This document shows positions 1-64,000 of a DNA stretch of 64,000 bases, piece after piece. Both the position numbers and the translations under genes were made by a program. Position 1 is the stretch's first letter. Each line of letters starts with the position of its first letter. Origin of the DNA: Vibrio sp. DW001 (GTDB taxonomy: Bacteria > Pseudomonadota > Gammaproteobacteria > Enterobacterales > Vibrionaceae); the NCBI RefSeq assembly GCF_029016285.1, contig NZ_CP091975.1, forward strand, positions 2,170,001-2,234,000, written 5' to 3'. The notes beneath the pieces are model-generated. The model was not told the origin of the DNA and made no database searches. It saw nothing but the letters and a program-made list of their open reading frames with translations.

Positions 1-3000
1 TGGTTTCTCGCGGAGGAGATAAACACCAAATAGTCATAACCGTCGTTGGTACTAATGATGACCCTATACTATCCGTTACCCAAACCACCCCGACAACGGG
101 AACCCTCACTGACACCGATGTTGACGTTAAAGATACACATACTTTCTCTGTCGTCAGTTCAACAGGGCAATTTGGTTCGCTCTCTGTCGATCCGGATTCC
201 GGTACCTATGTGTACACGGCAAACTCTTCGGTAGCAGGGATGACTTATAACTCAGCTACACACACGTATCACGGAACCGATGTATTTGAAGTAAAGGTGG
301 CTGACAATCATGGTGGCGAATCATCGAAGTTCATTACTTTTGATACCAATGGTCATGTTTCCGTTGTCCCCGGACAACAACCAACGATTTCAACAACGGT
401 GCCTGTTAATCCGCTGATTACTACAACTCAACCAAGCTTACCTACTGGAACAAACACGCCACCAAACAATGGAGTTACAGTAGATTTAGCAACACCGAAT
501 GATACAGGTAAATCAGATACGGATAACGTCACCAAAGAGACAACGCCAACAATAACGGGACACACTGACATTCCCTATTCACTGGTCACTATTTACGATG
601 GTTCCACGCCAGTTGGACACGCAGTATCTGACACATCGGGTCAATACAGTGCAGTGGTCAGCAACTTAACGGATGGCGCTCATAATCTATCTGCCAAAGC
701 ATTGGCTCCTTCATCAGTGCAACCTGCAACATCGTCACTACTTTCTGTACATGTTGATACTGTGGTTGCGCCGCTTACCATTGGATTAACCCATGATACG
801 GGAAGTGATAACTCCGATTTAATCACCAGTGATGGTGCACTAACTATTGGCGGACAAGAAGCAGGCGCAACGGTTGAGTATTCCACTGACAACGGGCATA
901 CATGGACATCGAGCTTTACGCCACAACAAGGTTCAAATACCGTTAGTATGAGACAAACTGACACAGCAGGAAATGTGTCGACCAATACTTCACTGACTTT
1001 CACCCTCGACAATACAATTACCGCGCCGACTGTCTCATTGCGCAACGACACTGGGCCACACTCCGTCAACACCCCAGACTTAATCACTAAAGACTCTCAG
1101 CTTTCAATTCAAACGGAGGCGGGCGCAAAAGTAGAGTATTCAAATGATGGCGGACACACTTGGACTGCCGTATTTAACCCAGTAGAAGGTGTAAACAACC
1201 TGCAGGTAAGACAAACGGATATCGCAGGCAATTTATCTCCAGCGACTTACTTTAGTTTTACCTTAGATACGAGCCCTGGCACGGTGACTGTGAATCCGAT
1301 ATCGCAAGATAATGCGCTAAATGCTGCTGAGAATAATCAACCGCTAGTGATAACAGGAACAACCTCCAACATCGCCCCTGGTGATGTCGTGTATGTTGTC
1401 GTTGGTAATAATCATTTTTATGACGCGACCGTAAAATCGGATGGTTCATGGTCACTGACCCTTAGTGCATCTGTCCACCAAAACATCATGGCGTCCGATC
1501 TCGACTACCCAATACAAGTAGGAACCGTAGATACTGCTGGCAATTCAACGCCTCGTATTTCAACTCATTTATTGGTCGATACACAGAACCCTCTTCCACA
1601 TATAACCGTCGATTCAGTTACACAAGATAACGTGCTTAATGCCCTTGAATCGGGTCAAGGCATTCCGATAACAGGGACGGTGACTGGCGATTATCAGGTA
1701 GGAGATACAGTAAGCCTGAAAATAAACGGGGCGAATATTCTGTCTCTCACGGGCACTATTGACGTTAGCGGACACTTCTCAATTCCAGTTGATGGCAGAG
1801 TGTTGGAGCATGCTAATATTCATACTAGTTATGCAAGTGGTCAGGCTGCACCAATACACTCTATTGAAGCAACAATACAAACTACCGATGCGGTCGGAAA
1901 TGTGGGGAGTGCAACCACAGGTTCACAAGTTTTCACCGTTGATACGCAAATACATGTCGCTATTCAGACCGATCCAATTACCGCTGATAATGTAATTAAC
2001 GCTCAAGAATCCAATTCATCTGTTGATATCACAGGGGTTGTTTCTGGTGATTTTAATGTCGGTGACATTGTTACTTTGAACGTCAATGGGGCACAACATA
2101 CTGGCGCTGTAGACTCACAAGGACACTATTCCATTGCCGTTCCTGGTAGCGAGTTAACTGCAGATGCTGACCAAAAAATTGAAGCGTCAATCGCGGTAAC
2201 AGATAGCGCAGGTAACAGCGCTCACGCCACCACAGATGTTGTTTATCAAGTCGACACTCAGGTTAAACTCCCTACTATTACTTTTGAAAACGCAGGAGCT
2301 GACAACTTATACAGCAAAACTGAAATTGCTCACGGACACCCAAATACTATCACAGCAACAATTACGCCTCCTGGTGACGCAAAAATTGGCGAGCACCTTG
2401 TCGTTAATGGACAAGACCATGTATTAGATGCTCACAGCCTACAGCATGGGTTACAAATTGAAGTTCGTCCGGGTTCTCAAGTACAGGCGACCATGACTGA
2501 CGAACACGGAAATACCGCAGGTAACCAAGGTTTTGCTGCAAGTGCCATACCTGAGCCAATCGTGGTCAAGCCGCCATCAGGAAGTCATCAAGTGTTTGCC
2601 ACGCTTGGCATACCACCACAATTGCCGTCTTTAACACCAGTACCCACCACACAACACGGTTGGAGAATCCATCTACCGAATGGACAGTATGTGACCAGTC
2701 ATCATGGGCAATATGGAACACTAACCATTGACCCTCAAACCGGTGATTTACATTATCAAGAACAAGCAAATGTTCACACAGGGCCACATGGCAGTGCTTC
2801 TGGCATTGGTCAACATGAAGACAAGTTCGAAGTTGCCTTACAAGGTTCGAATCAAGATGAAGTTGTCGCGCATGTCAACATTCAGATACTGAGTCACGGC
2901 CCGGGGAATAGCGGCAAACTAAATATTGGTACCGAGGTGGTTGATATGACAATCACTCCTATCGCACATGCTTCACACCCAGCTCCACCGCCACCACCTC

Positions 3001-3377
3001 CGGTACTACATGACGAGCCAGACATGGCTTCCCAAGCGGACTTGACTACCACCCAAAGTGATGACAGTTATCTGGATTTAACCCAGCATGCTCACCAAGA
3101 ACCCGATCAAAAAACCAGCCACCATGGCGCTGCAGCTTATCTGGATGCTCTAGGTATTAAGCCCGATCCGACATCGACAACTGTTCACGATCAACCTGCG
3201 GACATGGACATCGTACTTGCACAAGTCGACCAACAAGATGCAACGACACATGACCAAGCGCACTTGGATATGTCAGATGCGCTTGAACACCATGATGCGA
3301 ACGTCAACCATAACCAAGATGATGAGCATCACCACCACGATATCGATGGGTTACCGGAGATAGATCCTAACTCATAA
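1..3377 (+). CDS. VCBS/Ig-like repeat giant adhesin, C-terminal part (5' end outside window)
   Basis: The reading frame is open from base 3, so the gene starts upstream and 1124 residues are visible. The first ~95 residues form a VCBS-type domain. Next come bacterial Ig-like modules: two copies of a module containing EYS-(T/N)D-(N/G)GHTW and ending in RQTD-AGN, then at least three of a module starting DN-(A/V)-(L/I)-NA-E. Another VCBS-like domain lies at about residues 850-965. The last ~150 residues are rich in His, Asp and Gln, end in HHHHDIDGLPEIDPNS, and show none of the glycine-rich RTX nonapeptides usual in type I substrates. Such proteins are surface adhesins or biofilm matrix proteins exported by type I secretion. 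The convergent T1SS operon immediately downstream is the likely exporter (inference). The family is clear; the ligand is unknown. Confidence 0.88.
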   Translation, partial: VSRGGDKHQIVITVVGTNDDPILSVTQTTPTTGTLTDTDVDVKDTHTFSVVSSTGQFGSLSVDPDSGTYVYTANSSVAGMTYNSATHTYHGTDVFEVKVADNHGGESSKFITFDTNGHVSVVPGQQPTISTTVPVNPLITTTQPSLPTGTNTPPNNGVTVDLATPNDTGKSDTDNVTKETTPTITGHTDIPYSLVTIYDGSTPVGHAVSDTSGQYSAVVSNLTDGAHNLSAKALAPSSVQPATSSLLSVHVDTVVAPLTIGLTHDTGSDNSDLITSDGALTIGGQEAGATVEYSTDNGHTWTSSFTPQQGSNTVSMRQTDTAGNVSTNTSLTFTLDNTITAPTVSLRNDTGPHSVNTPDLITKDSQLSIQTEAGAKVEYSNDGGHTWTAVFNPVEGVNNLQVRQTDIAGNLSPATYFSFTLDTSPGTVTVNPISQDNALNAAENNQPLVITGTTSNIAPGDVVYVVVGNNHFYDATVKSDGSWSLTLSASVHQNIMASDLDYPIQVGTVDTAGNSTPRISTHLLVDTQNPLPHITVDSVTQDNVLNALESGQGIPITGTVTGDYQVGDTVSLKINGANILSLTGTIDVSGHFSIPVDGRVLEHANIHTSYASGQAAPIHSIEATIQTTDAVGNVGSATTGSQVFTVDTQIHVAIQTDPITADNVINAQESNSSVDITGVVSGDFNVGDIVTLNVNGAQHTGAVDSQGHYSIAVPGSELTADADQKIEASIAVTDSAGNSAHATTDVVYQVDTQVKLPTITFENAGADNLYSKTEIAHGHPNTITATITPPGDAKIGEHLVVNGQDHVLDAHSLQHGLQIEVRPGSQVQATMTDEHGNTAGNQGFAASAIPEPIVVKPPSGSHQVFATLGIPPQLPSLTPVPTTQHGWRIHLPNGQYVTSHHGQYGTLTIDPQTGDLHYQEQANVHTGPHGSASGIGQHEDKFEVALQGSNQDEVVAHVNIQILSHGPGNSGKLNIGTEVVDMTITPIAHASHPAPPPPPPVLHDEPDMASQADLTTTQSDDSYLDLTQHAHQEPDQKTSHHGAAAYLDALGIKPDPTSTTVHDQPADMDIVLAQVDQQDATTHDQAHLDMSDALEHHDANVNHNQDDEHHHHDIDGLPEIDPNS

Positions 3378-3477
3378 CTAAAAATATCAAGTACTTATTA
3401 CCTAACGCTTAGTGCTTGCAACTTACCGCTTAAACTCTAATCAAAAACAACATACAAAACAGAGAATATAAAAACCA

Positions 3478-3506
3478 AAAAGGGAACACATGATGTGCTC
3501 CCTTTT
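3478..3506. terminator. Bidirectional hairpin terminator between adhesin and T1SS operon
   Basis: AAAAGGGAACACA and TGTGCTCCCTTTT form a 13-bp stem with one mismatch around a 3-base loop. A-rich and T-rich flanks would give a U-tract on both strands. It lies between two convergent genes. Confidence 0.8.
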
Positions 3507-3557
3507 ATACTTTTCTACTTTCTTATTCGTTGACTATCCAGCTACTCTTTATAGGGA

Positions 3558-4871
3558 TTACCTCTCACCAAACGCGACACTCACGTTCGTGTAAATCGGT
3601 TTCCATAGATACTGGAATACAGATTTCTCACCAGTGGTGATATCTACCTCGCCCGTCATACCTGGCAAGATAGAAAAGCTCTCCGGATTATCACGGAAAT
3701 ATGGGACATCCACCGAGACGACTACTTCATAATAGATTTCACCGCGTTCACTTTGACTTGTGGTTGGCGAAATACTCTCTACCGCTCCTTTTAATGCCCC
3801 AAAGCGGCTGTAATCAAACGCATCAATCTTGATTCGAGTCGGCTGCCCTACACTCACAAAACCAATATCTCTTGGCGACAAACGGGCTTTAAAGTCAGCT
3901 TTACCACCAACAGGGACGATCTCTACCACGGTCCCACCCGGCTGAATAACACCACCGTTTCGTGTGCTTGGCAGGCTTTGCACCAAACCTTGTAGCGGCG
4001 ACACCAACATGGTGTTGGTCAATTTTGCTTGGCTTGAGCGTACTCTCGCGTTCAGGGCTGATAAGTCAGATACGGCTTTAGAACGATCATCGCTCACTTT
4101 AGCTTTCGCCTCCGCAAGAAGCTGTATGATTTTTTGATCATTACTGTCAGCTTGTCTAATCAATACCGACTTCTTACCACGAGCTTCTTCAATTTTTTGC
4201 TCGATACTTGCCAACTTCTGGCGCATTTCAAGCACCCGTAACCGTGAAATATTACCCGTTTTGTAGCCCTTTTCTAATATATTCAACTCTTGCTTAGTCG
4301 CATTCAACTCTTTCTCATAACTCGGCAAGGTCTTTTCTACGCTACGAAGCTGCTCTGCAATTTCCTCGCTCTCTTTCTCAAGCACCACTCGCTTTTGGAA
4401 ATAGAGTGCTTTTTGCGCATTCAACTGCGCCTTTTGTTGGCTAACAATCTCTGGGTAATCTACTTCAAACTCCGCAAGGTTGGGCTCTCGTTGCTCAAGC
4501 AAAGCATTCATGCGTTCAACACTGGCTAGAAGCGTCACTTGTTGAGATTTGAGTTCTTCAAGAGCGGTACGTTGAAAGGTCGCATCAAACTCAACAAGAG
4601 GCTGACCTTTCTCAACCAATTGACCTTCTTTCACTAAGATTTGTTTTAACTTGCCACCGATTGCACTTTGTAATACTTGCTTCTCGCCTTCAGGAATCAC
4701 AGCTCCTTTGGCTTTGGCAATTTCATCAACTTGAGTGACCATAGACCAAGTAGCAAAAGCAATAACACATAAGGCAACCGACCACGTCGCCAAAGTCAAA
4801 GTACGAGCCGTATTTTGCGATTCAACAAGTTCACCGTAGCGCTTGCCCTGTTCAATAGGTTGTTTAGCCAT
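3558..4871 (-). CDS. HlyD-family membrane fusion protein (type I secretion adaptor)
   Basis: This is the periplasmic adaptor linking an inner-membrane ABC exporter to a TolC-type outer-membrane channel. The 437-residue protein has a short cytoplasmic N-terminus, one membrane segment at about residues 25-45 (LATWSVALCVIAFATWS), a lipoyl half ending VEKGQPLVEFD, a long coiled-coil region at about 95-270 rich in Glu, Lys, Gln and Leu, the second lipoyl half (LVSPLQGLVQ) and a C-terminal beta domain with LPGMTGEVDI. Translation most likely starts at the ATG at 4871, preceded by AAGGAG at ideal spacing; an upstream ATG at 4916 lacks such a site. The start overlaps the upstream ABC gene by 8 bases, so they are co-transcribed. 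No outer-membrane partner is encoded in this window. Confidence 0.9.
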   Translation of the reverse strand: MAKQPIEQGKRYGELVESQNTARTLTLATWSVALCVIAFATWSMVTQVDEIAKAKGAVIPEGEKQVLQSAIGGKLKQILVKEGQLVEKGQPLVEFDATFQRTALEELKSQQVTLLASVERMNALLEQREPNLAEFEVDYPEIVSQQKAQLNAQKALYFQKRVVLEKESEEIAEQLRSVEKTLPSYEKELNATKQELNILEKGYKTGNISRLRVLEMRQKLASIEQKIEEARGKKSVLIRQADSNDQKIIQLLAEAKAKVSDDRSKAVSDLSALNARVRSSQAKLTNTMLVSPLQGLVQSLPSTRNGGVIQPGGTVVEIVPVGGKADFKARLSPRDIGFVSVGQPTRIKIDAFDYSRFGALKGAVESISPTTSQSERGEIYYEVVVSVDVPYFRDNPESFSILPGMTGEVDITTGEKSVFQYLWKPIYTNVSVAFGER

Positions 4872-7095
4872 TAGCGACTCCTTGCTTAGACTGTGATTGT
4901 TCCTGAGAAGCAGCATGCTGTTGAGCTAACGGGTCTTGAATAGATGACTGCTGAACTTGAGTTTTTTCTTGGGGCTCCTGTGATTCTTGAGGCTTTTGTG
5001 GTTCTTGCGGCGGCTCTGGTTCTAAAGGCCCAGCATAAACGACTGCACCTTCATTTAGAACCACCACTTTATCGGCAAGTTTGATTAAATCCGGATCGTG
5101 TGAGGTGTAGACCACCGTTGCCTTTCCTTTTTTCGATAGCACAAACTCACCAAAGATACGCTTGGCGTTTGGATGTGAGTCTGGCACTGGATTATCCATT
5201 AAGAACATTGGGTAATCATAAACCAGAGCTTTTGCATCAATGAGGATCTGCGCAACGCTACCTGACAACATATCAAAAATGCTATCCGGTTGGATGCTAC
5301 TAATGGAAGTATCTAACCCATTTGGTAGTGTGTTGAACCAGCGTTTCCCTCCAACCATATCAATTGCAGAAATCATTCTCTGTTCTTCGACTTTATGCCC
5401 GTCGTTTAGCCACTCTCGTATACTCAACGTCAATAAATCCGGATAAGCAGCTCGAATCAAACACCAGTGGCGGTAAAGTTGCGGGTCGTATTGAACAAGG
5501 TTAACGCCATCAAGCTCAACCATACCATTTTGAATAGGCTGTAAGCCTGACAACACTTCAATCAACGTAGACTTACCACTACCAGAAGGCCCGGTAATAG
5601 CAACAACCTCTCCCGCTTCGATCTCAAAGCTCACTCCGTTCAATGCCGGGCGACTTTGCTTGGGATAACGCAAAGTTACTTGCTCTAACTTCAAACTAGG
5701 CGCTACCGATGACAACGGGTGATGCTGATAGCTAAATTCTCGCTCAGAAGGTTGAGAAAGGATACGGTTCACCTGTAGTTTGGATTGATTAAAGCTATTA
5801 AAGCGCATCGCACTGTTCGCCAACATTTGAGCCGGACCTGTCACTTTGGATATCAACATCATGGACGCGATAAGACCACCGGGAGTCATAACTTGTTCGA
5901 AAATCAGCCCTATCCCTAATCCCATCACCGCTAAGGTTGAACCCACACCAATAAAATAATAAATGGAGGTGTATCGGCTCTGTAAAACCGACTGGTTAAA
6001 CGTCACCGTTGACGCGAGGAGGTTAGCTTTTTTGAAACGTTGAATCCAATGTTGAGAAAAACCAGCACTGCGGATAAAGGCGAGTTTGGATGACAGCTCA
6101 TTAGTCATGTTTTGACGATTAGTACCCGCGACTGTCGATTGCATTGAACGCTTGCTGCTTGAACGTATCGACCGTTTTGCCAATAAGTAATAAAGAATCA
6201 AAGATATGATGGGTACTAAAACTAACCAACCTCCTAAAATGCCAATCGCTAACACAAAAATAAGAATGAATGGCAGGTCAAAAAGAGCATTGCCTAGTGG
6301 ACCAGATAACACACCCGAAATACGCTCTGACAACATCACCTGATTCTGTTGACTAGAAGATGCCGTTTGCTGATTTTGAGCGTAGCTATTTCGAAGCAAA
6401 CGTTGCACTAAGGATTGGGATATCTCACGACTCACTCGGTTCGAAACTGAAGCAAACACTCGGCTGCGCAATGTTCTTAGCCAACCCATCATCACAAACA
6501 ACAAAGACGCGCCAATGGCGATACCTTGCAACTCATGCGCCGCGTCACCGCCAATCACGTGGTCATAAATCGACATAGTGATAAATGGAACAGTTAATGC
6601 AAACAAGTTGGTGACAAAACTGACCAGCAGTAACTTAGGAATGATTGGGCGAAACGCATGTAACCTTTCGCCAACCCAATCAGGAGACCCCTTTTCTAAT
6701 GGCGGACCTTCTACAACGATACAAAACTGGGGGGAATTCGTAATATCGTCAGTGGAGTCCGAAGCAATAAACTGTTTTGATTCAAAATGACCTAAGACCA
6801 ACTCATTCTCACTCAGTACCAATAACAATAATTTGTGGTCACCGACTTCGTCTAAGTCGGCAACTAGGCGGTATGGCAGTGCTAACCTATCGAACAAGGC
6901 AAACATATCGTCAATCGATTCTATGCCATTTTCATCGACCCATTGATGTGCAAACAATTGGATATTTGCGTTCACTTCCAATTGCTTAAGAACAGAAAGG
7001 CTCTCGGTTTCTAAATGGTTCATCATCTCTTGTCGCCCGCTCGTATCTGGGCGGTTGCTCGTATTTGAACGGTTGTTAGCATCTAAACTATTCAT
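4864..7095 (-). CDS. Type I secretion ABC protein with C39-like N-domain and partly degenerate ATPase
   Basis: This 743-residue protein has an N-terminal ~130-residue region resembling the inactive peptidase-like domain of LapB/HlyB exporters, five to six membrane helices (about 150-430) and a nucleotide-binding domain (about 470-690). The P-loop GPSGSGKST is intact and a His is present in the H-loop (TSHD). The signature reads LSGSV instead of LSGGQ, and the residue after the Walker B Asp is Asn (FLMDNP) where the catalytic Glu should be. The tail after residue ~690 is Pro/Glu/Gln repetitive (PQEPQKPQESQEPQEK). The start codon overlaps the upstream ABC stop as ATGA, with AGGAGG seven bases before it. 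It probably forms a heterodimer with the 7092-8768 product to export the convergent adhesin (inference). Confidence 0.85.
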   Translation of the reverse strand: MNSLDANNRSNTSNRPDTSGRQEMMNHLETESLSVLKQLEVNANIQLFAHQWVDENGIESIDDMFALFDRLALPYRLVADLDEVGDHKLLLLVLSENELVLGHFESKQFIASDSTDDITNSPQFCIVVEGPPLEKGSPDWVGERLHAFRPIIPKLLLVSFVTNLFALTVPFITMSIYDHVIGGDAAHELQGIAIGASLLFVMMGWLRTLRSRVFASVSNRVSREISQSLVQRLLRNSYAQNQQTASSSQQNQVMLSERISGVLSGPLGNALFDLPFILIFVLAIGILGGWLVLVPIISLILYYLLAKRSIRSSSKRSMQSTVAGTNRQNMTNELSSKLAFIRSAGFSQHWIQRFKKANLLASTVTFNQSVLQSRYTSIYYFIGVGSTLAVMGLGIGLIFEQVMTPGGLIASMMLISKVTGPAQMLANSAMRFNSFNQSKLQVNRILSQPSEREFSYQHHPLSSVAPSLKLEQVTLRYPKQSRPALNGVSFEIEAGEVVAITGPSGSGKSTLIEVLSGLQPIQNGMVELDGVNLVQYDPQLYRHWCLIRAAYPDLLTLSIREWLNDGHKVEEQRMISAIDMVGGKRWFNTLPNGLDTSISSIQPDSIFDMLSGSVAQILIDAKALVYDYPMFLMDNPVPDSHPNAKRIFGEFVLSKKGKATVVYTSHDPDLIKLADKVVVLNEGAVVYAGPLEPEPPQEPQKPQESQEPQEKTQVQQSSIQDPLAQQHAASQEQSQSKQGVANG

Positions 7096-8768
7096 ACTAC
7101 GGCCTCCTGATTACTTTCACTTTTGACCGTAATGGCTCGACTTTCCACTGTAATGATTCGGTTAGCTAACTCGCGAAGTTTCGAATAGTAACTGACCATC
7201 AGTATGGTTCGTCCTGCCGAGACTTCTTGCTCCAACACCTTAACTAGGTTCCCGAGGGCATCTAAATCTAACGAAGAGTCAGGCCTTTCTAGCATAATGA
7301 CGGGCTTGTCACTTGCTAGCTGAGTCGCGATATTGAGCATTTTCACATTCCCCATACTCAATAAAGAAGCACTCGTATGGCCAATTTGAGTTTCTAACCC
7401 ATCCGGTAAACGGGTAATTTCTTTGGTTAAACCAAGACGCTTTGCATAGTCATTGGCGCTTTGTGTCCTCTCGGGATCAAAGCCACACAAGTTGTCGAGT
7501 ATAGTGCCCGACACCAATTGTCCTTTAACGCCACAATAGGCTGCAATGTTGGTTACGGATGCAATTGAAACGGATTCCCCGTTAATGAAGCACTCACCCG
7601 CAGTCAGATCATCAATACCTGCAATCGATGATAGTAGATGGCTGTTAATATGACGGTCTTCACTTTCCAGAAGAACCAGCTCGCCTTTATTCAACATCAA
7701 GTCCACTTGTCCTAGTGCACTGTACCTTTCAACCGTTGCTTGTTTAATCTCCAAAGTTTCAAAATCGGTAAGCGTTGCTTGAAGTTGATCAGGAGTGGTA
7801 TGGGTAAAAGTCGATGGCTTGGAGACAGGATGTACAGTAACCGACTTGTCACTCAACTTTTCTATTGCTTGATTAGCACTGTGTATTGAATTGAGCTTAA
7901 TTCGGACGCCAACCAGAGCACTTAACGGTGCAACGGCCCTACCCGATAAAATGGAACATGCCGCCAGTCCACCTGTGGTCAACTGGCCATCCAACACCCA
8001 TAAACTGCCGGTAATCACGAGCAACACTGAAGTCGCTAAGGCAGCAAGCTGAATACATTCTTGTGCGAACGCATTCTGTTCTTCTTCTCTTGCTTTGGAT
8101 TGAGAACGAACATTGTTGAGGAACTTAAACTGATTAAAGATTCGAGACTCGACGGCCTGTCGCTTGATTCCTTGAACTGTTTGGCTCAGCAAAATCAAAA
8201 ACGCTTTTCGCTCCTGCTCATCTTGAGACGCTTCTTCACTTAGGCTTTTAACGCGAATAGAAGATAGCCAAACAATACCGAGTGTAATTAGCCAAACTAC
8301 CAAAGGTATCGCTACCAGCTCACCGCCGATGTAAGCCACCAAACCTAAAAAGATCAATGCAAAAGGTAGATCAATAAAACCAGCGATAATACCACCTGAA
8401 TACCAATCTTTGACTTTTGATACGGAGCCGAGCCCCTCTTCTACACCACCAATACCCAGATGGCGAATATGGTTTGATGAAGCGGTGGTTACCCTTTCAA
8501 CCAAGGTTTGATACGTCGCTTTTTCTGTATTACTGGCAGCAGCAGAAAGAAGCCAAGTTCGTACAAACCTAATGAGTGCTTCCATTGCAACAGCCAGAGT
8601 CGCACCCGCTAAAAGTAGAGTCGCGGTTCCATAACTTTGGTTAGGTAAAATACGGTCATAGATTTGAAGTACCGTTAGAGGAACGGCGAGAGAGAGTAAA
8701 TTGATGAGCAAAGAAGGCAGTAGAACTTGTCCTACTACCCCTTTGTTTTTTACTGAACTGACGGGCAT
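7092..8768 (-). CDS. Type I secretion ABC protein with strongly degenerate ATPase domain
   Basis: First gene of the exporter operon, 558 residues. Membrane helices start almost at the N-terminus (no C39-like domain) and span about residues 15-290. A nucleotide-binding-like domain follows, but its P-loop position reads ELVLLESEDRHINSH with no GxxGxGK(S/T). The signature position reads LLSMGN, the Walker B region reads VIMLERPDSSLD (DE replaced by ER), and the H-loop His is replaced by Tyr (MVSYYS). The D-loop SSLD is kept, which supports the alignment. ATG at 8768 is chosen because AAGG lies seven bases upstream; a TTG two codons earlier is possible. The protein looks like a non-hydrolytic partner in a heterodimer. 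The fold is secure, the mechanism open. Confidence 0.82.
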   Translation of the reverse strand: MPVSSVKNKGVVGQVLLPSLLINLLSLAVPLTVLQIYDRILPNQSYGTATLLLAGATLAVAMEALIRFVRTWLLSAAASNTEKATYQTLVERVTTASSNHIRHLGIGGVEEGLGSVSKVKDWYSGGIIAGFIDLPFALIFLGLVAYIGGELVAIPLVVWLITLGIVWLSSIRVKSLSEEASQDEQERKAFLILLSQTVQGIKRQAVESRIFNQFKFLNNVRSQSKAREEEQNAFAQECIQLAALATSVLLVITGSLWVLDGQLTTGGLAACSILSGRAVAPLSALVGVRIKLNSIHSANQAIEKLSDKSVTVHPVSKPSTFTHTTPDQLQATLTDFETLEIKQATVERYSALGQVDLMLNKGELVLLESEDRHINSHLLSSIAGIDDLTAGECFINGESVSIASVTNIAAYCGVKGQLVSGTILDNLCGFDPERTQSANDYAKRLGLTKEITRLPDGLETQIGHTSASLLSMGNVKMLNIATQLASDKPVIMLERPDSSLDLDALGNLVKVLEQEVSAGRTILMVSYYSKLRELANRIITVESRAITVKSESNQEAVV

Positions 8769-9811
8769 ACACAATCCTTATCCATACTTATAAAATAAGA
8801 TTGGTACATAAACCTAAGTATTGCAAGGTAACGAACTGATTTCACGTATTTTTTAATCCTCCAGTAAATCAATATTCGGATTGTTGTCTGGATTTAATAT
8901 TTAGCTAGAAAAAGGTACTGTCAACTTAACTAAATTGAGTCGTAGTATCCCAGTAGATGATCTCTTAACTACCTGTAATATCACTCCATGTGGCAAAGGC
9001 ACCAATACTGCTACTTTTGTAAAACTCGACACTACACAAGTGCCTTTGTAAATTGAAGACGTTATACATTAAAGAGATAATACTGAGGAAGCGCTGTACG
9101 TGTGACCTACTTTAAAATCTGAATAGCCACCACATCACTAGACGCTAGTTAGCCTTCTTAATAGCTGGACAGTGTCCACGTGACAATGTCCATATTTTAA
9201 GAACTCGTAATACAAAAAATCTGACTTTACGATCACTTAGTTACACTCGGTTCTAAAAATAACGACAATGTCGTCCTAAGTAGAAATACTATGCGATTTC
9301 GCGAAACGGTACATCAAATTAGCAAACTTAATTTATATATTGGAAGGTTGGTTGACTTAAATCAGATATGAGTGTGTAACAAACTATGGGGCACAAATGA
9401 GTTAGCTTACAATTTCACATAACCACACTTCTGGACAAAATCCACCTCTTAAATGGTTTTCGAATATCAATGCATAAACAGCTACCCTTTCTCACTACAA
9501 CCGTATTTCTACGTGCTGGAAAAACGGAATAAAGCGTAACGAAGCCCCAAGGGAGGCAGTTTTCTTATCTTTACAATTCTGTCAGCTCGTGACGTATTGG
9601 AGTTAATCAATTCAAGGTAATCCACAAAACATTGCCGTAAATGACCAATAATCGTTTACACAATTAGAATGTCAGTACTGTCATTAGCTTTGTTTAACCT
9701 AGGTATAAAGTAAGGAACAACTCTATTTAATAATAGACACCTTTAATTACTAAACCTCAGGTTAGAAAACCTATTGTTTGTAACACCACTTAATTTTGAA
9801 CCACACAGCCA
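8769..9811. other. 1-kb AT-rich intergenic region upstream of the T1SS operon
   Basis: I find no convincing coding frame on either strand and no recognisable mobile-element remnant. It must hold the promoter of the exporter operon and the 3' end of the argR transcript. The only structure I can support is the cluster of three short palindromes listed separately. The length is unusual for this gene-dense window, so an unrecognised small RNA is possible. Confidence 0.5.
9166..9273. promoter_or_regulatory. Cluster of three GACA-N-TGTC palindromes
   Basis: TGGACAGTGTCCA (9166-9178), GACAATGTC (9182-9190) and CGACAATGTCG (9263-9273) share the same core with a single central base. The first two centres are 14 bases apart and the third is 82 bases further on. 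Three copies of one core within 108 bases of a non-coding region suggest operator sites for a dimeric regulator. No matching regulator is identified. Confidence 0.4.
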
Positions 9812-10282
9812 TTAACTGGTGAGCCCAAAAAAAACAGACAAATCATGGGTCAAGTTTTGTGGTTCAGTCCCCTTGCTTGGCGTTACTAAAATTGTGTCAT
9901 CTCCCGACACAGTGCCTAAGATTCCCATCTGAAATCGCAAAGAATCCACTAAACGAGCGACAAGCTCAGCCGCTGATGGTGTAGTTTTGATAATAATGAA
10001 AAAATGGTTGTAATCAATATCGTTAATCATTTCCTCGATATTGGTTTTCGTTGTTGGCATCTCTAATTCATGAGGAAGCTGATAAACCAGTTGGTTGTTG
10101 TCATTGACTATTCTGACTGCACCTAACTTAGTCAGAGTTCGTGATACCATCGACTGGTGAATTTTACCAAGCCCTGCTTTTTCCAAAATATCAACAAGCT
10201 GAGCCTGAGAACTAACCGCTTCTTGAAGAATCGCCTGCTTAATTGTTCTAGCAATAGCATCATGTTGAGTGTTTTTAGTCAT
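9812..10282 (-). CDS. argR: Arginine repressor ArgR
   Basis: This 156-residue protein has the ArgR two-domain layout: an N-terminal winged helix-turn-helix (about 1-70, including HQSMVSRTLTKLGAVRI, the recognition region) and a C-terminal arginine-binding, oligomerisation domain (about 80-150) with TTPSAAELVARLVD and GTVSGDDTILV. ArgR hexamers bind arginine as corepressor and act at ARG boxes. It sits next to carbamate kinase and a catabolic-type ornithine carbamoyltransferase on the same or divergent strand, so it is probably a local regulator of this module rather than the housekeeping copy (inference). The length matches the family. The ATG at 10282 has only a weak ribosome binding site. 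Confidence 0.93.
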   Translation of the reverse strand: MTKNTQHDAIARTIKQAILQEAVSSQAQLVDILEKAGLGKIHQSMVSRTLTKLGAVRIVNDNNQLVYQLPHELEMPTTKTNIEEMINDIDYNHFFIIIKTTPSAAELVARLVDSLRFQMGILGTVSGDDTILVTPSKGTEPQNLTHDLSVFFGLTS

Positions 10283-10403
10283 GAAAATTCATCATTGGTA
10301 TTGAAGTTGTATTATCATAACTATTAAATGCAAAACGATTCCGTGTTTCAGCACTCAGAAACAGCATATTACTAATAGAAATATGCTGTAACTAATTCCA
10401 ATA

Positions 10404-11318
10404 TCACATTCTGATATGAGTACCGGACGAACCGTTCATTATTTCGAGAGCTTTGTACAGATCACCAATGTGGCCAATACCTTTTGATCTTTCTGCAAAC
10501 AGGCAACATGCATCAACCTTTGGCCCCATAGAGCCAGCTGCAAATTGATAACTGCGCATCGTCGCCACAGTTTCATCATATAACTTTTCTTGAGTTGGTT
10601 TACCCCAATCAATGCAAACATTTTCTCCCGCAGTCAAAATAAGAAGATCATCTGCATTCAACTCCTGTGCGATCAACGCTGCTGTCATGTCCTTATCAAT
10701 AACGGCTTCAAAACCAGTGTAGTAACCTTTTTTATCTTTAATTACTGGTACACCACCGCCACCGCCACAGATAACCAAATGATCTTTTTCAAGTAAACTG
10801 CGTATAGCATCAATTTCAATAATATCTTTTGGCATAGGGGACGGAACAACACGACGCCATTTGTCACCGTCAGGCTTAATAACCCAATTGTTTGCTTCTG
10901 CTAATTGTGTCGCCTCTTCTTTTTCATAAACCGGACCAATAAACTTACTTGGCTCTTTAATGGCAGGATCATTCTTATCAACCTCAACCTGAGTAAGAAT
11001 AGTTTCAATATTCATATCTGGAAGTTGTTGTTTTAGTTTCTGTTGTAACAAATAGCCTATCATTCCCTGTGTTTCAGCGCCCAAAACATCGAACGGGTAT
11101 GGTGGGCAGCAGTCCTGATATGCAAGATTTTGTAGAGCCAACAACCCAACTTGTGGCCCATTTCCATGAACCAGCACCAGTCGGTATTTTTCGTGCAGTT
11201 TAGCAAGTGCAGTGGCTGTAACTTCTATACTATTCTTTTGATTTTCACAGCTCATAATTTCGCCTCTTTGAAGCAAGGCATTCCCACCAATAGCGACAAC
11301 TAACGTTGGTTTAATCAT
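10404..11318 (-). CDS. arcC: Carbamate kinase
   Basis: Carbamate kinase converts carbamoyl phosphate and ADP to carbamate and ATP, the energy-yielding last step of arginine or citrulline fermentation. The 304-residue length fits the family. Visible motifs are the N-terminal VVAIGGNAL, VHGNGPQVG, CGGGGGVPV, the DKDMTAALIAQEL segment that follows the mobile region, and the C-terminal GSMGPKVDACCLF. GGAG precedes the ATG at good spacing. The gene runs opposite to the carbamoyltransferase, with 413 bases of AT-rich divergent promoter between them, and lies upstream of argR on the same strand. No arginine deiminase gene accompanies it. Confidence 0.95.
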   Translation of the reverse strand: MIKPTLVVAIGGNALLQRGEIMSCENQKNSIEVTATALAKLHEKYRLVLVHGNGPQVGLLALQNLAYQDCCPPYPFDVLGAETQGMIGYLLQQKLKQQLPDMNIETILTQVEVDKNDPAIKEPSKFIGPVYEKEEATQLAEANNWVIKPDGDKWRRVVPSPMPKDIIEIDAIRSLLEKDHLVICGGGGGVPVIKDKKGYYTGFEAVIDKDMTAALIAQELNADDLLILTAGENVCIDWGKPTQEKLYDETVATMRSYQFAAGSMGPKVDACCLFAERSKGIGHIGDLYKALEIMNGSSGTHIRM

Positions 11319-11731
11319 TTTTATCTCCGGTTTATTGTATTTCCTGTATTGAATCTTATATTTAAATATAGAAACTAAAACGTGACGAACATCCTAAATT
11401 TATATTATTTTAAAAATATTAATATAAATTTAATATTTAACGCCTCTATATCTAGATTCAATAGATAACTATTCACTCTGCATTTAAATACAATATTAAT
11501 AAAAATTTAAATTACACAATAAATACAAAATATCTTTATTATACAATTAGTTATAATGACAGTAATGTTTTTACTAATTATATTTTTATTTTTGTGAACG
11601 CATTCAAATATAAATTAAGTTATCGGGGTAACATACTCAACAAATGATAGAAAACAAAAATCACATGTACATTAATTAATAACCACCATTTTAAATAAAG
11701 TTTTTAATTAATTAATTTATAAGGGATACAA
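11319..11731. promoter_or_regulatory. Divergent arcC / arcB promoter region with ARG-box-like and CRP-like sites
   Basis: The 413 bases are very AT-rich with no coding frame. TGCATTTAAATACA at 11479-11492 has the dyad spacing of an ARG box and would fit control by the neighbouring ArgR. TGTGA-N6-TCAAA at 11593-11608 differs by one base from the CRP consensus, about 125 bases before the carbamoyltransferase start. Both calls are by eye. Confidence 0.5.
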
Positions 11732-12736
11732 ATGGCTTTTAATCTTCGCAATCGTAACTTTCTTAAGTTACTTGATCTATCTACTCGTGAAATCCAGCAT
11801 CTTATTGACCTTTCTGCAGACCTTAAAAAGGCTAAGTATTCAGGTACAGAAAAGCCCCGTCTGCGAGGCAAAAATGTTGCACTAATTTTTGAAAAAAGCT
11901 CTACCCGTACTCGCTGCGCATTTGAAGTTGCCGCTTTCGATCAAGGTGCTCAGGTAAGCTATATCGGTCCATCAGGTTCTCAAATCGGTCACAAAGAATC
12001 AATGAAGGATACTGCACGAGTATTGGGTCGCATGTATGACGGTATTGAGTACCGTGGGTTTGGGCAGAACATTGTTGAAGAACTGGGAGCCTATGCAGGT
12101 GTACCCGTGTGGAACGGACTAACTACAGAGTTCCACCCTACTCAAATTCTGGCTGATTTCTTAACAATGTTAGAGCATGGTAGAGGTAAGAATTTACAGG
12201 AAATGACATTTGCCTACTTAGGTGACGCGAGAAACAACATGGGCAACTCACTTTTGGTCGGGGCGGCCAAGATGGGGATGGAAATTCGCATGGTTGCACC
12301 AAAAGAGTTCTGGCCAGATGAAAAGCTTGTAGAAGAGTGCCGTGCCATTGCCAAAAGCACCAATGCAAAAATTGTGATGACCGAAAATGTTCAGGAAGGT
12401 GTTCAAGGATGTGACTATCTGTATACCGATGTATGGGTCTCTATGGGGGAATCAAAAGAAGCATGGGATGAGCGTGTAAATATGATGACACCATATCAGG
12501 TCAATATGAATGTAATCGAAATGACTGGTAATCCACACGTAAAATTCATGCACTGTCTTCCCGCTTTCCATAACGATGAAACTATCGTTGGTGCAGAAGT
12601 GGCTGAAAAATATGGCATGAAAGGCCTAGAAGTCGATGAAGAAGTATTTGAGTCCGAATACTCGATTGTCTTCGACGAAGCGGAAAACCGTATGCACACA
12701 ATTAAAGCAGTTATGGTAGCCACGTTAGGTGACTAA
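11732..12736 (+). CDS. arcB: Ornithine carbamoyltransferase, probably the catabolic form
   Basis: This enzyme interconverts ornithine plus carbamoyl phosphate and citrulline plus phosphate. The 334-residue protein carries the carbamoyl-phosphate loop SSTRTR (Ser57-Arg61) and the ornithine-site motif HCLPAFH (His274, Cys275), which separates OTC from aspartate carbamoyltransferase. The sequence between them follows the ArgF/ArcB pattern throughout. A good ribosome binding site (AAGGGAT) precedes the ATG. Its position between divergent carbamate kinase and a YfcC carrier points to citrulline phosphorolysis for ATP rather than arginine synthesis (inference). ArgF and ArcB cannot be separated with certainty by eye. 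Confidence 0.93.
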
Positions 12737-12747
12737 TATTGTAATAG

Positions 12748-12777
12748 CCCGACAGCAAAAACTGTCGGGTGTTTTTT
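12748..12777 (+). terminator. Intrinsic terminator or attenuator after the carbamoyltransferase
   Basis: CCCGACAG and CTGTCGGG form a perfect 8-bp stem around a 6-base loop, followed two bases later by six T. It lies in the 53-base gap before the YfcC carrier, so it may only partly stop transcription and reduce carrier expression. Confidence 0.8.
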
Positions 12778-12789
12778 GGAGATCAAATT

Positions 12790-14319
12790 ATGTCAAGCGT
12801 AGCCGTTCCTCGACCAAAATTTAGAGCTTTTCCTAGCGCTTTCACCATTTTATTTGTTATTACTCTGCTGGCTGTAGCGTGTACATGGCTCATCCCAGCG
12901 GGGGCTTATTCAAAACTTACCTATAGTTCAGAAACCGGTATGTTGTCGATAGCGACGCCTTCCGGTGAAGTCTCAGCTATTGCAGCTACTCAGGGTGAGC
13001 TAGATAAGCTAGGAGTAAACATAAAGGTAGAACAATTTACCGGCGGTATTATCCGCAAGCCTATTGCTGTTCCGGACACCTATGAGCGTGTAGCTCCTGT
13101 GCATAAGGGAATTGGAGATGTAACCAAAAGCATGGTTGAAGGTACCATAGAAGGTGCTGATGTGATTGTATTCATTCTGGTTCTTGGTGGCATGATCGGT
13201 GTTGTGAATGCAACGGGTGCATTTAATTCCGGTCTGATAGCACTTTCTAAGAAAACCAAAGGGCGTGAGTTCACATTGGTATTCTCAGTGTGTTTGGTAA
13301 TGGCACTGGGTGGTACTACATGCGGTTTGGAAGAAGAAGCCGTTGCATTTTACCCCATTCTAGTCCCGATCTTCTTATCACTTGGGTATGACTCTATCGT
13401 CTGCGTAGGTGCAATATTTCTTGCTGGTTCAATGGGCACCACATTCTCTACTATCAATCCGTTCTCAGTAGTTATTGCGTCTAATGCTGCTGGTATTCCA
13501 TTTACTGAAGGAATCGAGTTCAGAGTATTTGGTTTGATCGTAGGTTTTGCAGTCGTAGTTAGCTACATGTACTGGTATTGCAAAAAAGTAAAGGCTGATC
13601 CAAGTTTTTCATACACCTACGATGACCATGAAGAGTTCGAAGCTCGCTACATGAATGATGTTGATATGGACCATGAAATTCCATTTACATTGCGCCGTAA
13701 AGTCATTCTTACCATGTTTGCTTTAGCCTTCCCTCTAATGATTTGGGGTGTATCGGTGGGAGGATGGTGGTTTCCGACGATGGCAGCGTCCTTTCTAGCG
13801 ATTACCATCGTTATTATGTTTATCTCTGGGCTATCAGAGAAAAAATTGATGGACTCGTTTACAAAAGGCGCATCAGAGCTAGTTGGCGTATCGCTAATCA
13901 TTGGTCTTGCCCGAGGTGTAAACCTGGTTCTAGAGAACGGTATGATCTCCGATACTATCCTGTTCGCAGCCTCAGACTTAGTGTCTGGAATGGAAGGTGG
14001 CGTATTTATCGTGGTTCAAATGCTGGTTTTTGCCTTGCTTGGTTTTATCGTTCCATCATCCTCGGGTCTGGCTGTACTTTCTATGCCTATTATGGCACCG
14101 CTAGCTGATACCGTTGGTATCCCCCGCGAAATCGTTGTGTCCGCTTATAACTGGGGGCAGTATGCAATGCTATTCCTAACCCCAACAGGCTTGGTACTTG
14201 CGACATTGCAAATGCTAGGTATGTCTTACAACAAGTGGCTGAAATTTGTATGGCCGATGGTCTTATTCGTACTTGGCTTTGGCGCACTAATGTTGGTTAT
14301 TCAAGTTGCAATGATCTAG
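12790..14319 (+). CDS. YfcC-family transporter (putative arginine/citrulline-ornithine carrier)
   Basis: This 509-residue integral membrane protein belongs to the YfcC/C4-dicarboxylate anaerobic carrier-like group. It has an N-terminal helix ending WLIPAGAYSKL and about 12 hydrophobic segments. Typical features are GGTTCGLEEEAVAFYPILVP, GSMGTTFSTINPFSV and PSSSGLAVLSMPIMAPLAD. Translation should start at the ATG at 12790, preceded by TGGAGA; an upstream in-frame ATG at 12769 overlaps the terminator stem. Members beside arc genes act as amino-acid carriers, so uptake of citrulline or arginine with ornithine exit is the natural hypothesis here. Substrate is inferred from context only. Confidence 0.85.
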   Translation: MSSVAVPRPKFRAFPSAFTILFVITLLAVACTWLIPAGAYSKLTYSSETGMLSIATPSGEVSAIAATQGELDKLGVNIKVEQFTGGIIRKPIAVPDTYERVAPVHKGIGDVTKSMVEGTIEGADVIVFILVLGGMIGVVNATGAFNSGLIALSKKTKGREFTLVFSVCLVMALGGTTCGLEEEAVAFYPILVPIFLSLGYDSIVCVGAIFLAGSMGTTFSTINPFSVVIASNAAGIPFTEGIEFRVFGLIVGFAVVVSYMYWYCKKVKADPSFSYTYDDHEEFEARYMNDVDMDHEIPFTLRRKVILTMFALAFPLMIWGVSVGGWWFPTMAASFLAITIVIMFISGLSEKKLMDSFTKGASELVGVSLIIGLARGVNLVLENGMISDTILFAASDLVSGMEGGVFIVVQMLVFALLGFIVPSSSGLAVLSMPIMAPLADTVGIPREIVVSAYNWGQYAMLFLTPTGLVLATLQMLGMSYNKWLKFVWPMVLFVLGFGALMLVIQVAMI

Positions 14320-14476
14320 GGAATGTCTCAAGTAAAGAGAAGCGGTAGCTTTTTATCAACGCCTTGTTTGATTTTAAATCACCCGCTCTCTTTTCCTTTA
14401 CCAATTAGTATTCACTTCACATAACGTTCCAACTAAAACTTACACAAAAATTTATTCATATAGGAGATATACTGAA

Positions 14477-15742
14477 ATGAGTGGCGATATCATAAAACTT
14501 TCAAGAAATACCGAAAATGCACCAATAGACTCATTTTCTACCCAGACTGTCGCATTTTCTCACTACAATAATATTTCGGCTCAACTGCCTGTCGATCTTA
14601 AGACCGGTGAAATTGTCGTAGGTGGTGTAGAAGAGCAGTCAAGGCAGTGTTTGACAAACATTAAAAATATTGTAGAAAGTGTCGGTCATGGCATGTATGA
14701 CGTTATAAGAATCAATGTATACCTCAAGAATATCTCAGATATTGACGCGGTAGACGCCGTTTATACAACCTTCTTCCAAAACTACTTTCCTACTCGTACT
14801 ACACTCGCTGTTGCAGCACTGCCAATGAAGGGGGCTTTAGTACAAATGGATGCCGTAATTTCAAACGGAGAAGGAACACACCCACAAGATCCTTGTGAAC
14901 TTATCAAGTTGGTCAGAAATACAAAGAATGCACCAAGCAACTCTCTATCAACCCAGACGATCGCTTTTTCCCACTACAACCATATTTCGGGTCAATTACC
15001 GGTTGATCCTAAAAGCGGCGTTATCGTAACAGGTGGAGCAAAAGAGCAGACCGGCCAGTGCCTAAAGAATATTAAGTCAATTTTAGAAGCTATCGACGTT
15101 CCTTTTGATGATATTGTTAAAATCAATATTCATGTCAGAAATCTCACCGATATTGAGCTAGTGGACAAGGTGTATACCACATTCTTCCCGGACTCGGCTA
15201 TCGCAAGAACGGTAGGTTATGTCCCTGCACGCTCAATCGTTATTGCGTCTGGTTTACCTATGAACGCTTTGGTACAAATTGATGCTACGGTATCTCATGG
15301 AGATGGCACCCCACCCCAAGAAGTAGAAGACAGACATGGACTCGCTATCAGACTCAATAACTCAGAAAATGCACCAATAAGCGCTCTATCCACGCAAACC
15401 GTCGCTTTTTCTCACTACAACAATATTTCGGCTCAACTCCCAGTAGATCCTGAAAGAGATGACATTGTATCTGTTGGTGTAAAAGAGCAGACAATGCAAT
15501 GTCTGAACAATATCAAGTCGATTGTAGAAAGCGTTAACCACGTTATGGATGATATCGTTAAAATCAATATCCAACTTACCAATATTGAAGATCTAGATAC
15601 GGTAAACGAAGCTTACATAACCTTCTTTAAAGGTGAGCTGCCTGCCAGAACTGTCATTGGTGTTTCAGCGAACCCTATGGATGCTCTGGTACAAATTGAC
15701 GCCATTGTTTCAAACGCTGAGAGTACGCCTCCGCCAGCATGA
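14477..15742 (+). CDS. Triple-domain RidA/YjgF-family protein
   Basis: RidA proteins are ~130-residue subunits of homotrimers that hydrolyse reactive enamines and imines. This 421-residue protein holds three complete copies in one chain, at about 1-135, 145-280 and 290-415. Each begins N-(T/S)-(K/E)NAP, continues STQT-(V/I)-AFSHYN-ISGQLPVDP (Ser or Ala before QLP) and ends P-A/T-RT ... ALVQ-(I/M)-DA. The Arg that binds substrate carboxylate in RidA is present in each copy (PTRT, PARS or IART, PARTV). The Glu of the usual VEIEA is Asp in all three. Copy 2 has an extra ~8 residues before its conserved end. AGGAG lies upstream of the ATG. The gene follows the carrier after 157 bases, so it likely belongs to the same module. 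Its substrate is unknown. Confidence 0.88.
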   Translation: MSGDIIKLSRNTENAPIDSFSTQTVAFSHYNNISAQLPVDLKTGEIVVGGVEEQSRQCLTNIKNIVESVGHGMYDVIRINVYLKNISDIDAVDAVYTTFFQNYFPTRTTLAVAALPMKGALVQMDAVISNGEGTHPQDPCELIKLVRNTKNAPSNSLSTQTIAFSHYNHISGQLPVDPKSGVIVTGGAKEQTGQCLKNIKSILEAIDVPFDDIVKINIHVRNLTDIELVDKVYTTFFPDSAIARTVGYVPARSIVIASGLPMNALVQIDATVSHGDGTPPQEVEDRHGLAIRLNNSENAPISALSTQTVAFSHYNNISAQLPVDPERDDIVSVGVKEQTMQCLNNIKSIVESVNHVMDDIVKINIQLTNIEDLDTVNEAYITFFKGELPARTVIGVSANPMDALVQIDAIVSNAESTPPPA

Positions 15743-15819
15743 TAAAAACTAAACTCAACACTGACACGATGTAAGATTTGTGCAACTCATGCATGGACAT
15801 TGTGGGTAAATCTAGGGTA

Positions 15820-15855
15820 CTTCGTAACATTGCACTATTAGGTAATGTTACGAAG
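15820..15855. repeat. Perfect 12-bp inverted repeat
   Basis: CTTCGTAACATT (15820-15831) and AATGTTACGAAG (15844-15855) flank a 12-base loop. There is no T-run on either side, so it is not a classic terminator. It lies between the RidA gene and the convergent mog gene and could be an operator, a processing hairpin or a remnant element. Confidence 0.5.
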
Positions 15856-15976
15856 CGAAGTAGAATTAGTGATTTTTATGACGGCTAAAAGCTATCTGAG
15901 GTTCTGTGAACGCACCAGTGTCGCTTCTCGTTTATGTCATATTCTATCTAGTCTGTCATGCTGCCATCCCTACCAG

Positions 15977-16510
15977 TTATTTCTGTTTAGGACGGAAAGG
16001 CTTTATCACCTCTTCGTTGCATTTCAGGTAAGGACCTTCCATCAGGTCGATACAATAAGGTATCGCAGGGAATACCGCATCCAGACATTCACGAATAGAT
16101 TTCGGTTTTCCAGGTAGGTTTACAATTAAAGTATCATTGCGAAGACCGGCGGTCTGGCGTGACAAAATAGCAGTTGGAACGAATTTCAGCGATTCAGCAC
16201 GCATGAGTTCGCCAAAACCAGGCATCATACGATCGCATATGGCTTCTGTTGCTTCAGGAGTGACATCACGCTTTGCCGGCCCTGTGCCTCCCGTTGTAAC
16301 AATCAGACTACAATTCTGTTTATCAGCCATGTTGATCAATGTGGCTTCAATAACACCCTGTTCATCTGGGATCACTTCGTAGATAGGTTCCCACTCAGAA
16401 ATTAAATATTCATTCAGAGTTTCAATAATTGCCTTACCAGAAATGTCTTCATATACACCAGCGCTTGCTCGGTCACTGACCGTAACAATACCGATTTTAG
16501 CTTTTGTCAT
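15977..16510 (-). CDS. mog: Molybdopterin adenylyltransferase MogA
   Basis: MogA adenylates molybdopterin before molybdate insertion in molybdenum cofactor synthesis. The 177-residue protein carries the MoCF-binding signature VTTGGTGPAKRDVTPEAT, then MPGFGELMR, PTAILSRQTAG and NLPGKPKSI, matching MogA along its whole length. It is a stand-alone gene with no other moa/moe gene nearby. Upstream on the same strand is the RraA-like gene, separated by a terminator, so mog probably has its own promoter. The assignment is secure at family level. Confidence 0.93.
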   Translation of the reverse strand: MTKAKIGIVTVSDRASAGVYEDISGKAIIETLNEYLISEWEPIYEVIPDEQGVIEATLINMADKQNCSLIVTTGGTGPAKRDVTPEATEAICDRMMPGFGELMRAESLKFVPTAILSRQTAGLRNDTLIVNLPGKPKSIRECLDAVFPAIPYCIDLMEGPYLKCNEEVIKPFRPKQK

Positions 16511-16591
16511 TTGTTATCCCTTTGGCCAAATTCTTGTTGAAGGCCAAGTGTAATGAATTAAGTAGAGAGGATAAACCTTGGAGAATAAAAA

Positions 16592-16619
16592 TCCCTGCTC
16601 ATTTCGTCATGATCAGGGA
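16592..16619 (-). terminator. Intrinsic terminator of the RraA-like gene
   Basis: TCCCTGCTCAT and ATGATCAGGGA form an 11-bp stem with one mismatch around a 6-base loop. Read on the minus strand it is followed by TTTTT. It lies between the RraA-like gene and mog. Confidence 0.8.
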
Positions 16620-16659
16620 CTCAACGTTCTTTACCTAACCTAACTATACCAATGGCGGG

Positions 16660-17139
16660 TTAAACGATCTTCTCAGTGCTAACAATAACACCGTCGGTAT
16701 CTGCATACAGATAGTCGCCTGTTTTCACTTCAATGCCACCAAACGACAACGGGACATCTCTCTTGCCAGAGGTAACAGGAATAGATTTTCTTGAACAGGT
16801 GCCCAAAGCATAAAGAACAACCGGGATGTCTTTGATTTGAAACGTATCGCGAATATAACCATTTACGATGATGCCAGCGTAGTGATTGTTATGTGCAAAC
16901 TTCATTAGGTTTTCACCAACAACAGCAAAATATTCTTGGTCTACATCAACAACGACAACCTTACCTGTGCCATCTTCATCTCTTAGAAGCGTGATCAGAT
17001 CTGAATTGTTTTTGTTTAACTTAATGGTGATCACCTCACCCTGACATTTATCAGCACCACCAAAGTTTTGGTATCCAGCGCCCAAAACACGTGTCCTTTC
17101 TGGGTACTCATCACAGATATCTGCGGTAAAAAATTTCAT
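16660..17139 (-). CDS. RraA-family protein (RNase E regulator-like or HMG/CHA aldolase-like)
   Basis: This 159-residue protein follows the RraA/aldolase fold: N-terminal TADICDEY, the FGG motif near residue 27, VVVVDVD, then GIIVNGYIRD and the C-terminal GDYLYADTDGVIVS. Family members either inhibit RNase E (RraA proper) or, when they keep the metal and substrate pair in the G-x-x-RD motif, act as 4-hydroxy-4-methyl-2-oxoglutarate aldolase or oxaloacetate decarboxylase. Here the Arg-Asp pair is present (YIRD), whereas E. coli RraA has Gln in the Asp place. An enzymatic role is therefore plausible. The gene is divergent from the glutamate mutase operon. A divergent pair may share regulation, but this is inference. 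Confidence 0.75.
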   Translation of the reverse strand: MKFFTADICDEYPERTRVLGAGYQNFGGADKCQGEVITIKLNKNNSDLITLLRDEDGTGKVVVVDVDQEYFAVVGENLMKFAHNNHYAGIIVNGYIRDTFQIKDIPVVLYALGTCSRKSIPVTSGKRDVPLSFGGIEVKTGDYLYADTDGVIVSTEKIV

Positions 17140-17425
17140 AAATCATCCTTGTTTTTTATCAATTTTAGACTTGTAAGCTCGTTTCGCATTCTAGCATTCA
17201 TATATAGCCAAGTAACCCCAATATACTGGCTCAGTAAAAAATTATTGGTACTTGGACACCCACTCTTTTTACATCTTTTTTTAGTGTGGTATGCTGCAAG
17301 CAACTGGATCAAAAAAGATGTCCAGACGCCTAATGAACATTGGTATAAATACGAGCGGAATTTCAATTCAGCCATCCAAACAGAAAGACAGACAATCCTA
17401 ATACGGAAATCAGGAAAGGTTTTTT

Positions 17426-17839
17426 ATGAAAGTAGTGACTGGAGTAGTTGGCAACGATATCCACGTTGTGGCCAACCGACTCATTGAACTATCCCTCGAA
17501 GCTAGAGGGTATCAAGTTTTTAATTTGGGTGTGAATACGCACCTAGAAGAATTCTTCGATGCGGTTGTGGAGACCGGCGCCGAAGTACTGCTCATCTCTT
17601 CACTTAATGGTGAAGCAGAAGGATGGAGTCGAGAAGTCAGAGCGCTGAAATCTCAATATAAAGGATTGGATGACGTCATCATGATGATTGGTGGCAACCT
17701 AACAGTGGGTGCTGGTGACGCAGATGAAATCGTTAAAAAATACAAAAAATATGGCTTTGACTTGGTTTGTCACCAAATCGACCTTAATACTGGCCTTGAC
17801 CTTTTAGAACAGTTTATAGAAAAGAGAGGTCAAGCATGA
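17426..17839 (+). CDS. glmS: Glutamate mutase sigma subunit (methylaspartate mutase S, B12-binding)
   Basis: The small subunit binds adenosylcobalamin for rearrangement of L-glutamate to 3-methylaspartate. The 137-residue Rossmann-type protein begins VVTGVVGNDIHVVAN: the Asp and the cobalt-ligating His of the DxHxxG motif are present, but the Gly is Ala. The next two B12 loops are visible as SSLNGEAEG and GGNLTVG. AGGAAAGG precedes the ATG at a suitable distance. It is the first gene of a four-gene operon in which each stop overlaps the next start; the overlap with glmE is ATGA. A 286-base gap separates it from the divergent RraA-like gene and must hold the promoter. Confidence 0.92.
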   Translation: MKVVTGVVGNDIHVVANRLIELSLEARGYQVFNLGVNTHLEEFFDAVVETGAEVLLISSLNGEAEGWSREVRALKSQYKGLDDVIMMIGGNLTVGAGDADEIVKKYKKYGFDLVCHQIDLNTGLDLLEQFIEKRGQA

Positions 17840-19200
17840 GCCTGCTTCAAGAAGAACGTGAGATAATTCTCAGCAATGAGTACGTCGATACCTTTGATTT
17901 TGATGAAGTAAATGAATTCGTCACAAACGCTAGCAAAGAACTGTTTATCTCTCACCATTTTAAGAAGAAAGAGAAGATGCTCGTTCAGCCACGCGGTGGT
18001 TTCCCAACTTATAAAAAGCAGTTCGCTCTGAATGAGTTTTTCGTTAACGCTAACGTCGATGTGCTCCCTCTTACGATAGACTCAAATACTCGTCTTAACG
18101 ATTATGGCACGGCGAAAAAAATGCTTCGCCTTAGTGAAGAAAATGACGTAGATATGCTTAACGGCTATCCGTTGGTGAACCACGGCTATCGCACCACGCG
18201 TAAAATGATCACGCATTTCAACAAACCGGTCAGTCTACGACACGGTACACCCGATGCGAGGCTACTTATCGAAACGGCCATTGCTTCAGGTATTTTTGAA
18301 ATTGAAGGCGGTCCAATCACCTATCTGTTGCCCTATTCAAAGAACTTCCCATTAGACAAAGCGTTCATGTATTGGAAATATGTAGAACGTGTTTGCGCGA
18401 ATTATTCTAAGCTTAATGAACCGATTAATCGCGAATCGTTTGGCCCATTAACGGCCACTTTGGTCCCACCTTCTATAACTATCGTTATCCAACTGTTGGA
18501 GATGCTGCTTTCATTGGAGGAAGGGGTTAAGTCTTTTTCTGTGTCGTTCGCGCAGCAAGGTTCAATGAATCAAGATATTGTTACTGGCGCGGTAATTAAG
18601 AAATTAGCCAAACATTACGCAGAAGCGATTGGCTGTGGCGATGCCAGTATTCATTTGGTTTATCACCAATGGATGGGGGCTTTCCCAACCAACAAAAGCT
18701 ATGCAGAACAGTTAATTAACATGTCGACGGTTATTGCATCCATGGTCGGCGCGGACAAAATTATCACCAAAACACGTGAAGAAGCCGTTGGTATTCCAAC
18801 GAAAGAAGCGAATGCAAAGACCGTTGCCGATACACAATATACACTCCGAATACTCAACGGGTTGCCTAATATCGTTGATGAGCAAGAAGAAGAGATATTA
18901 ACAGCCGAAGTGATGGCAATTATGGATGCAGTGTTTAACGACCCTGCCGACACGCTGTGGCGGAAAGCCTTTAACTGCATCAAGTGCGGGATAATCGATG
19001 TGCCATTTTCTCCGCATATTATTAACCACAACAAGATGATAACTATTCGTGATGCCAACAAAAATATCCGAATCATCGACCGAGGTGGCGTACCAATCCC
19101 AGATCGCTGTTTTGAATATGAGCGCTCACAATGCGACCTCAATAAAGACACCACCAGCATCGTTAACGACATAATTCATGATATAGGCATTATGCAATGA
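17836..19200 (+). CDS. glmE: Glutamate mutase epsilon subunit (methylaspartate mutase E)
   Basis: This is the TIM-barrel catalytic subunit of adenosylcobalamin-dependent glutamate mutase. At 454 residues it is close to the ~480 of the Clostridium enzyme. The three arginines that grip the substrate carboxylates are recognisable by motif: Arg53 in VQPRGG, Arg86 in NTRLND and Arg135 in LRHGTPDAR. Also kept are the Glu and two Tyr of IEGGPITYLLPYSK, the segments FGPLTATLVPPS and VYHQWMGAFP, and the adenosine-site Lys-Glu segment GIPTKEANA. The protein should be catalytically competent on glutamate (inference from residues). It overlaps glmS and glmL by four bases each. No methylaspartate ammonia-lyase gene follows, unlike the fermentation pathway. 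Confidence 0.93.
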   Translation: MSLLQEEREIILSNEYVDTFDFDEVNEFVTNASKELFISHHFKKKEKMLVQPRGGFPTYKKQFALNEFFVNANVDVLPLTIDSNTRLNDYGTAKKMLRLSEENDVDMLNGYPLVNHGYRTTRKMITHFNKPVSLRHGTPDARLLIETAIASGIFEIEGGPITYLLPYSKNFPLDKAFMYWKYVERVCANYSKLNEPINRESFGPLTATLVPPSITIVIQLLEMLLSLEEGVKSFSVSFAQQGSMNQDIVTGAVIKKLAKHYAEAIGCGDASIHLVYHQWMGAFPTNKSYAEQLINMSTVIASMVGADKIITKTREEAVGIPTKEANAKTVADTQYTLRILNGLPNIVDEQEEEILTAEVMAIMDAVFNDPADTLWRKAFNCIKCGIIDVPFSPHIINHNKMITIRDANKNIRIIDRGGVPIPDRCFEYERSQCDLNKDTTSIVNDIIHDIGIMQ

Positions 19201-20402
19201 GCCAGAACGTAGACAAACTATTTATCGATATCGGTAGTACCTACTTTAAGGTGTCCGATTCAAAACAGATTGAGCAGCATTTCCGAGACTTCAACAAAGA
19301 TATTCTTGATGATTTGATGCACAAGTGCGGCTCACGAGTCAGCCAGTATGAGAAAGAAAATGTCCATATTTGCTCGTCCGCGAATGGCGGTTTAAGCACG
19401 TTAATTATCGGCGTCACAAACTCCTTCTCACTCAAATATGCTACGAATATTGCGTTTAACTCCGGCATCAACATCATTGATACCATTCTCTACCAAAACA
19501 TCGCTGATTATTCGATTCCTAGTGACTTGGTAGACGTTGTGATTGTTGTGGGAGGTATTAACGCGAATGGCGGTATCTTTGGCGAGCCACTCTATCGCTA
19601 TTTGGAGCAGCTAAACTATTCCAACATAGTCTTCGTAGGTAACGAACCGGACGCCCTAACGCTCTCGGAAAAAGTGGACAGTTTGGTCACCTTACCGAAC
19701 ATTGTCGACGATCGATTGCATATTGTTGAAGATAACCTTAAAGAGTATCTCACCAATCTTTATCAACTCGATATTGAAGGTAAAGAAGATATCAAGGGTC
19801 TATACCAGGTCACCTCTAATCAGATCTACTCGACACCCTATATCGTTAACCAAGCGTTACCTTATGTCGATGCGAGTTTTTCTGTTGTCGACCCATTTAT
19901 CTTGCTTGATATCGGTGGCGCAACGACAGATATTCATTACTCCAAAGACCTCGTTATTGACGGCAACATCGTGACAGAAAACGAGTACGACCGTCTGGTC
20001 TTTAAAAAACTCGGGGTCTATAAATCTAAACAGTCTTTGATCTTCGCTGCACAAAACAATGAATTCGTTTATGAGTTGTTGATGCACCTAAAAGTCACTG
20101 AGAATATCTTTGAAGAGCAAAGTGAAAAAGCAACGAAGATTCTGATGCAGCTTTCCATCTTTTTGGTCTTGTGCAAAATTTCACACTATCGAAAAGCGTA
20201 TATTAATCTCAAGTTATTGGCGATTAACTCTATTGTGATCACTGGGGGAATTACCAAAGTGCTCTCATCCGAAGAGATAGAAGACATCATCGCCTTTTTC
20301 TATAAAAAAATTATGACGTCCGACCATAAGCCCGTCACCATTCTAGACAGCAATTATGATATTTGGACTCTTGGTGCAAAAGGAAAATTAGAATGTCAAT
20401 AA
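19197..20402 (+). CDS. glmL: GlmL/MutL-type glutamate mutase accessory (reactivating) protein
   Basis: MutL proteins have an ASKHA (actin/Hsp70-like) ATPase fold and are thought to reactivate or support the B12 mutase. The 401-residue protein shows the phosphate-1 motif FIDIGSTYFKV near the N-terminus, VVVIVVGGINANGG, the phosphate-2 motif LLDIGGATTDIHY and a C-terminal SIVITGGITKVLSS. It is encoded directly after the epsilon subunit with a 4-base overlap (ATGA) and ends 10 bases inside the ligase gene. Its presence argues that the mutase is used under conditions where cobalamin is damaged, such as microaerobic growth (inference). Confidence 0.88.
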   Translation: MSQNVDKLFIDIGSTYFKVSDSKQIEQHFRDFNKDILDDLMHKCGSRVSQYEKENVHICSSANGGLSTLIIGVTNSFSLKYATNIAFNSGINIIDTILYQNIADYSIPSDLVDVVIVVGGINANGGIFGEPLYRYLEQLNYSNIVFVGNEPDALTLSEKVDSLVTLPNIVDDRLHIVEDNLKEYLTNLYQLDIEGKEDIKGLYQVTSNQIYSTPYIVNQALPYVDASFSVVDPFILLDIGGATTDIHYSKDLVIDGNIVTENEYDRLVFKKLGVYKSKQSLIFAAQNNEFVYELLMHLKVTENIFEEQSEKATKILMQLSIFLVLCKISHYRKAYINLKLLAINSIVITGGITKVLSSEEIEDIIAFFYKKIMTSDHKPVTILDSNYDIWTLGAKGKLECQ

Positions 20403-21964
20403 ACTGTATTCGAAGCCTACTAGAAAGCGCCGTTGAGACGCATGCCGATAAAACCGCCATCGTCTTGGACGACAGTCAACTCACCTACGCTGAATTGTTC
20501 AAAAAGGTGAATCAAGTTGCGCTGTATTTAAAGGAACTTGGCCTCCCTAAAAATACCCGAATTGGTATCTATTCCAATAAACGCATCGAGCAGATGATTG
20601 CGGATCTCGCTGTACTTTCAACCGACTATATCTTGGTACCGATGAGTAAAATGCTTAAGCCTGAACAGGTTAAGTACATCATCAAAGATTGTGATATCAA
20701 GTGTATTATTACCGATAATATGAAGTTAGAAAGCATTGAAGAGATCGATTTTGACGGCCATGTTATCTCTTATGATACCGCCAATAAAGAGATCGCCTCT
20801 TTTGAAGAGATATACAAATACTACAACAAGCCCTATGAGTGCGATATAAGTGGCCACGATTCAGCGGTCATCACTTACTCCTTCGGTCTTTCCGGAACAC
20901 CTAAAGGTATTGTTATCTCGCATCGTAATCTAATCGATTCCGCGAGAGTCGTTTCTCAGTATCTAAAACTTGAAACCGATGACGTTATCTCCGGAGTGTT
21001 GTTCTTCAATCTAGATTACGGCCTAAACCAACTATTTTGTACCCTAATTAAGAAAGCGACACTCGCTATGCACCGCTTTATTCTGCCGGAAGAGTTCTTC
21101 AACCATCTGATAGACGACAAAGTGACGGTGCTCCCCGTCATGCCCGTCTATATTTCCCAAATGTTTGATGAAGAATCAACTCGTATTCCAAGTGCAGAAC
21201 TGTTTGATCGAGTGAAAACCATTACCTCTTCAGGCGGTAACGTCACCGCTAGAATGATAGACGACTGCAAGCGCACTTTCCGTAATGCCGACTTCTATTC
21301 GATGCACGGTCTCACCGAGGCGTTCCGATCCACTTATCTTGACCCCTCACAGGTACAGATTCGCCCTAATTCTATAGGTAAGCCGATACCCGACGTAGAG
21401 TTATATGTGATAAACGAAGATGGGAAAGAGTGCGCACCACGCGAAGTCGGTGAACTTATCCACCGTGGCGGTTATATCTATAAAGGTTACTGGAATGCAC
21501 CAGAAGAGACGGCCGAACGCTTTAAGTCTGTCTCAATACTGAAGGATGTTATCAACCTAGAGGGCCAACTTGTCGATGAGACCGTTGTTGCCACAGGTGA
21601 TTACGTCTATAAAGACGAAGAGGGTTATTTCTACTTCGTTTCTCGTAACGACGACATGATAAAAACTCGAGGTTACCGCGTCTCTCCTTTTGAAGTGGAG
21701 TCTGTCGTTGAGAAAAACATCCCCGCCATCGATCGTTGTGCCGTATTTGGATTAGAGAATGAGCTTATCGAAGAAGAGATTGTTTTGGTCTACTCTGCGC
21801 CAAGTCAGATAAGTGAAACAGAGATCCTGTTTGAACTAAACAAACACCTTGCCTCTTATATGATTCCTAACAAAGTGGTTTATAAGAAATTTATGCCGCT
21901 AATGCAAAACGATAAGAATCAAGTAAACAAAGAAGCATTGAAGCGGGATCTTTCTGCTGTTTAA
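20393..21964 (+). CDS. AMP-forming acyl/aminoacyl ligase (ANL superfamily) linked to glutamate mutase
   Basis: ANL enzymes activate a carboxylate with ATP and pass it to CoA or a carrier-protein thiol. The 523-residue protein shows core motifs in order: TYAEL, a modified phosphate loop TYSFGLSGTPKG (usually TSGSTGTPKG), the A5 motif MHGLTEA, the A7 motif ATGDY, the hinge SRNDDMIKTRGYRVSPFEVE and a C-terminal Lys in QVNKEAL at the catalytic position. ATG at 20393 is chosen because AAGGA lies upstream and it overlaps glmL tightly; an ATG 30 bases earlier has no such site. Co-translation with glutamate mutase suggests its substrate is 3-methylaspartate or a derivative, as for VinN in vicenistatin biosynthesis. 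No carrier protein or synthase gene is present here. The substrate is inference. Confidence 0.82.
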   Translation: MSINCIRSLLESAVETHADKTAIVLDDSQLTYAELFKKVNQVALYLKELGLPKNTRIGIYSNKRIEQMIADLAVLSTDYILVPMSKMLKPEQVKYIIKDCDIKCIITDNMKLESIEEIDFDGHVISYDTANKEIASFEEIYKYYNKPYECDISGHDSAVITYSFGLSGTPKGIVISHRNLIDSARVVSQYLKLETDDVISGVLFFNLDYGLNQLFCTLIKKATLAMHRFILPEEFFNHLIDDKVTVLPVMPVYISQMFDEESTRIPSAELFDRVKTITSSGGNVTARMIDDCKRTFRNADFYSMHGLTEAFRSTYLDPSQVQIRPNSIGKPIPDVELYVINEDGKECAPREVGELIHRGGYIYKGYWNAPEETAERFKSVSILKDVINLEGQLVDETVVATGDYVYKDEEGYFYFVSRNDDMIKTRGYRVSPFEVESVVEKNIPAIDRCAVFGLENELIEEEIVLVYSAPSQISETEILFELNKHLASYMIPNKVVYKKFMPLMQNDKNQVNKEALKRDLSAV

Positions 21965-22037
21965 TAATACCAAACGAAGTAAGATTGTGACCAACATGAT
22001 TGTCACTCCGCCGACCATCAAAAAAGTCATAAATAAA

Positions 22038-22063
22038 AAAGCCACCTGCAAACAGGTGGCTTT
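22038..22063. terminator. Bidirectional terminator between ligase and DUF748 genes
   Basis: AAAGCCACCTG and CAGGTGGCTTT form a perfect 11-bp stem around CAAA, flanked by A-rich sequence on the left and TTT on the right. It lies between convergent genes. Confidence 0.85.
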
Positions 22064-22092
22064 GAATAACCCGATAAGACCCCCTCTATACT

Positions 22093-25000
22093 CTAACCGG
22101 CATCAATCGTCATCAAAGCCTGTCTCTGCTCAGTTTTAAGTTTGCTCTTACTATCAAGAATAAAGACACGACCGGGGTCTATCTCATTTTCAATTAAGAA
22201 TGTTTTAACCGCTCTTGCTCTCTCTTCCGCAAGGCTACCCAAATCGGTATTGCTGATCGTCTGAGCATTGAGCAATTGGTTATACATACCAATATGCAGT
22301 GTTGTCGTAATCTGTTCTGGAATAACCTCAACGCCTTCATTTGAATCGATTAAGACTTGTTCAACTTTCATTCGTTCTTCATTTACGTCTAGTTTCAGTT
22401 CTTGCACAAATAGTGCTTGCAGAGCATCGGGTAAAACACCCGTATTTGGTATTCGGCTTGCACTAAAATCTTCTGGTAATTCAGGTAAGCCGCTCGTCTT
22501 CAAAAGCTTGTTCTGTAGCCTCGTTTCTGCCAAAGCTCTGCTATCTTCTGCAAGCAATACTGCCCCTTCAACACTGATGCGTAGGTTAGGTCTCGCATTA
22601 AGGGCCTCAACAAGCTTTAATAATCGCTCTTGTCCCGGGGAATCTAACACTGAAATCCCTGCTTTATATTGAATCAGGTTGAGTTCTTCATCGCTGCCAA
22701 CTAAATTGGCAAGCAAAGAAAATGGTGCAGTAATCGCCTTGGTCACTATGTTTACCAGCGCCTTTAGAATAACACCACCAAAGCTAAACTCAGGGCTCTC
22801 TACGTCACCATTGACGTCAAATCCAAGATCAATAACACCATCGCCATCCTGAAGTAATCCAATGGCTAGAGTAACTGGCAGGCTTGTCGCCAACGATGAC
22901 TCACTCGGTTTACCTAGTATCAACTGGTCAACAACGACGTGATTAGTTCCCTTTAATCGATTATTTTCAAGGCGGTAGTTGATGTCGAGTGACAACTGCC
23001 CTTTATCGATATAATAGCCAGCGTATGTCCCAGAGTAAGGGTTAACCGAGGTTAACTCGACGCTATTCAAACTGAAATCCAGATCAAGATAGGGGGATTC
23101 AATAAGAGGGTTTATTTCTCCAACAAGCGAAACCGGCGCATATTTATCTATATTCCCTTTTATGTCGACTAACGCTTTGGTATCTGGTGTTGTAGAGATA
23201 TTCTTTATAAAGCCTTCTAAGGATTCAATACCCGATGCGAAGTTAGGCGTAAGTGAATAATCTGCATAAAACGCGGATCCATTAACTATCTGTATCTTTC
23301 CAATATCCACCGATAGGTCAGAACCATTTGTTTTATTCGACGTGGCGGTTTTCTGTTTGTCTTCCTGCGTTGTGTTTAATGTCGGTTGTGGCGTCGCCGA
23401 CTCAGTCTCTGTTGTTTCTGCGCCAGACTTAGAGACTGCACCAATATTTGTGCGTAAATCCTTGGCAACAATCACCTTGGCATAAGGCGTATTCAACAGA
23501 ATAGTTTTTATCTTAAGGCTGTTATCCGCCTGATCAACTATCAACGAATCGATAGACATTTGCGTCCATTTTAATAACGGCTCTTTTTGCAAGACATCTT
23601 TAATCAACAGTTGGTCTATCGCTACTTGCCCCTTATATACCGCTTTTCCTCGGCTGTTAGCAGAAAACCCCCCTTTCGTACTGAAGGAACCTTGACTCAA
23701 TATAATATTCAGATGTGGATCCAAATACGGTTGAAACTGAGCCAACTCCAGACCAGTTAATTGCACCTGACTGTCTAACTCCTGAGCTTTTATATCCAAT
23801 TTCCCCTGACTACTAAAGGTTCCCCGTGTACGACTAGGTTGCTTATTAATCTCTGAGGCAATCCCAAAATCAAATGTATAATCGACTGGAGCGCTAAGAT
23901 CACTACTTACCGGACCGACGCTAATGTTGAGTGGATGCACTCGCCAACGTACGCCACCACTTACCATTCCTTCTTTTAGGTTGATATCCGTCTGCTGCAT
24001 ATCAAATAAATTGAGTTGCACCAACCACTCTTTATCTTCCGCAACTGAACGCCGAGTCTCATCTGCACTCGATATCGACGTTTCTTTTTCCGTTGACGCT
24101 TCTTTGCCCGCTGAATCGTCCTTCACAATAGGCGGAGTATTTTTTACCTTAGCCGTGAAACGACGTTGTAAATCAAGTCCTTTATTACTCAGGTCACCGT
24201 CTATCCAAAGCCCCATTAACGAGAGCTTTTCTAGGTCAATACGTTGGGAAGTGGTATCAACTGATATGCCAGTAAGCTCTAGAGTGGGCAGTTTCAGTTT
24301 TGGTTGTTGCTTATAGTCGAAAATCACATCCGCTAAAGAAAATTGCCCCTGACTGGCAATAAATCCTAACTGTTCATTGTCTTGCTTAAGATGATAATTA
24401 GAAGCAAAACTCGTTTCACCGGAACTCAATTCGGCCTCAATAACATGGTCAGTAAACGGCCAAAGTGGTGCAAGTTGCAACTTGACTAAGCTGATATCAC
24501 CGCTGAATTCCAAAGGTTGGAGTTGAAACTGGCCGTCTATTTGCAACTTGCTTTGATCTATCCCGGTCATCCCCAAACGATAGATATTGGCGATTGAATT
24601 GATCGACGGTGTTTGTGTGTTGGATTCTGTCACTGTAGGCGCGGTCAATGTAAATGCGGTCGTATCCAGCTCACTGAGGTGAAAATTGATGTTCTGATAG
24701 CCAAGTTCTACTCCTGTCTGTTCGTCTTCAAAATCAACCTGACCATTGCTCAAACTTATAGAGTGTGTTTTTGCGGCAAACAGTTTATCGGACGTCGGTT
24801 TGTGTTCTTGTTCGTCTACGGCCGTGTCCATATCAGAGCTTGAATCAATTGCTTGCTTAGTCGTCAGCTTTTGGACTATGTCACTAAAATTGAAGGTCAT
24901 CTTTTCCTTCTCACCATTTAATCGAGCAAGAAAAATATAAGGGTTTTGAACCGTCAGGTATTCTAGGGTCGGCGTAAGACTAACGATACTTTGCCAAAAA

Positions 25001-25314
25001 TTAAATTCAACCTTTAGCTGCTTAACACTTACAAAGGCACCCATTTCATCTCGTTTTGCAATGACCACGTCATTAATTTCTGCTCGTAGCAAAAATGGGT
25101 TAATTTTAACTTCTGAAATTTCGACCTCTCGTCCAAGAATTTCTGTCAACTGTTTAGGCGCTTGAGATTGTAAAACGGCAGGCACGACAAGACCTAGCAA
25201 TCCAGCGTAAATGGCATAACTCACTAATACATAAGTACAAATTCTTATCAACTTCGGGGCAGATTTAAAACGATTGAAGGCACTAGCAAAGGTATTTTTC
25301 ATACAGTAATCCAT
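22093..25314 (-). CDS. DUF748 / AsmA-like envelope protein
   Basis: This 1073-residue protein has one N-terminal membrane anchor (about residues 25-48, YVLVSYAIYAGLLGLVVPAVL) and a long periplasmic part built of repeated beta segments, as in AsmA-like proteins implicated in envelope lipid homeostasis or transport. Two low-complexity Ser/Thr/Glu/Lys linkers lie near residues 150-180 and 400-420, and a third near 640-670. The last ~150 residues contain LAEERARAVKTFLIENEIDPGRVFI, resembling the peptidoglycan-binding OmpA C-terminal fold. No clear ribosome binding site distinguishes the ATG at 25314 from one at 25302. The gene stands alone. The specific function is unknown. Confidence 0.82.
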   Translation of the reverse strand: MDYCMKNTFASAFNRFKSAPKLIRICTYVLVSYAIYAGLLGLVVPAVLQSQAPKQLTEILGREVEISEVKINPFLLRAEINDVVIAKRDEMGAFVSVKQLKVEFNFWQSIVSLTPTLEYLTVQNPYIFLARLNGEKEKMTFNFSDIVQKLTTKQAIDSSSDMDTAVDEQEHKPTSDKLFAAKTHSISLSNGQVDFEDEQTGVELGYQNINFHLSELDTTAFTLTAPTVTESNTQTPSINSIANIYRLGMTGIDQSKLQIDGQFQLQPLEFSGDISLVKLQLAPLWPFTDHVIEAELSSGETSFASNYHLKQDNEQLGFIASQGQFSLADVIFDYKQQPKLKLPTLELTGISVDTTSQRIDLEKLSLMGLWIDGDLSNKGLDLQRRFTAKVKNTPPIVKDDSAGKEASTEKETSISSADETRRSVAEDKEWLVQLNLFDMQQTDINLKEGMVSGGVRWRVHPLNISVGPVSSDLSAPVDYTFDFGIASEINKQPSRTRGTFSSQGKLDIKAQELDSQVQLTGLELAQFQPYLDPHLNIILSQGSFSTKGGFSANSRGKAVYKGQVAIDQLLIKDVLQKEPLLKWTQMSIDSLIVDQADNSLKIKTILLNTPYAKVIVAKDLRTNIGAVSKSGAETTETESATPQPTLNTTQEDKQKTATSNKTNGSDLSVDIGKIQIVNGSAFYADYSLTPNFASGIESLEGFIKNISTTPDTKALVDIKGNIDKYAPVSLVGEINPLIESPYLDLDFSLNSVELTSVNPYSGTYAGYYIDKGQLSLDINYRLENNRLKGTNHVVVDQLILGKPSESSLATSLPVTLAIGLLQDGDGVIDLGFDVNGDVESPEFSFGGVILKALVNIVTKAITAPFSLLANLVGSDEELNLIQYKAGISVLDSPGQERLLKLVEALNARPNLRISVEGAVLLAEDSRALAETRLQNKLLKTSGLPELPEDFSASRIPNTGVLPDALQALFVQELKLDVNEERMKVEQVLIDSNEGVEVIPEQITTTLHIGMYNQLLNAQTISNTDLGSLAEERARAVKTFLIENEIDPGRVFILDSKSKLKTEQRQALMTIDAG

Positions 25315-25455
25315 ACTCTGAAATACAACGCATCTATAGAAAATGCATTAAAGGTAAGTCTAATATAACTCTATCCTATAGCGTACGGTTAAACCAGTGC
25401 GACCAACGTGATTTTGGTGTTGCAATCCAATTATTTTACCATTAATATCCGCATC

Positions 25456-25579
25456 GTCTTTGGGGAGTAACTTGCCAAAACGCCTTGCCGCGTTAATGGT
25501 TTGTCCGTCAACATAATTGATGCAAAATCATCATGGCGTTCAAGATTCGGTTGACATCGAATTTAGTGAGACCATAGAC
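25456..25579 (+). promoter_or_regulatory. yybP-ykoY manganese riboswitch aptamer
   Basis: The conserved elements occur in order: GGGGAGTA just after the 5' P1 strand, GTCCGTCA, GTTGACATCG and AGTGAGACC just before the 3' P1 strand. P1 pairs GTCTTTGG (25456-25463) with CCATAGAC (25572-25579) with one mismatch. Downstream, AGACAA (25576-25581) can instead pair with TTGTCT (25611-25616), giving a competing hairpin. GGTGGGA near 25597 can pair with TCCCACC near 25630, just before the coding start. This class senses Mn2+ and commonly precedes UPF0016 and other Mn exporters, which is exactly the gene that follows. Confidence 0.88.
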
Positions 25580-25651
25580 AATGAACACTATCCGAGGTGG
25601 GAGGTGTGCGTTGTCTTAGGTTTTATAATTCCCACCCTATCAGAGATTATT

Positions 25652-26206
25652 TTGAGTGTACTAGCCATATCTATCACCACCGTCGCACTTGCCGAGATCG
25701 GCGACAAAACCCAACTTCTGTCCTTGTTACTTGCAAGTCGATATCGAAAACCCATTCCTATTATTACGGCTATTTTCTTAGCGACTATTGCAAATCATGC
25801 TTTAGCTGCCTATTTAGGCGTTGTAGTAGCGGATTATATTAACCCTGAAATGCTCACATGGGTTCTCGCCGTTAGTTTCTTAGCGATGGCAGGATGGGTA
25901 CTTATCCCTGATAAATTAGACGAAGACGAAAGCATATCGAACAAAGGGCCTTTCGTTGCCAGTTTTGTTGCCTTCTTTATAGCAGAAATAGGAGACAAAA
26001 CTCAGATTGCAACATCTATCCTTGGTGCGCAGTATTCCGATGCCCTTACGTTAGTGGTGCTAGGGACGACTATCGGTATGTTGCTTGCAAATGTCCCCGT
26101 GGTTCTGATTGGTAAACTCTCTGCAGACAAACTGCCACTGGCACTGATTCGAAAAATCACAGCTGGGTTATTTATAATATTAGCTATTGGTGCTATCAGC
26201 CTTTAG
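25652..26206 (+). CDS. mneA: MneA-like manganese exporter (UPF0016 / GDT1 family), probable TTG start
   Basis: GDT1/TMEM165 family cation exporter; the Vibrio cholerae member MneA exports Mn2+. The protein has two homologous halves of three helices, each with the family signature: AEIGDKTQLLSLL in the first and AEIGDKTQIATSI in the second, where the Glu and Asp bind the metal. The frame can be extended upstream to an ATG at 25517, but that would place the start inside the riboswitch aptamer and add 45 hydrophilic residues. The family-like N-terminus (SVLAISITTVALAEIGDK) instead fits initiation at the TTG at 25652, with GAG a few bases upstream, giving 184 residues. The start is inferred; the family call is firm. 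Confidence 0.85.
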   Translation: MSVLAISITTVALAEIGDKTQLLSLLLASRYRKPIPIITAIFLATIANHALAAYLGVVVADYINPEMLTWVLAVSFLAMAGWVLIPDKLDEDESISNKGPFVASFVAFFIAEIGDKTQIATSILGAQYSDALTLVVLGTTIGMLLANVPVVLIGKLSADKLPLALIRKITAGLFIILAIGAISL

Positions 26207-26283
26207 CTCTTCATGTCGGATGCAGATATGAATGGGATCGAGTTATTTTTGCATAATTACATTCCACTCTTCTCGAATATAAA

Positions 26284-26299
26284 GGTGATCTATGTCACA
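26284..26299. promoter_or_regulatory. CRP-like site before the 72-residue protein
   Basis: GGTGA-TCTATG-TCACA with flanking AAA and TTT matches the full CRP consensus except for the first base of the left half. It is centred 65 bases before the ATG at 26356. Confidence 0.6.
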
Positions 26300-26355
26300 T
26301 TTGAATATAAATATGTGACCTATATTTAATTAGGGACTGATTCTCAGGAGGAGAT

Positions 26356-26574
26356 ATGCGATATCAAGTTAAAGAAGCATTCGATAAATTTATCGATATC
26401 ACTAGCGTTAAACCTAATCATTTGCTTGTAACAAGTGCGATACCAAATGACATTAGGCTCGCTTACATTGATAGTGAACAAAGGGCATTCGAACTTAAGT
26501 ATTCTGACGGGCATTTATATCTACTAGACGACATTGAACAACAATGGTTTCCTTTAGACAACGGTAGATATTAG
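26356..26574 (+). CDS. Small protein of unknown function (72 residues)
   Basis: I do not recognise this protein. It is soluble, mixed alpha/beta in appearance, starts MRYQVKEAFDKFID and ends WFPLDNGRY, with no Cys and no signal peptide. AGGAGGAG is well placed before the ATG, a CRP-like site lies upstream and a strong terminator follows, so it is very likely a real single-gene transcript under carbon-status control. Confidence 0.7.
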   Translation: MRYQVKEAFDKFIDITSVKPNHLLVTSAIPNDIRLAYIDSEQRAFELKYSDGHLYLLDDIEQQWFPLDNGRY

Positions 26575-26587
26575 TCAATTTCACCTT

Positions 26588-26625
26588 ATAAAAGGCGTAA
26601 AGGTTTTTTCCTCTACGCCTTTTAT
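26588..26625 (+). terminator. Intrinsic terminator of the 72-residue protein gene
   Basis: ATAAAAGGCGTA and TACGCCTTTTAT pair perfectly. The loop contains a further AGG/CCT pairing around six T. The stem is followed by TATTA. Confidence 0.8.
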
Positions 26626-26757
26626 TATTAAACGTTTAGGACTCGTTCCTCTCTTTTCTTATCCAGTAGAGCCCACTTTTCCCTGCTGCTTAAACCCGTT
26701 TAATCTTTTTAACAAACCAAGAATATAACTCATCAATTTATGCTAACTAAATTTAAA

Positions 26758-26794
26758 TGAACAAATGTTCAAGTATTAATTGAACGACTGTTCA
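26758..26794. promoter_or_regulatory. Two tandem TGAAC...GTTCA operators upstream of the AhpD-like gene
   Basis: TGAACAAATGTTCA (26758-26771) is a perfect 14-bp palindrome. TGAACGACTGTTCA (26781-26794) keeps both TGAAC/GTTCA arms. The centres are 23 bases apart, about two helical turns. This pattern is typical of TetR-family operators. No TetR-type gene lies in the window. Confidence 0.65.
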
Positions 26795-26889
26795 TTTTAT
26801 ATTATAGTCTTTCACATCAACGTGGTAAGCATTACATACCTCACCACCATCACATCACTTTTGAATGGCTAATGACAAGGAATATAAAC

Positions 26890-27435
26890 ATGACCGAGTT
26901 TACTCTTCACACTGTAGAAACAGCACCTGAAGCAAGCAAAACATTACTAGAAGGTTCAATCAAAGCATTCGGTATGCTTCCTGGTTTGCATGCGGTAATG
27001 GCAGAATCACCGGAATTGTTGGAGGGTTATCAAACACTGCACAAATTGTTCTCTGACTCTTCATTCAATGCTGAAGAGCTCACGGTTGTCTGGCAAACGA
27101 TTAACGTTGAACATGAATGCCACTATTGCGTACCAGCACACACTGGAATAGCAAATATGATGAAGGTCGACCCAGCGTTAACCGAAGCACTACGTAATAA
27201 AGGAAAAATGACAACGGCAAAACTGCAGGTTCTTCATGATACGACGCTATTAATGGTGCGCGATCGTGGCGTGATTTCAAATGCGGATATTGAAACCTTT
27301 TTTGCTGCTGGTTATGGTCAGCGCCAATTGCTTGAAATTGTGTTGGGGTTATCTCAGAAAATCATGAGTAACTACACCAACCATCTGGCAAATACGCCTG
27401 TAGATAAAGCGTTTGAAAAATTACTTTGGAAATAA
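26890..27435 (+). CDS. Carboxymuconolactone decarboxylase / AhpD-like protein
   Basis: AhpD-like proteins are all-helical, thiol-active proteins; AhpD itself has peroxidase-linked disulfide chemistry. The 181-residue protein carries the family motif EHECHYCVPAH with the CxxC pair and the following His. Upstream is the segment SFNAEELTVVWQTIN and downstream an Ala/Gly-rich helical half. ATG at 26890 is chosen because AAGGA lies at the right distance; an earlier ATG at 26872 does not have one. It is monocistronic, with two TetR-type operators upstream and a terminator downstream, which suggests induction by a reactive compound (inference). Confidence 0.85.
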   Translation: MTEFTLHTVETAPEASKTLLEGSIKAFGMLPGLHAVMAESPELLEGYQTLHKLFSDSSFNAEELTVVWQTINVEHECHYCVPAHTGIANMMKVDPALTEALRNKGKMTTAKLQVLHDTTLLMVRDRGVISNADIETFFAAGYGQRQLLEIVLGLSQKIMSNYTNHLANTPVDKAFEKLLWK

Positions 27436-27491
27436 ATACGTAGATTTTATCTTCTATATATAAAAGTCCACTGCCTTCGACTTAATTACCA

Positions 27492-27521
27492 AGCCAGTAC
27501 CCTTTCGCTGGCTATTTTTTT
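27492..27521 (+). terminator. Intrinsic terminator of the AhpD-like gene
   Basis: AGCCAG and CTGGCT pair around a 10-base loop and are followed by A and seven T. Confidence 0.75.
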
Positions 27522-27574
27522 GTCAAAAATTACATTTATCATAAGACATGACACGAGAATTACGATGAAACAAA

Positions 27575-28039
27575 TTAATCCCAGGATCCTTGTTCAACCG
27601 CTTTATTATGTAGCTCAACCGCTTTTAGCGATAGTACCTCTTCAATAAAGCGCTCTAAAATTGGCACAAATTCTTCTATATACTGCAAACACAATCTAAA
27701 AGTCGTCAGTAATGACCCGCTACTTTCAACTTGGCTATACCCTTGCGGGATCGGTAACATCATTTCTTTGTACAATGTGCCATAAATACTCACCGCAATC
27801 GTTGCTTCAAATGACTCTATCGCTTCGTCTAACATCAGTTCAGTTTGAGAATTAACACCCACGCGAATAGTCGATGGATTCCCCAAAATTTCTGTTGTGA
27901 TAGAAAGTACATCGAATCGCTCACTAACAAAAATCGAAAAATTCACACCGGGTATCTCAGGTGAGCTAAATGTGGTTTGGTTGCCGGGACGTAAAGCCTG
28001 CAGAATTTTTCCGTATATTTTATCCATAGTATAAGTCAT
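27575..28039 (-). CDS. Hypothetical protein (154 residues)
   Basis: I do not recognise this protein. It is acidic, with a beta-rich first half (NFSIFVSERFDVLSITTEIL and following) and a C-terminal amphipathic helical region (residues ~105-150: FRLCLQYIEEFVPILERFIEEV). It has no signal peptide or membrane segment. The ATG could be at 28039 or at 28027, and neither has a good ribosome binding site. It lies between a terminator and a 280-base gap with no visible features. Length and codon use suggest a real gene, but the function is unknown. Confidence 0.55.
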   Translation of the reverse strand: MTYTMDKIYGKILQALRPGNQTTFSSPEIPGVNFSIFVSERFDVLSITTEILGNPSTIRVGVNSQTELMLDEAIESFEATIAVSIYGTLYKEMMLPIPQGYSQVESSGSLLTTFRLCLQYIEEFVPILERFIEEVLSLKAVELHNKAVEQGSWD

Positions 28040-28320
28040 AAGAGGCGTGGATGCAGACGCCCATACCGACTATCGTTCCTCAAAAAGTGGTATATAAAAC
28101 TAATTATTGATTATATTTTCAATATTCGCCAAGTTTAATCGTTAATAGAGTCACGTAATTCTCGGACATATCTCAATTTAGCGTATAACATACCAGAAAT
28201 AGGTAACCAGTTGTTACACATATACATTATTCATATGGAAGTGGGTTACACACGCAATTTATAAATGATTAACAAGACGGATTTTCTCTCTTATCTGGTA
28301 CCAATTGATAAGGAGGTGAC

Positions 28321-28505
28321 ATGAAAAACCGATTTCAGTTCTACTGATAGGAATAACCAGCGATGTCTTAATGCCAATTGTCTCTGCTGAACAAATGATT
28401 CGAAATGGTGCATTTAACGATGGTATTGACGGTTGGTGGACAACCGGAGGTAGCGTTTCAACGCAAGATAATCAAGCGTGTATGGACATTGAATTAAAAA
28501 CATAA
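28321..28505 (+). pseudogene. Frameshifted relic of a secreted carbohydrate-binding (CBM4/9-like) protein
   Basis: A strong AGGAGG precedes ATG-AAA-AAC-CGA at 28321, but that frame stops after eight codons. The shifted frame then reads a signal-peptide-like stretch ending VSAEQ, followed by MIRNGAFNDGIDGWWTTGG and QACMDIEL before TAA. The NGxFxxGxxGW pattern is the typical start of a CBM4/9 module in secreted polysaccharide hydrolases. One frameshift inside the signal peptide plus truncation after ~35 residues of the module make it a dead fragment. Confidence 0.65.
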
Positions 28506-28533
28506 CCGCACATCTCACGTTGTGCGGCTTTTT
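28506..28533 (+). terminator. Hairpin terminator after the CBM relic
   Basis: CCGCACA and TGTGCGG form a 7-bp stem around an 8-base loop, followed by CTTTTT. It directly follows the relic's stop codon and precedes the 3' end of the convergent nitroreductase gene. Confidence 0.75.
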
Positions 28534-28541
28534 AAAGGTAT

Positions 28542-29690
28542 TTACCCTAATAAGGCTTGTACTTCTCGCCTTGGTGATAACGGCGTGGCCTTCGCTTTTC
28601 CTAGACGAAATAACATCTGTACGGTTTCATGGTTTTGTACGTGATAGTGTTTTTTAAACTCCGCCTGCAGAGGCAGCATATCTTCATACTCCTGCAATAT
28701 TTGGCTCATGGGATGCTGGGCAATACCTAATGCCGATGTTGTTAGATTAAGGCGGTTATATAGCCGTCCAATTTCTACTTGTGTCTTTCGGCTATTGTCT
28801 TGACTTGAAAGTAACGCAAAATGTTGGGTGCTATTCGCGACATTTTGCGTCAACTTCACCCCTTCTTTACCAAAACTAGAGGGGTCTTTTTCTGATTGAG
28901 CTCGGCTTAAAAAGAACGCTTCCGCGACCATACGCTTAACGCCAACGACACCATTTTGGGGCAAACCAAACCCATCTCGATGCTGAGCAAACTCTTCATC
29001 ATCAAAACGAAACATAGCAATAGTTTCCATGTTCCTCGCTCGTTCTTTCTCTTCTATTTTCATCGCCTTAATGACAAAGTCAGCCATGTTTTTTGTCTCC
29101 GACGACTCGTCAACAATGCGTAGTAAAAACGGACTATCTTCAACTAATTTTTCAAGCCTCTCCCTATCCGGCTTTGGTACCTTATTGTCAGTGTAAGGCG
29201 TCTTATTCGACTGTCGACTAAGTAACTGGGTAAATAGTGGGTCTGTCTGAATATCCGGCTGTTTTATTAACTTGATTGAGGCCACAGGCAGCGCAACAAG
29301 GCTTTTATCGTCATACTCCCCTTCAGGAAAATACACCACATCCGCTTTAAAACCAAAATAGGTCGCTGCGATAACTAGGCTTTCGATAAAGGTACCCTGG
29401 CTTATATGAATTTGACGATGAACAGGGTCGGTTTCAGGCAGTAGGCGCTCTGAGTCAACAAAGAGCATGATTTCGTTTTGACCATGCAGCGTTACTTTCC
29501 ATGGCTGCTTATTGTGCGCATTCGGACACAACATCGCATAACTTAAAAGTGTTTTTCTTATGTCATCATAGGTATGTACTGGCCTAAATGATTCAGATTT
29601 CGCACCATTTATTTGATCGAGCAAAAGAGGACTTGCTGCTAAAACAACAGCCCCTGTTCCCATCACTTTTATAAAATTTCTTCTGTTCAT
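28542..29690 (-). CDS. Nitroreductase-like (Acg-type) flavoprotein with Tat-type signal
   Basis: This is a nitroreductase-fold protein of the Acg-type group with duplicated flavin-domain halves. The 382-residue protein begins MNRRNFIKVMGTGAVVLAASPLLL, a twin-arginine signal, so export is likely. The flavin-site motif appears as CPNAHNKQPWKV near residue 60; the second half contains QHFALLSSQDN and GIAQHPMSQ. Translation should start at the ATG at 29690, 11 bases after GGAG; an upstream ATG at 29726 falls inside the operator. It is divergent from a MarR regulator with a two-site operator between them, so the regulator probably controls both. The physiological substrate is unknown. Confidence 0.82.
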   Translation of the reverse strand: MNRRNFIKVMGTGAVVLAASPLLLDQINGAKSESFRPVHTYDDIRKTLLSYAMLCPNAHNKQPWKVTLHGQNEIMLFVDSERLLPETDPVHRQIHISQGTFIESLVIAATYFGFKADVVYFPEGEYDDKSLVALPVASIKLIKQPDIQTDPLFTQLLSRQSNKTPYTDNKVPKPDRERLEKLVEDSPFLLRIVDESSETKNMADFVIKAMKIEEKERARNMETIAMFRFDDEEFAQHRDGFGLPQNGVVGVKRMVAEAFFLSRAQSEKDPSSFGKEGVKLTQNVANSTQHFALLSSQDNSRKTQVEIGRLYNRLNLTTSALGIAQHPMSQILQEYEDMLPLQAEFKKHYHVQNHETVQMLFRLGKAKATPLSPRREVQALLG

Positions 29691-29724
29691 CACTTTCACT
29701 CCGTCCAATACACTGATAATATAC

Positions 29725-29759
29725 ATTCCACGGAATAATTATATGCATTCCATGGAATG
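29725..29759. promoter_or_regulatory. Two-site palindromic operator between nitroreductase and marR genes
   Basis: ATTCCACGGAAT (29725-29736) and CATTCCATGGAATG (29746-29759) are near-perfect and perfect dyads with the same ATTCC/GGAAT arms. Their centres are 22 bases apart, about two helical turns. The location between divergent genes is what is expected for autoregulation by the MarR protein. Confidence 0.75.
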
Positions 29760-29781
29760 TATATCAAGGTATTTTTACGTT

Positions 29782-30234
29782 ATGACCAAAACTAAACAAG
29801 AGTTATATGCTAACCTATTTATATCATTAGGTATTATTCATCAACTTAATGATAACTGGATAGCTAAGGTATTAGCTCCACTAGGATTAAATCAATCTCA
29901 ATTCAATTTGCTCAATCATTTCTCTCACCAACCGGAAAGATCACAAACGGTCAGTCAACTCGCTCAGGTGATGCAAATGAATCAACCAGGCATAACCAAA
30001 GTGATTAATAAGCTCGCCGAGTTTGGCTTAATTGACATCACAAAAGACGACCATGACGGCCGAAAAAAATGGGTGAGTATCAATAGCACGGGCTTGGAGA
30101 AAGTAAACAATGCTCGCGAGAGTTTTATTCCTAAATTGGACGCCTGTTTTCAAGATTGGGATGAAAAAGAGATGCAACAAATGTTAAGTAAAATTGACAA
30201 GTTGAAAACGTGGTTAGATGAACATAGAGAATGA
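29782..30234 (+). CDS. MarR-family transcriptional regulator
   Basis: This 150-residue winged helix-turn-helix regulator has the MarR layout: LGLNQSQFNLLNHF, then the recognition region SQLAQVMQMNQPGITKVINKLAEFGLI and the wing with DDHDGRKKWVSI, a signature of the family. ATG at 29782 is chosen because an in-frame ATG at 29743 lies inside the operator. It is divergent from the nitroreductase gene. No Cys typical of thiol-sensing OhrR is present in the first 60 residues, so ligand sensing is unclear. A decayed copy of its 3' half lies at 34419-34545. Confidence 0.88.
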   Translation: MTKTKQELYANLFISLGIIHQLNDNWIAKVLAPLGLNQSQFNLLNHFSHQPERSQTVSQLAQVMQMNQPGITKVINKLAEFGLIDITKDDHDGRKKWVSINSTGLEKVNNARESFIPKLDACFQDWDEKEMQQMLSKIDKLKTWLDEHRE

Positions 30235-30340
30235 AACCATCAATGGCAAAAAAACCGAAACCTAGCACATAGAGTATCACCTGATCTTGTCCCGCAATCT
30301 GTGTAATTGCCTATTATTCGCCTCATAATGAATACTCACT

Positions 30341-30376
30341 AAAAAAACAGCACCAAATATTAGCGCTGTTTTTTTT
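30341..30376. terminator. Bidirectional terminator between marR and the GH89 gene
   Basis: AAAAAAACAGC and GCTGTTTTTTT pair perfectly around a 13-base loop, giving U-tracts on both strands between convergent genes. Confidence 0.85.
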
Positions 30377-30406
30377 ACTATACTATTAGAGTAGAGTAGA
30401 GTTAGA

Positions 30407-32665
30407 TTATTTAATCATATTCTTATATTTTTCATAAAACTTTAATGATTCAACAATTTCTTTGTTGTTTTGTACTTTTGGATAAGTATGGTTTTTTTTA
30501 ACCCATGAAGTTTCCCAGTCAGCCATACTATTATAAAAGGCATTGGCTCTAAACCCTTCTCTTCCATAAACCATATCTAACCCCTCGTCAGAATATTGTT
30601 CATTATTTTCAAGTTTATCACTTAAAAAATTAAAGAACATTTCCCAGCGAGGTGCATAATATAAACTGATTAAACCAGACCATTCTCGCCAAGCATAATC
30701 AAATATTTTCATTTCCTCATCTCCTCCCCAAAGCGTAAGCAATTGCAAAGCATTATATTCATATAAATCAGCCTCGGTTGAATTTTTTGCCCAAGATCGT
30801 GCCTTTGTAACCCATTGTTCTAAACTGTACTCCTTTCGAGTAGCAACTAGTTGATCGACATCTTCAAGCAATACTAAAAATGCTAAGCTGTTTCTCTCGA
30901 ATGCAGACTTGTCTTTCGCTCTAAACGACTCAATAGTTCGTTTTTGATAATGCTGTGATAAATTCGACAATACTTGGCGGCCTATATCAACTACATCGAA
31001 CCTATAACCATCCGACTCGCCAAGTAATTCGTTATCAGCAAGTAATAATTGCCATGCCAATAATAAATCGGCTTCCTCATAAGGAATTTCTAAGCCTTCA
31101 TTAGGACCTGATTTCTTCACATCCAAAGCCGGTCTAGCTGCAATCATAGAACTTTTTTCGACACCGTCCGTACCTGCTTTGTATACCGTATTAAGCAATA
31201 TTTTCCACGCTTTAGTAGCATTTACAGTCGATTTTCCATATCGACGTTTAGTATAGTCTTTCAACCAGTATTCGATCTCAATTGAATTGCCTTCAGTCAA
31301 CATTTGCAGAGCCAAATCATAATAAACAGGATTTTGTCCAATACCTTCCATAAATAAACCAGAACCTACCGCATTTGGAGCGTCTTCTCGGATAGTCGTA
31401 AATTTATCTTGTGCAAGCAGTCTCAAATCACCATGTAAATTGATACGCCCACCAAAGTTATGCAATGAACCTACAATAAAAGGAAAACCCCAAAAGTTAT
31501 CATTTTTGACACGATTTCGGCCATCTAAATCAAGAACAACCAAATCTTTTTTAGGAACCGCTGTTGCGATAGGCTCACGAATATCCCAAGCTTGCATTAA
31601 CCAGACACTTTCCGGGTCATGTTGCTTGAATAATTGATGAATAGCAGCCCCGACATTACTTAGGTATTCGTCACCTTCTTTAGGAGGCTTTCCTTCATGG
31701 AAAGGATCAGCAGCAAATAAGTGATTGTCACCAAAAATATTTTTCTGTTGCGTTAAAAATATTTTGCCCATTTTTTGAAAAAGAGGATCAAGAGGGTCGA
31801 GCTGAGCGACTCCTTCAAAGCCAACCCAAGATTTTTGTTTAACAATTGCCGCCTCAGGAAATTTTTTTATCATTGCTCGTGGAACAAATCCTGAGAAACC
31901 TTGTTGAATAGGCATCATTCCTATGGCGCGTTGACGTTCAAGAATTTTCTGCCCCAGTAATTCATGACTGTCGATCCAACTTTTTGGTAAAGGTCCTGCA
32001 TGTTTCTCTATATTCTGCATCCATTGCCATGCAAAAAAAGCCGGCCCAACTAAAAATTCTCTTGCTTCAGCATCATTAAAATTCATCTCTAACAACGTGT
32101 TGTACCAAACAGCTTCAATGCCTACTACAGATAACGGCATATTAATGCCATTCATCGCAAGAAAATCGATACAGCTTTGCCAATCCTGCCAATCCCACCA
32201 CGGTGTAGAATAACTTAACGTTACATAATTGAAGAACACTCTATAATTCGCTTCTACAATTTTTGTAATTGGTCTCGAAACTTCCGGTAATTTTTGAGGT
32301 AAAGTAGTATTACTGCCATTCCAACTATAATGATAATTCACCTCGTTTTTGAGATAATGATGTAAAGCCATAGCAATGCTTACACCGCTATTACCTTGTA
32401 AAATAATTTTATTGTTTTTACCTTGTTTTACACTATAAATGTCCTTTGAGTTCTCTGTCTCAATAATTTTAGCTTCAAAAGTTTTTGCATGTATTTTACC
32501 AACAATACGTTCAATCAGATCGTTAGCCGCAACTAATTGCTCAGTTATTGGTACTTGTGAACGAATATTATACGAATTAAACTGCTGTTGCGGTTTCCCT
32601 TGCGCGTTAATAGGTGTGAGAATAACAGCAATTAAAACCGATATAACGTAAATAATCTGTTTCAT
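30407..32665 (-). CDS. Secreted alpha-N-acetylglucosaminidase (GH89, NAGLU-like)
   Basis: GH89 enzymes remove terminal alpha-linked N-acetylglucosamine, for example from heparan-type glycans or mucins. The 752-residue protein has a signal peptide (MKQIIYVISVLIAVILTPINAQG), an N-terminal alpha/beta domain, then the barrel with NYVTLSYSTPWWDWQDWQ, FLAMNGINMPLS, FAADPFHEGKPP and FMEGIGQNPVYYDL. The Glu residues in the last two motifs correspond to the catalytic acid/base and nucleophile by family pattern. A helical C-terminal domain completes the usual three-domain layout. AGGAGAG precedes the ATG. The gene is notably AT-rich compared with its neighbours and borders decayed insertion sequences, so it may have been acquired horizontally. 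The natural substrate is not known. Confidence 0.9.
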   Translation of the reverse strand: MKQIIYVISVLIAVILTPINAQGKPQQQFNSYNIRSQVPITEQLVAANDLIERIVGKIHAKTFEAKIIETENSKDIYSVKQGKNNKIILQGNSGVSIAMALHHYLKNEVNYHYSWNGSNTTLPQKLPEVSRPITKIVEANYRVFFNYVTLSYSTPWWDWQDWQSCIDFLAMNGINMPLSVVGIEAVWYNTLLEMNFNDAEAREFLVGPAFFAWQWMQNIEKHAGPLPKSWIDSHELLGQKILERQRAIGMMPIQQGFSGFVPRAMIKKFPEAAIVKQKSWVGFEGVAQLDPLDPLFQKMGKIFLTQQKNIFGDNHLFAADPFHEGKPPKEGDEYLSNVGAAIHQLFKQHDPESVWLMQAWDIREPIATAVPKKDLVVLDLDGRNRVKNDNFWGFPFIVGSLHNFGGRINLHGDLRLLAQDKFTTIREDAPNAVGSGLFMEGIGQNPVYYDLALQMLTEGNSIEIEYWLKDYTKRRYGKSTVNATKAWKILLNTVYKAGTDGVEKSSMIAARPALDVKKSGPNEGLEIPYEEADLLLAWQLLLADNELLGESDGYRFDVVDIGRQVLSNLSQHYQKRTIESFRAKDKSAFERNSLAFLVLLEDVDQLVATRKEYSLEQWVTKARSWAKNSTEADLYEYNALQLLTLWGGDEEMKIFDYAWREWSGLISLYYAPRWEMFFNFLSDKLENNEQYSDEGLDMVYGREGFRANAFYNSMADWETSWVKKNHTYPKVQNNKEIVESLKFYEKYKNMIK

Positions 32666-32955
32666 CAGACTCTCCTGATTTGTTGTATATGGTTACGGAT
32701 TAAATATTAATATTTAGAAATTATGCACTGAGCTTTAACCTTCCTGAATGGTCCAAAATTAATTAGTTTTATGCGGGGAACATTTTTATAGATACTCAAC
32801 TTAAACACTCTATTTGTCTTTTCTATATACTTTGGTCCTTTGACAATTTATTCTTATTCCGTTTACTTTTACAAACCACCCATTAAGCATGGGTGAGGCC
32901 ATGAATTTTTAACCAAACAGAACGATTGGATTGACGGTCTAAATTAGTTGTTATC

Positions 32956-33255
32956 ATGCACTCTCTTTTTAGGACAATTAAGATGACAAACGCCTTTTCT
33001 AAACACCTCTGCTCTTTAGACGCTCCTAGACAATCAACTAAAATCAACTGTCCATTACCGTTTTTTTTAACGGTATTCGCTGTCATCACTGATGCTCAGG
33101 GTTGGGAAGGCATAGAGACTTTTGGTCGGGCTCATCTAGATTGGTAACAGAAAAAAGATCTATTTCAACAAAATCTAACTGTCCACAACACCATAGCGCG
33201 AGTGATCTCATCCTGCACCAAATACTGTCTCTTTTTATTAGGTTTAGTGATTTAA
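32956..33255 (+). pseudogene. ISAs1-family transposase N-terminal remnant with in-frame stop
   Basis: The frame reads HLCSLDAPRQSTKINCPLP, then FAVITDAQGWEGIETFGRAH, matching the DDE-transposase-associated N-domain of ISAs1 elements (DPRQ, AEGWEDIEDFG). A TAA interrupts at 33145-33147 directly after HLDW. The same frame continues with TVHNTIARVISS, the next conserved block (VHDTIARVIS), before ending at 33255. The catalytic domain is absent, so the element is dead. A hairpin CACCCAT-TAAGC-ATGGGTG lies 60 bases upstream. Confidence 0.75.
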
Positions 33256-33612
33256 TAAGTATTTTACTTAACAATCAAAAATGTAAGATTTTAGTGTATA
33301 TATAACACCAATGTATAATGCATTTTATTTTTGTTAAATTAAATCAACATGCTCTTAATTTATTGTTTCTTTGCAATGTTTATTCAAATTAAAAATGCAA
33401 ACAGTATGTAATACTAATTATGGTTTTCGTGTGCGTCTCATTCTTTGTTTGATATTAATTATTAATGTTAGTTATTGGTGTTAGTTATGTGTATATTTAT
33501 CTTGTTGTATTATTCTATATTAAATTAATGTTTACGAGGTTTATTTTTACAACAAAAGTAATATAATCCAAAAAACACAGGCTCAAATCAAACATTGAGT
33601 TGATGCTCTGCA
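33256..33612. other. AT-rich non-coding scar
   Basis: About 360 bases between the two transposase remnants, extremely AT-rich, with short TTAGTTATTGG-type iterations around 33455-33490. I see no gene, RNA or clear insertion-sequence end in it. Confidence 0.5.
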
Positions 33613-33744
33613 ATGATGCCGTCGAGTAATGTTTACCTCGTTTCTAGCGTCACCGATATGCGCAAATCTATTGATGGCTTATCGCTGACTATAGCCGAAA
33701 CATTGAATATGTATTCGCTCATTGAGCACTTACGTTGGAAGTGA
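33613..33744 (+). pseudogene. IS66-family TnpB fragment
   Basis: The frame begins MMPSSNVYLVSSVTDMRKSI and continues DGLSLTIAETLNM, matching the N-terminus of IS66 accessory protein TnpB (VTDMRKSIDGL is its hallmark). After 33 codons the similarity stops and the frame runs into ten unrelated codons and TGA. The break adjoins the glycosyltransferase fossil. Confidence 0.7.
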
Positions 33745-33763
33745 GATTTAGCCCACTTTTCGA

Positions 33764-34418
33764 TATCAAATAGATAGGCAATAGTTTCCGTCGTGGCAAG
33801 GGCAAGCTTGTTAGATTCTATATAAGCTAAATTTTGTGAGTCGATCTCGTGGGTATTGCCTAATTCAATAATGTCGAACTGATAATTAGGAATATTGAGA
33901 TCGTATACTGGATAACGATAAACCACCATCGGCACCTTAGCCACCAGACCTTTAAGGAACTGATTACCCCACCCCTCATGCAAGCTTGGACAAGTAATAA
34001 GTGACCGACCCAATCGCTAATAAAGAGAAGTTAGGCACCTTTACTTTGCGCTTTATCTTTCAAAAGACGGCGATAACGCTCTTCTTCACACATACCCGAA
34101 AAGACGAATATTAGCCGACCCCGCTGGCAAAAAATTCTCCGTTATAACGTGTTTTTCCTTCCAAATGTGTCCGTTGATGTGATATTTGGTTTATCAAGTC
34201 AATCCCGAGTTCAATCCCTTTTCGAGCAACCACACGCGTCGCTTGCAACAACATCACGTCATTCGGGTGTATACCAAACCGGTTTCTCAAGTCTTGATTG
34301 TATTCATCAATTTTCCAATCACTGTGATGGCAATCAAACACATTGAGCACAGCCGTTGCGTCAATGCTTCTTCTTTGTTTAATCTGATCCTAAGCAATCC
34401 TATTGATTACGAAATGTT
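33764..34418 (-). pseudogene. Decayed partial copy of the 37510-38847 glycosyltransferase
   Basis: On the minus strand two broken frames (33633-34013 and 34111-34350) reproduce most of the C-terminal 60 percent of the intact GT4 gene. Shared blocks include FDCHHSDWKIDEYNQDLR, LQATRVVARKGIEL, EGWGNQFLKGLVAKVPMVVY and NTHEIDSQ. Compared with the intact copy it has an internal deletion of roughly 67 bases near 34010, other frameshifts, and lacks the N-terminal ~180 residues. It is bordered by IS66 sequence on one side and by a marR fragment on the other. Confidence 0.85.
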
Positions 34419-34545
34419 CAACCAAGCATAACCAAAGTGATTAATAAGCTCGCCGAGTTTACCTTAATTGACACCACAAAAGACGACCATGACGGCCGAA
34501 AAAAATGGGTGAATATCAATGGCAAAAAACCTAGCACATAAAGAA
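34419..34545 (+). pseudogene. Decayed fragment of the 29782-30234 marR gene and its 3' flank
   Basis: Bases 34423-34520 repeat the marR coding region from about 29984 to 30082 almost perfectly (helix-turn-helix end and DDHDGRKKW wing). The copy then jumps to sequence that follows the intact marR stop (AATGGCAAAAAA and CCTAGCACATA). The missing ~159 bases are bounded by similar ATCAAT-(A/G)-GC words in the intact gene. Confidence 0.85.
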
Positions 34546-34567
34546 TCACTTCACGATGCTAGGTTTT
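34526..34567. terminator. Hairpin terminator downstream of the PTS operon
   Basis: AAAACCTAGCA and TGCTAGGTTTT form a perfect 11-bp stem around a 20-base loop. On the minus strand it would end the PTS transcript with a T-rich tail. The left arm lies within the duplicated marR flank. Confidence 0.65.
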
Positions 34568-34588
34568 ATATTGTCATTCTATTTGCCT

Positions 34589-35038
34589 TTAATAGGCTTG
34601 TAGTATTTTTACTATTTCAGACTCATCATTCGCAGCAATGATACGATCAATATCATCATCGTTTTGAAACAGGTTAGACAATGCCATAATCGTATGGATA
34701 TGACTGTCAGAATCCATTGCCGCTAAAGTAATCGCAAGATAAACGTCGCCGTTATCACTCGACTCCAAATCTACGCCATTTTTAAACACAGTAACTTGTA
34801 AGGCCGCTTTATTTACCCCGTCCTCTGGGCGAGCATGAGGCATGGCTATCTTTGGTGCTAAAACATAATACGCACCAATCTCTTTGTGTTTAACTTTAAT
34901 AGCGTCTAAGTAGCTCGCTTCAATATCCCCTCTTGCGAGTAATACTGAGCACGTCAACGTTAACGCAGAATCCACCGACAGGTTCTTTTCTGAAGTGACG
35001 ACAATGCCGTCACGTCCAATTAAGTCGTATAGACTCAT
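34589..35038 (-). CDS. ulaC: PTS sugar transporter EIIA component (UlaC/fructose-mannitol type)
   Basis: EIIA takes phosphate from HPr on a His and passes it to EIIB. The 149-residue protein has the active-site segment IAMPHARPEDGV, whose His is the phosphorylated residue, and an Asp/Ser-rich C-terminal half (LAAMDSDSHIHTIMALSNLF) typical of the family. The start at 35038 overlaps the EIIC stop as ATGA; an ATG four codons earlier is less likely. It is the last gene of an operon ordered EIIB-EIIC-EIIA. The ascorbate enzymes UlaD/E/F/G are absent, so the sugar is uncertain. Confidence 0.88.
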   Translation of the reverse strand: MSLYDLIGRDGIVVTSEKNLSVDSALTLTCSVLLARGDIEASYLDAIKVKHKEIGAYYVLAPKIAMPHARPEDGVNKAALQVTVFKNGVDLESSDNGDVYLAITLAAMDSDSHIHTIMALSNLFQNDDDIDRIIAANDESEIVKILQAY

Positions 35039-36291
35039 GAAACAATCCAACCAAGAATCAAACCAACTACACCAAAATCAAAATCAGCAAACGTTGTAGC
35101 TTCTAGCCCTAATCCACCAAGCACTGGTAGCAATAGCATTGGTAGGAATGAGATACATAGCCCTTGAGCAAAAGAACCCAAGATAGCGCCACGTAAACCA
35201 CCGGTCGCATTACCATAAACACCTGAAGCACCACCAACGAAGAAGTGAGGAACGACACCTGCAACAATGATTGTCCAACCGAATAGACCTTGAATACCCA
35301 TTGCAACAAGTCCTGCAGAAAACGAGCACAAAAAGCCAATTAATACAGCATTTGGTGCAACAGGGAATACCATAGGACAATCTAGTGCTGGTTTAGCACC
35401 CGGTACTAGGTTATCTGAAATACCTTTGAACGCCGGAACGATCTCGGCAATCAGCATTTTCACACCTTGAAGAACAATATATACACCACCAGCAAAAATC
35501 AGCGATTGCATCACAGTGAACACAACCCAGTTTTGTCCGCCAGATACCGTCGTGACAAAATCACCACCAGCAAAAATAGACGCCAACATGAAAAATACTG
35601 ACATGGTTGTCGCTACAGCAACAGGCGTATCACGCAAGAACATAAGGCTCTTAGGCATTTGGATATCTTCTGTTGTTTTAGAAGTGTCACCAAATTTGCT
35701 GCCTACATACCCTGCCACAATGTATGAGAGAGTCGAGAAGTGCCCAATTGCAAGCTGGTCTGTACCCATCACTTTTTCAGTATATTTCTGACCAAGTGCA
35801 GGCATAATAACCATCAAAGAACCAACCAGAATAGAACCAACGGCGATTAAAGCCGCGCCTGTCATCCCAGAAGTTGATAAGATTACCGCTACCAACATTG
35901 ACATAAACATAGTGTGGTGGCCGGTTAAGAAAATGTATTTTAATGGAGTAACACGGGCCAATATAATATTAACAACGAAAGCAAAAAACATTATTAAAGC
36001 CATCTCGTAGCCAAACGCTTCTTGCGCCAAGGCCACAATCGCTTCGTTATTTGGAATAACGCCACTTACACCAAAAGCTTCTGTAAATACAACTGAAAAG
36101 TTATTTAGTGCACCTACCAATGCACCGGCACCAAAACCGAGGATTAAGAATCCCATTACGGTTTTAATTGTTCCTTTCAATACGGTTGATACGTCGGACT
36201 TTTGAGCAACAAGACCAACAAATGCAATTAAACCAACCATAATTGCCGGCTCTTTTAATAAGCCAAGCATAAATTCAAAAAAGTTTGCCAT
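35035..36291 (-). CDS. ulaA: PTS EIIC component, ascorbate (UlaA/SgaT) type
   Basis: This is the membrane channel of an ascorbate-family PTS. The 418-residue, strongly hydrophobic protein has the UlaA-like start (FFEFMLGLLKEPAIMVGLIAFVGLVAQ), FLILGFGAGALVGAL, ARVTPLKYIFLTGHH and a C-terminal FFVGGASGVYGNATGG. AGGAAA precedes the ATG. It is translationally coupled to EIIA by a 4-base overlap and follows EIIB after nine bases. The group transports L-ascorbate in enterobacteria, but relatives of unknown specificity are common, and no ascorbate catabolic gene is present here. Confidence 0.88.
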   Translation of the reverse strand: MANFFEFMLGLLKEPAIMVGLIAFVGLVAQKSDVSTVLKGTIKTVMGFLILGFGAGALVGALNNFSVVFTEAFGVSGVIPNNEAIVALAQEAFGYEMALIMFFAFVVNIILARVTPLKYIFLTGHHTMFMSMLVAVILSTSGMTGAALIAVGSILVGSLMVIMPALGQKYTEKVMGTDQLAIGHFSTLSYIVAGYVGSKFGDTSKTTEDIQMPKSLMFLRDTPVAVATTMSVFFMLASIFAGGDFVTTVSGGQNWVVFTVMQSLIFAGGVYIVLQGVKMLIAEIVPAFKGISDNLVPGAKPALDCPMVFPVAPNAVLIGFLCSFSAGLVAMGIQGLFGWTIIVAGVVPHFFVGGASGVYGNATGGLRGAILGSFAQGLCISFLPMLLLPVLGGLGLEATTFADFDFGVVGLILGWIVS

Positions 36292-36300
36292 GATATTTTC

Positions 36301-36570
36301 CTACAAAAATGTTTTTAATTGTTGTTCGATAGATTCTTTATCAAATATATTTTTTAAACTAATTATATTTTTCTTTCCTGCTTCTTCTAATTGGTTTGCA
36401 ATATCAGATGCTGCAACCCAAATATCTGCTTTACTAGAGGCCGCTGAAGACAAGTCTTCATGATCTACTTCAGCTTCAACACCAAGTTTTTTTACCACCT
36501 CTTTTACAGCCATCTCCATCATCAGAGATGTTCCTAAACCGTTTCCACATACAACCAAGATTTTTTTCAT
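36301..36570 (-). CDS. ulaB: PTS EIIB component (UlaB/SgaB type)
   Basis: The 89-residue cytosolic protein carries the phosphocysteine loop VVCGNGLGTSLMM near the N-terminus, as in SgaB/UlaB. The start at 36570 (MKKILVVCGNG) has GAGAG upstream and matches the family length; upstream in-frame ATGs would add unrelated residues. It is the first gene of the PTS operon, with a perfect CRP box about 120 bases upstream of the ATG. Confidence 0.88.
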   Translation of the reverse strand: MKKILVVCGNGLGTSLMMEMAVKEVVKKLGVEAEVDHEDLSSAASSKADIWVAASDIANQLEEAGKKNIISLKNIFDKESIEQQLKTFL

Positions 36571-36690
36571 ATTATTTTTGTCTCTCATTGGATTAAATAG
36601 AATATATATATTTTTTGTAAGGCCTTGAACGAAGCATACAAGAATGGCCACAAATCAAACAGGATCCTCATCACAAAGTCACAATGACCT

Positions 36691-36706
36691 TGTGAAATGG
36701 ATCACA
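36691..36706. promoter_or_regulatory. CRP binding site upstream of the PTS operon
   Basis: TGTGA-AATGGA-TCACA is a perfect match to both half-sites with correct 6-base spacing. It lies in the 304-base gap between ulaB and the 165-residue protein gene, where the PTS promoter must be. Nothing else in that gap is recognisable. Confidence 0.8.
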
Positions 36707-36874
36707 TAAATGAAGTGTGCACAACCAAAATAGCGGAGTTTATCGATTACATCAAAAAGCTCCTAGTTAAAAAATAGAAGGGAAATATAAGAAAAAATCA
36801 GGAAGAAGAGTTAATAAAGACAACGTTAGTATAACATTTTACCTATTTACACGTAGATATACCCATATGTTTAA

Positions 36875-37372
36875 TTATTTACCATAATCAGACAGTATTT
36901 TCTTAAATAAGCGGTTTACGTCTTTGGCTTTCTTATTTCGCTTGGTTAACTGTTTTAATGAAGTGGGCTTGTCTAAATCAACATTTTCTAGGTCGGCCTC
37001 ACCTGCTTTATCTATCATACTTTGCACGGCAGGTAGCAACATGCGAATTTCTTCACTATTTTCATTCGCAAGAACAACAATATTTTCAGATTCAACTTTA
37101 GTGATGACAAGCAACCCATGCTTAACTGATTCGACCTTAATTCCAACCATTATTGATTCCGGTGGTACTGATCTATCGGGTACATTACCTCGTCTTAATT
37201 TAGTTGCGCTGATTGCTCGAATGTTACCTGTATTTTCAAACGTCACAATGACAGTGTGGCAATTATAATATTCCACTACTGTCACATATCCATGTTTATT
37301 TGTTTTAAATCTGGCTCCATTTTGCATATCTAGCGGAGCGTCCATCTTCTTCACTATTTTTCTCTCTTGCAT
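36875..37372 (-). CDS. Hypothetical protein with phage-endonuclease-like N-terminal module (165 residues)
   Basis: I do not recognise a full-length family. Residues ~15-65 (FKTNKHGYVTVVEYYNCHTVIVTF, TGNIRAISATKLRRGNVPD) resemble the small beta module found near the N-terminus of some phage homing endonucleases and related proteins. The remainder is basic and ends in a Lys-rich helix (TKRNKKAKDVNRLFKKILSDYG). There is no nuclease motif, signal or membrane segment. It is on the same strand as and upstream of the PTS genes, but the CRP-site-containing gap suggests a separate transcript. Function unknown. Confidence 0.5.
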   Translation of the reverse strand: MQERKIVKKMDAPLDMQNGARFKTNKHGYVTVVEYYNCHTVIVTFENTGNIRAISATKLRRGNVPDRSVPPESIMVGIKVESVKHGLLVITKVESENIVVLANENSEEIRMLLPAVQSMIDKAGEADLENVDLDKPTSLKQLTKRNKKAKDVNRLFKKILSDYGK

Positions 37373-37509
37373 CTTTATGCTTATCTACATGAATAATGTT
37401 TGAACCAATTAATTTACACCCTTTCGCAATTTTGGTAAAACGATTATTCAATAAGTATAGGCTTATACACTTCGAATGATAGTGAAACTAGGGACAAATC
37501 GTCCAATTT

Positions 37510-38847
37510 TCAAACAAACACTTCCTCCAAAAGTGCCTTTAACGCGGGGTATGAAAAATTCTGCTCACCAATGTCATAGTTATTTTTCATCCGCTGGCTA
37601 CGCATTTCACTATCAAATAGATAGGCAACAGTTTCCGTCGTGGCGAGGGCAAGCTTGTTAGATTCTATATAAGCTAAACCTTGTGAGTCGATCTCGTGGG
37701 TATTGCCTAAATCAATAATGTCGAACTGATAATTAGCAATATCGAGATCGTATACTGGATAGCGATAAACCACCATCGGCACCTTAGCCACCAGACCTTC
37801 AAGAAACTGATTACCCCACCCCTCAAGCAAGCTTGGATAAGTAATAATATCGGCATGGCAATATACATCCCACAACGAATACACTTTTTGCCCTTCTCTT
37901 TCATCGCGTGAATGACCGACCCAATCGCTAATAAAAAGAAGTTCTACGCCTTTACTCTGCGCTTTATCTTTCAAAAGACGGCGATAACGCTCTTCTTCAC
38001 ACATACCCGCAAAGACTAAGATTAGCCGGCTCTGCTGGCAAAAAGTCTCTCCGTTATAAAGCGTTTTACCTTCCAAATGTGCCCGTTGATGTGATATTTG
38101 ACTTATCACGTCAATCGCGAGTTCAATCCCCTTTCGAGCAACCACACGCGTCGCTTGCAAGAACATCACGTCATTCGGGCGTATACCAAATCGGCTTCTC
38201 AGGTCTTGATTGTATTCGTCAATTTTCCAATCACTGTTATGGAAATCAAACACATTAGGCACAACCGTGGCGTCAATGTCTCTTCTTTGTTTAATCTCGT
38301 CTTGAGCGATCCTATTGATTACGCAATGCTCAACTAGTGGGTGCTTCGGAGGAAAGTGTGACGCCAGTAATTTACCGATCCCATCGGACGTCGGATTGGA
38401 GTATTTTACCCTTTCCCAATGAAAATCATGGTGATGACAAATAACCCTCGTCTGCGTCTGCTCAATCGCCTTCATCAAACCTATCGCCGCAGGGAGATGA
38501 TAACCCAGCGACCAGATATTATTTGGAACGACAACATCGATATTTCGTGTTCGAATGACCTCAATGATATTTTCTGCAATAACCGTCGCCCGAGTTTCAA
38601 TGGCTTCAAGCAAATCATTTTCTGACTTAAAATCGGTTCTTTCTACATAAGCGTTATGAATAATTTTGTCGTTAAATGGTTCAAGATAATGGAGTTCAGG
38701 AATCAAGTTCGCTTCACAACTGCCCGAACTGCCGGCCAAATAAGAGACATTATGCCCCATTACCTCAAGCGCCCATTTCCATTTATCCATTTCTAAAGAA
38801 ACCCCATCGGTTTCTCCCACTCGAAAGTGTGCTAACAGTATGTTCAT
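37510..38847 (-). CDS. GT4-family glycosyltransferase (GT-B fold)
   Basis: A retaining glycosyltransferase using a nucleotide sugar donor. The 445-residue protein begins MNILLAHFRVGETDGVSLEM, the glycine-bearing N-terminal loop of GT4 enzymes, and has a donor domain with LQATRVVARKGIELAID, LVFAGMCEEERY and PSLLEGWGNQFLEGLVAKVPMVVY, where the E-G-(W/F)-G-N-x-x-x-E segment is the nucleotide-sugar binding motif. It is divergent from the GH13_18 phosphorylase across a 344-base promoter region with LacI- and CRP-like sites, suggesting it makes or remodels the glycoside the island handles (inference). A broken copy lies at 33764-34418. The acceptor is unknown. Confidence 0.82.
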   Translation of the reverse strand: MNILLAHFRVGETDGVSLEMDKWKWALEVMGHNVSYLAGSSGSCEANLIPELHYLEPFNDKIIHNAYVERTDFKSENDLLEAIETRATVIAENIIEVIRTRNIDVVVPNNIWSLGYHLPAAIGLMKAIEQTQTRVICHHHDFHWERVKYSNPTSDGIGKLLASHFPPKHPLVEHCVINRIAQDEIKQRRDIDATVVPNVFDFHNSDWKIDEYNQDLRSRFGIRPNDVMFLQATRVVARKGIELAIDVISQISHQRAHLEGKTLYNGETFCQQSRLILVFAGMCEEERYRRLLKDKAQSKGVELLFISDWVGHSRDEREGQKVYSLWDVYCHADIITYPSLLEGWGNQFLEGLVAKVPMVVYRYPVYDLDIANYQFDIIDLGNTHEIDSQGLAYIESNKLALATTETVAYLFDSEMRSQRMKNNYDIGEQNFSYPALKALLEEVFV

Positions 38848-38954
38848 CGAATATCCAATCTATGCGTCGGTAAGTAGGTGGTGAACCAATAGTGATTTTA
38901 GTAAGGCAAGGTTAGAGTCTGCATACTCATCTGCCAATCGTTAACCTCAAGATT

Positions 38955-38970
38955 AGTGATACACTTCACA
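38955..38970. promoter_or_regulatory. CRP-like site in the GT4/phosphorylase divergent promoter
   Basis: AGTGA-TACACT-TCACA differs from the CRP consensus only in the first base. It lies five bases from the first LacI-type operator. Confidence 0.5.
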
Positions 38971-38974
38971 ATCA

Positions 38975-38990
38975 CCAAAACCGGTTCCGG
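38975..38990. promoter_or_regulatory. LacI-type operator, distal site
   Basis: CCAAAACCGGTTCCGG shares AAAACCGGTT with the perfect operator at 39116 but has a diverged right arm. It lies 141 bases from that site, which would allow DNA looping. Confidence 0.5.
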
Positions 38991-39115
38991 TGAATTCTCG
39001 AAATGTGATTTGGCGCAATAAACCATCAAACGAACTTGTACTAGACTATTAATAGGCAAGCATGACTAGCTTTATAAAACCAATGAGATTCGTTCTCATT
39101 ATTTTTTCTAAAAAT

Positions 39116-39131
39116 ACAAAACCGGTTTTGT
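39116..39131. promoter_or_regulatory. LacI-type operator, main site
   Basis: ACAAAACCGGTTTTGT is a perfect 16-bp palindrome with a central CG step, as in LacI/GalR-family operators. It lies 61 bases before the phosphorylase start. The LacI regulator at the end of the island is the obvious candidate ligand. Confidence 0.7.
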
Positions 39132-39191
39132 AAGGGCAAATGTCTTATACGTCCATGACTTAAAACCCAAAAATATTGTGGTATATCAAAA

Positions 39192-40895
39192 ATGACAGTA
39201 GAAAACATCGCACTAAAAAATACGACCAAAGATTTGCAACAGATTCTTGCGGGTGTCTATTCTCCAGAACAACTTTCGCATCTTATTCCACAGCTAATCA
39301 GCATCGCATCTGGAGTCAAAAATTCAGAAGATAAGAAACGTTGGGTAGACCAGAACGACATCATGCTCATTACCTACGGTGACTCAATGGTTAAAGCGGG
39401 AGAAGCCCCACTTAAAACGCTACACCGTTTTCTCAATAACCATGCTAAAGACCTACTTTCTTCCGTGCACCTTTTACCTTGTTTTCCCTACACCTCGGAT
39501 GACGGATTTTCCGTCATTGACTATTGGAAAATTAATCCAGACCTTGGCGATTGGACCGACGTTAAAGCACTATCCAACGACTATGAGTTGATGTTTGATG
39601 GCGTTATTAATCATATTTCGCAATCAAGCGATTGGTTTCAGGGCTACCTAAAAGGCGAAGAGCAGTATCGTGAGTTTTTTGTCGAAGCAAACCCTGACAG
39701 AGATTATAGTTCGGTTACTCGACCAAGAGCATTACCTTTGTTAACGGCTTTCGAGACAACTCATGGCACAAAACATGTCTGGACGACCTTCAGTGAAGAT
39801 CAAATAGACCTCAATTTCCGATGCCCACAGGTTTTCCAAAAAATCGTTGAGTTAATGCTATTTTATGTCGAGCAAGGTGCGTCCTTTATTCGCCTAGACG
39901 CCATTGGTTTTATGTGGAAAGAACTTGATACACCTTGTCTACATCAACCACAGGTTCATGCTCTCATTCAGGCAATGCGTGCCATACTTGGCGCTGTCGC
40001 TCCACATTTAAAGCTCATTACCGAAACAAACGTACCGCATAAGGACAATATCAGTTATTTTGGCAATGGTCAGAATGAGGCGCACCTAGTCTATCAATTT
40101 CCTCTACCACCGCTCACGCTGCATACTATCCAAACCGGTAAAAGTGACCAAATTGTTGATTGGATGGCAAGCTTAGAGCCATGCTCTGACACCACCACAT
40201 TCTTTAACTTCCTTGCATCACATGATGGTATTGGCGTTCGTCCAGTAGAAGGCATTCTCAATAAAGAGCAAGTCCAAAGATTGCTTAGAGGCGTTGAAAG
40301 CAACGGTGGACGCGTCTCTTACAAAGATAACGGCGATGGGACACAGAGCCCTTATGAGTTAAACATCAATTACTTCGATGCCGTTCGTGATAGTAATGCA
40401 GACGATCAAACCAACCTGAATCGCTTTATGGCCGCACAATCGATACTGCTTTCCATGGCGGGGGTTCCAGGTATCTATATTCACAGCCTATTGGGGTCGC
40501 AAAATGACATCGACGGTCTAGAATCTCTAGGATATAACCGAGCAATTAATCGCGAGAAACTGGACGCGGATACGGTCGTAAGTGAAATAAATGATCCTAA
40601 GACTAGGCGTCATCAAGTATTGAAGCGCTTTGAAAGCTTATTAGCTTTGCGCAAGAATGAACCCTCATTTATGCCGAATGCATCGCAGCGAGTAGTCAAA
40701 ACTGACTCCCGTTTAATGACATTCGTACGTAATGAACAAATCGCGGTTGTTATCAACATTAGTGATGAAACCGTTGAACTAGAAACCTCTATTTTACTCA
40801 CTCATTTAAATAGGGATTTGATTTCCGACCAACGAGTAGAAACAACCATAACGCTTGCCCCCTACCAAGTGATGTGGCTAAGCAACAACAAATAG
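39192..40895 (+). CDS. GH13 subfamily 18 glycoside phosphorylase (sucrose / glucosylglycerate phosphorylase-like, YcjM type)
   Basis: GH13_18 enzymes split alpha-glucosides with phosphate to give glucose 1-phosphate. The 567-residue protein has the nucleophile Asp236 in RLDAIGF, the acid/base Glu278 in ITETNVPH and the transition-state Asp345 in ASHDGIG. Its length and the sequence WKELDTPCLHQPQ around the active site resemble YcjM-type glucosylglycerate phosphorylases more than classical sucrose phosphorylase (~490 residues). It heads an operon with a full ABC sugar importer, as does E. coli ycjM. The exact glycoside (glucosylglycerate, glucosylglycerol or sucrose) cannot be fixed from sequence by eye. 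Confidence 0.88.
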   Translation: MTVENIALKNTTKDLQQILAGVYSPEQLSHLIPQLISIASGVKNSEDKKRWVDQNDIMLITYGDSMVKAGEAPLKTLHRFLNNHAKDLLSSVHLLPCFPYTSDDGFSVIDYWKINPDLGDWTDVKALSNDYELMFDGVINHISQSSDWFQGYLKGEEQYREFFVEANPDRDYSSVTRPRALPLLTAFETTHGTKHVWTTFSEDQIDLNFRCPQVFQKIVELMLFYVEQGASFIRLDAIGFMWKELDTPCLHQPQVHALIQAMRAILGAVAPHLKLITETNVPHKDNISYFGNGQNEAHLVYQFPLPPLTLHTIQTGKSDQIVDWMASLEPCSDTTTFFNFLASHDGIGVRPVEGILNKEQVQRLLRGVESNGGRVSYKDNGDGTQSPYELNINYFDAVRDSNADDQTNLNRFMAAQSILLSMAGVPGIYIHSLLGSQNDIDGLESLGYNRAINREKLDADTVVSEINDPKTRRHQVLKRFESLLALRKNEPSFMPNASQRVVKTDSRLMTFVRNEQIAVVINISDETVELETSILLTHLNRDLISDQRVETTITLAPYQVMWLSNNK

Positions 40896-40953
40896 AATGT
40901 CGACGTTATAAATACGACTTTAATAACTTAAGAACATCAAAAAGGACAGACCG

Positions 40954-42303
40954 ATGAAACTCAAAACTCTAACCCTCGGACTCGCAGCAGCTGGATTGGC
41001 TCTTCCGAGTTTAGCGAATGCAACTACTGTTGAGTATTGGACAACGCAAACTCAATCAGACCGGATTCAGACCATCGAAATTATGGCGGATGTATTTGAA
41101 GCATTAAACCCAGGTATCGATGTAAAAATTGTTGCGGTTGATGAAAACGACATGCCAAAGCAGATTGCCGCTGCGGCCGCGTCTAACACGCTACCTGACA
41201 TGATTGAAGTCGGATCTAACTTGTCTTTAGCTTTTGCCGAAGAAGGCATTGTTGACACCACTGCAAATACAGATGTTATCAACAGCATTGGTAAATCACG
41301 CTTCTATGATGGCGCACTTACTCTTGTCGAAAATCCTGACATCAATGAGTATGTCGCCGTTCCTTACCGAGGCTGGGTTCAAGGTATTTGGTACCGTGCC
41401 GACTGGTTTAAAGACGCTGGCCTTGCACCACCAACCACGTGGGAAGCGATTGAAAAAGCAGCCAAGCATTTCTACAAGCCAACAGAAAATCAATACGGTA
41501 TTCTTATTGGTACCAAAGCAGATAGCTATGCCGAACAGTGTTACACCCAGTTTGCCCTTTCAAATGACGCTGGGCAGTTTAATAAAGATGGCGAACTCGT
41601 CTTTAACTCCAAAGCCCAAGCTGAGGTGCTCGATTTCTACAAAACACTTTCTCAGTATAATCCTCCAGGGCCACAGACATGGCGTGCACGTGACTACTAT
41701 TTACAAGGAAAGTTAGCGATGTTTTTCTATTCGTCCTACATCCTTGACGATATTGCCCTTGCAGAAGCAGCTGCTGGCTCACTAAGCTCTGAGAACTTTA
41801 GTGACCTTAAAGGCGCGGCTTTTGACCCTAAACTCGCAAAAAACACGCGTTTAGCTACAACCATTACCAAGTCATCGCCTTCGTCATTCGGTACTTTAGT
41901 TGGATTCACCGTGATGAAAAATGACAACAAAGCAGAGGTAGACGCGACAAAATTGTTCATTGAATACATGAACGAGAAAGATCAGGTTGTCGCCTATTCA
42001 CACATGGCGGTTGGTGGTCATCTACCCATGCTTCGTGATATTGCGGAAACAGACGAGTTCTTGAACGATCCAAAAGGTATTTTTGCTCAATACGGAAAAG
42101 AGTCGATTAAAGAGATAGTCGCGGGTTTTGACAACATCAAAAACTTCTCTGTTGTTGACGGTAAAACGTTCCCTAAGTCTGGTGAAATCTTTGCAAAACA
42201 GATCATCCCTCGTATGATTTATAGCGCAACAATCGAAAATAAAGACACACAAGCGTCTTTAGATTGGGCTGAAAAGCAGATGCAAGAAGTGGTTGCGAAG
42301 TAA
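40954..42303 (+). CDS. ABC sugar importer, periplasmic solute-binding protein
   Basis: This 449-residue protein has a clear signal peptide (MKLKTLTLGLAAAGLALPSLANA) and the family-1 extracellular solute-binding layout: VEYWTTQTQSD at the mature N-terminus, DENDMPKQIAAAAASNTLPD and PYRGWVQGIWYRADWFKDAGL. AAGGA precedes the ATG. It follows the phosphorylase by 58 bases and precedes two permeases and an ATPase, so it should deliver the phosphorylase substrate (inference). A stable hairpin after its stop probably raises its level relative to the permeases. Confidence 0.92.
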   Translation: MKLKTLTLGLAAAGLALPSLANATTVEYWTTQTQSDRIQTIEIMADVFEALNPGIDVKIVAVDENDMPKQIAAAAASNTLPDMIEVGSNLSLAFAEEGIVDTTANTDVINSIGKSRFYDGALTLVENPDINEYVAVPYRGWVQGIWYRADWFKDAGLAPPTTWEAIEKAAKHFYKPTENQYGILIGTKADSYAEQCYTQFALSNDAGQFNKDGELVFNSKAQAEVLDFYKTLSQYNPPGPQTWRARDYYLQGKLAMFFYSSYILDDIALAEAAAGSLSSENFSDLKGAAFDPKLAKNTRLATTITKSSPSSFGTLVGFTVMKNDNKAEVDATKLFIEYMNEKDQVVAYSHMAVGGHLPMLRDIAETDEFLNDPKGIFAQYGKESIKEIVAGFDNIKNFSVVDGKTFPKSGEIFAKQIIPRMIYSATIENKDTQASLDWAEKQMQEVVAK

Positions 42304-42319
42304 TCACCGTCAAATAGAG

Positions 42320-42343
42320 TGTGGGGTACATTGTCGCCCCACA
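42320..42343 (+). other. Intercistronic hairpin after the solute-binding protein gene
   Basis: TGTGGGG and CCCCACA pair around a 10-base loop and are followed by TTTATT. Such hairpins between binding-protein and permease genes stabilise the upstream mRNA and partly terminate transcription. Confidence 0.65.
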
Positions 42344-42376
42344 TTTATTGCAAGAAAAACGTCTCAAGGGAAACTC

Positions 42377-43240
42377 ATGACTCCATTAGAAAGAGCTGAA
42401 GCAAGGTTTGGTTGGAAGCTAGTTGCGCCAACTATTGTTATTCTTAGCTTACTCATTCTTTACCCTCTAGTGTATAACATCTACCTGAGCTTTTTTGATG
42501 TTCAGCTAAATGGTGACAAAGCATTTGTCGGGTTAGAAAACTACACAAAACTTCTCTCAAATCCGGATTATTATTCGGCTATCGGTACCACCGGTTTGTA
42601 TCTATTTGGTACCGTCGTTGGTACTACACTTCTCGGTTTAGCGATGGCCTTATTGCTACGTGAACCATTTAAAGGCCGGGGACTTGTGAATGCTGCAATT
42701 ATGCTTCCTTACGTCGCACCAGTCATCTCTGTCGTCTTTGGTTGGCAGTTTTTGTTCGACCCTATTTCCGGGGTTATTAACTACTTAATGGTTGATGTGT
42801 TTAGTCTTTGGAGTGAGCGTACTAACCTTATTGGTGACCCTGATTCAGCCTTGTGGGTTGTGGTGATCTTTGACATCTGGAAACACGCTCCCATCGCGTG
42901 CATGTTAATTTTGTCCAAACTAATTTCAATTTCACGTGATCAATATGAAGCCGCTTCTATTGATGGATACGGGCCTATTGGCCGCTTCTTCCACGTCACG
43001 TTACCAGAGCTGCATTTTGTTCTTGCTACCGTGGTATTACTGCGCCTCATTTGGAACCTTAATCGTTTCGAGGATGTATACCTGTTAGCACCCAATGTGC
43101 AGACATTACCAATATTTACGTACTACCAAGCATTCACAGGCGTTATTGACCAAGGATTAGCGGCGGCAACCTCCGTCATTCAACTTGGTGTCCTGTGCGT
43201 ATTCATCTGGTTCTATATCAAAAAAATCATGAAGTGGTAA
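42377..43240 (+). CDS. ABC sugar importer permease (MalF-type)
   Basis: This 287-residue permease has six hydrophobic segments, beginning LVAPTIVILSLLILYPLVYNIYLSFFDVQ, and the cytoplasmic EAA loop EAASIDGYGPIGRFFHVTLPEL that docks on the ATPase. The start at 42377 (MTPLERAEARFG) is chosen for its upstream AAGGGAAA; a frame extension into the preceding gene is unsupported. It is followed six bases later by the second permease. Confidence 0.92.
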   Translation: MTPLERAEARFGWKLVAPTIVILSLLILYPLVYNIYLSFFDVQLNGDKAFVGLENYTKLLSNPDYYSAIGTTGLYLFGTVVGTTLLGLAMALLLREPFKGRGLVNAAIMLPYVAPVISVVFGWQFLFDPISGVINYLMVDVFSLWSERTNLIGDPDSALWVVVIFDIWKHAPIACMLILSKLISISRDQYEAASIDGYGPIGRFFHVTLPELHFVLATVVLLRLIWNLNRFEDVYLLAPNVQTLPIFTYYQAFTGVIDQGLAAATSVIQLGVLCVFIWFYIKKIMKW

Positions 43241-43246
43241 ATAATC

Positions 43247-44209
43247 ATGCTAGGAAAACGGTCATTAAAAGGACGTCTTGGATTCGTCTTAGCAGTGGGA
43301 CTATTAGTAAGCTTTAGTTTACTTCCCTTTGCCCAAATCCTTTCTACTTCTCTCAAGCACCAGTTTGATTGGGGTAATCCATCGCTTATCCCTCAAGTTA
43401 TCAACCTTGAGGCCTATAAAGAGTTGCTCGGGTTAACCGAAACGAAAGAGGTCAAAATACCTGCTGCGATTCAAAAAATACTCGATAATCCAAAGCTTCC
43501 TCAAGCAAAAAAAGAGGCGATTGCAGCCAAATACACCGCTAACGACAATCTGTTTCCATTTGGAAAGTACATGTTGAATAGCGTGATGTTCTCAGTAGGT
43601 GCGGCAACGATTTCTCTTATCTTTGCTGTCATGGGGGCATATTCCATCAGCCGGCTCCGATTCAAAGGCAAGGTGGTCATACAACGCTCTGTCCTATTCG
43701 TGTATATGGTCGGTGGCGTGTTATTGATGGTGCCACTGTATCAAATGGCCATGAATATAGGGTTAGCGTCGTCTATGTGGGGAAGTGTATTTAGTCTTTT
43801 CCTCATCTATATTGTTCAGACACTACCCGTCGGCATGTATATGCTTGGTAACTATTTCCGTGGTATTCCGGTTGCGCTCGAAGAAGCCGCAATGATGGAT
43901 GGTTGTTCCAGAACGGAAGCCATTATCAAAGTAGTATTACCGCTCTCTTTACCTATGTTAGCAACGGTCTTTATTTACTGTTTCATCATCGGTTGGAACG
44001 AGTACTTATTTGCATCAGTATTCCTAAAGCAATACCCAGAGTTCCATACTCTACCACTTGCTCTGCAAGAACTATTTGTATCGAAAAATGCAATTTGGGA
44101 TCGGATCATGGCAGCATCAATGCTGACTCTTGCACCAATTGTAGTTTGTTTCTTATTTGCATCTCGCTTTATGAAAGGCGGAAATACTGAAGGCGGCGTT
44201 AAGGGTTAA
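43247..44209 (+). CDS. ABC sugar importer permease (MalG-type)
   Basis: The 320-residue second permease has the EAA loop EEAAMMDGCSRTEAIIKVVLPLSLP and six membrane segments. Between helix 1 and helix 2 it carries a charged periplasmic insertion of about 55 residues (KEVKIPAAIQKILDNPKLPQ and following), longer than in typical MalG-type permeases and rich in Lys and Ala. It is translationally adjacent to the ATPase gene (2-base gap). Confidence 0.92.
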   Translation: MLGKRSLKGRLGFVLAVGLLVSFSLLPFAQILSTSLKHQFDWGNPSLIPQVINLEAYKELLGLTETKEVKIPAAIQKILDNPKLPQAKKEAIAAKYTANDNLFPFGKYMLNSVMFSVGAATISLIFAVMGAYSISRLRFKGKVVIQRSVLFVYMVGGVLLMVPLYQMAMNIGLASSMWGSVFSLFLIYIVQTLPVGMYMLGNYFRGIPVALEEAAMMDGCSRTEAIIKVVLPLSLPMLATVFIYCFIIGWNEYLFASVFLKQYPEFHTLPLALQELFVSKNAIWDRIMAASMLTLAPIVVCFLFASRFMKGGNTEGGVKG

Positions 44210-44211
44210 TC

Positions 44212-45309
44212 ATGGCTTCTATAAAACTTAAAAATATCGTTAAGAACTACGACGAAACGAAAGTAGTGAAAGGCATAGACTTAGAGATCGAAGATGGCGA
44301 ATTTGTTGTCCTCGTCGGCCCTTCTGGCTGTGGCAAATCAACAACATTGCGAATGATTGCAGGTTTAGAGCAAGCCACTTCAGGCGAAATTATTATTGGC
44401 GACAAAATCGTCAACGATGTCGAACCGCAACACCGAAATATTGCGATGGTCTTTCAAAACTATGCTCTATACCCGCATAAGTCAGTGAAAGAGAATATCG
44501 TTTTTGCCCTTCGACGACTAAAGGTTGACGAAGCAGAGATTCAACGTCGCCTTGTCGAGGTCTCTGAAATGCTGCAACTTGACGAGTTATTAGATCGCAA
44601 GCCCGCCGATTTATCTGGCGGACAACGTCAACGTGTCGCGATGGGTAGAGCCATTATTCGTGAGGCTGATGTATTTCTGTTTGACGAACCGCTTTCAAAC
44701 CTAGATGCAAAGCTTCGTGGACATATGCGTACAGAGATTGGCAAGATCCATAACAAATTTGGGCGTACGAGCGTTTATGTTACTCACGACCAAGTAGAAG
44801 CCATGACGCTGGCAGACAAAGTGGTGGTCCTTCATGACGGTCATATCGCTCAAGCTGGCACGCCGATGGAGATCTACCTCAATCCTGTGAATATATTTGT
44901 GGCCCAATTTATTGGCTCACCTTCCATGAATATTATGCAAGGTAAACTGTATAACGACGCCTTACATATTGGTGGCTATGACCTCCCACGTGAGAAACTA
45001 TCGAGCGTTGCATACAAAGAAGATATTCCAGAACAAGGATTAGATGTAAAAGTAGGTATACGCCCAGACTTCTTTAATGACAAAAGCTTCTTTGGCGAAA
45101 GCGAAGAGAACTTCACGTTCAATCAAGTAACCATCGATCTCATTGAACCAATGGGTTTCGATAAAGAGGTTCTATTCACACTGGGTGACGGGCCGATAAA
45201 AGCGCGACTCGATCTGCGGTCAGAATTAGTGCGGGGCGAAAAAATGGACCTCATTGTCGACCTTTCCCGTGTGTTAGTTTTTGACAAAGATACCGAGCAA
45301 CGTCTCTGA
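44212..45309 (+). CDS. ABC sugar importer ATPase (MalK/UgpC type)
   Basis: This 365-residue ATPase has intact motifs: Walker A GPSGCGKST, Q-loop VFQNYALYPHKSV, signature LSGGQRQRVAMGRAI, Walker B VFLFDEPLSNLD and H-loop VTHD. A C-terminal TOBE-type regulatory domain (about 240-360) follows. It completes the importer with the two preceding permeases and the binding protein. Confidence 0.94.
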   Translation: MASIKLKNIVKNYDETKVVKGIDLEIEDGEFVVLVGPSGCGKSTTLRMIAGLEQATSGEIIIGDKIVNDVEPQHRNIAMVFQNYALYPHKSVKENIVFALRRLKVDEAEIQRRLVEVSEMLQLDELLDRKPADLSGGQRQRVAMGRAIIREADVFLFDEPLSNLDAKLRGHMRTEIGKIHNKFGRTSVYVTHDQVEAMTLADKVVVLHDGHIAQAGTPMEIYLNPVNIFVAQFIGSPSMNIMQGKLYNDALHIGGYDLPREKLSSVAYKEDIPEQGLDVKVGIRPDFFNDKSFFGESEENFTFNQVTIDLIEPMGFDKEVLFTLGDGPIKARLDLRSELVRGEKMDLIVDLSRVLVFDKDTEQRL

Positions 45310-45360
45310 TCTCTTTACTTACTTATAAGCTGGTTACTCACCTATAACCTATGCTCCCTC

Positions 45361-45382
45361 CCCCCTTTGCTAACAAAGGGGG
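45361..45382 (+). other. Intercistronic hairpin before the 608-residue protein gene
   Basis: CCCCCTTTG and CAAAGGGGG form a perfect 9-bp stem around CTAA, followed by TTTACAGG. It lies 17 bases before the ATG at 45399 and may be an attenuator or a processing site separating the importer genes from the following enzyme and regulator. Confidence 0.65.
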
Positions 45383-45398
45383 TTTACAGGATTAACCC

Positions 45399-47225
45399 AT
45401 GTCATTATTAACCGACATCTGTGAACGACTAAACACCACGAATACGTTTTCGATACATCACGCTAAAGACCTGTCAAGTCAGCTATGTCACGCTTGGTTT
45501 ATCGCGCAATCTCCCCAGCATAAAGCGTTCATTCATGCTGCATCATTGATAGAGCAAAACAGCGGTCACCCGGTTATTCAGTTTGCTCAGCGATGTTTAC
45601 CGATAGTCGAACAAGAATTAATCGGTATTTCTATATCCGATAGAACCCACCCTTTTTGGGCGATGTTCAGTCCAGAAGCGATCGATTGTGAAACAAAGCC
45701 CGCCGCCGTACGAAATAGAATTCAAACAGCACGCACTCTCAATGAGATTCAAAAACCGCACAACCTTTTCACCAATGTCGCCGAACAACTATTGGTCACA
45801 AGCAACATCTTGCTGACGATTCCTCTAGAAAATGATGATATTCAACATATCGATTTGGGTAAAGCATTCCATCAAACCGTTCAGCTAGCCCAACAAGAAC
45901 AGCAGCAATATTGGTACGACCATCCAATACCTATCGGCATTCACGCCGACGAGAATGAGATCCTTTACGGCCTAAAACACTTGGATAGCGCATTATCGGT
46001 CGAAATCGAGCGCGGCAATATGACAGAAGAACAAAAACTAACGGTTGTGTTGTCTTGCTCCGTGACTCACCCTTCTTTAGCAAACATCGCCAAAGAATAC
46101 GTAGAATACGAGATTCGAACGCACCTTAAATTGAAGCACATTCAGGTGGCATTATTTAGCGAGTGTGAATGCCAAAATGTATTGGCTACTGCCTTCCCAT
46201 GCGCATCGACTGAACTAAAAGATGTCTTTGGCGTAAACGGAGCATACGGCCGACATTATACATTTCTGAAAGCCATTGCTCCCCTCTGGCAACGGACCAT
46301 CAACCCACAACTTCACGCCACCTTTAAGATAGATTTGGACCAAGTATTTGACCAAGCAATGCTCATCGAGGAAACAGGCCTATCCGCATTTGAGCTTATG
46401 ATTCAATCAAACTGGGGAGCCGATGGCGTAGACGCTGAAGGCAATTCAGTACACCTTGGCATGCTAGCGGGTGGATTAGTCAATGAGTCCGATGCTCACA
46501 AAGGCTTATTTACTGCGGATGTTAAGGCACCGGATGGCAGTGACTACGCTATTTTTGAACAGTTATTCTGTTCCCGCTGGCCACAAGCCATCTCAACAGA
46601 AGAAGAGATCCTGAGTAAGCGACATGATATTCAGCGTGTACATGTCACAGGGGGAACAAACGGTATTTCCATTAAAGCGCTTTACAAATACCGTCCTTTT
46701 ACCCCAACATTTATTCATCGTGCTGAAGACCAAGCCTTCATCCTGTCGGTCTTAGCGAATCCGATTGACGGCCAATATTTGGCTTATAGCCATCGACCGG
46801 GTCTCATCATGCGACACGACAAGGATGCCTTTGCTGGAAGAGCAATGCAGGTCGCAGAAGCGGGAAAGGCGTTAGGCGATATTGAACGAATCTTGCTATT
46901 TAGCACCTACGCAAACTGTCATTCGATTGATTTGACGGCCATCAAAGAGAAGCTTTACCCGTTTACGGGTACGTTTGTTTCGCAAACACCAGTAACACTT
47001 GCCTTGATACGATTTATGCTTGAAGGCAGTGTTAAATGTTCAGATTATCTTGATAGTGGCGCATTACGGCTTACTCAGTGTTTAGATTATTGTGAAAATT
47101 CATTATCATCACAGGTTGAGGCTAACCTCAAGGGTTGGAACGAATACTACGACAGCTTATTGGAAACGCAGGTTTCCATTGAAGCACACAATGTATTGTC
47201 TAACTGTTTATTAAATCTAGGGTAA
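45399..47225 (+). CDS. Uncharacterised 608-residue protein with GT-A-like (DxD) motif
   Basis: I cannot name this family with certainty. Residues ~185-340 look like a GT-A nucleotidyl-sugar fold: PIPIGIHADENEILYGLKHL, LTVVLSCSVTHPSL, a charged YEIRTHLKLKHIQVALFSE region, GVNGAYGRHYTFLKAIAPLW, then FKIDLDQVFDQ, where Asp-Leu-Asp would be the metal-binding DxD. The N-terminal 180 residues are helical. There is no signal peptide or membrane segment. The gene is in the phosphorylase operon and abuts the LacI gene (3-base gap), so it probably acts in the cytosol on the same glycoside or on glucose 1-phosphate. A glycosyltransferase is the best guess; certainty is low. Confidence 0.5.
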   Translation: MSLLTDICERLNTTNTFSIHHAKDLSSQLCHAWFIAQSPQHKAFIHAASLIEQNSGHPVIQFAQRCLPIVEQELIGISISDRTHPFWAMFSPEAIDCETKPAAVRNRIQTARTLNEIQKPHNLFTNVAEQLLVTSNILLTIPLENDDIQHIDLGKAFHQTVQLAQQEQQQYWYDHPIPIGIHADENEILYGLKHLDSALSVEIERGNMTEEQKLTVVLSCSVTHPSLANIAKEYVEYEIRTHLKLKHIQVALFSECECQNVLATAFPCASTELKDVFGVNGAYGRHYTFLKAIAPLWQRTINPQLHATFKIDLDQVFDQAMLIEETGLSAFELMIQSNWGADGVDAEGNSVHLGMLAGGLVNESDAHKGLFTADVKAPDGSDYAIFEQLFCSRWPQAISTEEEILSKRHDIQRVHVTGGTNGISIKALYKYRPFTPTFIHRAEDQAFILSVLANPIDGQYLAYSHRPGLIMRHDKDAFAGRAMQVAEAGKALGDIERILLFSTYANCHSIDLTAIKEKLYPFTGTFVSQTPVTLALIRFMLEGSVKCSDYLDSGALRLTQCLDYCENSLSSQVEANLKGWNEYYDSLLETQVSIEAHNVLSNCLLNLG

Positions 47226-47228
47226 CTT

Positions 47229-48257
47229 ATGTCCATTAAGAAACTTGCTGAGCATCTAGGCATATCCAAATCAACGGTCTCTAGAGCGTTGAATGGATAC
47301 TCAGATGTAAATTCAGACACTCGAGAAAAGGTATTACGAGCGGCTCAAGAGATTGGGTATAAAGCAAACCCTACAGCTAAACGGTTAGCCTCAGGTAAAT
47401 CACGAAATGTCGGCATTATACTACCGGCAAGTTCTAGAATGTTTGTCTCTCCTGCTTTCTCTAAGGTATTAGCAGGCGCGGCTGCATTCTTAGCCAAGCA
47501 TGAATACCAGTTAATCGTGACAACCATTTCGGAATGGCAAGACGAGCAACAGGTTTATCTGGATTTTATAACCAGTGGTCTGGTTGATGGATTATTCATT
47601 GTTCGTACTCGCAGCAATGACGACCGCATCGCGATGCTGCAAAAACGTCAGTTCCCTTACGTTTGCCACGGCTTTGATACCGGTTTTCCTACCGACAGTT
47701 TTGTGGACGTCGATAACCGACACGCCTTTTATGAGTTAACCAAGCGTCAAATAGCATTAGGCCACACACGTATAGCTTTCCTTGATGCGCCGATAGAATT
47801 GACGCTATCTAAAGCCCGTCAGCAGGGCTACTTACAAGCTATGCAGGAAGCCAAATTGCCAACCGATAATCGCTGGCTATTAAATGGCGACCTCAACGAA
47901 GGGGCGGCCATGAAAATGACCAAAGAGGTGATGTCATTAGCCAAACGTCCTACCTCAATTTTATGTGCAGACGACACAATGGCACTCGGCACAATCGCCG
48001 CCTGCGAAGAATTAGGTTATCGACCTGGCGAAGACGTCGCCATTGCTGGCTACGGCGATTACGAACACAGCCGTTATGCTAAACCATCAATTACGTCTCT
48101 AAAATACGAGACTCACGGTGTCGGTGAAGCAATGGCGAAACTCATGCTTAACAAACTAGAAAAACGAACATTCGAGGTTCAAAACTGGTATCAAGCTGAG
48201 ATTGTCGCACGACAATCCGATGCCCAAGTAAATACAGAATACGTGGACATTAAGTAG
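47229..48257 (+). CDS. LacI-family transcriptional regulator of the glycoside island
   Basis: This 342-residue repressor has the N-terminal LacI helix-turn-helix (MSIKKLAEHLGISKSTVSRAL) with hinge helix (NPTAKRLASGKSRNVGIILP) and a periplasmic-binding-protein-like sugar domain ending SITSLKYETHGVGEAMAKLM. It is the last gene of the phosphorylase operon and probably binds the CCGG-centred palindromes at 38975 and 39116 (inference). The inducer is likely the imported glycoside or its product. Confidence 0.92.
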   Translation: MSIKKLAEHLGISKSTVSRALNGYSDVNSDTREKVLRAAQEIGYKANPTAKRLASGKSRNVGIILPASSRMFVSPAFSKVLAGAAAFLAKHEYQLIVTTISEWQDEQQVYLDFITSGLVDGLFIVRTRSNDDRIAMLQKRQFPYVCHGFDTGFPTDSFVDVDNRHAFYELTKRQIALGHTRIAFLDAPIELTLSKARQQGYLQAMQEAKLPTDNRWLLNGDLNEGAAMKMTKEVMSLAKRPTSILCADDTMALGTIAACEELGYRPGEDVAIAGYGDYEHSRYAKPSITSLKYETHGVGEAMAKLMLNKLEKRTFEVQNWYQAEIVARQSDAQVNTEYVDIK

Positions 48258-48390
48258 CGCGAAATTAGTTATCGCCTCTGCACTTAAATATCCGCCAACG
48301 AATAATGGTTTCTTGCGAATGAAGAGTATTGAAAATGGAGAGTCTTCAAGATAAAGCACGCTAATGCTGTTCACTTAAAAGATCAAACGC

Positions 48391-48452
48391 CGTCGTCCTC
48401 ACGAAAGTGAGGGTCTAAAACCACACAGATTCCGTTTACACGGGAATGACGA
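48391..48452. repeat. Dispersed-repeat-like imperfect palindrome
   Basis: CGTCGTCCTCACGAAAGTGA with GGGTCT, and AGATTCCGTTTACACGGGAA with TGACG, form two adjacent hairpins whose outer ends are complementary (CGTC..., ...GACG). This is the structure of small interspersed repeats common in proteobacterial intergenic regions. A single copy is visible in this window, so repetition in the genome is inference. Confidence 0.5.
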
Positions 48453-48511
48453 TGGCTACTTTCTCTTAAATGATTGGCATTATCGCATCGCGCTCTCTCT
48501 TTTTTAACACA

Positions 48512-49417
48512 CTAAAAGCATAGCGCTATGATGAGGCCCGACGTGATACAGGCAACACCAACGCCTCGGGTTAAGTACCATTTTTCCTTCAAAAAATAGA
48601 TCCCCATCCCTAAACCAAAAACGATACTTATCTGGCGAAGCGCCACAACATAGCTAACGTTATCAGTCATCGTCATAGCAAAAAGTACCAAACCATAGGT
48701 TGAAGACATCATTATCCCAGCAACAGCACTGCGTTTTCTGATCGACCAAGCGGTCAGAAATTCCTGCTTATTGTTGGATAAAAGTAACCAGAGACATAAC
48801 GACGCGCAGATCGCCCAATACTGGATCCCTAAATAGAACACCGCTGAATAATACGAAGGGGCCTGAATTGACACCAAAATATCGAGATGTAAGAGCGCCT
48901 CTTTGTCGATGATCGAGTAACCTGTCGTCCCTATCGCGGCAAATAACGCCCAAAATACGCCAAAGTTGAGATACGCCTTTAGTTTCAGCTCACCAAACTG
49001 AGACAGTGGCACAAACAGACAACCAGCGGTAATTAGAATGAAACCAAACCATTCATTGTAAGACAATGAATACCCCATCAGTACCGTTCCAAATCCCACC
49101 ATCAAAACAGGCAACGCCCGCGCAATAGGATAAATAACACAGATATCCGCTTGTCTGTAAGCATTGGCGAGCCCGAGCAGATAAATCATTTGAAAAACAC
49201 CGCTACTGATAAGCAATAACCAGAAATTATTCTCCAATGCGTCGATGCCAACGGTAACAACAAACCAGATTAAATAAGGCGTCAAAATAAGCGCAGCCGT
49301 CACACTTGAGGCTAAGAAAAATGCCATTCTGGAATGGCTATTAGACTTACCTAAAACGTTCCAACCCGCATGCATAATTGCAGACACAATAACGATGATA
49401 CTTGGCCAGAAAGCCAT
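48512..49417 (-). CDS. EamA/DMT-family transporter in the phosphonate island
   Basis: This 301-residue membrane protein has ten hydrophobic segments in two five-helix halves (first half starting SIIVIVSAIMHAGWNVLGK, second half around AYLNFGVFWALFAAIGTTGYS), the EamA drug/metabolite transporter layout. It lies 35 bases after the phnR gene on the same strand, so the two form an operon. It may import or export 2-aminoethylphosphonate or a product (inference). Substrate cannot be read from sequence. Confidence 0.8.
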   Translation of the reverse strand: MAFWPSIIVIVSAIMHAGWNVLGKSNSHSRMAFFLASSVTAALILTPYLIWFVVTVGIDALENNFWLLLISSGVFQMIYLLGLANAYRQADICVIYPIARALPVLMVGFGTVLMGYSLSYNEWFGFILITAGCLFVPLSQFGELKLKAYLNFGVFWALFAAIGTTGYSIIDKEALLHLDILVSIQAPSYYSAVFYLGIQYWAICASLCLWLLLSNNKQEFLTAWSIRKRSAVAGIMMSSTYGLVLFAMTMTDNVSYVVALRQISIVFGLGMGIYFLKEKWYLTRGVGVACITSGLIIALCF

Positions 49418-49452
49418 AAAAAAATTCCATTTATTATTTACTACCAGACAAC

Positions 49453-50157
49453 CTATCGTTCTATATGTGCAATAGACTCGATACAGATGGCATCATTGCG
49501 CCAATATTCAATATCACAATCGATGAGTTCATCTTGTTGATTATAGTTCTTCCGTTCCACTAACATAGCCGGAGAGCCCGCCCTGACTCTTAAAGCCTGT
49601 GCTATTTCATCCTGCACGGTTGTGGTGACGATACGGTACTGAACTTTATGATATTCAACACCAAAATGGTCGCGATAGATATCGGTCAGTGATTGCGATA
49701 AATCAAAATTGAGTAAGTTAGGGAATCGCTCTGGTCGAACGAAGTTTGTTACAAACACAACGGGTCGGTCTTCCAAATAGCGTACTCGGTCAATCCGGTA
49801 TACATCTGAAAATGGATCCAACTTAAGCAACCTCGTCGCTTGCTTTGTCGCAAGAAGCGCTTCGGCCGAAACCAACTCTGTTTTCGGTAAACGATGTTGC
49901 GCTAAAGCCATATTATAAAAATTAAGCGTCTGCGTTGGGTCATAATAAAGGGGCTCTGGTGAGATGAACCAACCGCGTCGGTCTTCTCGATAGATTCGCC
50001 CTTCCGCTTCCAGCAGTGAAAGTGCCCCTCTCAGGGTAACTCGCGTTGTATTAAAAGACTCGGCAAGCTTCCGCTCAGAAGGCAATTTCTGGCGTGACGG
50101 TAGCAGCCCAGACTCAATTTGCTCAACGATAACGTTTTTAATTTTTATATATTGCAC
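49453..50157 (-). CDS. phnR: GntR/UTRA-family regulator (PhnR-like), GTG start
   Basis: This 234-residue protein has an N-terminal GntR winged helix-turn-helix (LPSRQKLPSERKLAESFNTTRVTLRGAL, about 20-50) and a C-terminal UTRA ligand domain (about 85-230; VYRIDRVRYLEDRPVVFVTNFV, MLVERKNYNQQDELIDCDIEYWR). It starts at GTG, preceded by AAAGGG. It is divergent from phnW and a GntR-type palindrome lies between them, so it most likely regulates 2-aminoethylphosphonate degradation, as PhnR does in other gammaproteobacteria. Confidence 0.88.
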   Translation of the reverse strand: MQYIKIKNVIVEQIESGLLPSRQKLPSERKLAESFNTTRVTLRGALSLLEAEGRIYREDRRGWFISPEPLYYDPTQTLNFYNMALAQHRLPKTELVSAEALLATKQATRLLKLDPFSDVYRIDRVRYLEDRPVVFVTNFVRPERFPNLLNFDLSQSLTDIYRDHFGVEYHKVQYRIVTTTVQDEIAQALRVRAGSPAMLVERKNYNQQDELIDCDIEYWRNDAICIESIAHIER

Positions 50158-50205
50158 GTTCTACCCTTTGATTAACTCAATTCTAATCTAATGTCGGTGA
50201 ATTTA

Positions 50206-50223
50206 ATCTGGTATTAACCAGAT
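50206..50223. promoter_or_regulatory. GntR/UTRA operator (probable PhnR site)
   Basis: ATCTGGTATTAACCAGAT is an 18-bp dyad with 7-bp perfect arms and the GGT-(N)TA-ACC core expected for HutC-subfamily regulators. It lies 49 bases upstream of the phnR GTG, in the divergent promoter with phnW. Confidence 0.75.
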
Positions 50224-50442
50224 AGATATTCTTATTAAGAATTTAGAACATATTGATTCCTAGAGCAAAATAAAACAATCGTTTTAGTAAAGAATTAGCC
50301 ATTTAAATACACCTCATTTTTTCATATACGTTTATTTCATTGAGGTTAATGTTTTATGAATTTCCTTGTTAGCTATTTACGACGCCAAATTTAACTTGAT
50401 AAAGTAATACTCAATTCTGGTGTAGTCCAATAAGAGAATAAT

Positions 50443-51546
50443 ATGAAAAATGAATATCTACTTCTAACCCCGGGGCCTTTATCTACTTCAGCAACCGTTC
50501 GTGAAGCCATGCTAAAAGATTGGTGTACTTGGGACGATGACTACAATAAAGGGATTGTAGAGGTGATTCGTCATAAGGTAGTGGCACTCGCCACCAAACA
50601 TGAGGGATACACCAGTGTGTTAATGCAGGGCAGCGGCACCGCATCGGTAGAAGCGACAATTGGCAGCGCCATCGATACCCAAGGCAAACTGTTGATTGTC
50701 GACAATGGAGCATATGGTGCTCGTATCGTGCAAATCGCACAAACTCTCAACATTCCCTGCCACGTAATCTCCCCCGGAGAAACGTCTCAGCCGAGCTTGC
50801 AAGAGATGGAAGCAATACTAGAGACGGACGCCGCCATTACCCATGTAGTGGTTGTTCACTGTGAAACCACCACTGGCATGCTCAACCCCATTGCCGATAT
50901 TGCGAATCTTGCAAAGCGCTTTGATAAACAAGTGATTGTTGACGCAATGTCGAGCTTTGGCGGGATCCCAATGGATATCGCGGAACTCGACATAGATTTT
51001 ATGATCAGCTCGGCCAATAAATGCATACAAGGGGTTCCGGGGTTTGGTTTTGTTATTGCGAAGAGATCCTGTCTTGAACGGTGCAAAGGCCTTGCTCGTT
51101 CACTCACGTTAGACCTCTACGATCAGTGGCAGTGCATGGAGGAGAATAATGGAAAGTGGCGTTTTACCTCCCCCACACACACCGTTCGCGCTTTCTATCA
51201 GGCGCTGCTTGAACTAGAAAACGAAGGGGGCATTGACGTACGCTATCAACGTTACCGTACTAATCAGACAACATTGGTAGAGGGCATGCGTTCACTCGGT
51301 TTTAAAACCTTACTAGGTGATGAGCTACACTCCCCAATTATCACGTCCTTTTACTCCCCTATCGACCCCAACTACCAATTCCAGCATTTTTACGATCATC
51401 TCAAGAGCAAAGGCTTTGTCATCTATCCCGGAAAAGTCTCTAACGCCGACTGCTTTCGAATCGGCAATATAGGCGATGTTCATCCAGCAGATATTGAACG
51501 CCTACTTCAAGCAATCCGTTCGGTTATGGTCTGGAATGTCAGTTGA
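50443..51546 (+). CDS. phnW: 2-aminoethylphosphonate-pyruvate transaminase PhnW
   Basis: PhnW is a PLP enzyme that converts 2-aminoethylphosphonate plus pyruvate to phosphonoacetaldehyde plus alanine. The 367-residue protein matches the family from its start ([20 protein letters not shown]) through [21 protein letters not shown], the PLP-lysine region [15 protein letters not shown] and the C-terminal [23 protein letters not shown] precedes the ATG. It is followed by phnX with a 54-base gap, giving the classic PhnWX pathway. Confidence 0.96.
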
Positions 51547-51600
51547 TCACATGTATTCGATGTCTATTGACTATTAATAAACTCACTTTAAGGATCCACC

Positions 51601-52419
51601 ATGAATAATCCATCTCCAATTCAGGCCGTTATATTTGATTGGGCAGGCACGATAGTCGACTTCGGTTCATTTGCACCAACCACGGTTTTTGTTGAAGCCT
51701 TCAAGCAAGGTTTCGATTTTGAAGTACACCTAAAAGAAGCACGTGAGCCTATGGGATTAGGCAAATGGGATCACATCCGCGCGGTTGGAAAGCTGCCTTC
51801 GGTCAATACTCGTTGGAATGAGAAATTTGGCCGTTCGATGACAGATGATGATATCGACATTATCTACGCTGCATTCATGCCGTTGCAAAAAGCCAAAGTA
51901 GCGGACCACGCCACCCCGATCCTTAATGCCATTGACGTGGTTGAGGGCTTAAAAGCAGCGGGTATAAAGATAGGTTCGTGTTCAGGTTATCCTAGACAGA
52001 TTATGGATGTGTTGGTCCCTGCCGCCGCGGATTACGGCTATAAACCCGATTGTGTCGTCGCCACAGACGACCTGCCACATGGTGGTCGGCCGTCACCCTT
52101 CATGGCACTGCAAAACGTTATCGAGCTAGGCGCAACGAGCGTGGCGGCGTGCATTAAAGTTGATGACGCTATTCCTGGAATAGAAGAAGGCCATAATGCC
52201 GGCATGTGGACGGTGGGCTTACTGCTTTCCGGCAATGAAGCCGGGTTAACCTACGAGGAATATTTGGCGGCTGATGACAATACGTTAGACATCGTTCGTG
52301 AAAAAGCACGCGCTCGACTGCAAAAATCATCCCCTCATTACCTTATTGACACTATCTCTGATTTTCCTAAAGTGGTGGAAGCGATCACTATTCGCATACT
52401 CGCAGGAGAGCGCCCTTAA
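51601..52419 (+). CDS. phnX: Phosphonoacetaldehyde hydrolase PhnX
   Basis: PhnX is a HAD-superfamily phosphonatase that cleaves the carbon-phosphorus bond of phosphonoacetaldehyde to acetaldehyde and phosphate. The 272-residue protein has the nucleophile segment [11 protein letters not shown], the Schiff-base lysine region [22 protein letters not shown] and the Asp-rich metal loop [20 protein letters not shown] precedes the ATG. It completes the two-step 2-aminoethylphosphonate degradation with phnW. Confidence 0.96.
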
Positions 52420-52471
52420 TCACGTCTATTAAGCCCCCCCATTAACCCTAGGTCAATATATTACCATTCCA

Positions 52472-52493
52472 AACCACCTGTTCGCAGGTGGTT
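52472..52493 (+). terminator. Hairpin with UUCG loop after phnX
   Basis: AACCACCTG and CAGGTGGTT form a perfect 9-bp stem capped by the very stable TTCG tetraloop. Only a weak T-run follows (TCAGTTTT), so it may be a terminator or a stabilising 3' end. Confidence 0.65.
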
Positions 52494-52650
52494 ATGTCAG
52501 TTTTATGACCAACTATAAAGCCTAGTTATAGCGATAGCTTAAATAATATTATCGTCAATAAAATATCTTATAGCTGTAGCGAAAGCTTCACATTGTTTGC
52601 TTAGTATTTATTCATCAAATTAATAATGTGTACACCAAGTACATGTTCGG

Positions 52651-53538
52651 ATGGTAATGATGTCGTTTATGCAAAGACCAATCGATTCAACAATGGATCA
52701 ATCCACGCCTAAGGTTATCCTCGTGATTTTGGATGGATTAGCGTTCGATACCAGCCAAAGTTGTATGGGGTATCTTCAAGCTTTGGTTGAGTCAAATAAG
52801 GCAACCTTGTATCGCTTGCAGGCAGAGTTGCCTTCTAGCTCCAGACCTTTGTATGAGACGATTTTGACGGGTGCTACCCCCGTTGAAAGTGGTGTGATTA
52901 GCAATAACGTTGTTCGTCGTTCCAATCAAGAAAGCGTTTTTGGCCTCGCTCAATCGCAAGGACGGACAACGGCCGCCGCCGCCTATCATTGGATGAGCGA
53001 ATTGTATAACCATGCACCTTATAACCCTGTACAAGACCGTCATACCCATGACGAAAAGCTACAGATCCAACACGGCTGTTTTTATCATGAAGACCATTAT
53101 CCAGATAGCCATCTATTTCTTGATGCTGAATCTCTTCGCCGGGTTTATAACCCAGACTTTCTCTTAATCCACTCAATGAATATAGATGATGCTGGACACA
53201 AAGCTGGGTTTGACAGTACTCATTACCGAAACACAGCAAGAAAAGCCGACGTCACTCTCTCCAGTCATATCGCCCGCTGGATAAGCGAAGGTTATCAAAT
53301 CCTTATCACTTCAGACCATGGCATGAATAACGACAAAAGCCATGGCGGCACCCTTAGTTGTGAACGCATGGTTCCTCTTTATGTTATTGGCGAGTCTTTT
53401 TCTCACAGTGAAAAATGTGAACCAAAGCAGACTGAAATCTGCGGCACGATATGCCAGTTGCTCGGTATTGAGCATCAGAAAAGCATGACCGCTTCGTTTA
53501 TTAAATCAGAGGTAAAAGATGACATTGTCCGTTTTTGA
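52651..53538 (+). CDS. Alkaline phosphatase superfamily hydrolase (phosphodiesterase / phosphonate-ester type)
   Basis: Members are di-zinc hydrolases of phosphate or phosphonate esters. The 295-residue protein has the superfamily ligands in order: Asp in VILVILDGLAFD, the Thr nucleophile in YETILTGATPVESG, Asp and His in NIDDAGHKAG, Asp-His in ITSDHGMNN and His in KSHGGTLS. There is no signal peptide, so it acts in the cytosol. Several start codons are possible (52651, 52660, 52693). The downstream HAD gene starts 20 bases inside it, so they are coupled. With PhnW/PhnX next door it may split imported phosphonate esters (inference). Confidence 0.78.
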   Translation: MVMMSFMQRPIDSTMDQSTPKVILVILDGLAFDTSQSCMGYLQALVESNKATLYRLQAELPSSSRPLYETILTGATPVESGVISNNVVRRSNQESVFGLAQSQGRTTAAAAYHWMSELYNHAPYNPVQDRHTHDEKLQIQHGCFYHEDHYPDSHLFLDAESLRRVYNPDFLLIHSMNIDDAGHKAGFDSTHYRNTARKADVTLSSHIARWISEGYQILITSDHGMNNDKSHGGTLSCERMVPLYVIGESFSHSEKCEPKQTEICGTICQLLGIEHQKSMTASFIKSEVKDDIVRF

Positions 53539-54253
53539 TTTAGATGAAACCTTGATAGCCGCCGATAGCGCTTCCCTGTTTTGTCAGTATCTTGTTGAAC
53601 ATCAATTAATCGATGCCAATTTTGTAGAAAAAGATGCGGCCTTTATGCGCCTCTACAACTCCGGACAGCTAGATATTAGTGACTATATTGCCTTCTTTGT
53701 TGATGCCTTAAGGCAATATTCAGTCGAAGACATTGAGGTGCTTTTGCCTACTTTTTTAACCGAACATATAAACCAAGTCATCTATCCAGAAGCCGTTGAA
53801 TTGCTAAAGCAGCTAAAGGAACAAGGGCATACAGTAGTGATCGTCTCTGCAACCGCAGAATTCATCGTCTCTGCGATAGCCAAGTTGCTTGGTGTAGACC
53901 ATGTATTGGCTATTCAGCTTGAGACCGACGTGGATAACAACGGGGACGATTTCTATAACGGAAAGATCAAAGGCACGCCATCCTTTCGCGATGGAAAAAT
54001 CAGCCGCCTACAAGCGTGGGTGGCCAAACATAATGAAACAATGGATGGGGCGTATTTTTACTCCGATTCCATTAACGATGTTCCCCTGTTGCAGCTTATC
54101 GACAATCCGGTCGCCACTAACCCGGACACGCAGTTACAACAGATGGCAAATCAGCAAAACTGGAAAATAGTACGCTGGGAAAAACCGCAGTTACATAACG
54201 TAAATCACTCAAATCATACTCATTTTACACAACTGGAGACACACAATGTCTAG
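53519..54253 (+). CDS. HAD-IB family phosphatase (SerB-like)
   Basis: This 244-residue protein has the HAD nucleophile motif VFDLDETLIAADS, motif II VVIVSATAEF, a motif III lysine (KISRLQAW) and motif IV YSDSINDVPLL, the HAD-IB arrangement of phosphoserine-type phosphatases. AGAGGT lies before the ATG. It overlaps its neighbours on both sides (20 and 8 bases), which ties it to the ABC importer operon. The substrate is unknown; a phosphorylated product of the imported compound is plausible. Confidence 0.85.
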   Translation: MTLSVFDLDETLIAADSASLFCQYLVEHQLIDANFVEKDAAFMRLYNSGQLDISDYIAFFVDALRQYSVEDIEVLLPTFLTEHINQVIYPEAVELLKQLKEQGHTVVIVSATAEFIVSAIAKLLGVDHVLAIQLETDVDNNGDDFYNGKIKGTPSFRDGKISRLQAWVAKHNETMDGAYFYSDSINDVPLLQLIDNPVATNPDTQLQQMANQQNWKIVRWEKPQLHNVNHSNHTHFTQLETHNV

Positions 54254-56294
54254 ACTGATGTTCGCTGGTGCGTTGGCACTATTATCAAGCCAAGCCATGG
54301 CAGCATGTCCTAACGTTGCAGGCAAAGATGCAGGCGGTCAATACCCGCACCTATTTGAAAAAGCTGAGTTTGAAGCGCAGTACAATTGCAGCCTTTCTTT
54401 TAGAGAAAATCCCGATATCAACGCACTTAATCAACGTATTGCTGGTAACCCGACACTCGCGCCATTAAGTGAACGTTTACCGTCGGAGCCATTGGTTATC
54501 GCGCCTTATCTCAGCATCGGCAATTACGGTGGTGTGTTAGATGGTATCTCTAAGGCGACCGAATCTGGCACCTCAGATTTGCTTTCCATTCGCCACGTAA
54601 ACTTGGTCCGTTTTAATGATGATCTTGAAACGATAGTGCCTAATGTCGCGAAGTCTTGGTTGTGGAATGATGACTTCACTCAATTAACCATCACCCTACG
54701 AAAAGGGCATAAATGGTCTGATGGCAAACCATTTACGGCAAACGATATTGCATTTTGGTACAACGATATCCTAATGAACAGTGAGATCATCGAGAAACCA
54801 AAAGAGCGTTTTCTTTCTGAAGGCAAAAAGATGAAAGTTGAAGCGCTTAACGATACCACTATCCGCTTCACGACAAACGCACCAAAGCCAGGATTACTAA
54901 CGAACTTTGCGCTTGATTATGCTCAACCTTTTCAGCCACAGCATCTCCTGAGTAAATTCCATCCAGATTTTAATAAAGACGCCGACAAGCTAGCAAAATC
55001 ACTTGGGTTCGACAGTGGTTACGACGTCATTAACTTCTATTACGGCCAATCAGATTGGAAAGATATTCCTACACCATTGTTGAAAGATGAAGCCGCATCC
55101 AAGCGACTCGCGGCCGCTGGGTACACCGGTATTGCGCCGACACTTGAGTCCCATTTAGTCGTGGAGGACACTCTCGAAGGCCGTCGTCTAGTGGCGAACC
55201 CTTACTTCTTCCAAGTTGATACTGCGGGTAATCAGTTGCCGTATATCAATGAGATAAAAGAGGTCTACATTGGTGATGAAAATATACAAACAACCAAGCT
55301 AATTGCAGGCGAAGTTGATTATAAATCTCAGTCGGTCAATCTTCCTGCTGCCCCTGTACTGCTTGAGAATCGCGATATGGGTAATTACAACGTCAGTCTG
55401 CGCCCAACAATGGGTGAAACGACTTTTGCCTTTAACCTGACCGATAAAGACTTAGAGAAACGAGCCGTTTTCAACGACGTTAAATTCCGTCAAGCGATGT
55501 CCGTTGCCATCAACCGTAACTACATCAATGAAATTGCTTACTTCAAACTCGGCAAACCGACGCAATACACGGCATTTGATGCCGATACTGCTAACTTCGT
55601 CACTGAAGAACTTAAAACCAAATGGACTGAGTTTGACCAGAAGCAAGCTCAAAAGCTGCTAGACAAAGCCGGCGTTAAAGACAAAGACGGTGACGGATTC
55701 CGTGATCTACCGTCCGGCAAGAAATTTGAATTAACCATTCAATACGCGACGCAAGGCGCGGCAACAGAAGTGGTAGAGATCGTCGCCGCTAACTGGGCGG
55801 ATGTTGGTGTAAAAACCACCATCAAAGAGGTCACATCTGATGAATATCGTAACTCACAAACCGCGAACGACTTATCGGTTTTGGTATGGGTAATGGGACG
55901 ACCTCTTGCCACTATTGCGAGCAACAACGAGAACTTATTGCCTCCTTACGACAACTTTTTCGGCCTGCGCACGGGCATGCTTTGGTCTCAATATAGAGAG
56001 ACCAACGGCGCTGAAGGTGTGAAGCCACCGAAAACAGTAGACGAAATGCAGGTCATGGCGGATCGCTTTGTCACTCTGCCTTCTGGCTCTGAAGAGTCAA
56101 ATAAGCTTGGCAAAAAGATAGCCGAAAAAGTGGTTTCCGACCTATTTATTATCGGCACGGTAAAGGCGGTAGCACCCATCTATCACAATCGAAAACTGGT
56201 TAATTTCTCGGTTCCTAAAACCTCTTCATATGATTACTACCGCGTATACCCATATCTACCAACGCAATGGTACTTGGATGAAGCAAGCAATTAA
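54246..56294 (+). CDS. Dipeptide-type ABC importer, periplasmic solute-binding protein (SBP family 5)
   Basis: At 682 residues this is larger than typical family-5 binding proteins (~530). It has a signal peptide (MSRLMFAGALALLSSQAMA), then LVRFNDDLETIVPNVAKSW, the family block LRKGHKWSDGKPFTANDIAFWYNDIL and a C-terminal region with VFNDVKFRQAMSVAINRNYI. GGAG precedes the ATG, which overlaps the HAD gene by 8 bases. Oversized relatives bind larger or conjugated ligands. Context suggests an organophosphonate or phosphate ester (inference). Confidence 0.9.
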   Translation: MSRLMFAGALALLSSQAMAACPNVAGKDAGGQYPHLFEKAEFEAQYNCSLSFRENPDINALNQRIAGNPTLAPLSERLPSEPLVIAPYLSIGNYGGVLDGISKATESGTSDLLSIRHVNLVRFNDDLETIVPNVAKSWLWNDDFTQLTITLRKGHKWSDGKPFTANDIAFWYNDILMNSEIIEKPKERFLSEGKKMKVEALNDTTIRFTTNAPKPGLLTNFALDYAQPFQPQHLLSKFHPDFNKDADKLAKSLGFDSGYDVINFYYGQSDWKDIPTPLLKDEAASKRLAAAGYTGIAPTLESHLVVEDTLEGRRLVANPYFFQVDTAGNQLPYINEIKEVYIGDENIQTTKLIAGEVDYKSQSVNLPAAPVLLENRDMGNYNVSLRPTMGETTFAFNLTDKDLEKRAVFNDVKFRQAMSVAINRNYINEIAYFKLGKPTQYTAFDADTANFVTEELKTKWTEFDQKQAQKLLDKAGVKDKDGDGFRDLPSGKKFELTIQYATQGAATEVVEIVAANWADVGVKTTIKEVTSDEYRNSQTANDLSVLVWVMGRPLATIASNNENLLPPYDNFFGLRTGMLWSQYRETNGAEGVKPPKTVDEMQVMADRFVTLPSGSEESNKLGKKIAEKVVSDLFIIGTVKAVAPIYHNRKLVNFSVPKTSSYDYYRVYPYLPTQWYLDEASN

Positions 56295-56338
56295 ATCACG
56301 TCGTTAACAGTAAAACATAACGAGAAAATAAGCGCGTA

Positions 56339-56368
56339 GACATGGGCAAGGAAGCCCATGTCATTTTT
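56339..56368 (+). other. Intercistronic hairpin after the binding-protein gene
   Basis: GACATGGGC and GCCCATGTC form a perfect 9-bp stem around a 6-base loop and are followed by ATTTTT. It resembles a partial terminator that would raise binding-protein mRNA over the permease genes. Confidence 0.75.
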
Positions 56369-56400
56369 GGTTTGTATTGTATTTAAAGGTGAGCAAAGTG

Positions 56401-57579
56401 ATGAGTTTTCTTTCGCAAACGTGGCTGTTCTGGATACTGCTTGTGATAGGTGGTTTCCTATTTATTCGCGGACGCGGTAGTCAATATTTCAACTATGTAT
56501 TCAACCGCTATGTCTTGGCTTTGATTACTTTGCTGATAGTAAGCGCAATTGTATTTTCGCTAATGGAAGCCCTGCCTGGTGACTGTGCAGAGAAGTATAT
56601 TGCCTACAAAAACACTCAGGGTGAAACCATTACACAGGCAGATATCGACGCGGAACGATCGCGGATGGGATTGGACAAACCATTGCCTTTACGCTGGGGT
56701 AAATGGGTTACCGATTTAACATTGCGCGGGGACTTGGGTTTTAGCTGTGCTAAACGTCAGTCCGTTAACCTTGCTCTGGGCGACCGATTTTGGATGAGCC
56801 TTGGCTTTTGTCTTGCCGCACTTTTCCTCTCTTATTTAGTGGCGGTTCCCTTTGGTATTTTTTCAGCTTTCACCATCAATAAGTCGTGGACAGACAAAAA
56901 TCCGCAACACCCAGTTCGACAACGAGTCATCAATACACTTGGGCTGTCATTGAAAAAACTGGTCGACTTGCAGCTTCGTATCATCAGCTATCTAGGGTTG
57001 GCGCTACCAAATTTTCTTTTAGCACTCACCATTATTCTTATCTATGTCTTCGCTGGTGAGCCGGCTCCAACTGGGCTCTATTCTGATGAATGGCAAGGGG
57101 TCGCATGGTTTACCGAAACGGGTTTTTCCTATGGAAAGCTGAGCGATTTCCTAAACCATATATGGTTGCCAATATTCGTTATTGGCTGGTCTGCCACTGC
57201 ATTACAACTTCAAACCGTACGAGCGCTGGTAGTTGACGAATCAAACAAACTTTATGTCGATGCCGCACGCGCCAGAGGGGTTGATGGTATGGCGTTATGG
57301 GCAGGTTATCCGGTACGTCATTCAATCAGTCCCTTATTTAACAGCGTAGGATTTGACTTTCAACGGGTGTTTAATGACCTGCCAATTGTCGCCATTGTGA
57401 TCGGCCTTACCGATGCTGCCGCTCTGTTAATTGAAGCTCTTTCAATGACCAATGATCAAGAACTCGCCGCCGCAATCCTATTTCTCGTAGCGCTAGTAGT
57501 GATCGCGATGAATTTTATTACCGATGTGGTTCTAGCCGCTGTCGACCCTAGGGTTAGACAAAGCGTACTGGGGAAATAA
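56401..57579 (+). CDS. Dipeptide-type ABC importer permease 1 (DppB-like)
   Basis: This 392-residue permease starts at the ATG at 56401, nine bases after AAGGTG. The N-terminal helix is followed by YVLALITLLIVSAIVFSLMEALPGD, the typical start of DppB/OppB permeases, and the EAA-type loop VDAARARGVDGMALWAGYPVRHS docks on the ATPase. The region between helices 2 and 4 is longer than usual, and two Cys appear near DCAEKYIA and FSCAKRQ. It is three bases before the second permease gene. Confidence 0.9.
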   Translation: MSFLSQTWLFWILLVIGGFLFIRGRGSQYFNYVFNRYVLALITLLIVSAIVFSLMEALPGDCAEKYIAYKNTQGETITQADIDAERSRMGLDKPLPLRWGKWVTDLTLRGDLGFSCAKRQSVNLALGDRFWMSLGFCLAALFLSYLVAVPFGIFSAFTINKSWTDKNPQHPVRQRVINTLGLSLKKLVDLQLRIISYLGLALPNFLLALTIILIYVFAGEPAPTGLYSDEWQGVAWFTETGFSYGKLSDFLNHIWLPIFVIGWSATALQLQTVRALVVDESNKLYVDAARARGVDGMALWAGYPVRHSISPLFNSVGFDFQRVFNDLPIVAIVIGLTDAAALLIEALSMTNDQELAAAILFLVALVVIAMNFITDVVLAAVDPRVRQSVLGK

Positions 57580-57582
57580 CCG

Positions 57583-58836
57583 ATGACTCGTATATTAACA
57601 AATCCATTTACAGCAATACTCCGTCGTAAGAAGAAAAAGACGCAAGCCGATGACGCCTATTACACCGCAGGACAAATGGCGTTGATAAAGGCCCGCTTTA
57701 AAAGTAAAACCAGTGGCGTTGTGGCAGCTTGGATCTTATTCTCACTCGTGATGCTTGGCTTTTTTGCCCCATTTTTTGCACCCAATGACCCGACGATTCG
57801 TGGCGCGAACATAGAGTATCGCCGAGGCGCCCCACAGGTTGTCTATTTCTGGGATGAAAATGGCTTCTCACTCAGGCCGTTTACCTACAGCTACCACAAA
57901 GAGAAAGCCACGCTTGATCTTTCTTCTTTGGGTGGTGATTTGGCCGCATTAGACGCACTCACCTCTGGCGACGCCCTTACCTCTTCAAGTCAAAATAAGT
58001 TTATTACCAACCCCAATCAGCGGCGTTATCTTCAGTTTTTTTTCAAAGGCTGGGAATATCAACTGATAGATTTCACCCTTCTAGGTCATGAGTTTAACCT
58101 TAAATGGGACAGGCACCTTTTCGGTGTGGAGGAAGGACAGGTTCACCTATTGGGGACAGATGAAGATGGAAAAGACGTGCTTAGCCGAACCCTTCACGCT
58201 ATCTGGGTCACCATCAGTATTGCCATTGTCGCCCTTATCGTGAAACTGTTGGTGTCGCTGCTTGTTGGGGGTGTTAGTGGGTACTTTGGCGGCAAGGTGG
58301 ATGCGGTGATGATGAGCATCACAGAGGCGGTTCGGGTCATCCCATCTATCCCTATTTACCTCGCCTGCGCCGTTGCCCTCTCCGAGCTAGAACTCGATGC
58401 CACTCAGCGTTATTTTGCTATCGCTGTCGTGATAGGCGCATTGGATTTTGCCACCTTAGGACGTCGCCTTAGAACCCATATTTTGACCGAACGCAATCAA
58501 GACTATGTGCTCGCCGCACAGCTTTGCGGTTCCAGCACCTGGCGTATTATATGGCGTCATTTGGTGCCAAGTTTTTCTAGCTACATTATCGTCGATACCC
58601 TGATCAATTTCCCGTATGTGATTTTGGCAGAAACCAGTTTAAGTTTTCTCGGTTTAGGTCTCACCGAACCCGTGAACAGCTTAGGGGTGTTACTACAGAA
58701 AGCGCAAGATCCAGACATACAACAAAACATGATGTGGCAGTTCTATCCTGTGGTGCTCTTTGTTGCATTAATCATGGCCTTTGTATTTGTTGGCGACGCA
58801 CTTCGAGACTCTGCCGACCCATATTCTGAAAAATAA
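57583..58836 (+). CDS. Dipeptide-type ABC importer permease 2 (DppC/YejE-like)
   Basis: The 417-residue protein has the N-terminal LIKARFKSKTSGVVAAWILFSLVMLGFFAPFFAPNDPT of DppC-type permeases, a long periplasmic domain (about 70-200) as in YejE, then HLLGTDEDGKDVLSR and the EAA loop VLAAQLCGSSTWRIIWRHLVPS. The long domain and oversized binding protein together resemble the microcin/peptide importer YejABEF. It is followed 29 bases later by the fused ATPase gene. Confidence 0.9.
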   Translation: MTRILTNPFTAILRRKKKKTQADDAYYTAGQMALIKARFKSKTSGVVAAWILFSLVMLGFFAPFFAPNDPTIRGANIEYRRGAPQVVYFWDENGFSLRPFTYSYHKEKATLDLSSLGGDLAALDALTSGDALTSSSQNKFITNPNQRRYLQFFFKGWEYQLIDFTLLGHEFNLKWDRHLFGVEEGQVHLLGTDEDGKDVLSRTLHAIWVTISIAIVALIVKLLVSLLVGGVSGYFGGKVDAVMMSITEAVRVIPSIPIYLACAVALSELELDATQRYFAIAVVIGALDFATLGRRLRTHILTERNQDYVLAAQLCGSSTWRIIWRHLVPSFSSYIIVDTLINFPYVILAETSLSFLGLGLTEPVNSLGVLLQKAQDPDIQQNMMWQFYPVVLFVALIMAFVFVGDALRDSADPYSEK

Positions 58837-58865
58837 TAGACAGTACAGATAACGGAGAAAATAAC

Positions 58866-60611
58866 ATGACTAATTTAATCAGTAGCAAAAAACGCCTACT
58901 TGAGATTCGCGACCTGACTGTCGATTTTCGAACCGATGAGGGTTTAGTAAGAGCCGTAGATCGAATCAACCTGAAAGTAGATCAAGGCGAAATAATGGGG
59001 CTGGTAGGCGAAAGTGGCTCTGGTAAATCAGTCAGTGCAAAAAGTATTATGCGCCTGATGCCAAGCAACGCCATTATCCAACAGCCAAGCCGTATTCAGC
59101 TAAACCATGAAGGCAAAGATACCAATGTATTGGCGCTTCAAGGGCGAGATTTGAGACTGGTGCGAGGCAACGCTGTCTCGATGATTTTCCAAGAACCTAT
59201 GGCCAGCTTCGCCCCCGCCATTCGTATCAGCGACCAAATAATACAAACTATGCAAATCCATTTAGGCTACGACAAAGCACTCGCACGTAAAAAAGGAATA
59301 GAGCTTTTTGAACGCGTCGGCATTACCGACCCCGAGACACGTTTTGACCAATACGTATTTGAACTATCTGGCGGTATGCGTCAGCGCGCCATGATCGCGA
59401 TGGCACTCTCAACGAAGCCAAAACTGCTCATCGCTGACGAACCCACGACCGCATTGGATGTCACTATTCAGGCACAGGTACTGGACCTGATGCTGGAACT
59501 TCGCGAACAATATGGCATGGCGATGTTGTTTATCACCCATGACCTCGGTGTTGTGTCCAAAATTGCCGATAATGTCACCGTGATGCGCAAAGGCGAGGTG
59601 GTCGAAGAAGGGGGGGCAGACGATGTTTTATTCTCCCCCAAACATGCCTATACAAAACGACTGCTTGATGCGCTGCCACACCTAAATGACCTGCCTCTGC
59701 CTCCAAAAACCAAACCAGATCCTTTGGTCAGCATTAAGGACCTATCCATCTCTTATACGATGTCAGGAAGTACCCGAAAAACCGAGCAGTTTGTTGCGGT
59801 CAAAAACATCTATCTCGATCTACCGCAAGGGCAGATAATTGGGTTGGTAGGCGAAAGTGGCTCAGGAAAAACATCCTTGGGCAAGGCGTTACTCGGTGCG
59901 TCCCCCATCAGCAGTGGCACGGTAAAATACCACAACACAGAGAAACCAATAGAGTTTGGTTCTACAAAAAAATATAAGCGCAGTCGGTTGGCAAAAGTGG
60001 CGCAGATAGTATTTCAGGACCCATACAGTTCTCTTAATCCCAGAATGACGGTACGAGACATCATTGCAGAACCACTCGAAGCCATGAAATTGACACGAAA
60101 TAGAGAAGAAACGGACCAACGAGTGATAGAGATAGCCAAACTTTGTCATATCGATGTATCTCATCTACGCCGTTTTCCACACGCTTTTTCTGGTGGTCAA
60201 AGGCAACGCATCAGTATTGCACGGGCATTGGTATGCAAACCCAAGTTCATCGTTGCAGATGAGTCTGTCGCCGCTTTAGACGTCTCTATCCAAGCTGAAA
60301 TTCTTAATTTGCTGAAAGAACTGCGAGAACAATTGGGAATTACTATCCTGTTTATTTCACATGATCTAAGTGTTATTGCCAACCTGTGTGACTGGGTTTG
60401 CGTAATGAAAAGTGGCGAGTTGGTAGAGCAAGGTACGGTGCGAGAAATATTCCTCGCCCCTCAGCGTGACTACACTCAGAAGCTGATCGCGTCGATACCA
60501 CTCTTGGAACAGAGAAAAGACAAAAACCAATTGGAAGTGGTTAGATTGGGTAAAACTTCTGAGAAGACACCCTTAATGAGCCAATCCATTGCTATGAAGT
60601 GCGCAATCTAA
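58866..60611 (+). CDS. Dipeptide-type ABC importer ATPase with two fused nucleotide-binding domains (YejF-like)
   Basis: The 581-residue protein contains two complete ATPase domains. The first (about 10-265) has GESGSGKSVSAK, LSGGMRQRAMIAMAL and LLIADEPTTALD. The second (about 285-555) has GESGSGKTSLGK, FSGGQRQRISIARAL and FIVADESVAALD, where the usual Pro after the catalytic Glu is Ser. GGAGA precedes the ATG. It completes the importer with the two permeases and binding protein. The last ~25 residues are unusual and poorly conserved in appearance. Confidence 0.93.
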   Translation: MTNLISSKKRLLEIRDLTVDFRTDEGLVRAVDRINLKVDQGEIMGLVGESGSGKSVSAKSIMRLMPSNAIIQQPSRIQLNHEGKDTNVLALQGRDLRLVRGNAVSMIFQEPMASFAPAIRISDQIIQTMQIHLGYDKALARKKGIELFERVGITDPETRFDQYVFELSGGMRQRAMIAMALSTKPKLLIADEPTTALDVTIQAQVLDLMLELREQYGMAMLFITHDLGVVSKIADNVTVMRKGEVVEEGGADDVLFSPKHAYTKRLLDALPHLNDLPLPPKTKPDPLVSIKDLSISYTMSGSTRKTEQFVAVKNIYLDLPQGQIIGLVGESGSGKTSLGKALLGASPISSGTVKYHNTEKPIEFGSTKKYKRSRLAKVAQIVFQDPYSSLNPRMTVRDIIAEPLEAMKLTRNREETDQRVIEIAKLCHIDVSHLRRFPHAFSGGQRQRISIARALVCKPKFIVADESVAALDVSIQAEILNLLKELREQLGITILFISHDLSVIANLCDWVCVMKSGELVEQGTVREIFLAPQRDYTQKLIASIPLLEQRKDKNQLEVVRLGKTSEKTPLMSQSIAMKCAI

Positions 60612-60620
60612 GAGGTTTTG

Positions 60621-61523
60621 ATGGGTTACTCTCTTTCCGAGATCCGGGCGTATAACGCCATCGTAAAATGCGGTAACTTTAGCCGTGCGGCTGAAAAACT
60701 TAACGTCAGCCAACCTGCCGTTACCGCCCAAATCCGAAAGCTAGAAAGTCGTTTTGAGTATCCTTTACTCGAACGATTTAGCAAAGGGGTGAGCCCCACA
60801 GAGTTGGGTAAGCGGCTTTATCACCTTTCTTGTCAATACGAAGACCTCGACAAGGCAATCGATGTATTAGCCAACCCGAACAAAGACTTCGGAAACGTGA
60901 CGTTGAAGGTCGCCACAGCTTCTACGCTTGTTTTTATGCCGCTGATAGCGCAATTTCGCCAGCGTTTTCCTGATGTTACATTGAAGCTCATTTCTTCGCC
61001 GACCGCAGAGTGTTGTGATCTACTGCTCAAGCGAGAAGTTGACATCGCATTGTGTCCCATGCGTGACGATTTAAAAGGGGTATCCAAACTTCCTTTTCAT
61101 ACCCATTCACTTGTCGCTATTATTCCCCTCACCCATCCTCTTGCTCAGTGTTCAGAAGTCTCATTTGAACAACTCTCACGTGAGTCACTCATCTACTCAC
61201 GTCCGTATACCTGTACTCAAAGTGTGGTTGACGACTATTTCAATCTCCTCAATTTACAACCCAATACGTCGATAGTGATGGATAATCGTCAGGAAATTTG
61301 TGAGGCAGTCGCTTACAACTTAGGGATAGGTTTTGTCTTGGAAAATGATATACACCCTGATCCGCGCTTTTGTATTAGGCCGATTAAAGAAGTAGACAAT
61401 GTGGTAGAAGAACACGTCTCTTGGTTAAAAAACCGAAGCGTATTGCCCGGTATTAAAGACTTTGTTCAACAGGCATTGGAATTGCGATGTCACTCTGATG
61501 GTTCCTTGTCATTTTCACCCTAA
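60621..61523 (+). CDS. LysR-family transcriptional regulator
   Basis: This 300-residue regulator has the N-terminal LysR helix-turn-helix (SLSEIRAYNAIVKCGNFSRAAEKLNVSQPAVTAQIRKLE) and a periplasmic-binding-like effector domain (about 90-295). ATG at 60621 has AAGAGG five bases upstream; a TTG directly before it is less likely. It follows the ATPase by nine bases on the same strand, so it is probably in the importer operon and may add a second level of control besides PhnR. LysR regulators of 2-aminoethylphosphonate genes are known, which suits this position (inference). Confidence 0.9.
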   Translation: MGYSLSEIRAYNAIVKCGNFSRAAEKLNVSQPAVTAQIRKLESRFEYPLLERFSKGVSPTELGKRLYHLSCQYEDLDKAIDVLANPNKDFGNVTLKVATASTLVFMPLIAQFRQRFPDVTLKLISSPTAECCDLLLKREVDIALCPMRDDLKGVSKLPFHTHSLVAIIPLTHPLAQCSEVSFEQLSRESLIYSRPYTCTQSVVDDYFNLLNLQPNTSIVMDNRQEICEAVAYNLGIGFVLENDIHPDPRFCIRPIKEVDNVVEEHVSWLKNRSVLPGIKDFVQQALELRCHSDGSLSFSP

Positions 61524-61556
61524 AGGCAGTGCGATTACTAAGCGCCAAAGCAACCT

Positions 61557-62573
61557 TTATCGTTGACTAGGTTTTAAGGAATTCCTCTCTATCAGCTCAA
61601 CAGGAATCATTAACTTTACGAGAGTATCGTCCTGCTCTTGTATCTGGTTAACGACGATTTTTACCGTTTCTCGGGCAAGGCGCTTATAATCTTGCTTAAA
61701 TGAAGTGAGTTGGTAACTCATCCAATCGGCCTGTGGGATATTGTCAAAGCCGATGACTTGAAGTTCATTCGGAATCGATAGGTTCAACTCATATCTGGCT
61801 AAGTCCATCAATGAGATCGCAATAATATCGGTTGCACAAAATACAGCATCTGGCGCGTCTTGTTGAGTTAACATATGCCTGATTTTATTTTGCGCCAGAT
61901 TGTAATCATAATTCGCCTCAACATAGACAGGTTCTATATCAAGTAGTTCTCGCGTCGCATCCGCAAAACCAGCTAAACGTTCAGCGTTGGTGGCTGTAGG
62001 AATTTCACCCGTTATATAGGCTGGCCTTTTTGCTCCGCGCTCAATAAACTCATTTGCTGCTTTATATCCGGCGGCATAGTTATCACTAATAGCATAACTA
62101 CACTTCGTTCCTTCTTCCACTCGGGCAAATTGAACAATCGGTATATTGAAGTTCTGACATTCTTCATATATCGCGGTATTAAATTGAGCTGATGCGGCAA
62201 TAACACCATCTACTTTGTACTGAAAAATATTTGGTATTGTACGGTGTTTCCTATCATCACGTTCCCATGGGATTAGCACGGCAGAATAACCGTTCCTTTG
62301 GAGTTCGGCACTGATCAGTTGCAATGTCTCCATATGGATTGGGTAATCTGTGTCTGGAAAAACTAAACCGATTAATTTGGATTCTCTCGTCGTCAAGCTT
62401 CGAGCAAAGGCGTTGGGGCGGTAATTCAACGATTTGGCTGCATCCAATACTTTTATCCGTGTTTTTTCAGACGTTGAACTGCCATCAATGAATACGCGAG
62501 ACACGGTAGACTGAGAAACCCCTGCCAACTTTGCCACATCTTTGGACGTCACACTTATGTTCTTATCTGCCAT
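61557..62573 (-). CDS. LacI-family transcriptional regulator
   Basis: This 338-residue protein has a LacI helix-turn-helix (VTSKDVAKLAGVSQSTVSRVF), the hinge with NYRPNAFARSLTTRESKLIGLVFP and a sugar-binding-type effector domain (DAVFCATDIIAISLMDLARY, ELQVIGFDNIPQADWMSYQLTS). It is convergent with the LysR gene and lies downstream of the SnoaL-like gene on the same strand, separated by a terminator. It probably controls the SnoaL/transporter genes. No clear operator was found. Confidence 0.9.
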   Translation of the reverse strand: MADKNISVTSKDVAKLAGVSQSTVSRVFIDGSSTSEKTRIKVLDAAKSLNYRPNAFARSLTTRESKLIGLVFPDTDYPIHMETLQLISAELQRNGYSAVLIPWERDDRKHRTIPNIFQYKVDGVIAASAQFNTAIYEECQNFNIPIVQFARVEEGTKCSYAISDNYAAGYKAANEFIERGAKRPAYITGEIPTATNAERLAGFADATRELLDIEPVYVEANYDYNLAQNKIRHMLTQQDAPDAVFCATDIIAISLMDLARYELNLSIPNELQVIGFDNIPQADWMSYQLTSFKQDYKRLARETVKIVVNQIQEQDDTLVKLMIPVELIERNSLKPSQR

Positions 62574-62735
62574 TTAACAATTACCATCATAATTCCAGTA
62601 CATGCTGATTGTAACAGAATTATCTACTACGTAGTCATTCGATTCGATTCTAAGTATCTTATATTTTTCACTGAGTTAGAGTTTCAATAGGTTATCTTTT
62701 GAAGTCAATTCACAGCACTGTAACTCATTAAAATT

Positions 62736-62765
62736 AAAAACGCCCTCAGCTATAAGGGCGTTTTT
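62736..62765. terminator. Bidirectional intrinsic terminator after the SnoaL-like gene
   Basis: AAAAACGCCCT and AGGGCGTTTTT pair perfectly around an 8-base loop, with U-tracts on both strands. Confidence 0.88.
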
Positions 62766-62794
62766 ATACGTTATCAGAGCAAAATAGCTTAGAT

Positions 62795-63808
62795 TTAAAG
62801 TTCGGGATTCATAATTTGTTGCGTACGCTCAAATACATCCACACCCTGTTGTTTTAGCCAATATGGTATATCGATTAATACCCAGTTTTCAGATAGTTTA
62901 TCGTCTTTACGGTAATATACATCAACGACTTGCATGTCTGCACGGATCTCACCGCCAGGTAGACCAAGAAAACCGCCAACTGGAGTATTAGACAAATTAG
63001 GCCAGCCAAAGAAACAGGCGAAATTACCTTCAGCGAAACGACATACATGACCATTAAACTTCTTATCAGTCAGATTATTCCGAAATGGGAGTTGATGTTG
63101 TTGCTGGTAACGGGGAATAGTATAAGACGCGCCGATGCCACAAGGGCCATACCAGATCATATCTTTAGACCAGCTTTTCTCCAGTACTTCAGGAGGGCAA
63201 CCCATTGCACCGCTATCATTTAAAGAACTGAGGTCGTCGACCATTTTATTGACTAGCGCTAAAGTTGTTACACCCTCTTCTTCAGCAGCATCATCAAACA
63301 ATAATCCGTTATGGTCTCGAGGCCCAGGGTAAACAAAATGACGGCCAGTGGACGGAGGAAGTGGATAACAGCCAGCTTGATCCATCACACCAAGAAGGTC
63401 CATAAACATGCCTGTTTTCGTGATTTTACCATTCTCTACACAAGTAAATTCAGCGTAACGGATGTTCATCATTTTACCTGTTGGTCGAATTCCAAGCCAT
63501 TCAGCATCGAAAAGCCCCATGAAATGACCCATGCTCATCACCCATTGCTCACCACTAATTTCATTGGTGCCACCAATGAAAATATCTTGTCGCCTTTGCA
63601 TGCGATTCATCGATTTTAAGAATGGCCCCCAAAAAGTATCCGCGACTGCATCGGCTCCTTTTTGCTCGCGGAATGGATATACACCACGCCATAAGTAGTC
63701 GTCACTAACGTAGTTTTTTAGCACTGATGCAATAGACTCTGACGTGGCATTTTCTATCGCATCAAAATAGTTGCGGACGATGCGCTTGGTTTCTTGATAT
63801 TTACTCAT
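62795..63808 (-). CDS. Tandem SnoaL/NTF2-like domain protein
   Basis: This 337-residue protein appears to hold two SnoaL-like (polyketide cyclase/NTF2-fold) domains: one at about 8-150 (IVRNYFDAIENA, DDYLWRGVYPFRE, IRPTGKMMNIRYAEFTCVENGKITKT) and a second at about 180-330 (ending VDVYYRKDDKLSENWVLIDIPYWLKQQGVDV). The R-(P/x)-TGK and K-(I/L)-x-(E/K) patterns are typical of ester cyclase-like SnoaL proteins that act on small carbonyl compounds. AGGA precedes the ATG. It lies after a membrane transporter gene on the same strand and upstream of a LacI regulator. The reaction is unknown. Confidence 0.72.
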   Translation of the reverse strand: MSKYQETKRIVRNYFDAIENATSESIASVLKNYVSDDYLWRGVYPFREQKGADAVADTFWGPFLKSMNRMQRRQDIFIGGTNEISGEQWVMSMGHFMGLFDAEWLGIRPTGKMMNIRYAEFTCVENGKITKTGMFMDLLGVMDQAGCYPLPPSTGRHFVYPGPRDHNGLLFDDAAEEEGVTTLALVNKMVDDLSSLNDSGAMGCPPEVLEKSWSKDMIWYGPCGIGASYTIPRYQQQHQLPFRNNLTDKKFNGHVCRFAEGNFACFFGWPNLSNTPVGGFLGLPGGEIRADMQVVDVYYRKDDKLSENWVLIDIPYWLKQQGVDVFERTQQIMNPEL

Positions 63809-63840
63809 TGGGCAATCCTGTTATTGTCATTCTTTATATC

Positions 63841-63874
63841 GTTTACTGAGCGAACTCTTCTTCGCTCAGTAAAC
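63841..63874. repeat. Perfect 14-bp inverted repeat
   Basis: GTTTACTGAGCGAA and TTCGCTCAGTAAAC flank a 6-base loop between the transporter stop codon and the SnoaL-like gene. No U-tract follows on either strand. It could be an intercistronic processing hairpin, a Rho-independent-like structure lacking its tail, or an operator. Confidence 0.65.
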
Positions 63875-63892
63875 GAATAGCATTAAATAGGT

Positions 63893-64000
63893 TTAGTGAT
63901 TAGTCGCTGGCTGGTTTAAATCTTTCTTTTTATAAAAGATGCCGCCTTTCAGTGTTTCTGGAAGTGAGAACCAAACTAATCCAGCAATAACCCATACGAT
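63893..64000 (-). CDS. Membrane transporter, C-terminal end (5' part outside window)
   Basis: Only 35 residues are visible on the minus strand. They begin with a hydrophobic stretch (IVWVIAGLVWFSLP), then ETLKGGIFYKKKDL and a polar tail ending at TAA (63893-63895). A terminal membrane helix followed by a short basic cytoplasmic tail fits a secondary transporter such as an MFS or sodium-solute symporter. It is on the same strand as the SnoaL-like gene, 84 bases upstream of it, so they may be co-transcribed. The family cannot be decided from this fragment. Confidence 0.5.
   Translation of the reverse strand: MVWVIAGLVWFSLPETLKGGIFYKKKDLNQPATNH

Follow-up and report, generated by a model that had tools for sequence, protein, structure and literature searches.

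What does a glutamate mutase operon do when its genes travel with no methylaspartase? This question was raised by a locus in Vibrio sp. DW001 (contig NZ_CP091975.1), which we analysed within a window of 64,000 nucleotides whose numbering is used throughout. Four genes on the forward strand encode a GlmS-like cobalamin-binding subunit (137 aa; 17426-17839), a GlmE-like catalytic subunit of glutamate mutase (454 aa; 17836-19200), a divergent GlmL/MutL-like accessory protein (401 aa; 19197-20402) and a homologue of the ANL enzymes (AMP-ligases) with degenerate adenylation motifs (523 aa; 20393-21964; PF00501), which starts with an ATG at 20393. The reading frames overlap by 4, 4 and 10 bases, as the first-pass annotation had described; its phrase 'fused in translation' holds for overlapping genes and not for a fused protein. 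The four named genes are all present, but the cassette is larger than was recognised, as a conserved divergent gene on the reverse strand (16660-17139) had been overlooked. This gene encodes an RraA-type protein (159 aa; PF03737, PRK09372), a putative class II beta-keto-acid decarboxylase/aldolase. The two transcription directions part at an intergenic region (17140-17425, no strand assigned), and a terminator-like palindromic hairpin (22038-22063) lies between the ligase gene and a DUF748 gene, which converge on it. A promoter-like match was located at 17268-17295 on the forward strand, such matches being no commoner in 16500-22200 than in shuffled sequence, and an Rfam search of 14200-22300 returned no known RNA family at E values up to 1. 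When 8-mers were compared, 20 of 67 intergenic regions had an element in common, ATTCTAGC/GCTAGAAT, and the signal was weak.

The mutase genes were examined against family models and solved structures. GlmS, a member of PF02310, exceeded the cut-off of NF002612 (148.7 bits against 110) and remained under that of TIGR01501 (90.2 against 135.8), while GlmE matched PF06368 with 390.8 bits (8.6e-117) and GlmL matched PF13941 with 73.7 bits (cut-off 27). The same three proteins, with the same catalytic residues, make up the glutamate mutase of Clostridium cochlearium and of enterobacterial records. The window's GlmE is, however, only 38% identical to GlmE of E. coli records, and both GlmE (373.7 bits against 390.1 for TIGR01503) and GlmL (61.4 against 475 for NF040745) stay under the NCBIfam equivalog cut-offs. 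The only PDB relatives of GlmE are glutamate mutase (6h9e/1cb7), and in the alignment its claw arginines R53, R86 and R135 correspond to R66, R100 and R149 of the solved enzyme, and E157, Y163, Y167, K312 and E316 to E171, Y177, Y181, K326 and E330. These eight positions, which we take to be the catalytic residues of glutamate mutase, are all identical in the window's GlmE. The B12 motif DxH of GlmS is conserved in at least 97% of the 59 aligned copies (those of 150 aa or less), so that the earlier statement that the B12 histidine and three substrate arginines are kept proved correct. The CobA/BtuR adenosyltransferase was detected in seven of nine cassette genomes, that of the window included. 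Sequence comparison thus argues strongly that GlmS and GlmE form a real glutamate mutase, predicted to convert glutamate to 3-methylaspartate.

A mutase of this family could in principle serve ordinary glutamate fermentation via a methylaspartase encoded elsewhere. Across the whole of the strain's own genome, however, the best methylaspartase match reached 25.1 bits, under the 27-bit cut-off, and no lyase over the cut-off was found beside the cassette or at any other place. Methylaspartase fermentation is thereby ruled out for this genome unless the lyase is non-homologous, and we regard it as extremely improbable; the first-pass annotation was right to set the cassette apart from fermentation. 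Unlike the known mutase systems, this cassette is accompanied by RraA-type and ANL partners and no methylaspartase.

The constancy of these partners was assessed in 81 loci, namely 80 named loci and the window; the neighbourhood counts cover the best 80 of 212 relatives and hence close relatives only, many of them metagenome-assembled genomes. The same four-gene order had been proposed as a genome search, and it recurs, preceded by the divergent RraA-type gene, among the 81 loci in Gammaproteobacteria and Campylobacterota. The hosts are unrelated, mostly marine bacteria, and the cassette has apparently been shared across phyla by horizontal transfer. The RraA-type gene was present in 69 loci in full and in two more at a contig edge, upstream and divergent in all 71, and in 64 it was separated from GlmE by less than 900 bases. 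The ligase gene follows the mutase genes in all 77 loci that reach that far (75 full, one cut by a contig end, one partial). Among 274 Gammaproteobacteria, the cassette-type RraA and the cassette-type ligase were found only together with this GlmE; the RraA occurred in two genomes, both with GlmE, and in the remaining two genomes with GlmE this region is cut off by the end of the contig. Among 61 relatives, it occurred in three, the same three that carry GlmE. The E-value thresholds of both surveys, as of the searches for cassette-type aminotransferases and TIGR03099 described below, were of our own choosing. GlmE distances correlated with those of the ligase (r 0.71), the RraA-type protein (0.70) and the aminotransferase (0.68), a correlation uncorrected for kinship that was reached in none of 2000 permutations in each case.

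The ligase homologue had been read as an activating enzyme which, like VinN in vicenistatin biosynthesis, would adenylate 3-methylaspartate or a relative and load it onto a carrier, CoA or an amine. Its constant place after the mutase genes speaks for such a role, as do several residues of the protein. VinN and other beta-amino-acid ANL ligases share with it an amino-binding aspartate, an adjoining aromatic residue and a basic loop residue: Asp208, the amino-binding Asp of adenylation domains (D230 of VinN), and Arg312, in the loop of VinN K330/R331, are invariant in all 56 copies aligned out of 75. Among 55 copies, identity to the window's protein is 68-84%. The nearest NCBIfam model is TIGR03098, the exosortase-associated ligase, which scored 443.3 bits without reaching its cut-off of 592.35; members of that family are 33-39% identical to the cassette protein and have the D-[YA]-G and GLTEAFRS motifs in common with it. 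For comparison, 28 such sister ligases were collected, from 26 of the 32 other genomes of the class with a match and from two plasmid records. All 28 have the VinN-like Asp and Arg, and 25 have the aromatic residue at the position of Tyr209; therefore these pocket residues carry no methylaspartate-specific signal, and Tyr209 with Arg312 was rejected as the mark of a VinN-like specificity pocket.

What sets the cassette protein apart from its sisters is the state of its adenylation motifs. The phosphate loop is degenerate (YSFGLSGTPKG, aa 162-172; 20876-20908, forward strand): in each of the 75 copies YSFG[LMIV][ST]G stands in its place and its Ser/Thr is missing. Within SMHGLTEAFRST (aa 303-314; 21299-21334, forward strand), a His replaces the Tyr that precedes GLTE in the sisters, Arg312 being kept. 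The A10 region (aa 502-516; 21896-21940, forward strand) carries a two-residue insertion and its lysine is not conserved (K in 43, R in 8, Q in 3 and E in 2 of the 56 copies). In contrast, the canonical P-loop and the A10 lysine are kept in all 28 sisters. An amino-acid pocket is thus retained, whereas the canonical phosphate loop is absent and the adenylating A10 lysine is not conserved. Loss of motifs at the level of sequence is no proof of inactivity. The AlphaFold2 model of the ligase was poor (pLDDT 62.8) and was left out of the fold comparison.

The gene neighbourhoods bear on the same point. Two TIGR03098-type sisters whose neighbours were read travel with an acyl carrier protein, and in Aureimonas also with a PLP decarboxylase, an arrangement that would suit VinN-like chemistry. 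No such company was seen for the cassette ligase, in contrast to VinN with its linked ACP, decarboxylase and PKS: among the recurrent neighbours read by eye (reading frames of at least 70 aa) there were no carrier, PKS/NRPS or CoA-transferase genes of the kind that the first-pass annotation had suggested looking for. Arcobacter-type loci have a gene for 91 aa behind the ligase, which was considered as a carrier protein and discarded, as it appears to encode a small cytochrome c bearing a CxxCH motif. TIGR03099, the PLP decarboxylase that partners the sister family, exceeded its cut-off in none of nine genomes, with sub-cut-off scores of 191-234 bits in all nine. Two plasmid mutase loci of Streptomyces type were also inspected: nothing VinN-like was found beside one of them, and the record of the other is unannotated. 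Taken with the lost motifs, this leads us to consider VinN-like activation unlikely. The claim that the cassette 'makes and activates' 3-methylaspartate therefore stands for the mutase, and not for a ligase that has neither the canonical P-loop nor a conserved A10 lysine. Judged from its residues, the ligase-like protein probably has an amino acid as its ligand but does not adenylate it, and the cassette is neither a fermentation module nor, demonstrably, an activation pathway.

We then turn to the RraA-type protein. It was detected in all 21 cassette genomes searched, the best copies being 65-100% identical to the window's, except in two genomes of Arcobacter type, where the values were 53 and 55%; for further full-length RraA copies in gammaproteobacteria identity was 29-39%. 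In eight Campylobacterota-type loci RraA lay outside the fetched flanks, and in the two of those genomes that were searched the two best copies were nearly equal (55/48% and 53/49% identity to the window's), so that the linkage is weaker in this group. The AlphaFold2 model (pLDDT 86.1) predicts a fold of the RraA/HMG-CHA aldolase superfamily: Foldseek ranked RraA 3c8o best (E 2.1e-19; TM 0.94 by query length, 37% identity) and HMG/CHA aldolase 3noj fifteenth (E 1.9e-10; TM 0.83 by query length, 20% identity). The catalytic/metal motif of this superfamily is D-X20-R-D. The cassette protein has it with Glu for Asp (E76-X20-R97-D98), invariant in the 30 cassette copies aligned, and belongs to a distinct subfamily whose enzymatic activity is putative. 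R97 corresponds to Arg-123 of 3noj, provided that the match of 75-154 to 101-180 is ungapped. HMG/CHA aldolase decarboxylates oxaloacetate and has an essential Arg-123 (PMC5065237), and by analogy the RraA-type protein may decarboxylate 3-methyloxaloacetate.

Since RraA proteins are the best PDB matches both in sequence and in fold, the protein might instead be merely a regulator of the RNase E/DEAD-box type, leaving 3-methylaspartate itself as the product. The E. coli RNase E regulator, however, has Ala, Arg and Gln at the E76, R97 and D98 positions and so lacks the acid-X20-Arg-Asp motif kept here, and most of the 21 cassette genomes possess a further RraA copy (none was found in G062 and G077); we hold this to be improbable. 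Somewhat less remote, though still quite unlikely, is that the protein is a genuine class II pyruvate aldolase or has some other keto acid as its substrate, a different branched acid being made or broken. The presence of HMG/CHA aldolase among its relatives favours such an activity, but nine of 84 loci was the most in which any cluster of neighbouring genes outside the six of the cassette occurred, so that no linked supplier or user of such an acid is apparent.

The reading we prefer, tentatively and at somewhat less than even chances, is that glutamate is converted via 3-methylaspartate and 3-methyloxaloacetate to 2-oxobutyrate, with the ANL protein more likely non-adenylating. GlmS and GlmE with adenosylcobalamin would produce 3-methylaspartate from L-glutamate, a step well supported by sequence, with GlmL repairing the enzyme. 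An AspC-type aminotransferase would then yield 3-methyloxaloacetate. An AspC-like aminotransferase adjoins the cassette at 33 of the 81 loci, and the cassette type was found in 13 of the 21 cassette genomes; the window's cassette has none, and housekeeping genes would supply the activity in this genome. Those of loci L017 and L025 are of AspC/TyrB type (PRK09257, 556.5 and 575.8 bits; cut-off 377), and the L017 protein aligns end to end with AspC and keeps both substrate arginines. The equilibrium of glutamate mutase favours glutamate, and removal of the beta-carboxylate by the RraA-type protein, giving 2-oxobutyrate and CO2, would pull it forward. The ANL protein would be a regulatory or scaffolding amino-acid binder or would catalyse an altered reaction, either being likelier than ATP-dependent activation of 3-methylaspartate.

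A glutamate mutase route to 2-oxobutyrate and isoleucine has a MetaCyc entry and, to our knowledge, no assigned decarboxylase gene and no ANL protein. The mutase, an aspartate-type aminotransferase and a candidate beta-keto-acid decarboxylase are likewise available here; the cassette differs in adding the ANL protein and in that its host genomes also possess threonine deaminase. The route is listed, with Abramsky 1962, in PMC7476758. Threonine deaminase matches were found in all 21 cassette genomes (17 of them over the cut-off, including one that is split in two), and therefore isoleucine supply seems not to need the cassette; replacement of a missing threonine deaminase as its sole purpose is ruled out. 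Also counting against the route are the limited linkage of the aminotransferase, the Glu in place of Asp in an RraA motif that is not cassette-specific (Asp-X20-Arg-Asp occurs in three of five aligned PDB RraA proteins, 3c8o, 2pcn and 1vi4), and the lack of a job for the ligase in it.

Among the titles and abstract beginnings listed, we found no description of the cassette; subscription papers fell mostly outside this scope, so novelty is unproven. The cassette points to an undescribed pathway. A bolder reading, which we consider rather unlikely, is that the ANL 'ligase' has kept the amino-acid pocket and hinge, has lost the canonical phosphate loop, the Tyr before GLTE (now His) and the A10 lysine, and has ceased to adenylate; it would act as a dedicated amino-acid-binding partner or allosteric gate of the adenosylcobalamin enzyme, or catalyse a non-adenylating reaction, in an undescribed cross-phylum pathway from methylaspartate to 2-oxobutyrate. 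If our preferred reading is right, the cassette would provide gene candidates for the post-mutase steps of an old B12-dependent route to 2-oxobutyrate, a metabolic job for an RraA-family protein, and a conserved ANL protein that has shed the canonical adenylation motifs while remaining strongly constrained and in close linkage with a radical B12 enzyme.

The four reading frames of the first-pass annotation (GlmS, 17426-17839; GlmE, 17836-19200; GlmL, 19197-20402; the AMP-ligase homologue or ANL protein, 20393-21964) were found as described, with overlaps of 4, 4 and 10 bases, and Pfam placed them in B12-binding, Met_asp_mut_E, MutL and AMP-binding, respectively. GlmE residues 42-432 align with the epsilon subunit of a solved glutamate mutase, and all eight residues taken as catalytic are identical in this alignment. 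The 5.46 Mb genome (two contigs) carries one mutase of the GlmE type, which was found in 3 of 61 genomes (this one and its relatives), and no methylaspartase scored over cut-off anywhere in it, in agreement with the initial claim that the operon stands without one.

The real gene unit is larger than these four genes. GlmE relatives were sought in named genomes, and the best 80 of the 212 found (81-93% identity; hosts including Vibrio, Colwellia, Neptuniibacter, Amphritea, Haliea, Granulosicoccus, Sulfurimonas and Arcobacter) were used for neighbourhood counts. When these 80 loci and the window were recounted by tblastn, GlmS and GlmE were present in 81/81, GlmL in 77 (three of the remainder partial, one without) and a full ligase in 75, the others being L057, cut by a contig end, the partial L009, and four loci without a ligase in which 111-773 bases remain beyond GlmE. 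An RraA-type gene (16660-17139 in the window) was full in 69/81 loci and cut at contig edges in two more, always upstream on the opposite strand (71/71), and an AspC-like aminotransferase gene was full in 33/81, always upstream on the same strand (33/33). The gene order sought in other genomes thus recurs, with all five core genes full in 64/81 loci. The ten loci lacking RraA comprise eight of Campylobacterota type, among which L057 was counted for a flank common to L062, and L016 and L027, in which only a short stretch precedes the mutase. No aminotransferase gene is linked to the window cassette; AspC-like relatives elsewhere in the genome show 50% and 43% identity. In L009 (3454-4305, a Colwellia MAG) the match stops after the ligase's first 284 residues while the contig continues.

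Neighbours were also clustered over 84 loci, and beyond the six cassette genes no cluster occurred in more than nine. The first reading, in which the cassette makes and activates 3-methylaspartate in the manner of VinN, had called for a search for carrier, PKS/NRPS or CoA-transferase genes nearby; none of these, nor methylaspartase, was seen among the clusters inspected by eye. The tandem-RidA gene at 14477-15742 (+ strand; three RidA (Ribonuc_L-PSP) domains, PF01042 in three stretches) was not among the recurrent neighbours in this clustering. Elsewhere in the window, an amino-acid-kinase-family gene, an ornithine carbamoyltransferase and a YfcC-like DcuC-family antiporter (10404-14319) resemble by sequence a catabolic arginine/citrulline set, and 30407-32665 (- strand) encodes an alpha-N-acetylglucosaminidase (NAGLU) homologue in a Vibrio. 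Ten Sulfurimonas loci (L016, L022, L023, L026, L027, L049, L055, L061, L067, L082) encode, in another phylum and amid different flanking genes, a GlmE that shares 85-91% identity with the Vibrio protein, so that recent transfer is likely, with the caveat that the records are MAGs.

Among 274 evenly drawn Gammaproteobacteria, cassette-type GlmE was found in four, and a cassette-type ligase (70-100% identity) in exactly those four; the next-best ligases, in 32 other genomes, reached 33-39%. Cassette-type RraA was found in two, both carrying GlmE; in the remaining two with GlmE, the contig terminates within the cassette, one of them still showing RraA's first 75 residues at 62.5% identity. In the set of 61, RraA of this type was confined to the three genomes with GlmE. 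It was found in all 21 cassette genomes searched (53-100% identity to the window's), and further full-length copies in their gammaproteobacterial members reach 29-39%; second copies at up to 48-53% identity make the assignment uncertain in the three Arcobacter-type genomes. Pairwise GlmE distances correlated with those of the ligase (r 0.71, 75 loci), RraA (r 0.70, 68 loci) and the aminotransferase (r 0.68, 33 loci), values reached in 0/2000 permutations, to which organism kinship, uncorrected, contributes. In Colwellia maritima (L014 8910-9387; G064) both the cassette RraA and threonine deaminase are in pieces, perhaps through assembly frameshifts.

Profile and PDB sequence matches place the RraA-type protein in the RraA/HMG-CHA aldolase family, and its confidently predicted structure (pLDDT 86.1) best matches RraA 3c8o, with HMG/CHA aldolase 3noj at TM 0.83. 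The catalytic motif rule is D-X20-R-D, and Glu76, Arg97 and Asp98, invariant across 30 copies, would fit an active enzyme. E. coli RraA has Ala, Arg and Gln at these sites and 1j3l Gly, Arg and Asp, whereas 3c8o, 2pcn and 1vi4 have Asp, Arg and Asp, so the motif does not separate the cassette protein from all RraA. Oxaloacetate decarboxylation, via a pyruvate enolate, is a further activity of HMG/CHA aldolase, whose Arg-123 is essential (PMC5065237). Two copies of the cassette aminotransferase were tested, and both fall in the AspC/TyrB subfamily; the L017 copy aligns with AspC over its whole length and retains the two substrate arginines. CobA/BtuR adenosyltransferase was found in 7/9 cassette genomes, this one included; the other two are Arcobacter types, and the search covered that family only.

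The simplest chain using these three proteins would convert glutamate to 3-methylaspartate (mutase), 3-methyloxaloacetate (aminotransferase) and 2-oxobutyrate (RraA-type protein). A glutamate mutase pathway is listed among known 2-oxobutyrate routes in PMC7476758. Threonine deaminase matches in 21/21 cassette genomes (17 over cut-off) count against an isoleucine purpose. In Streptomyces sp. NBC_01343, a plasmid locus (L091, 11537-16455) has a gene pair for a cobalamin-dependent protein and a methylaspartate mutase, followed by genes annotated as transporter substrate-binding, aspartate-semialdehyde dehydrogenase and aspartate kinase, an arrangement that suggests phosphorylation and reduction of 3-methylaspartate at this locus. 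The individual cassette parts are already known, and among the papers listed by our searches of open-access literature none was found to describe an RraA-type protein, glutamate mutase and non-canonical ANL protein in combination.

The proposed chain to 2-oxobutyrate gives the ANL protein no role. Its closest NCBIfam model is TIGR03098, below cut-off (443.3 vs 592.35); of two such relatives whose surroundings were inspected, one adjoins an ACP and a PLP decarboxylase (Aureimonas) and one lies near a phosphopantetheine protein (S. meliloti), and these two and ligases from 26 of the 32 genomes with 33-39% matches gave 28 sisters. VinN pocket residues for comparison came from PMC11253843. Cassette ligases keep, as sisters do, GLTEAFRS with Arg312, Asp403, Arg418 and the amino-binding Asp208, and also Tyr209, Ala in 3/28 sisters. 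In contrast, the P-loop YTSGSTG of 28/28 sisters reads YSFG[LMIV][ST]G in 75/75 cassette ligases, His replaces the sisters' Tyr before GLTE (75/75), and the A10 lysine of 28/28 sisters is not conserved: the corresponding region of the cassette ligases holds a two-residue insertion, and the best-aligned residue is K in 43, R in 8, Q in 3 and E in 2 of 56. The altered motifs are those for handling ATP phosphates, adenine and adenylation. Their loss throughout, together with 68-84% identity of 55 copies to the window protein, points to a changed function kept under constraint, not to decay. The protein may still adenylate through unusual residues; we propose for it a binding or altered catalytic role.
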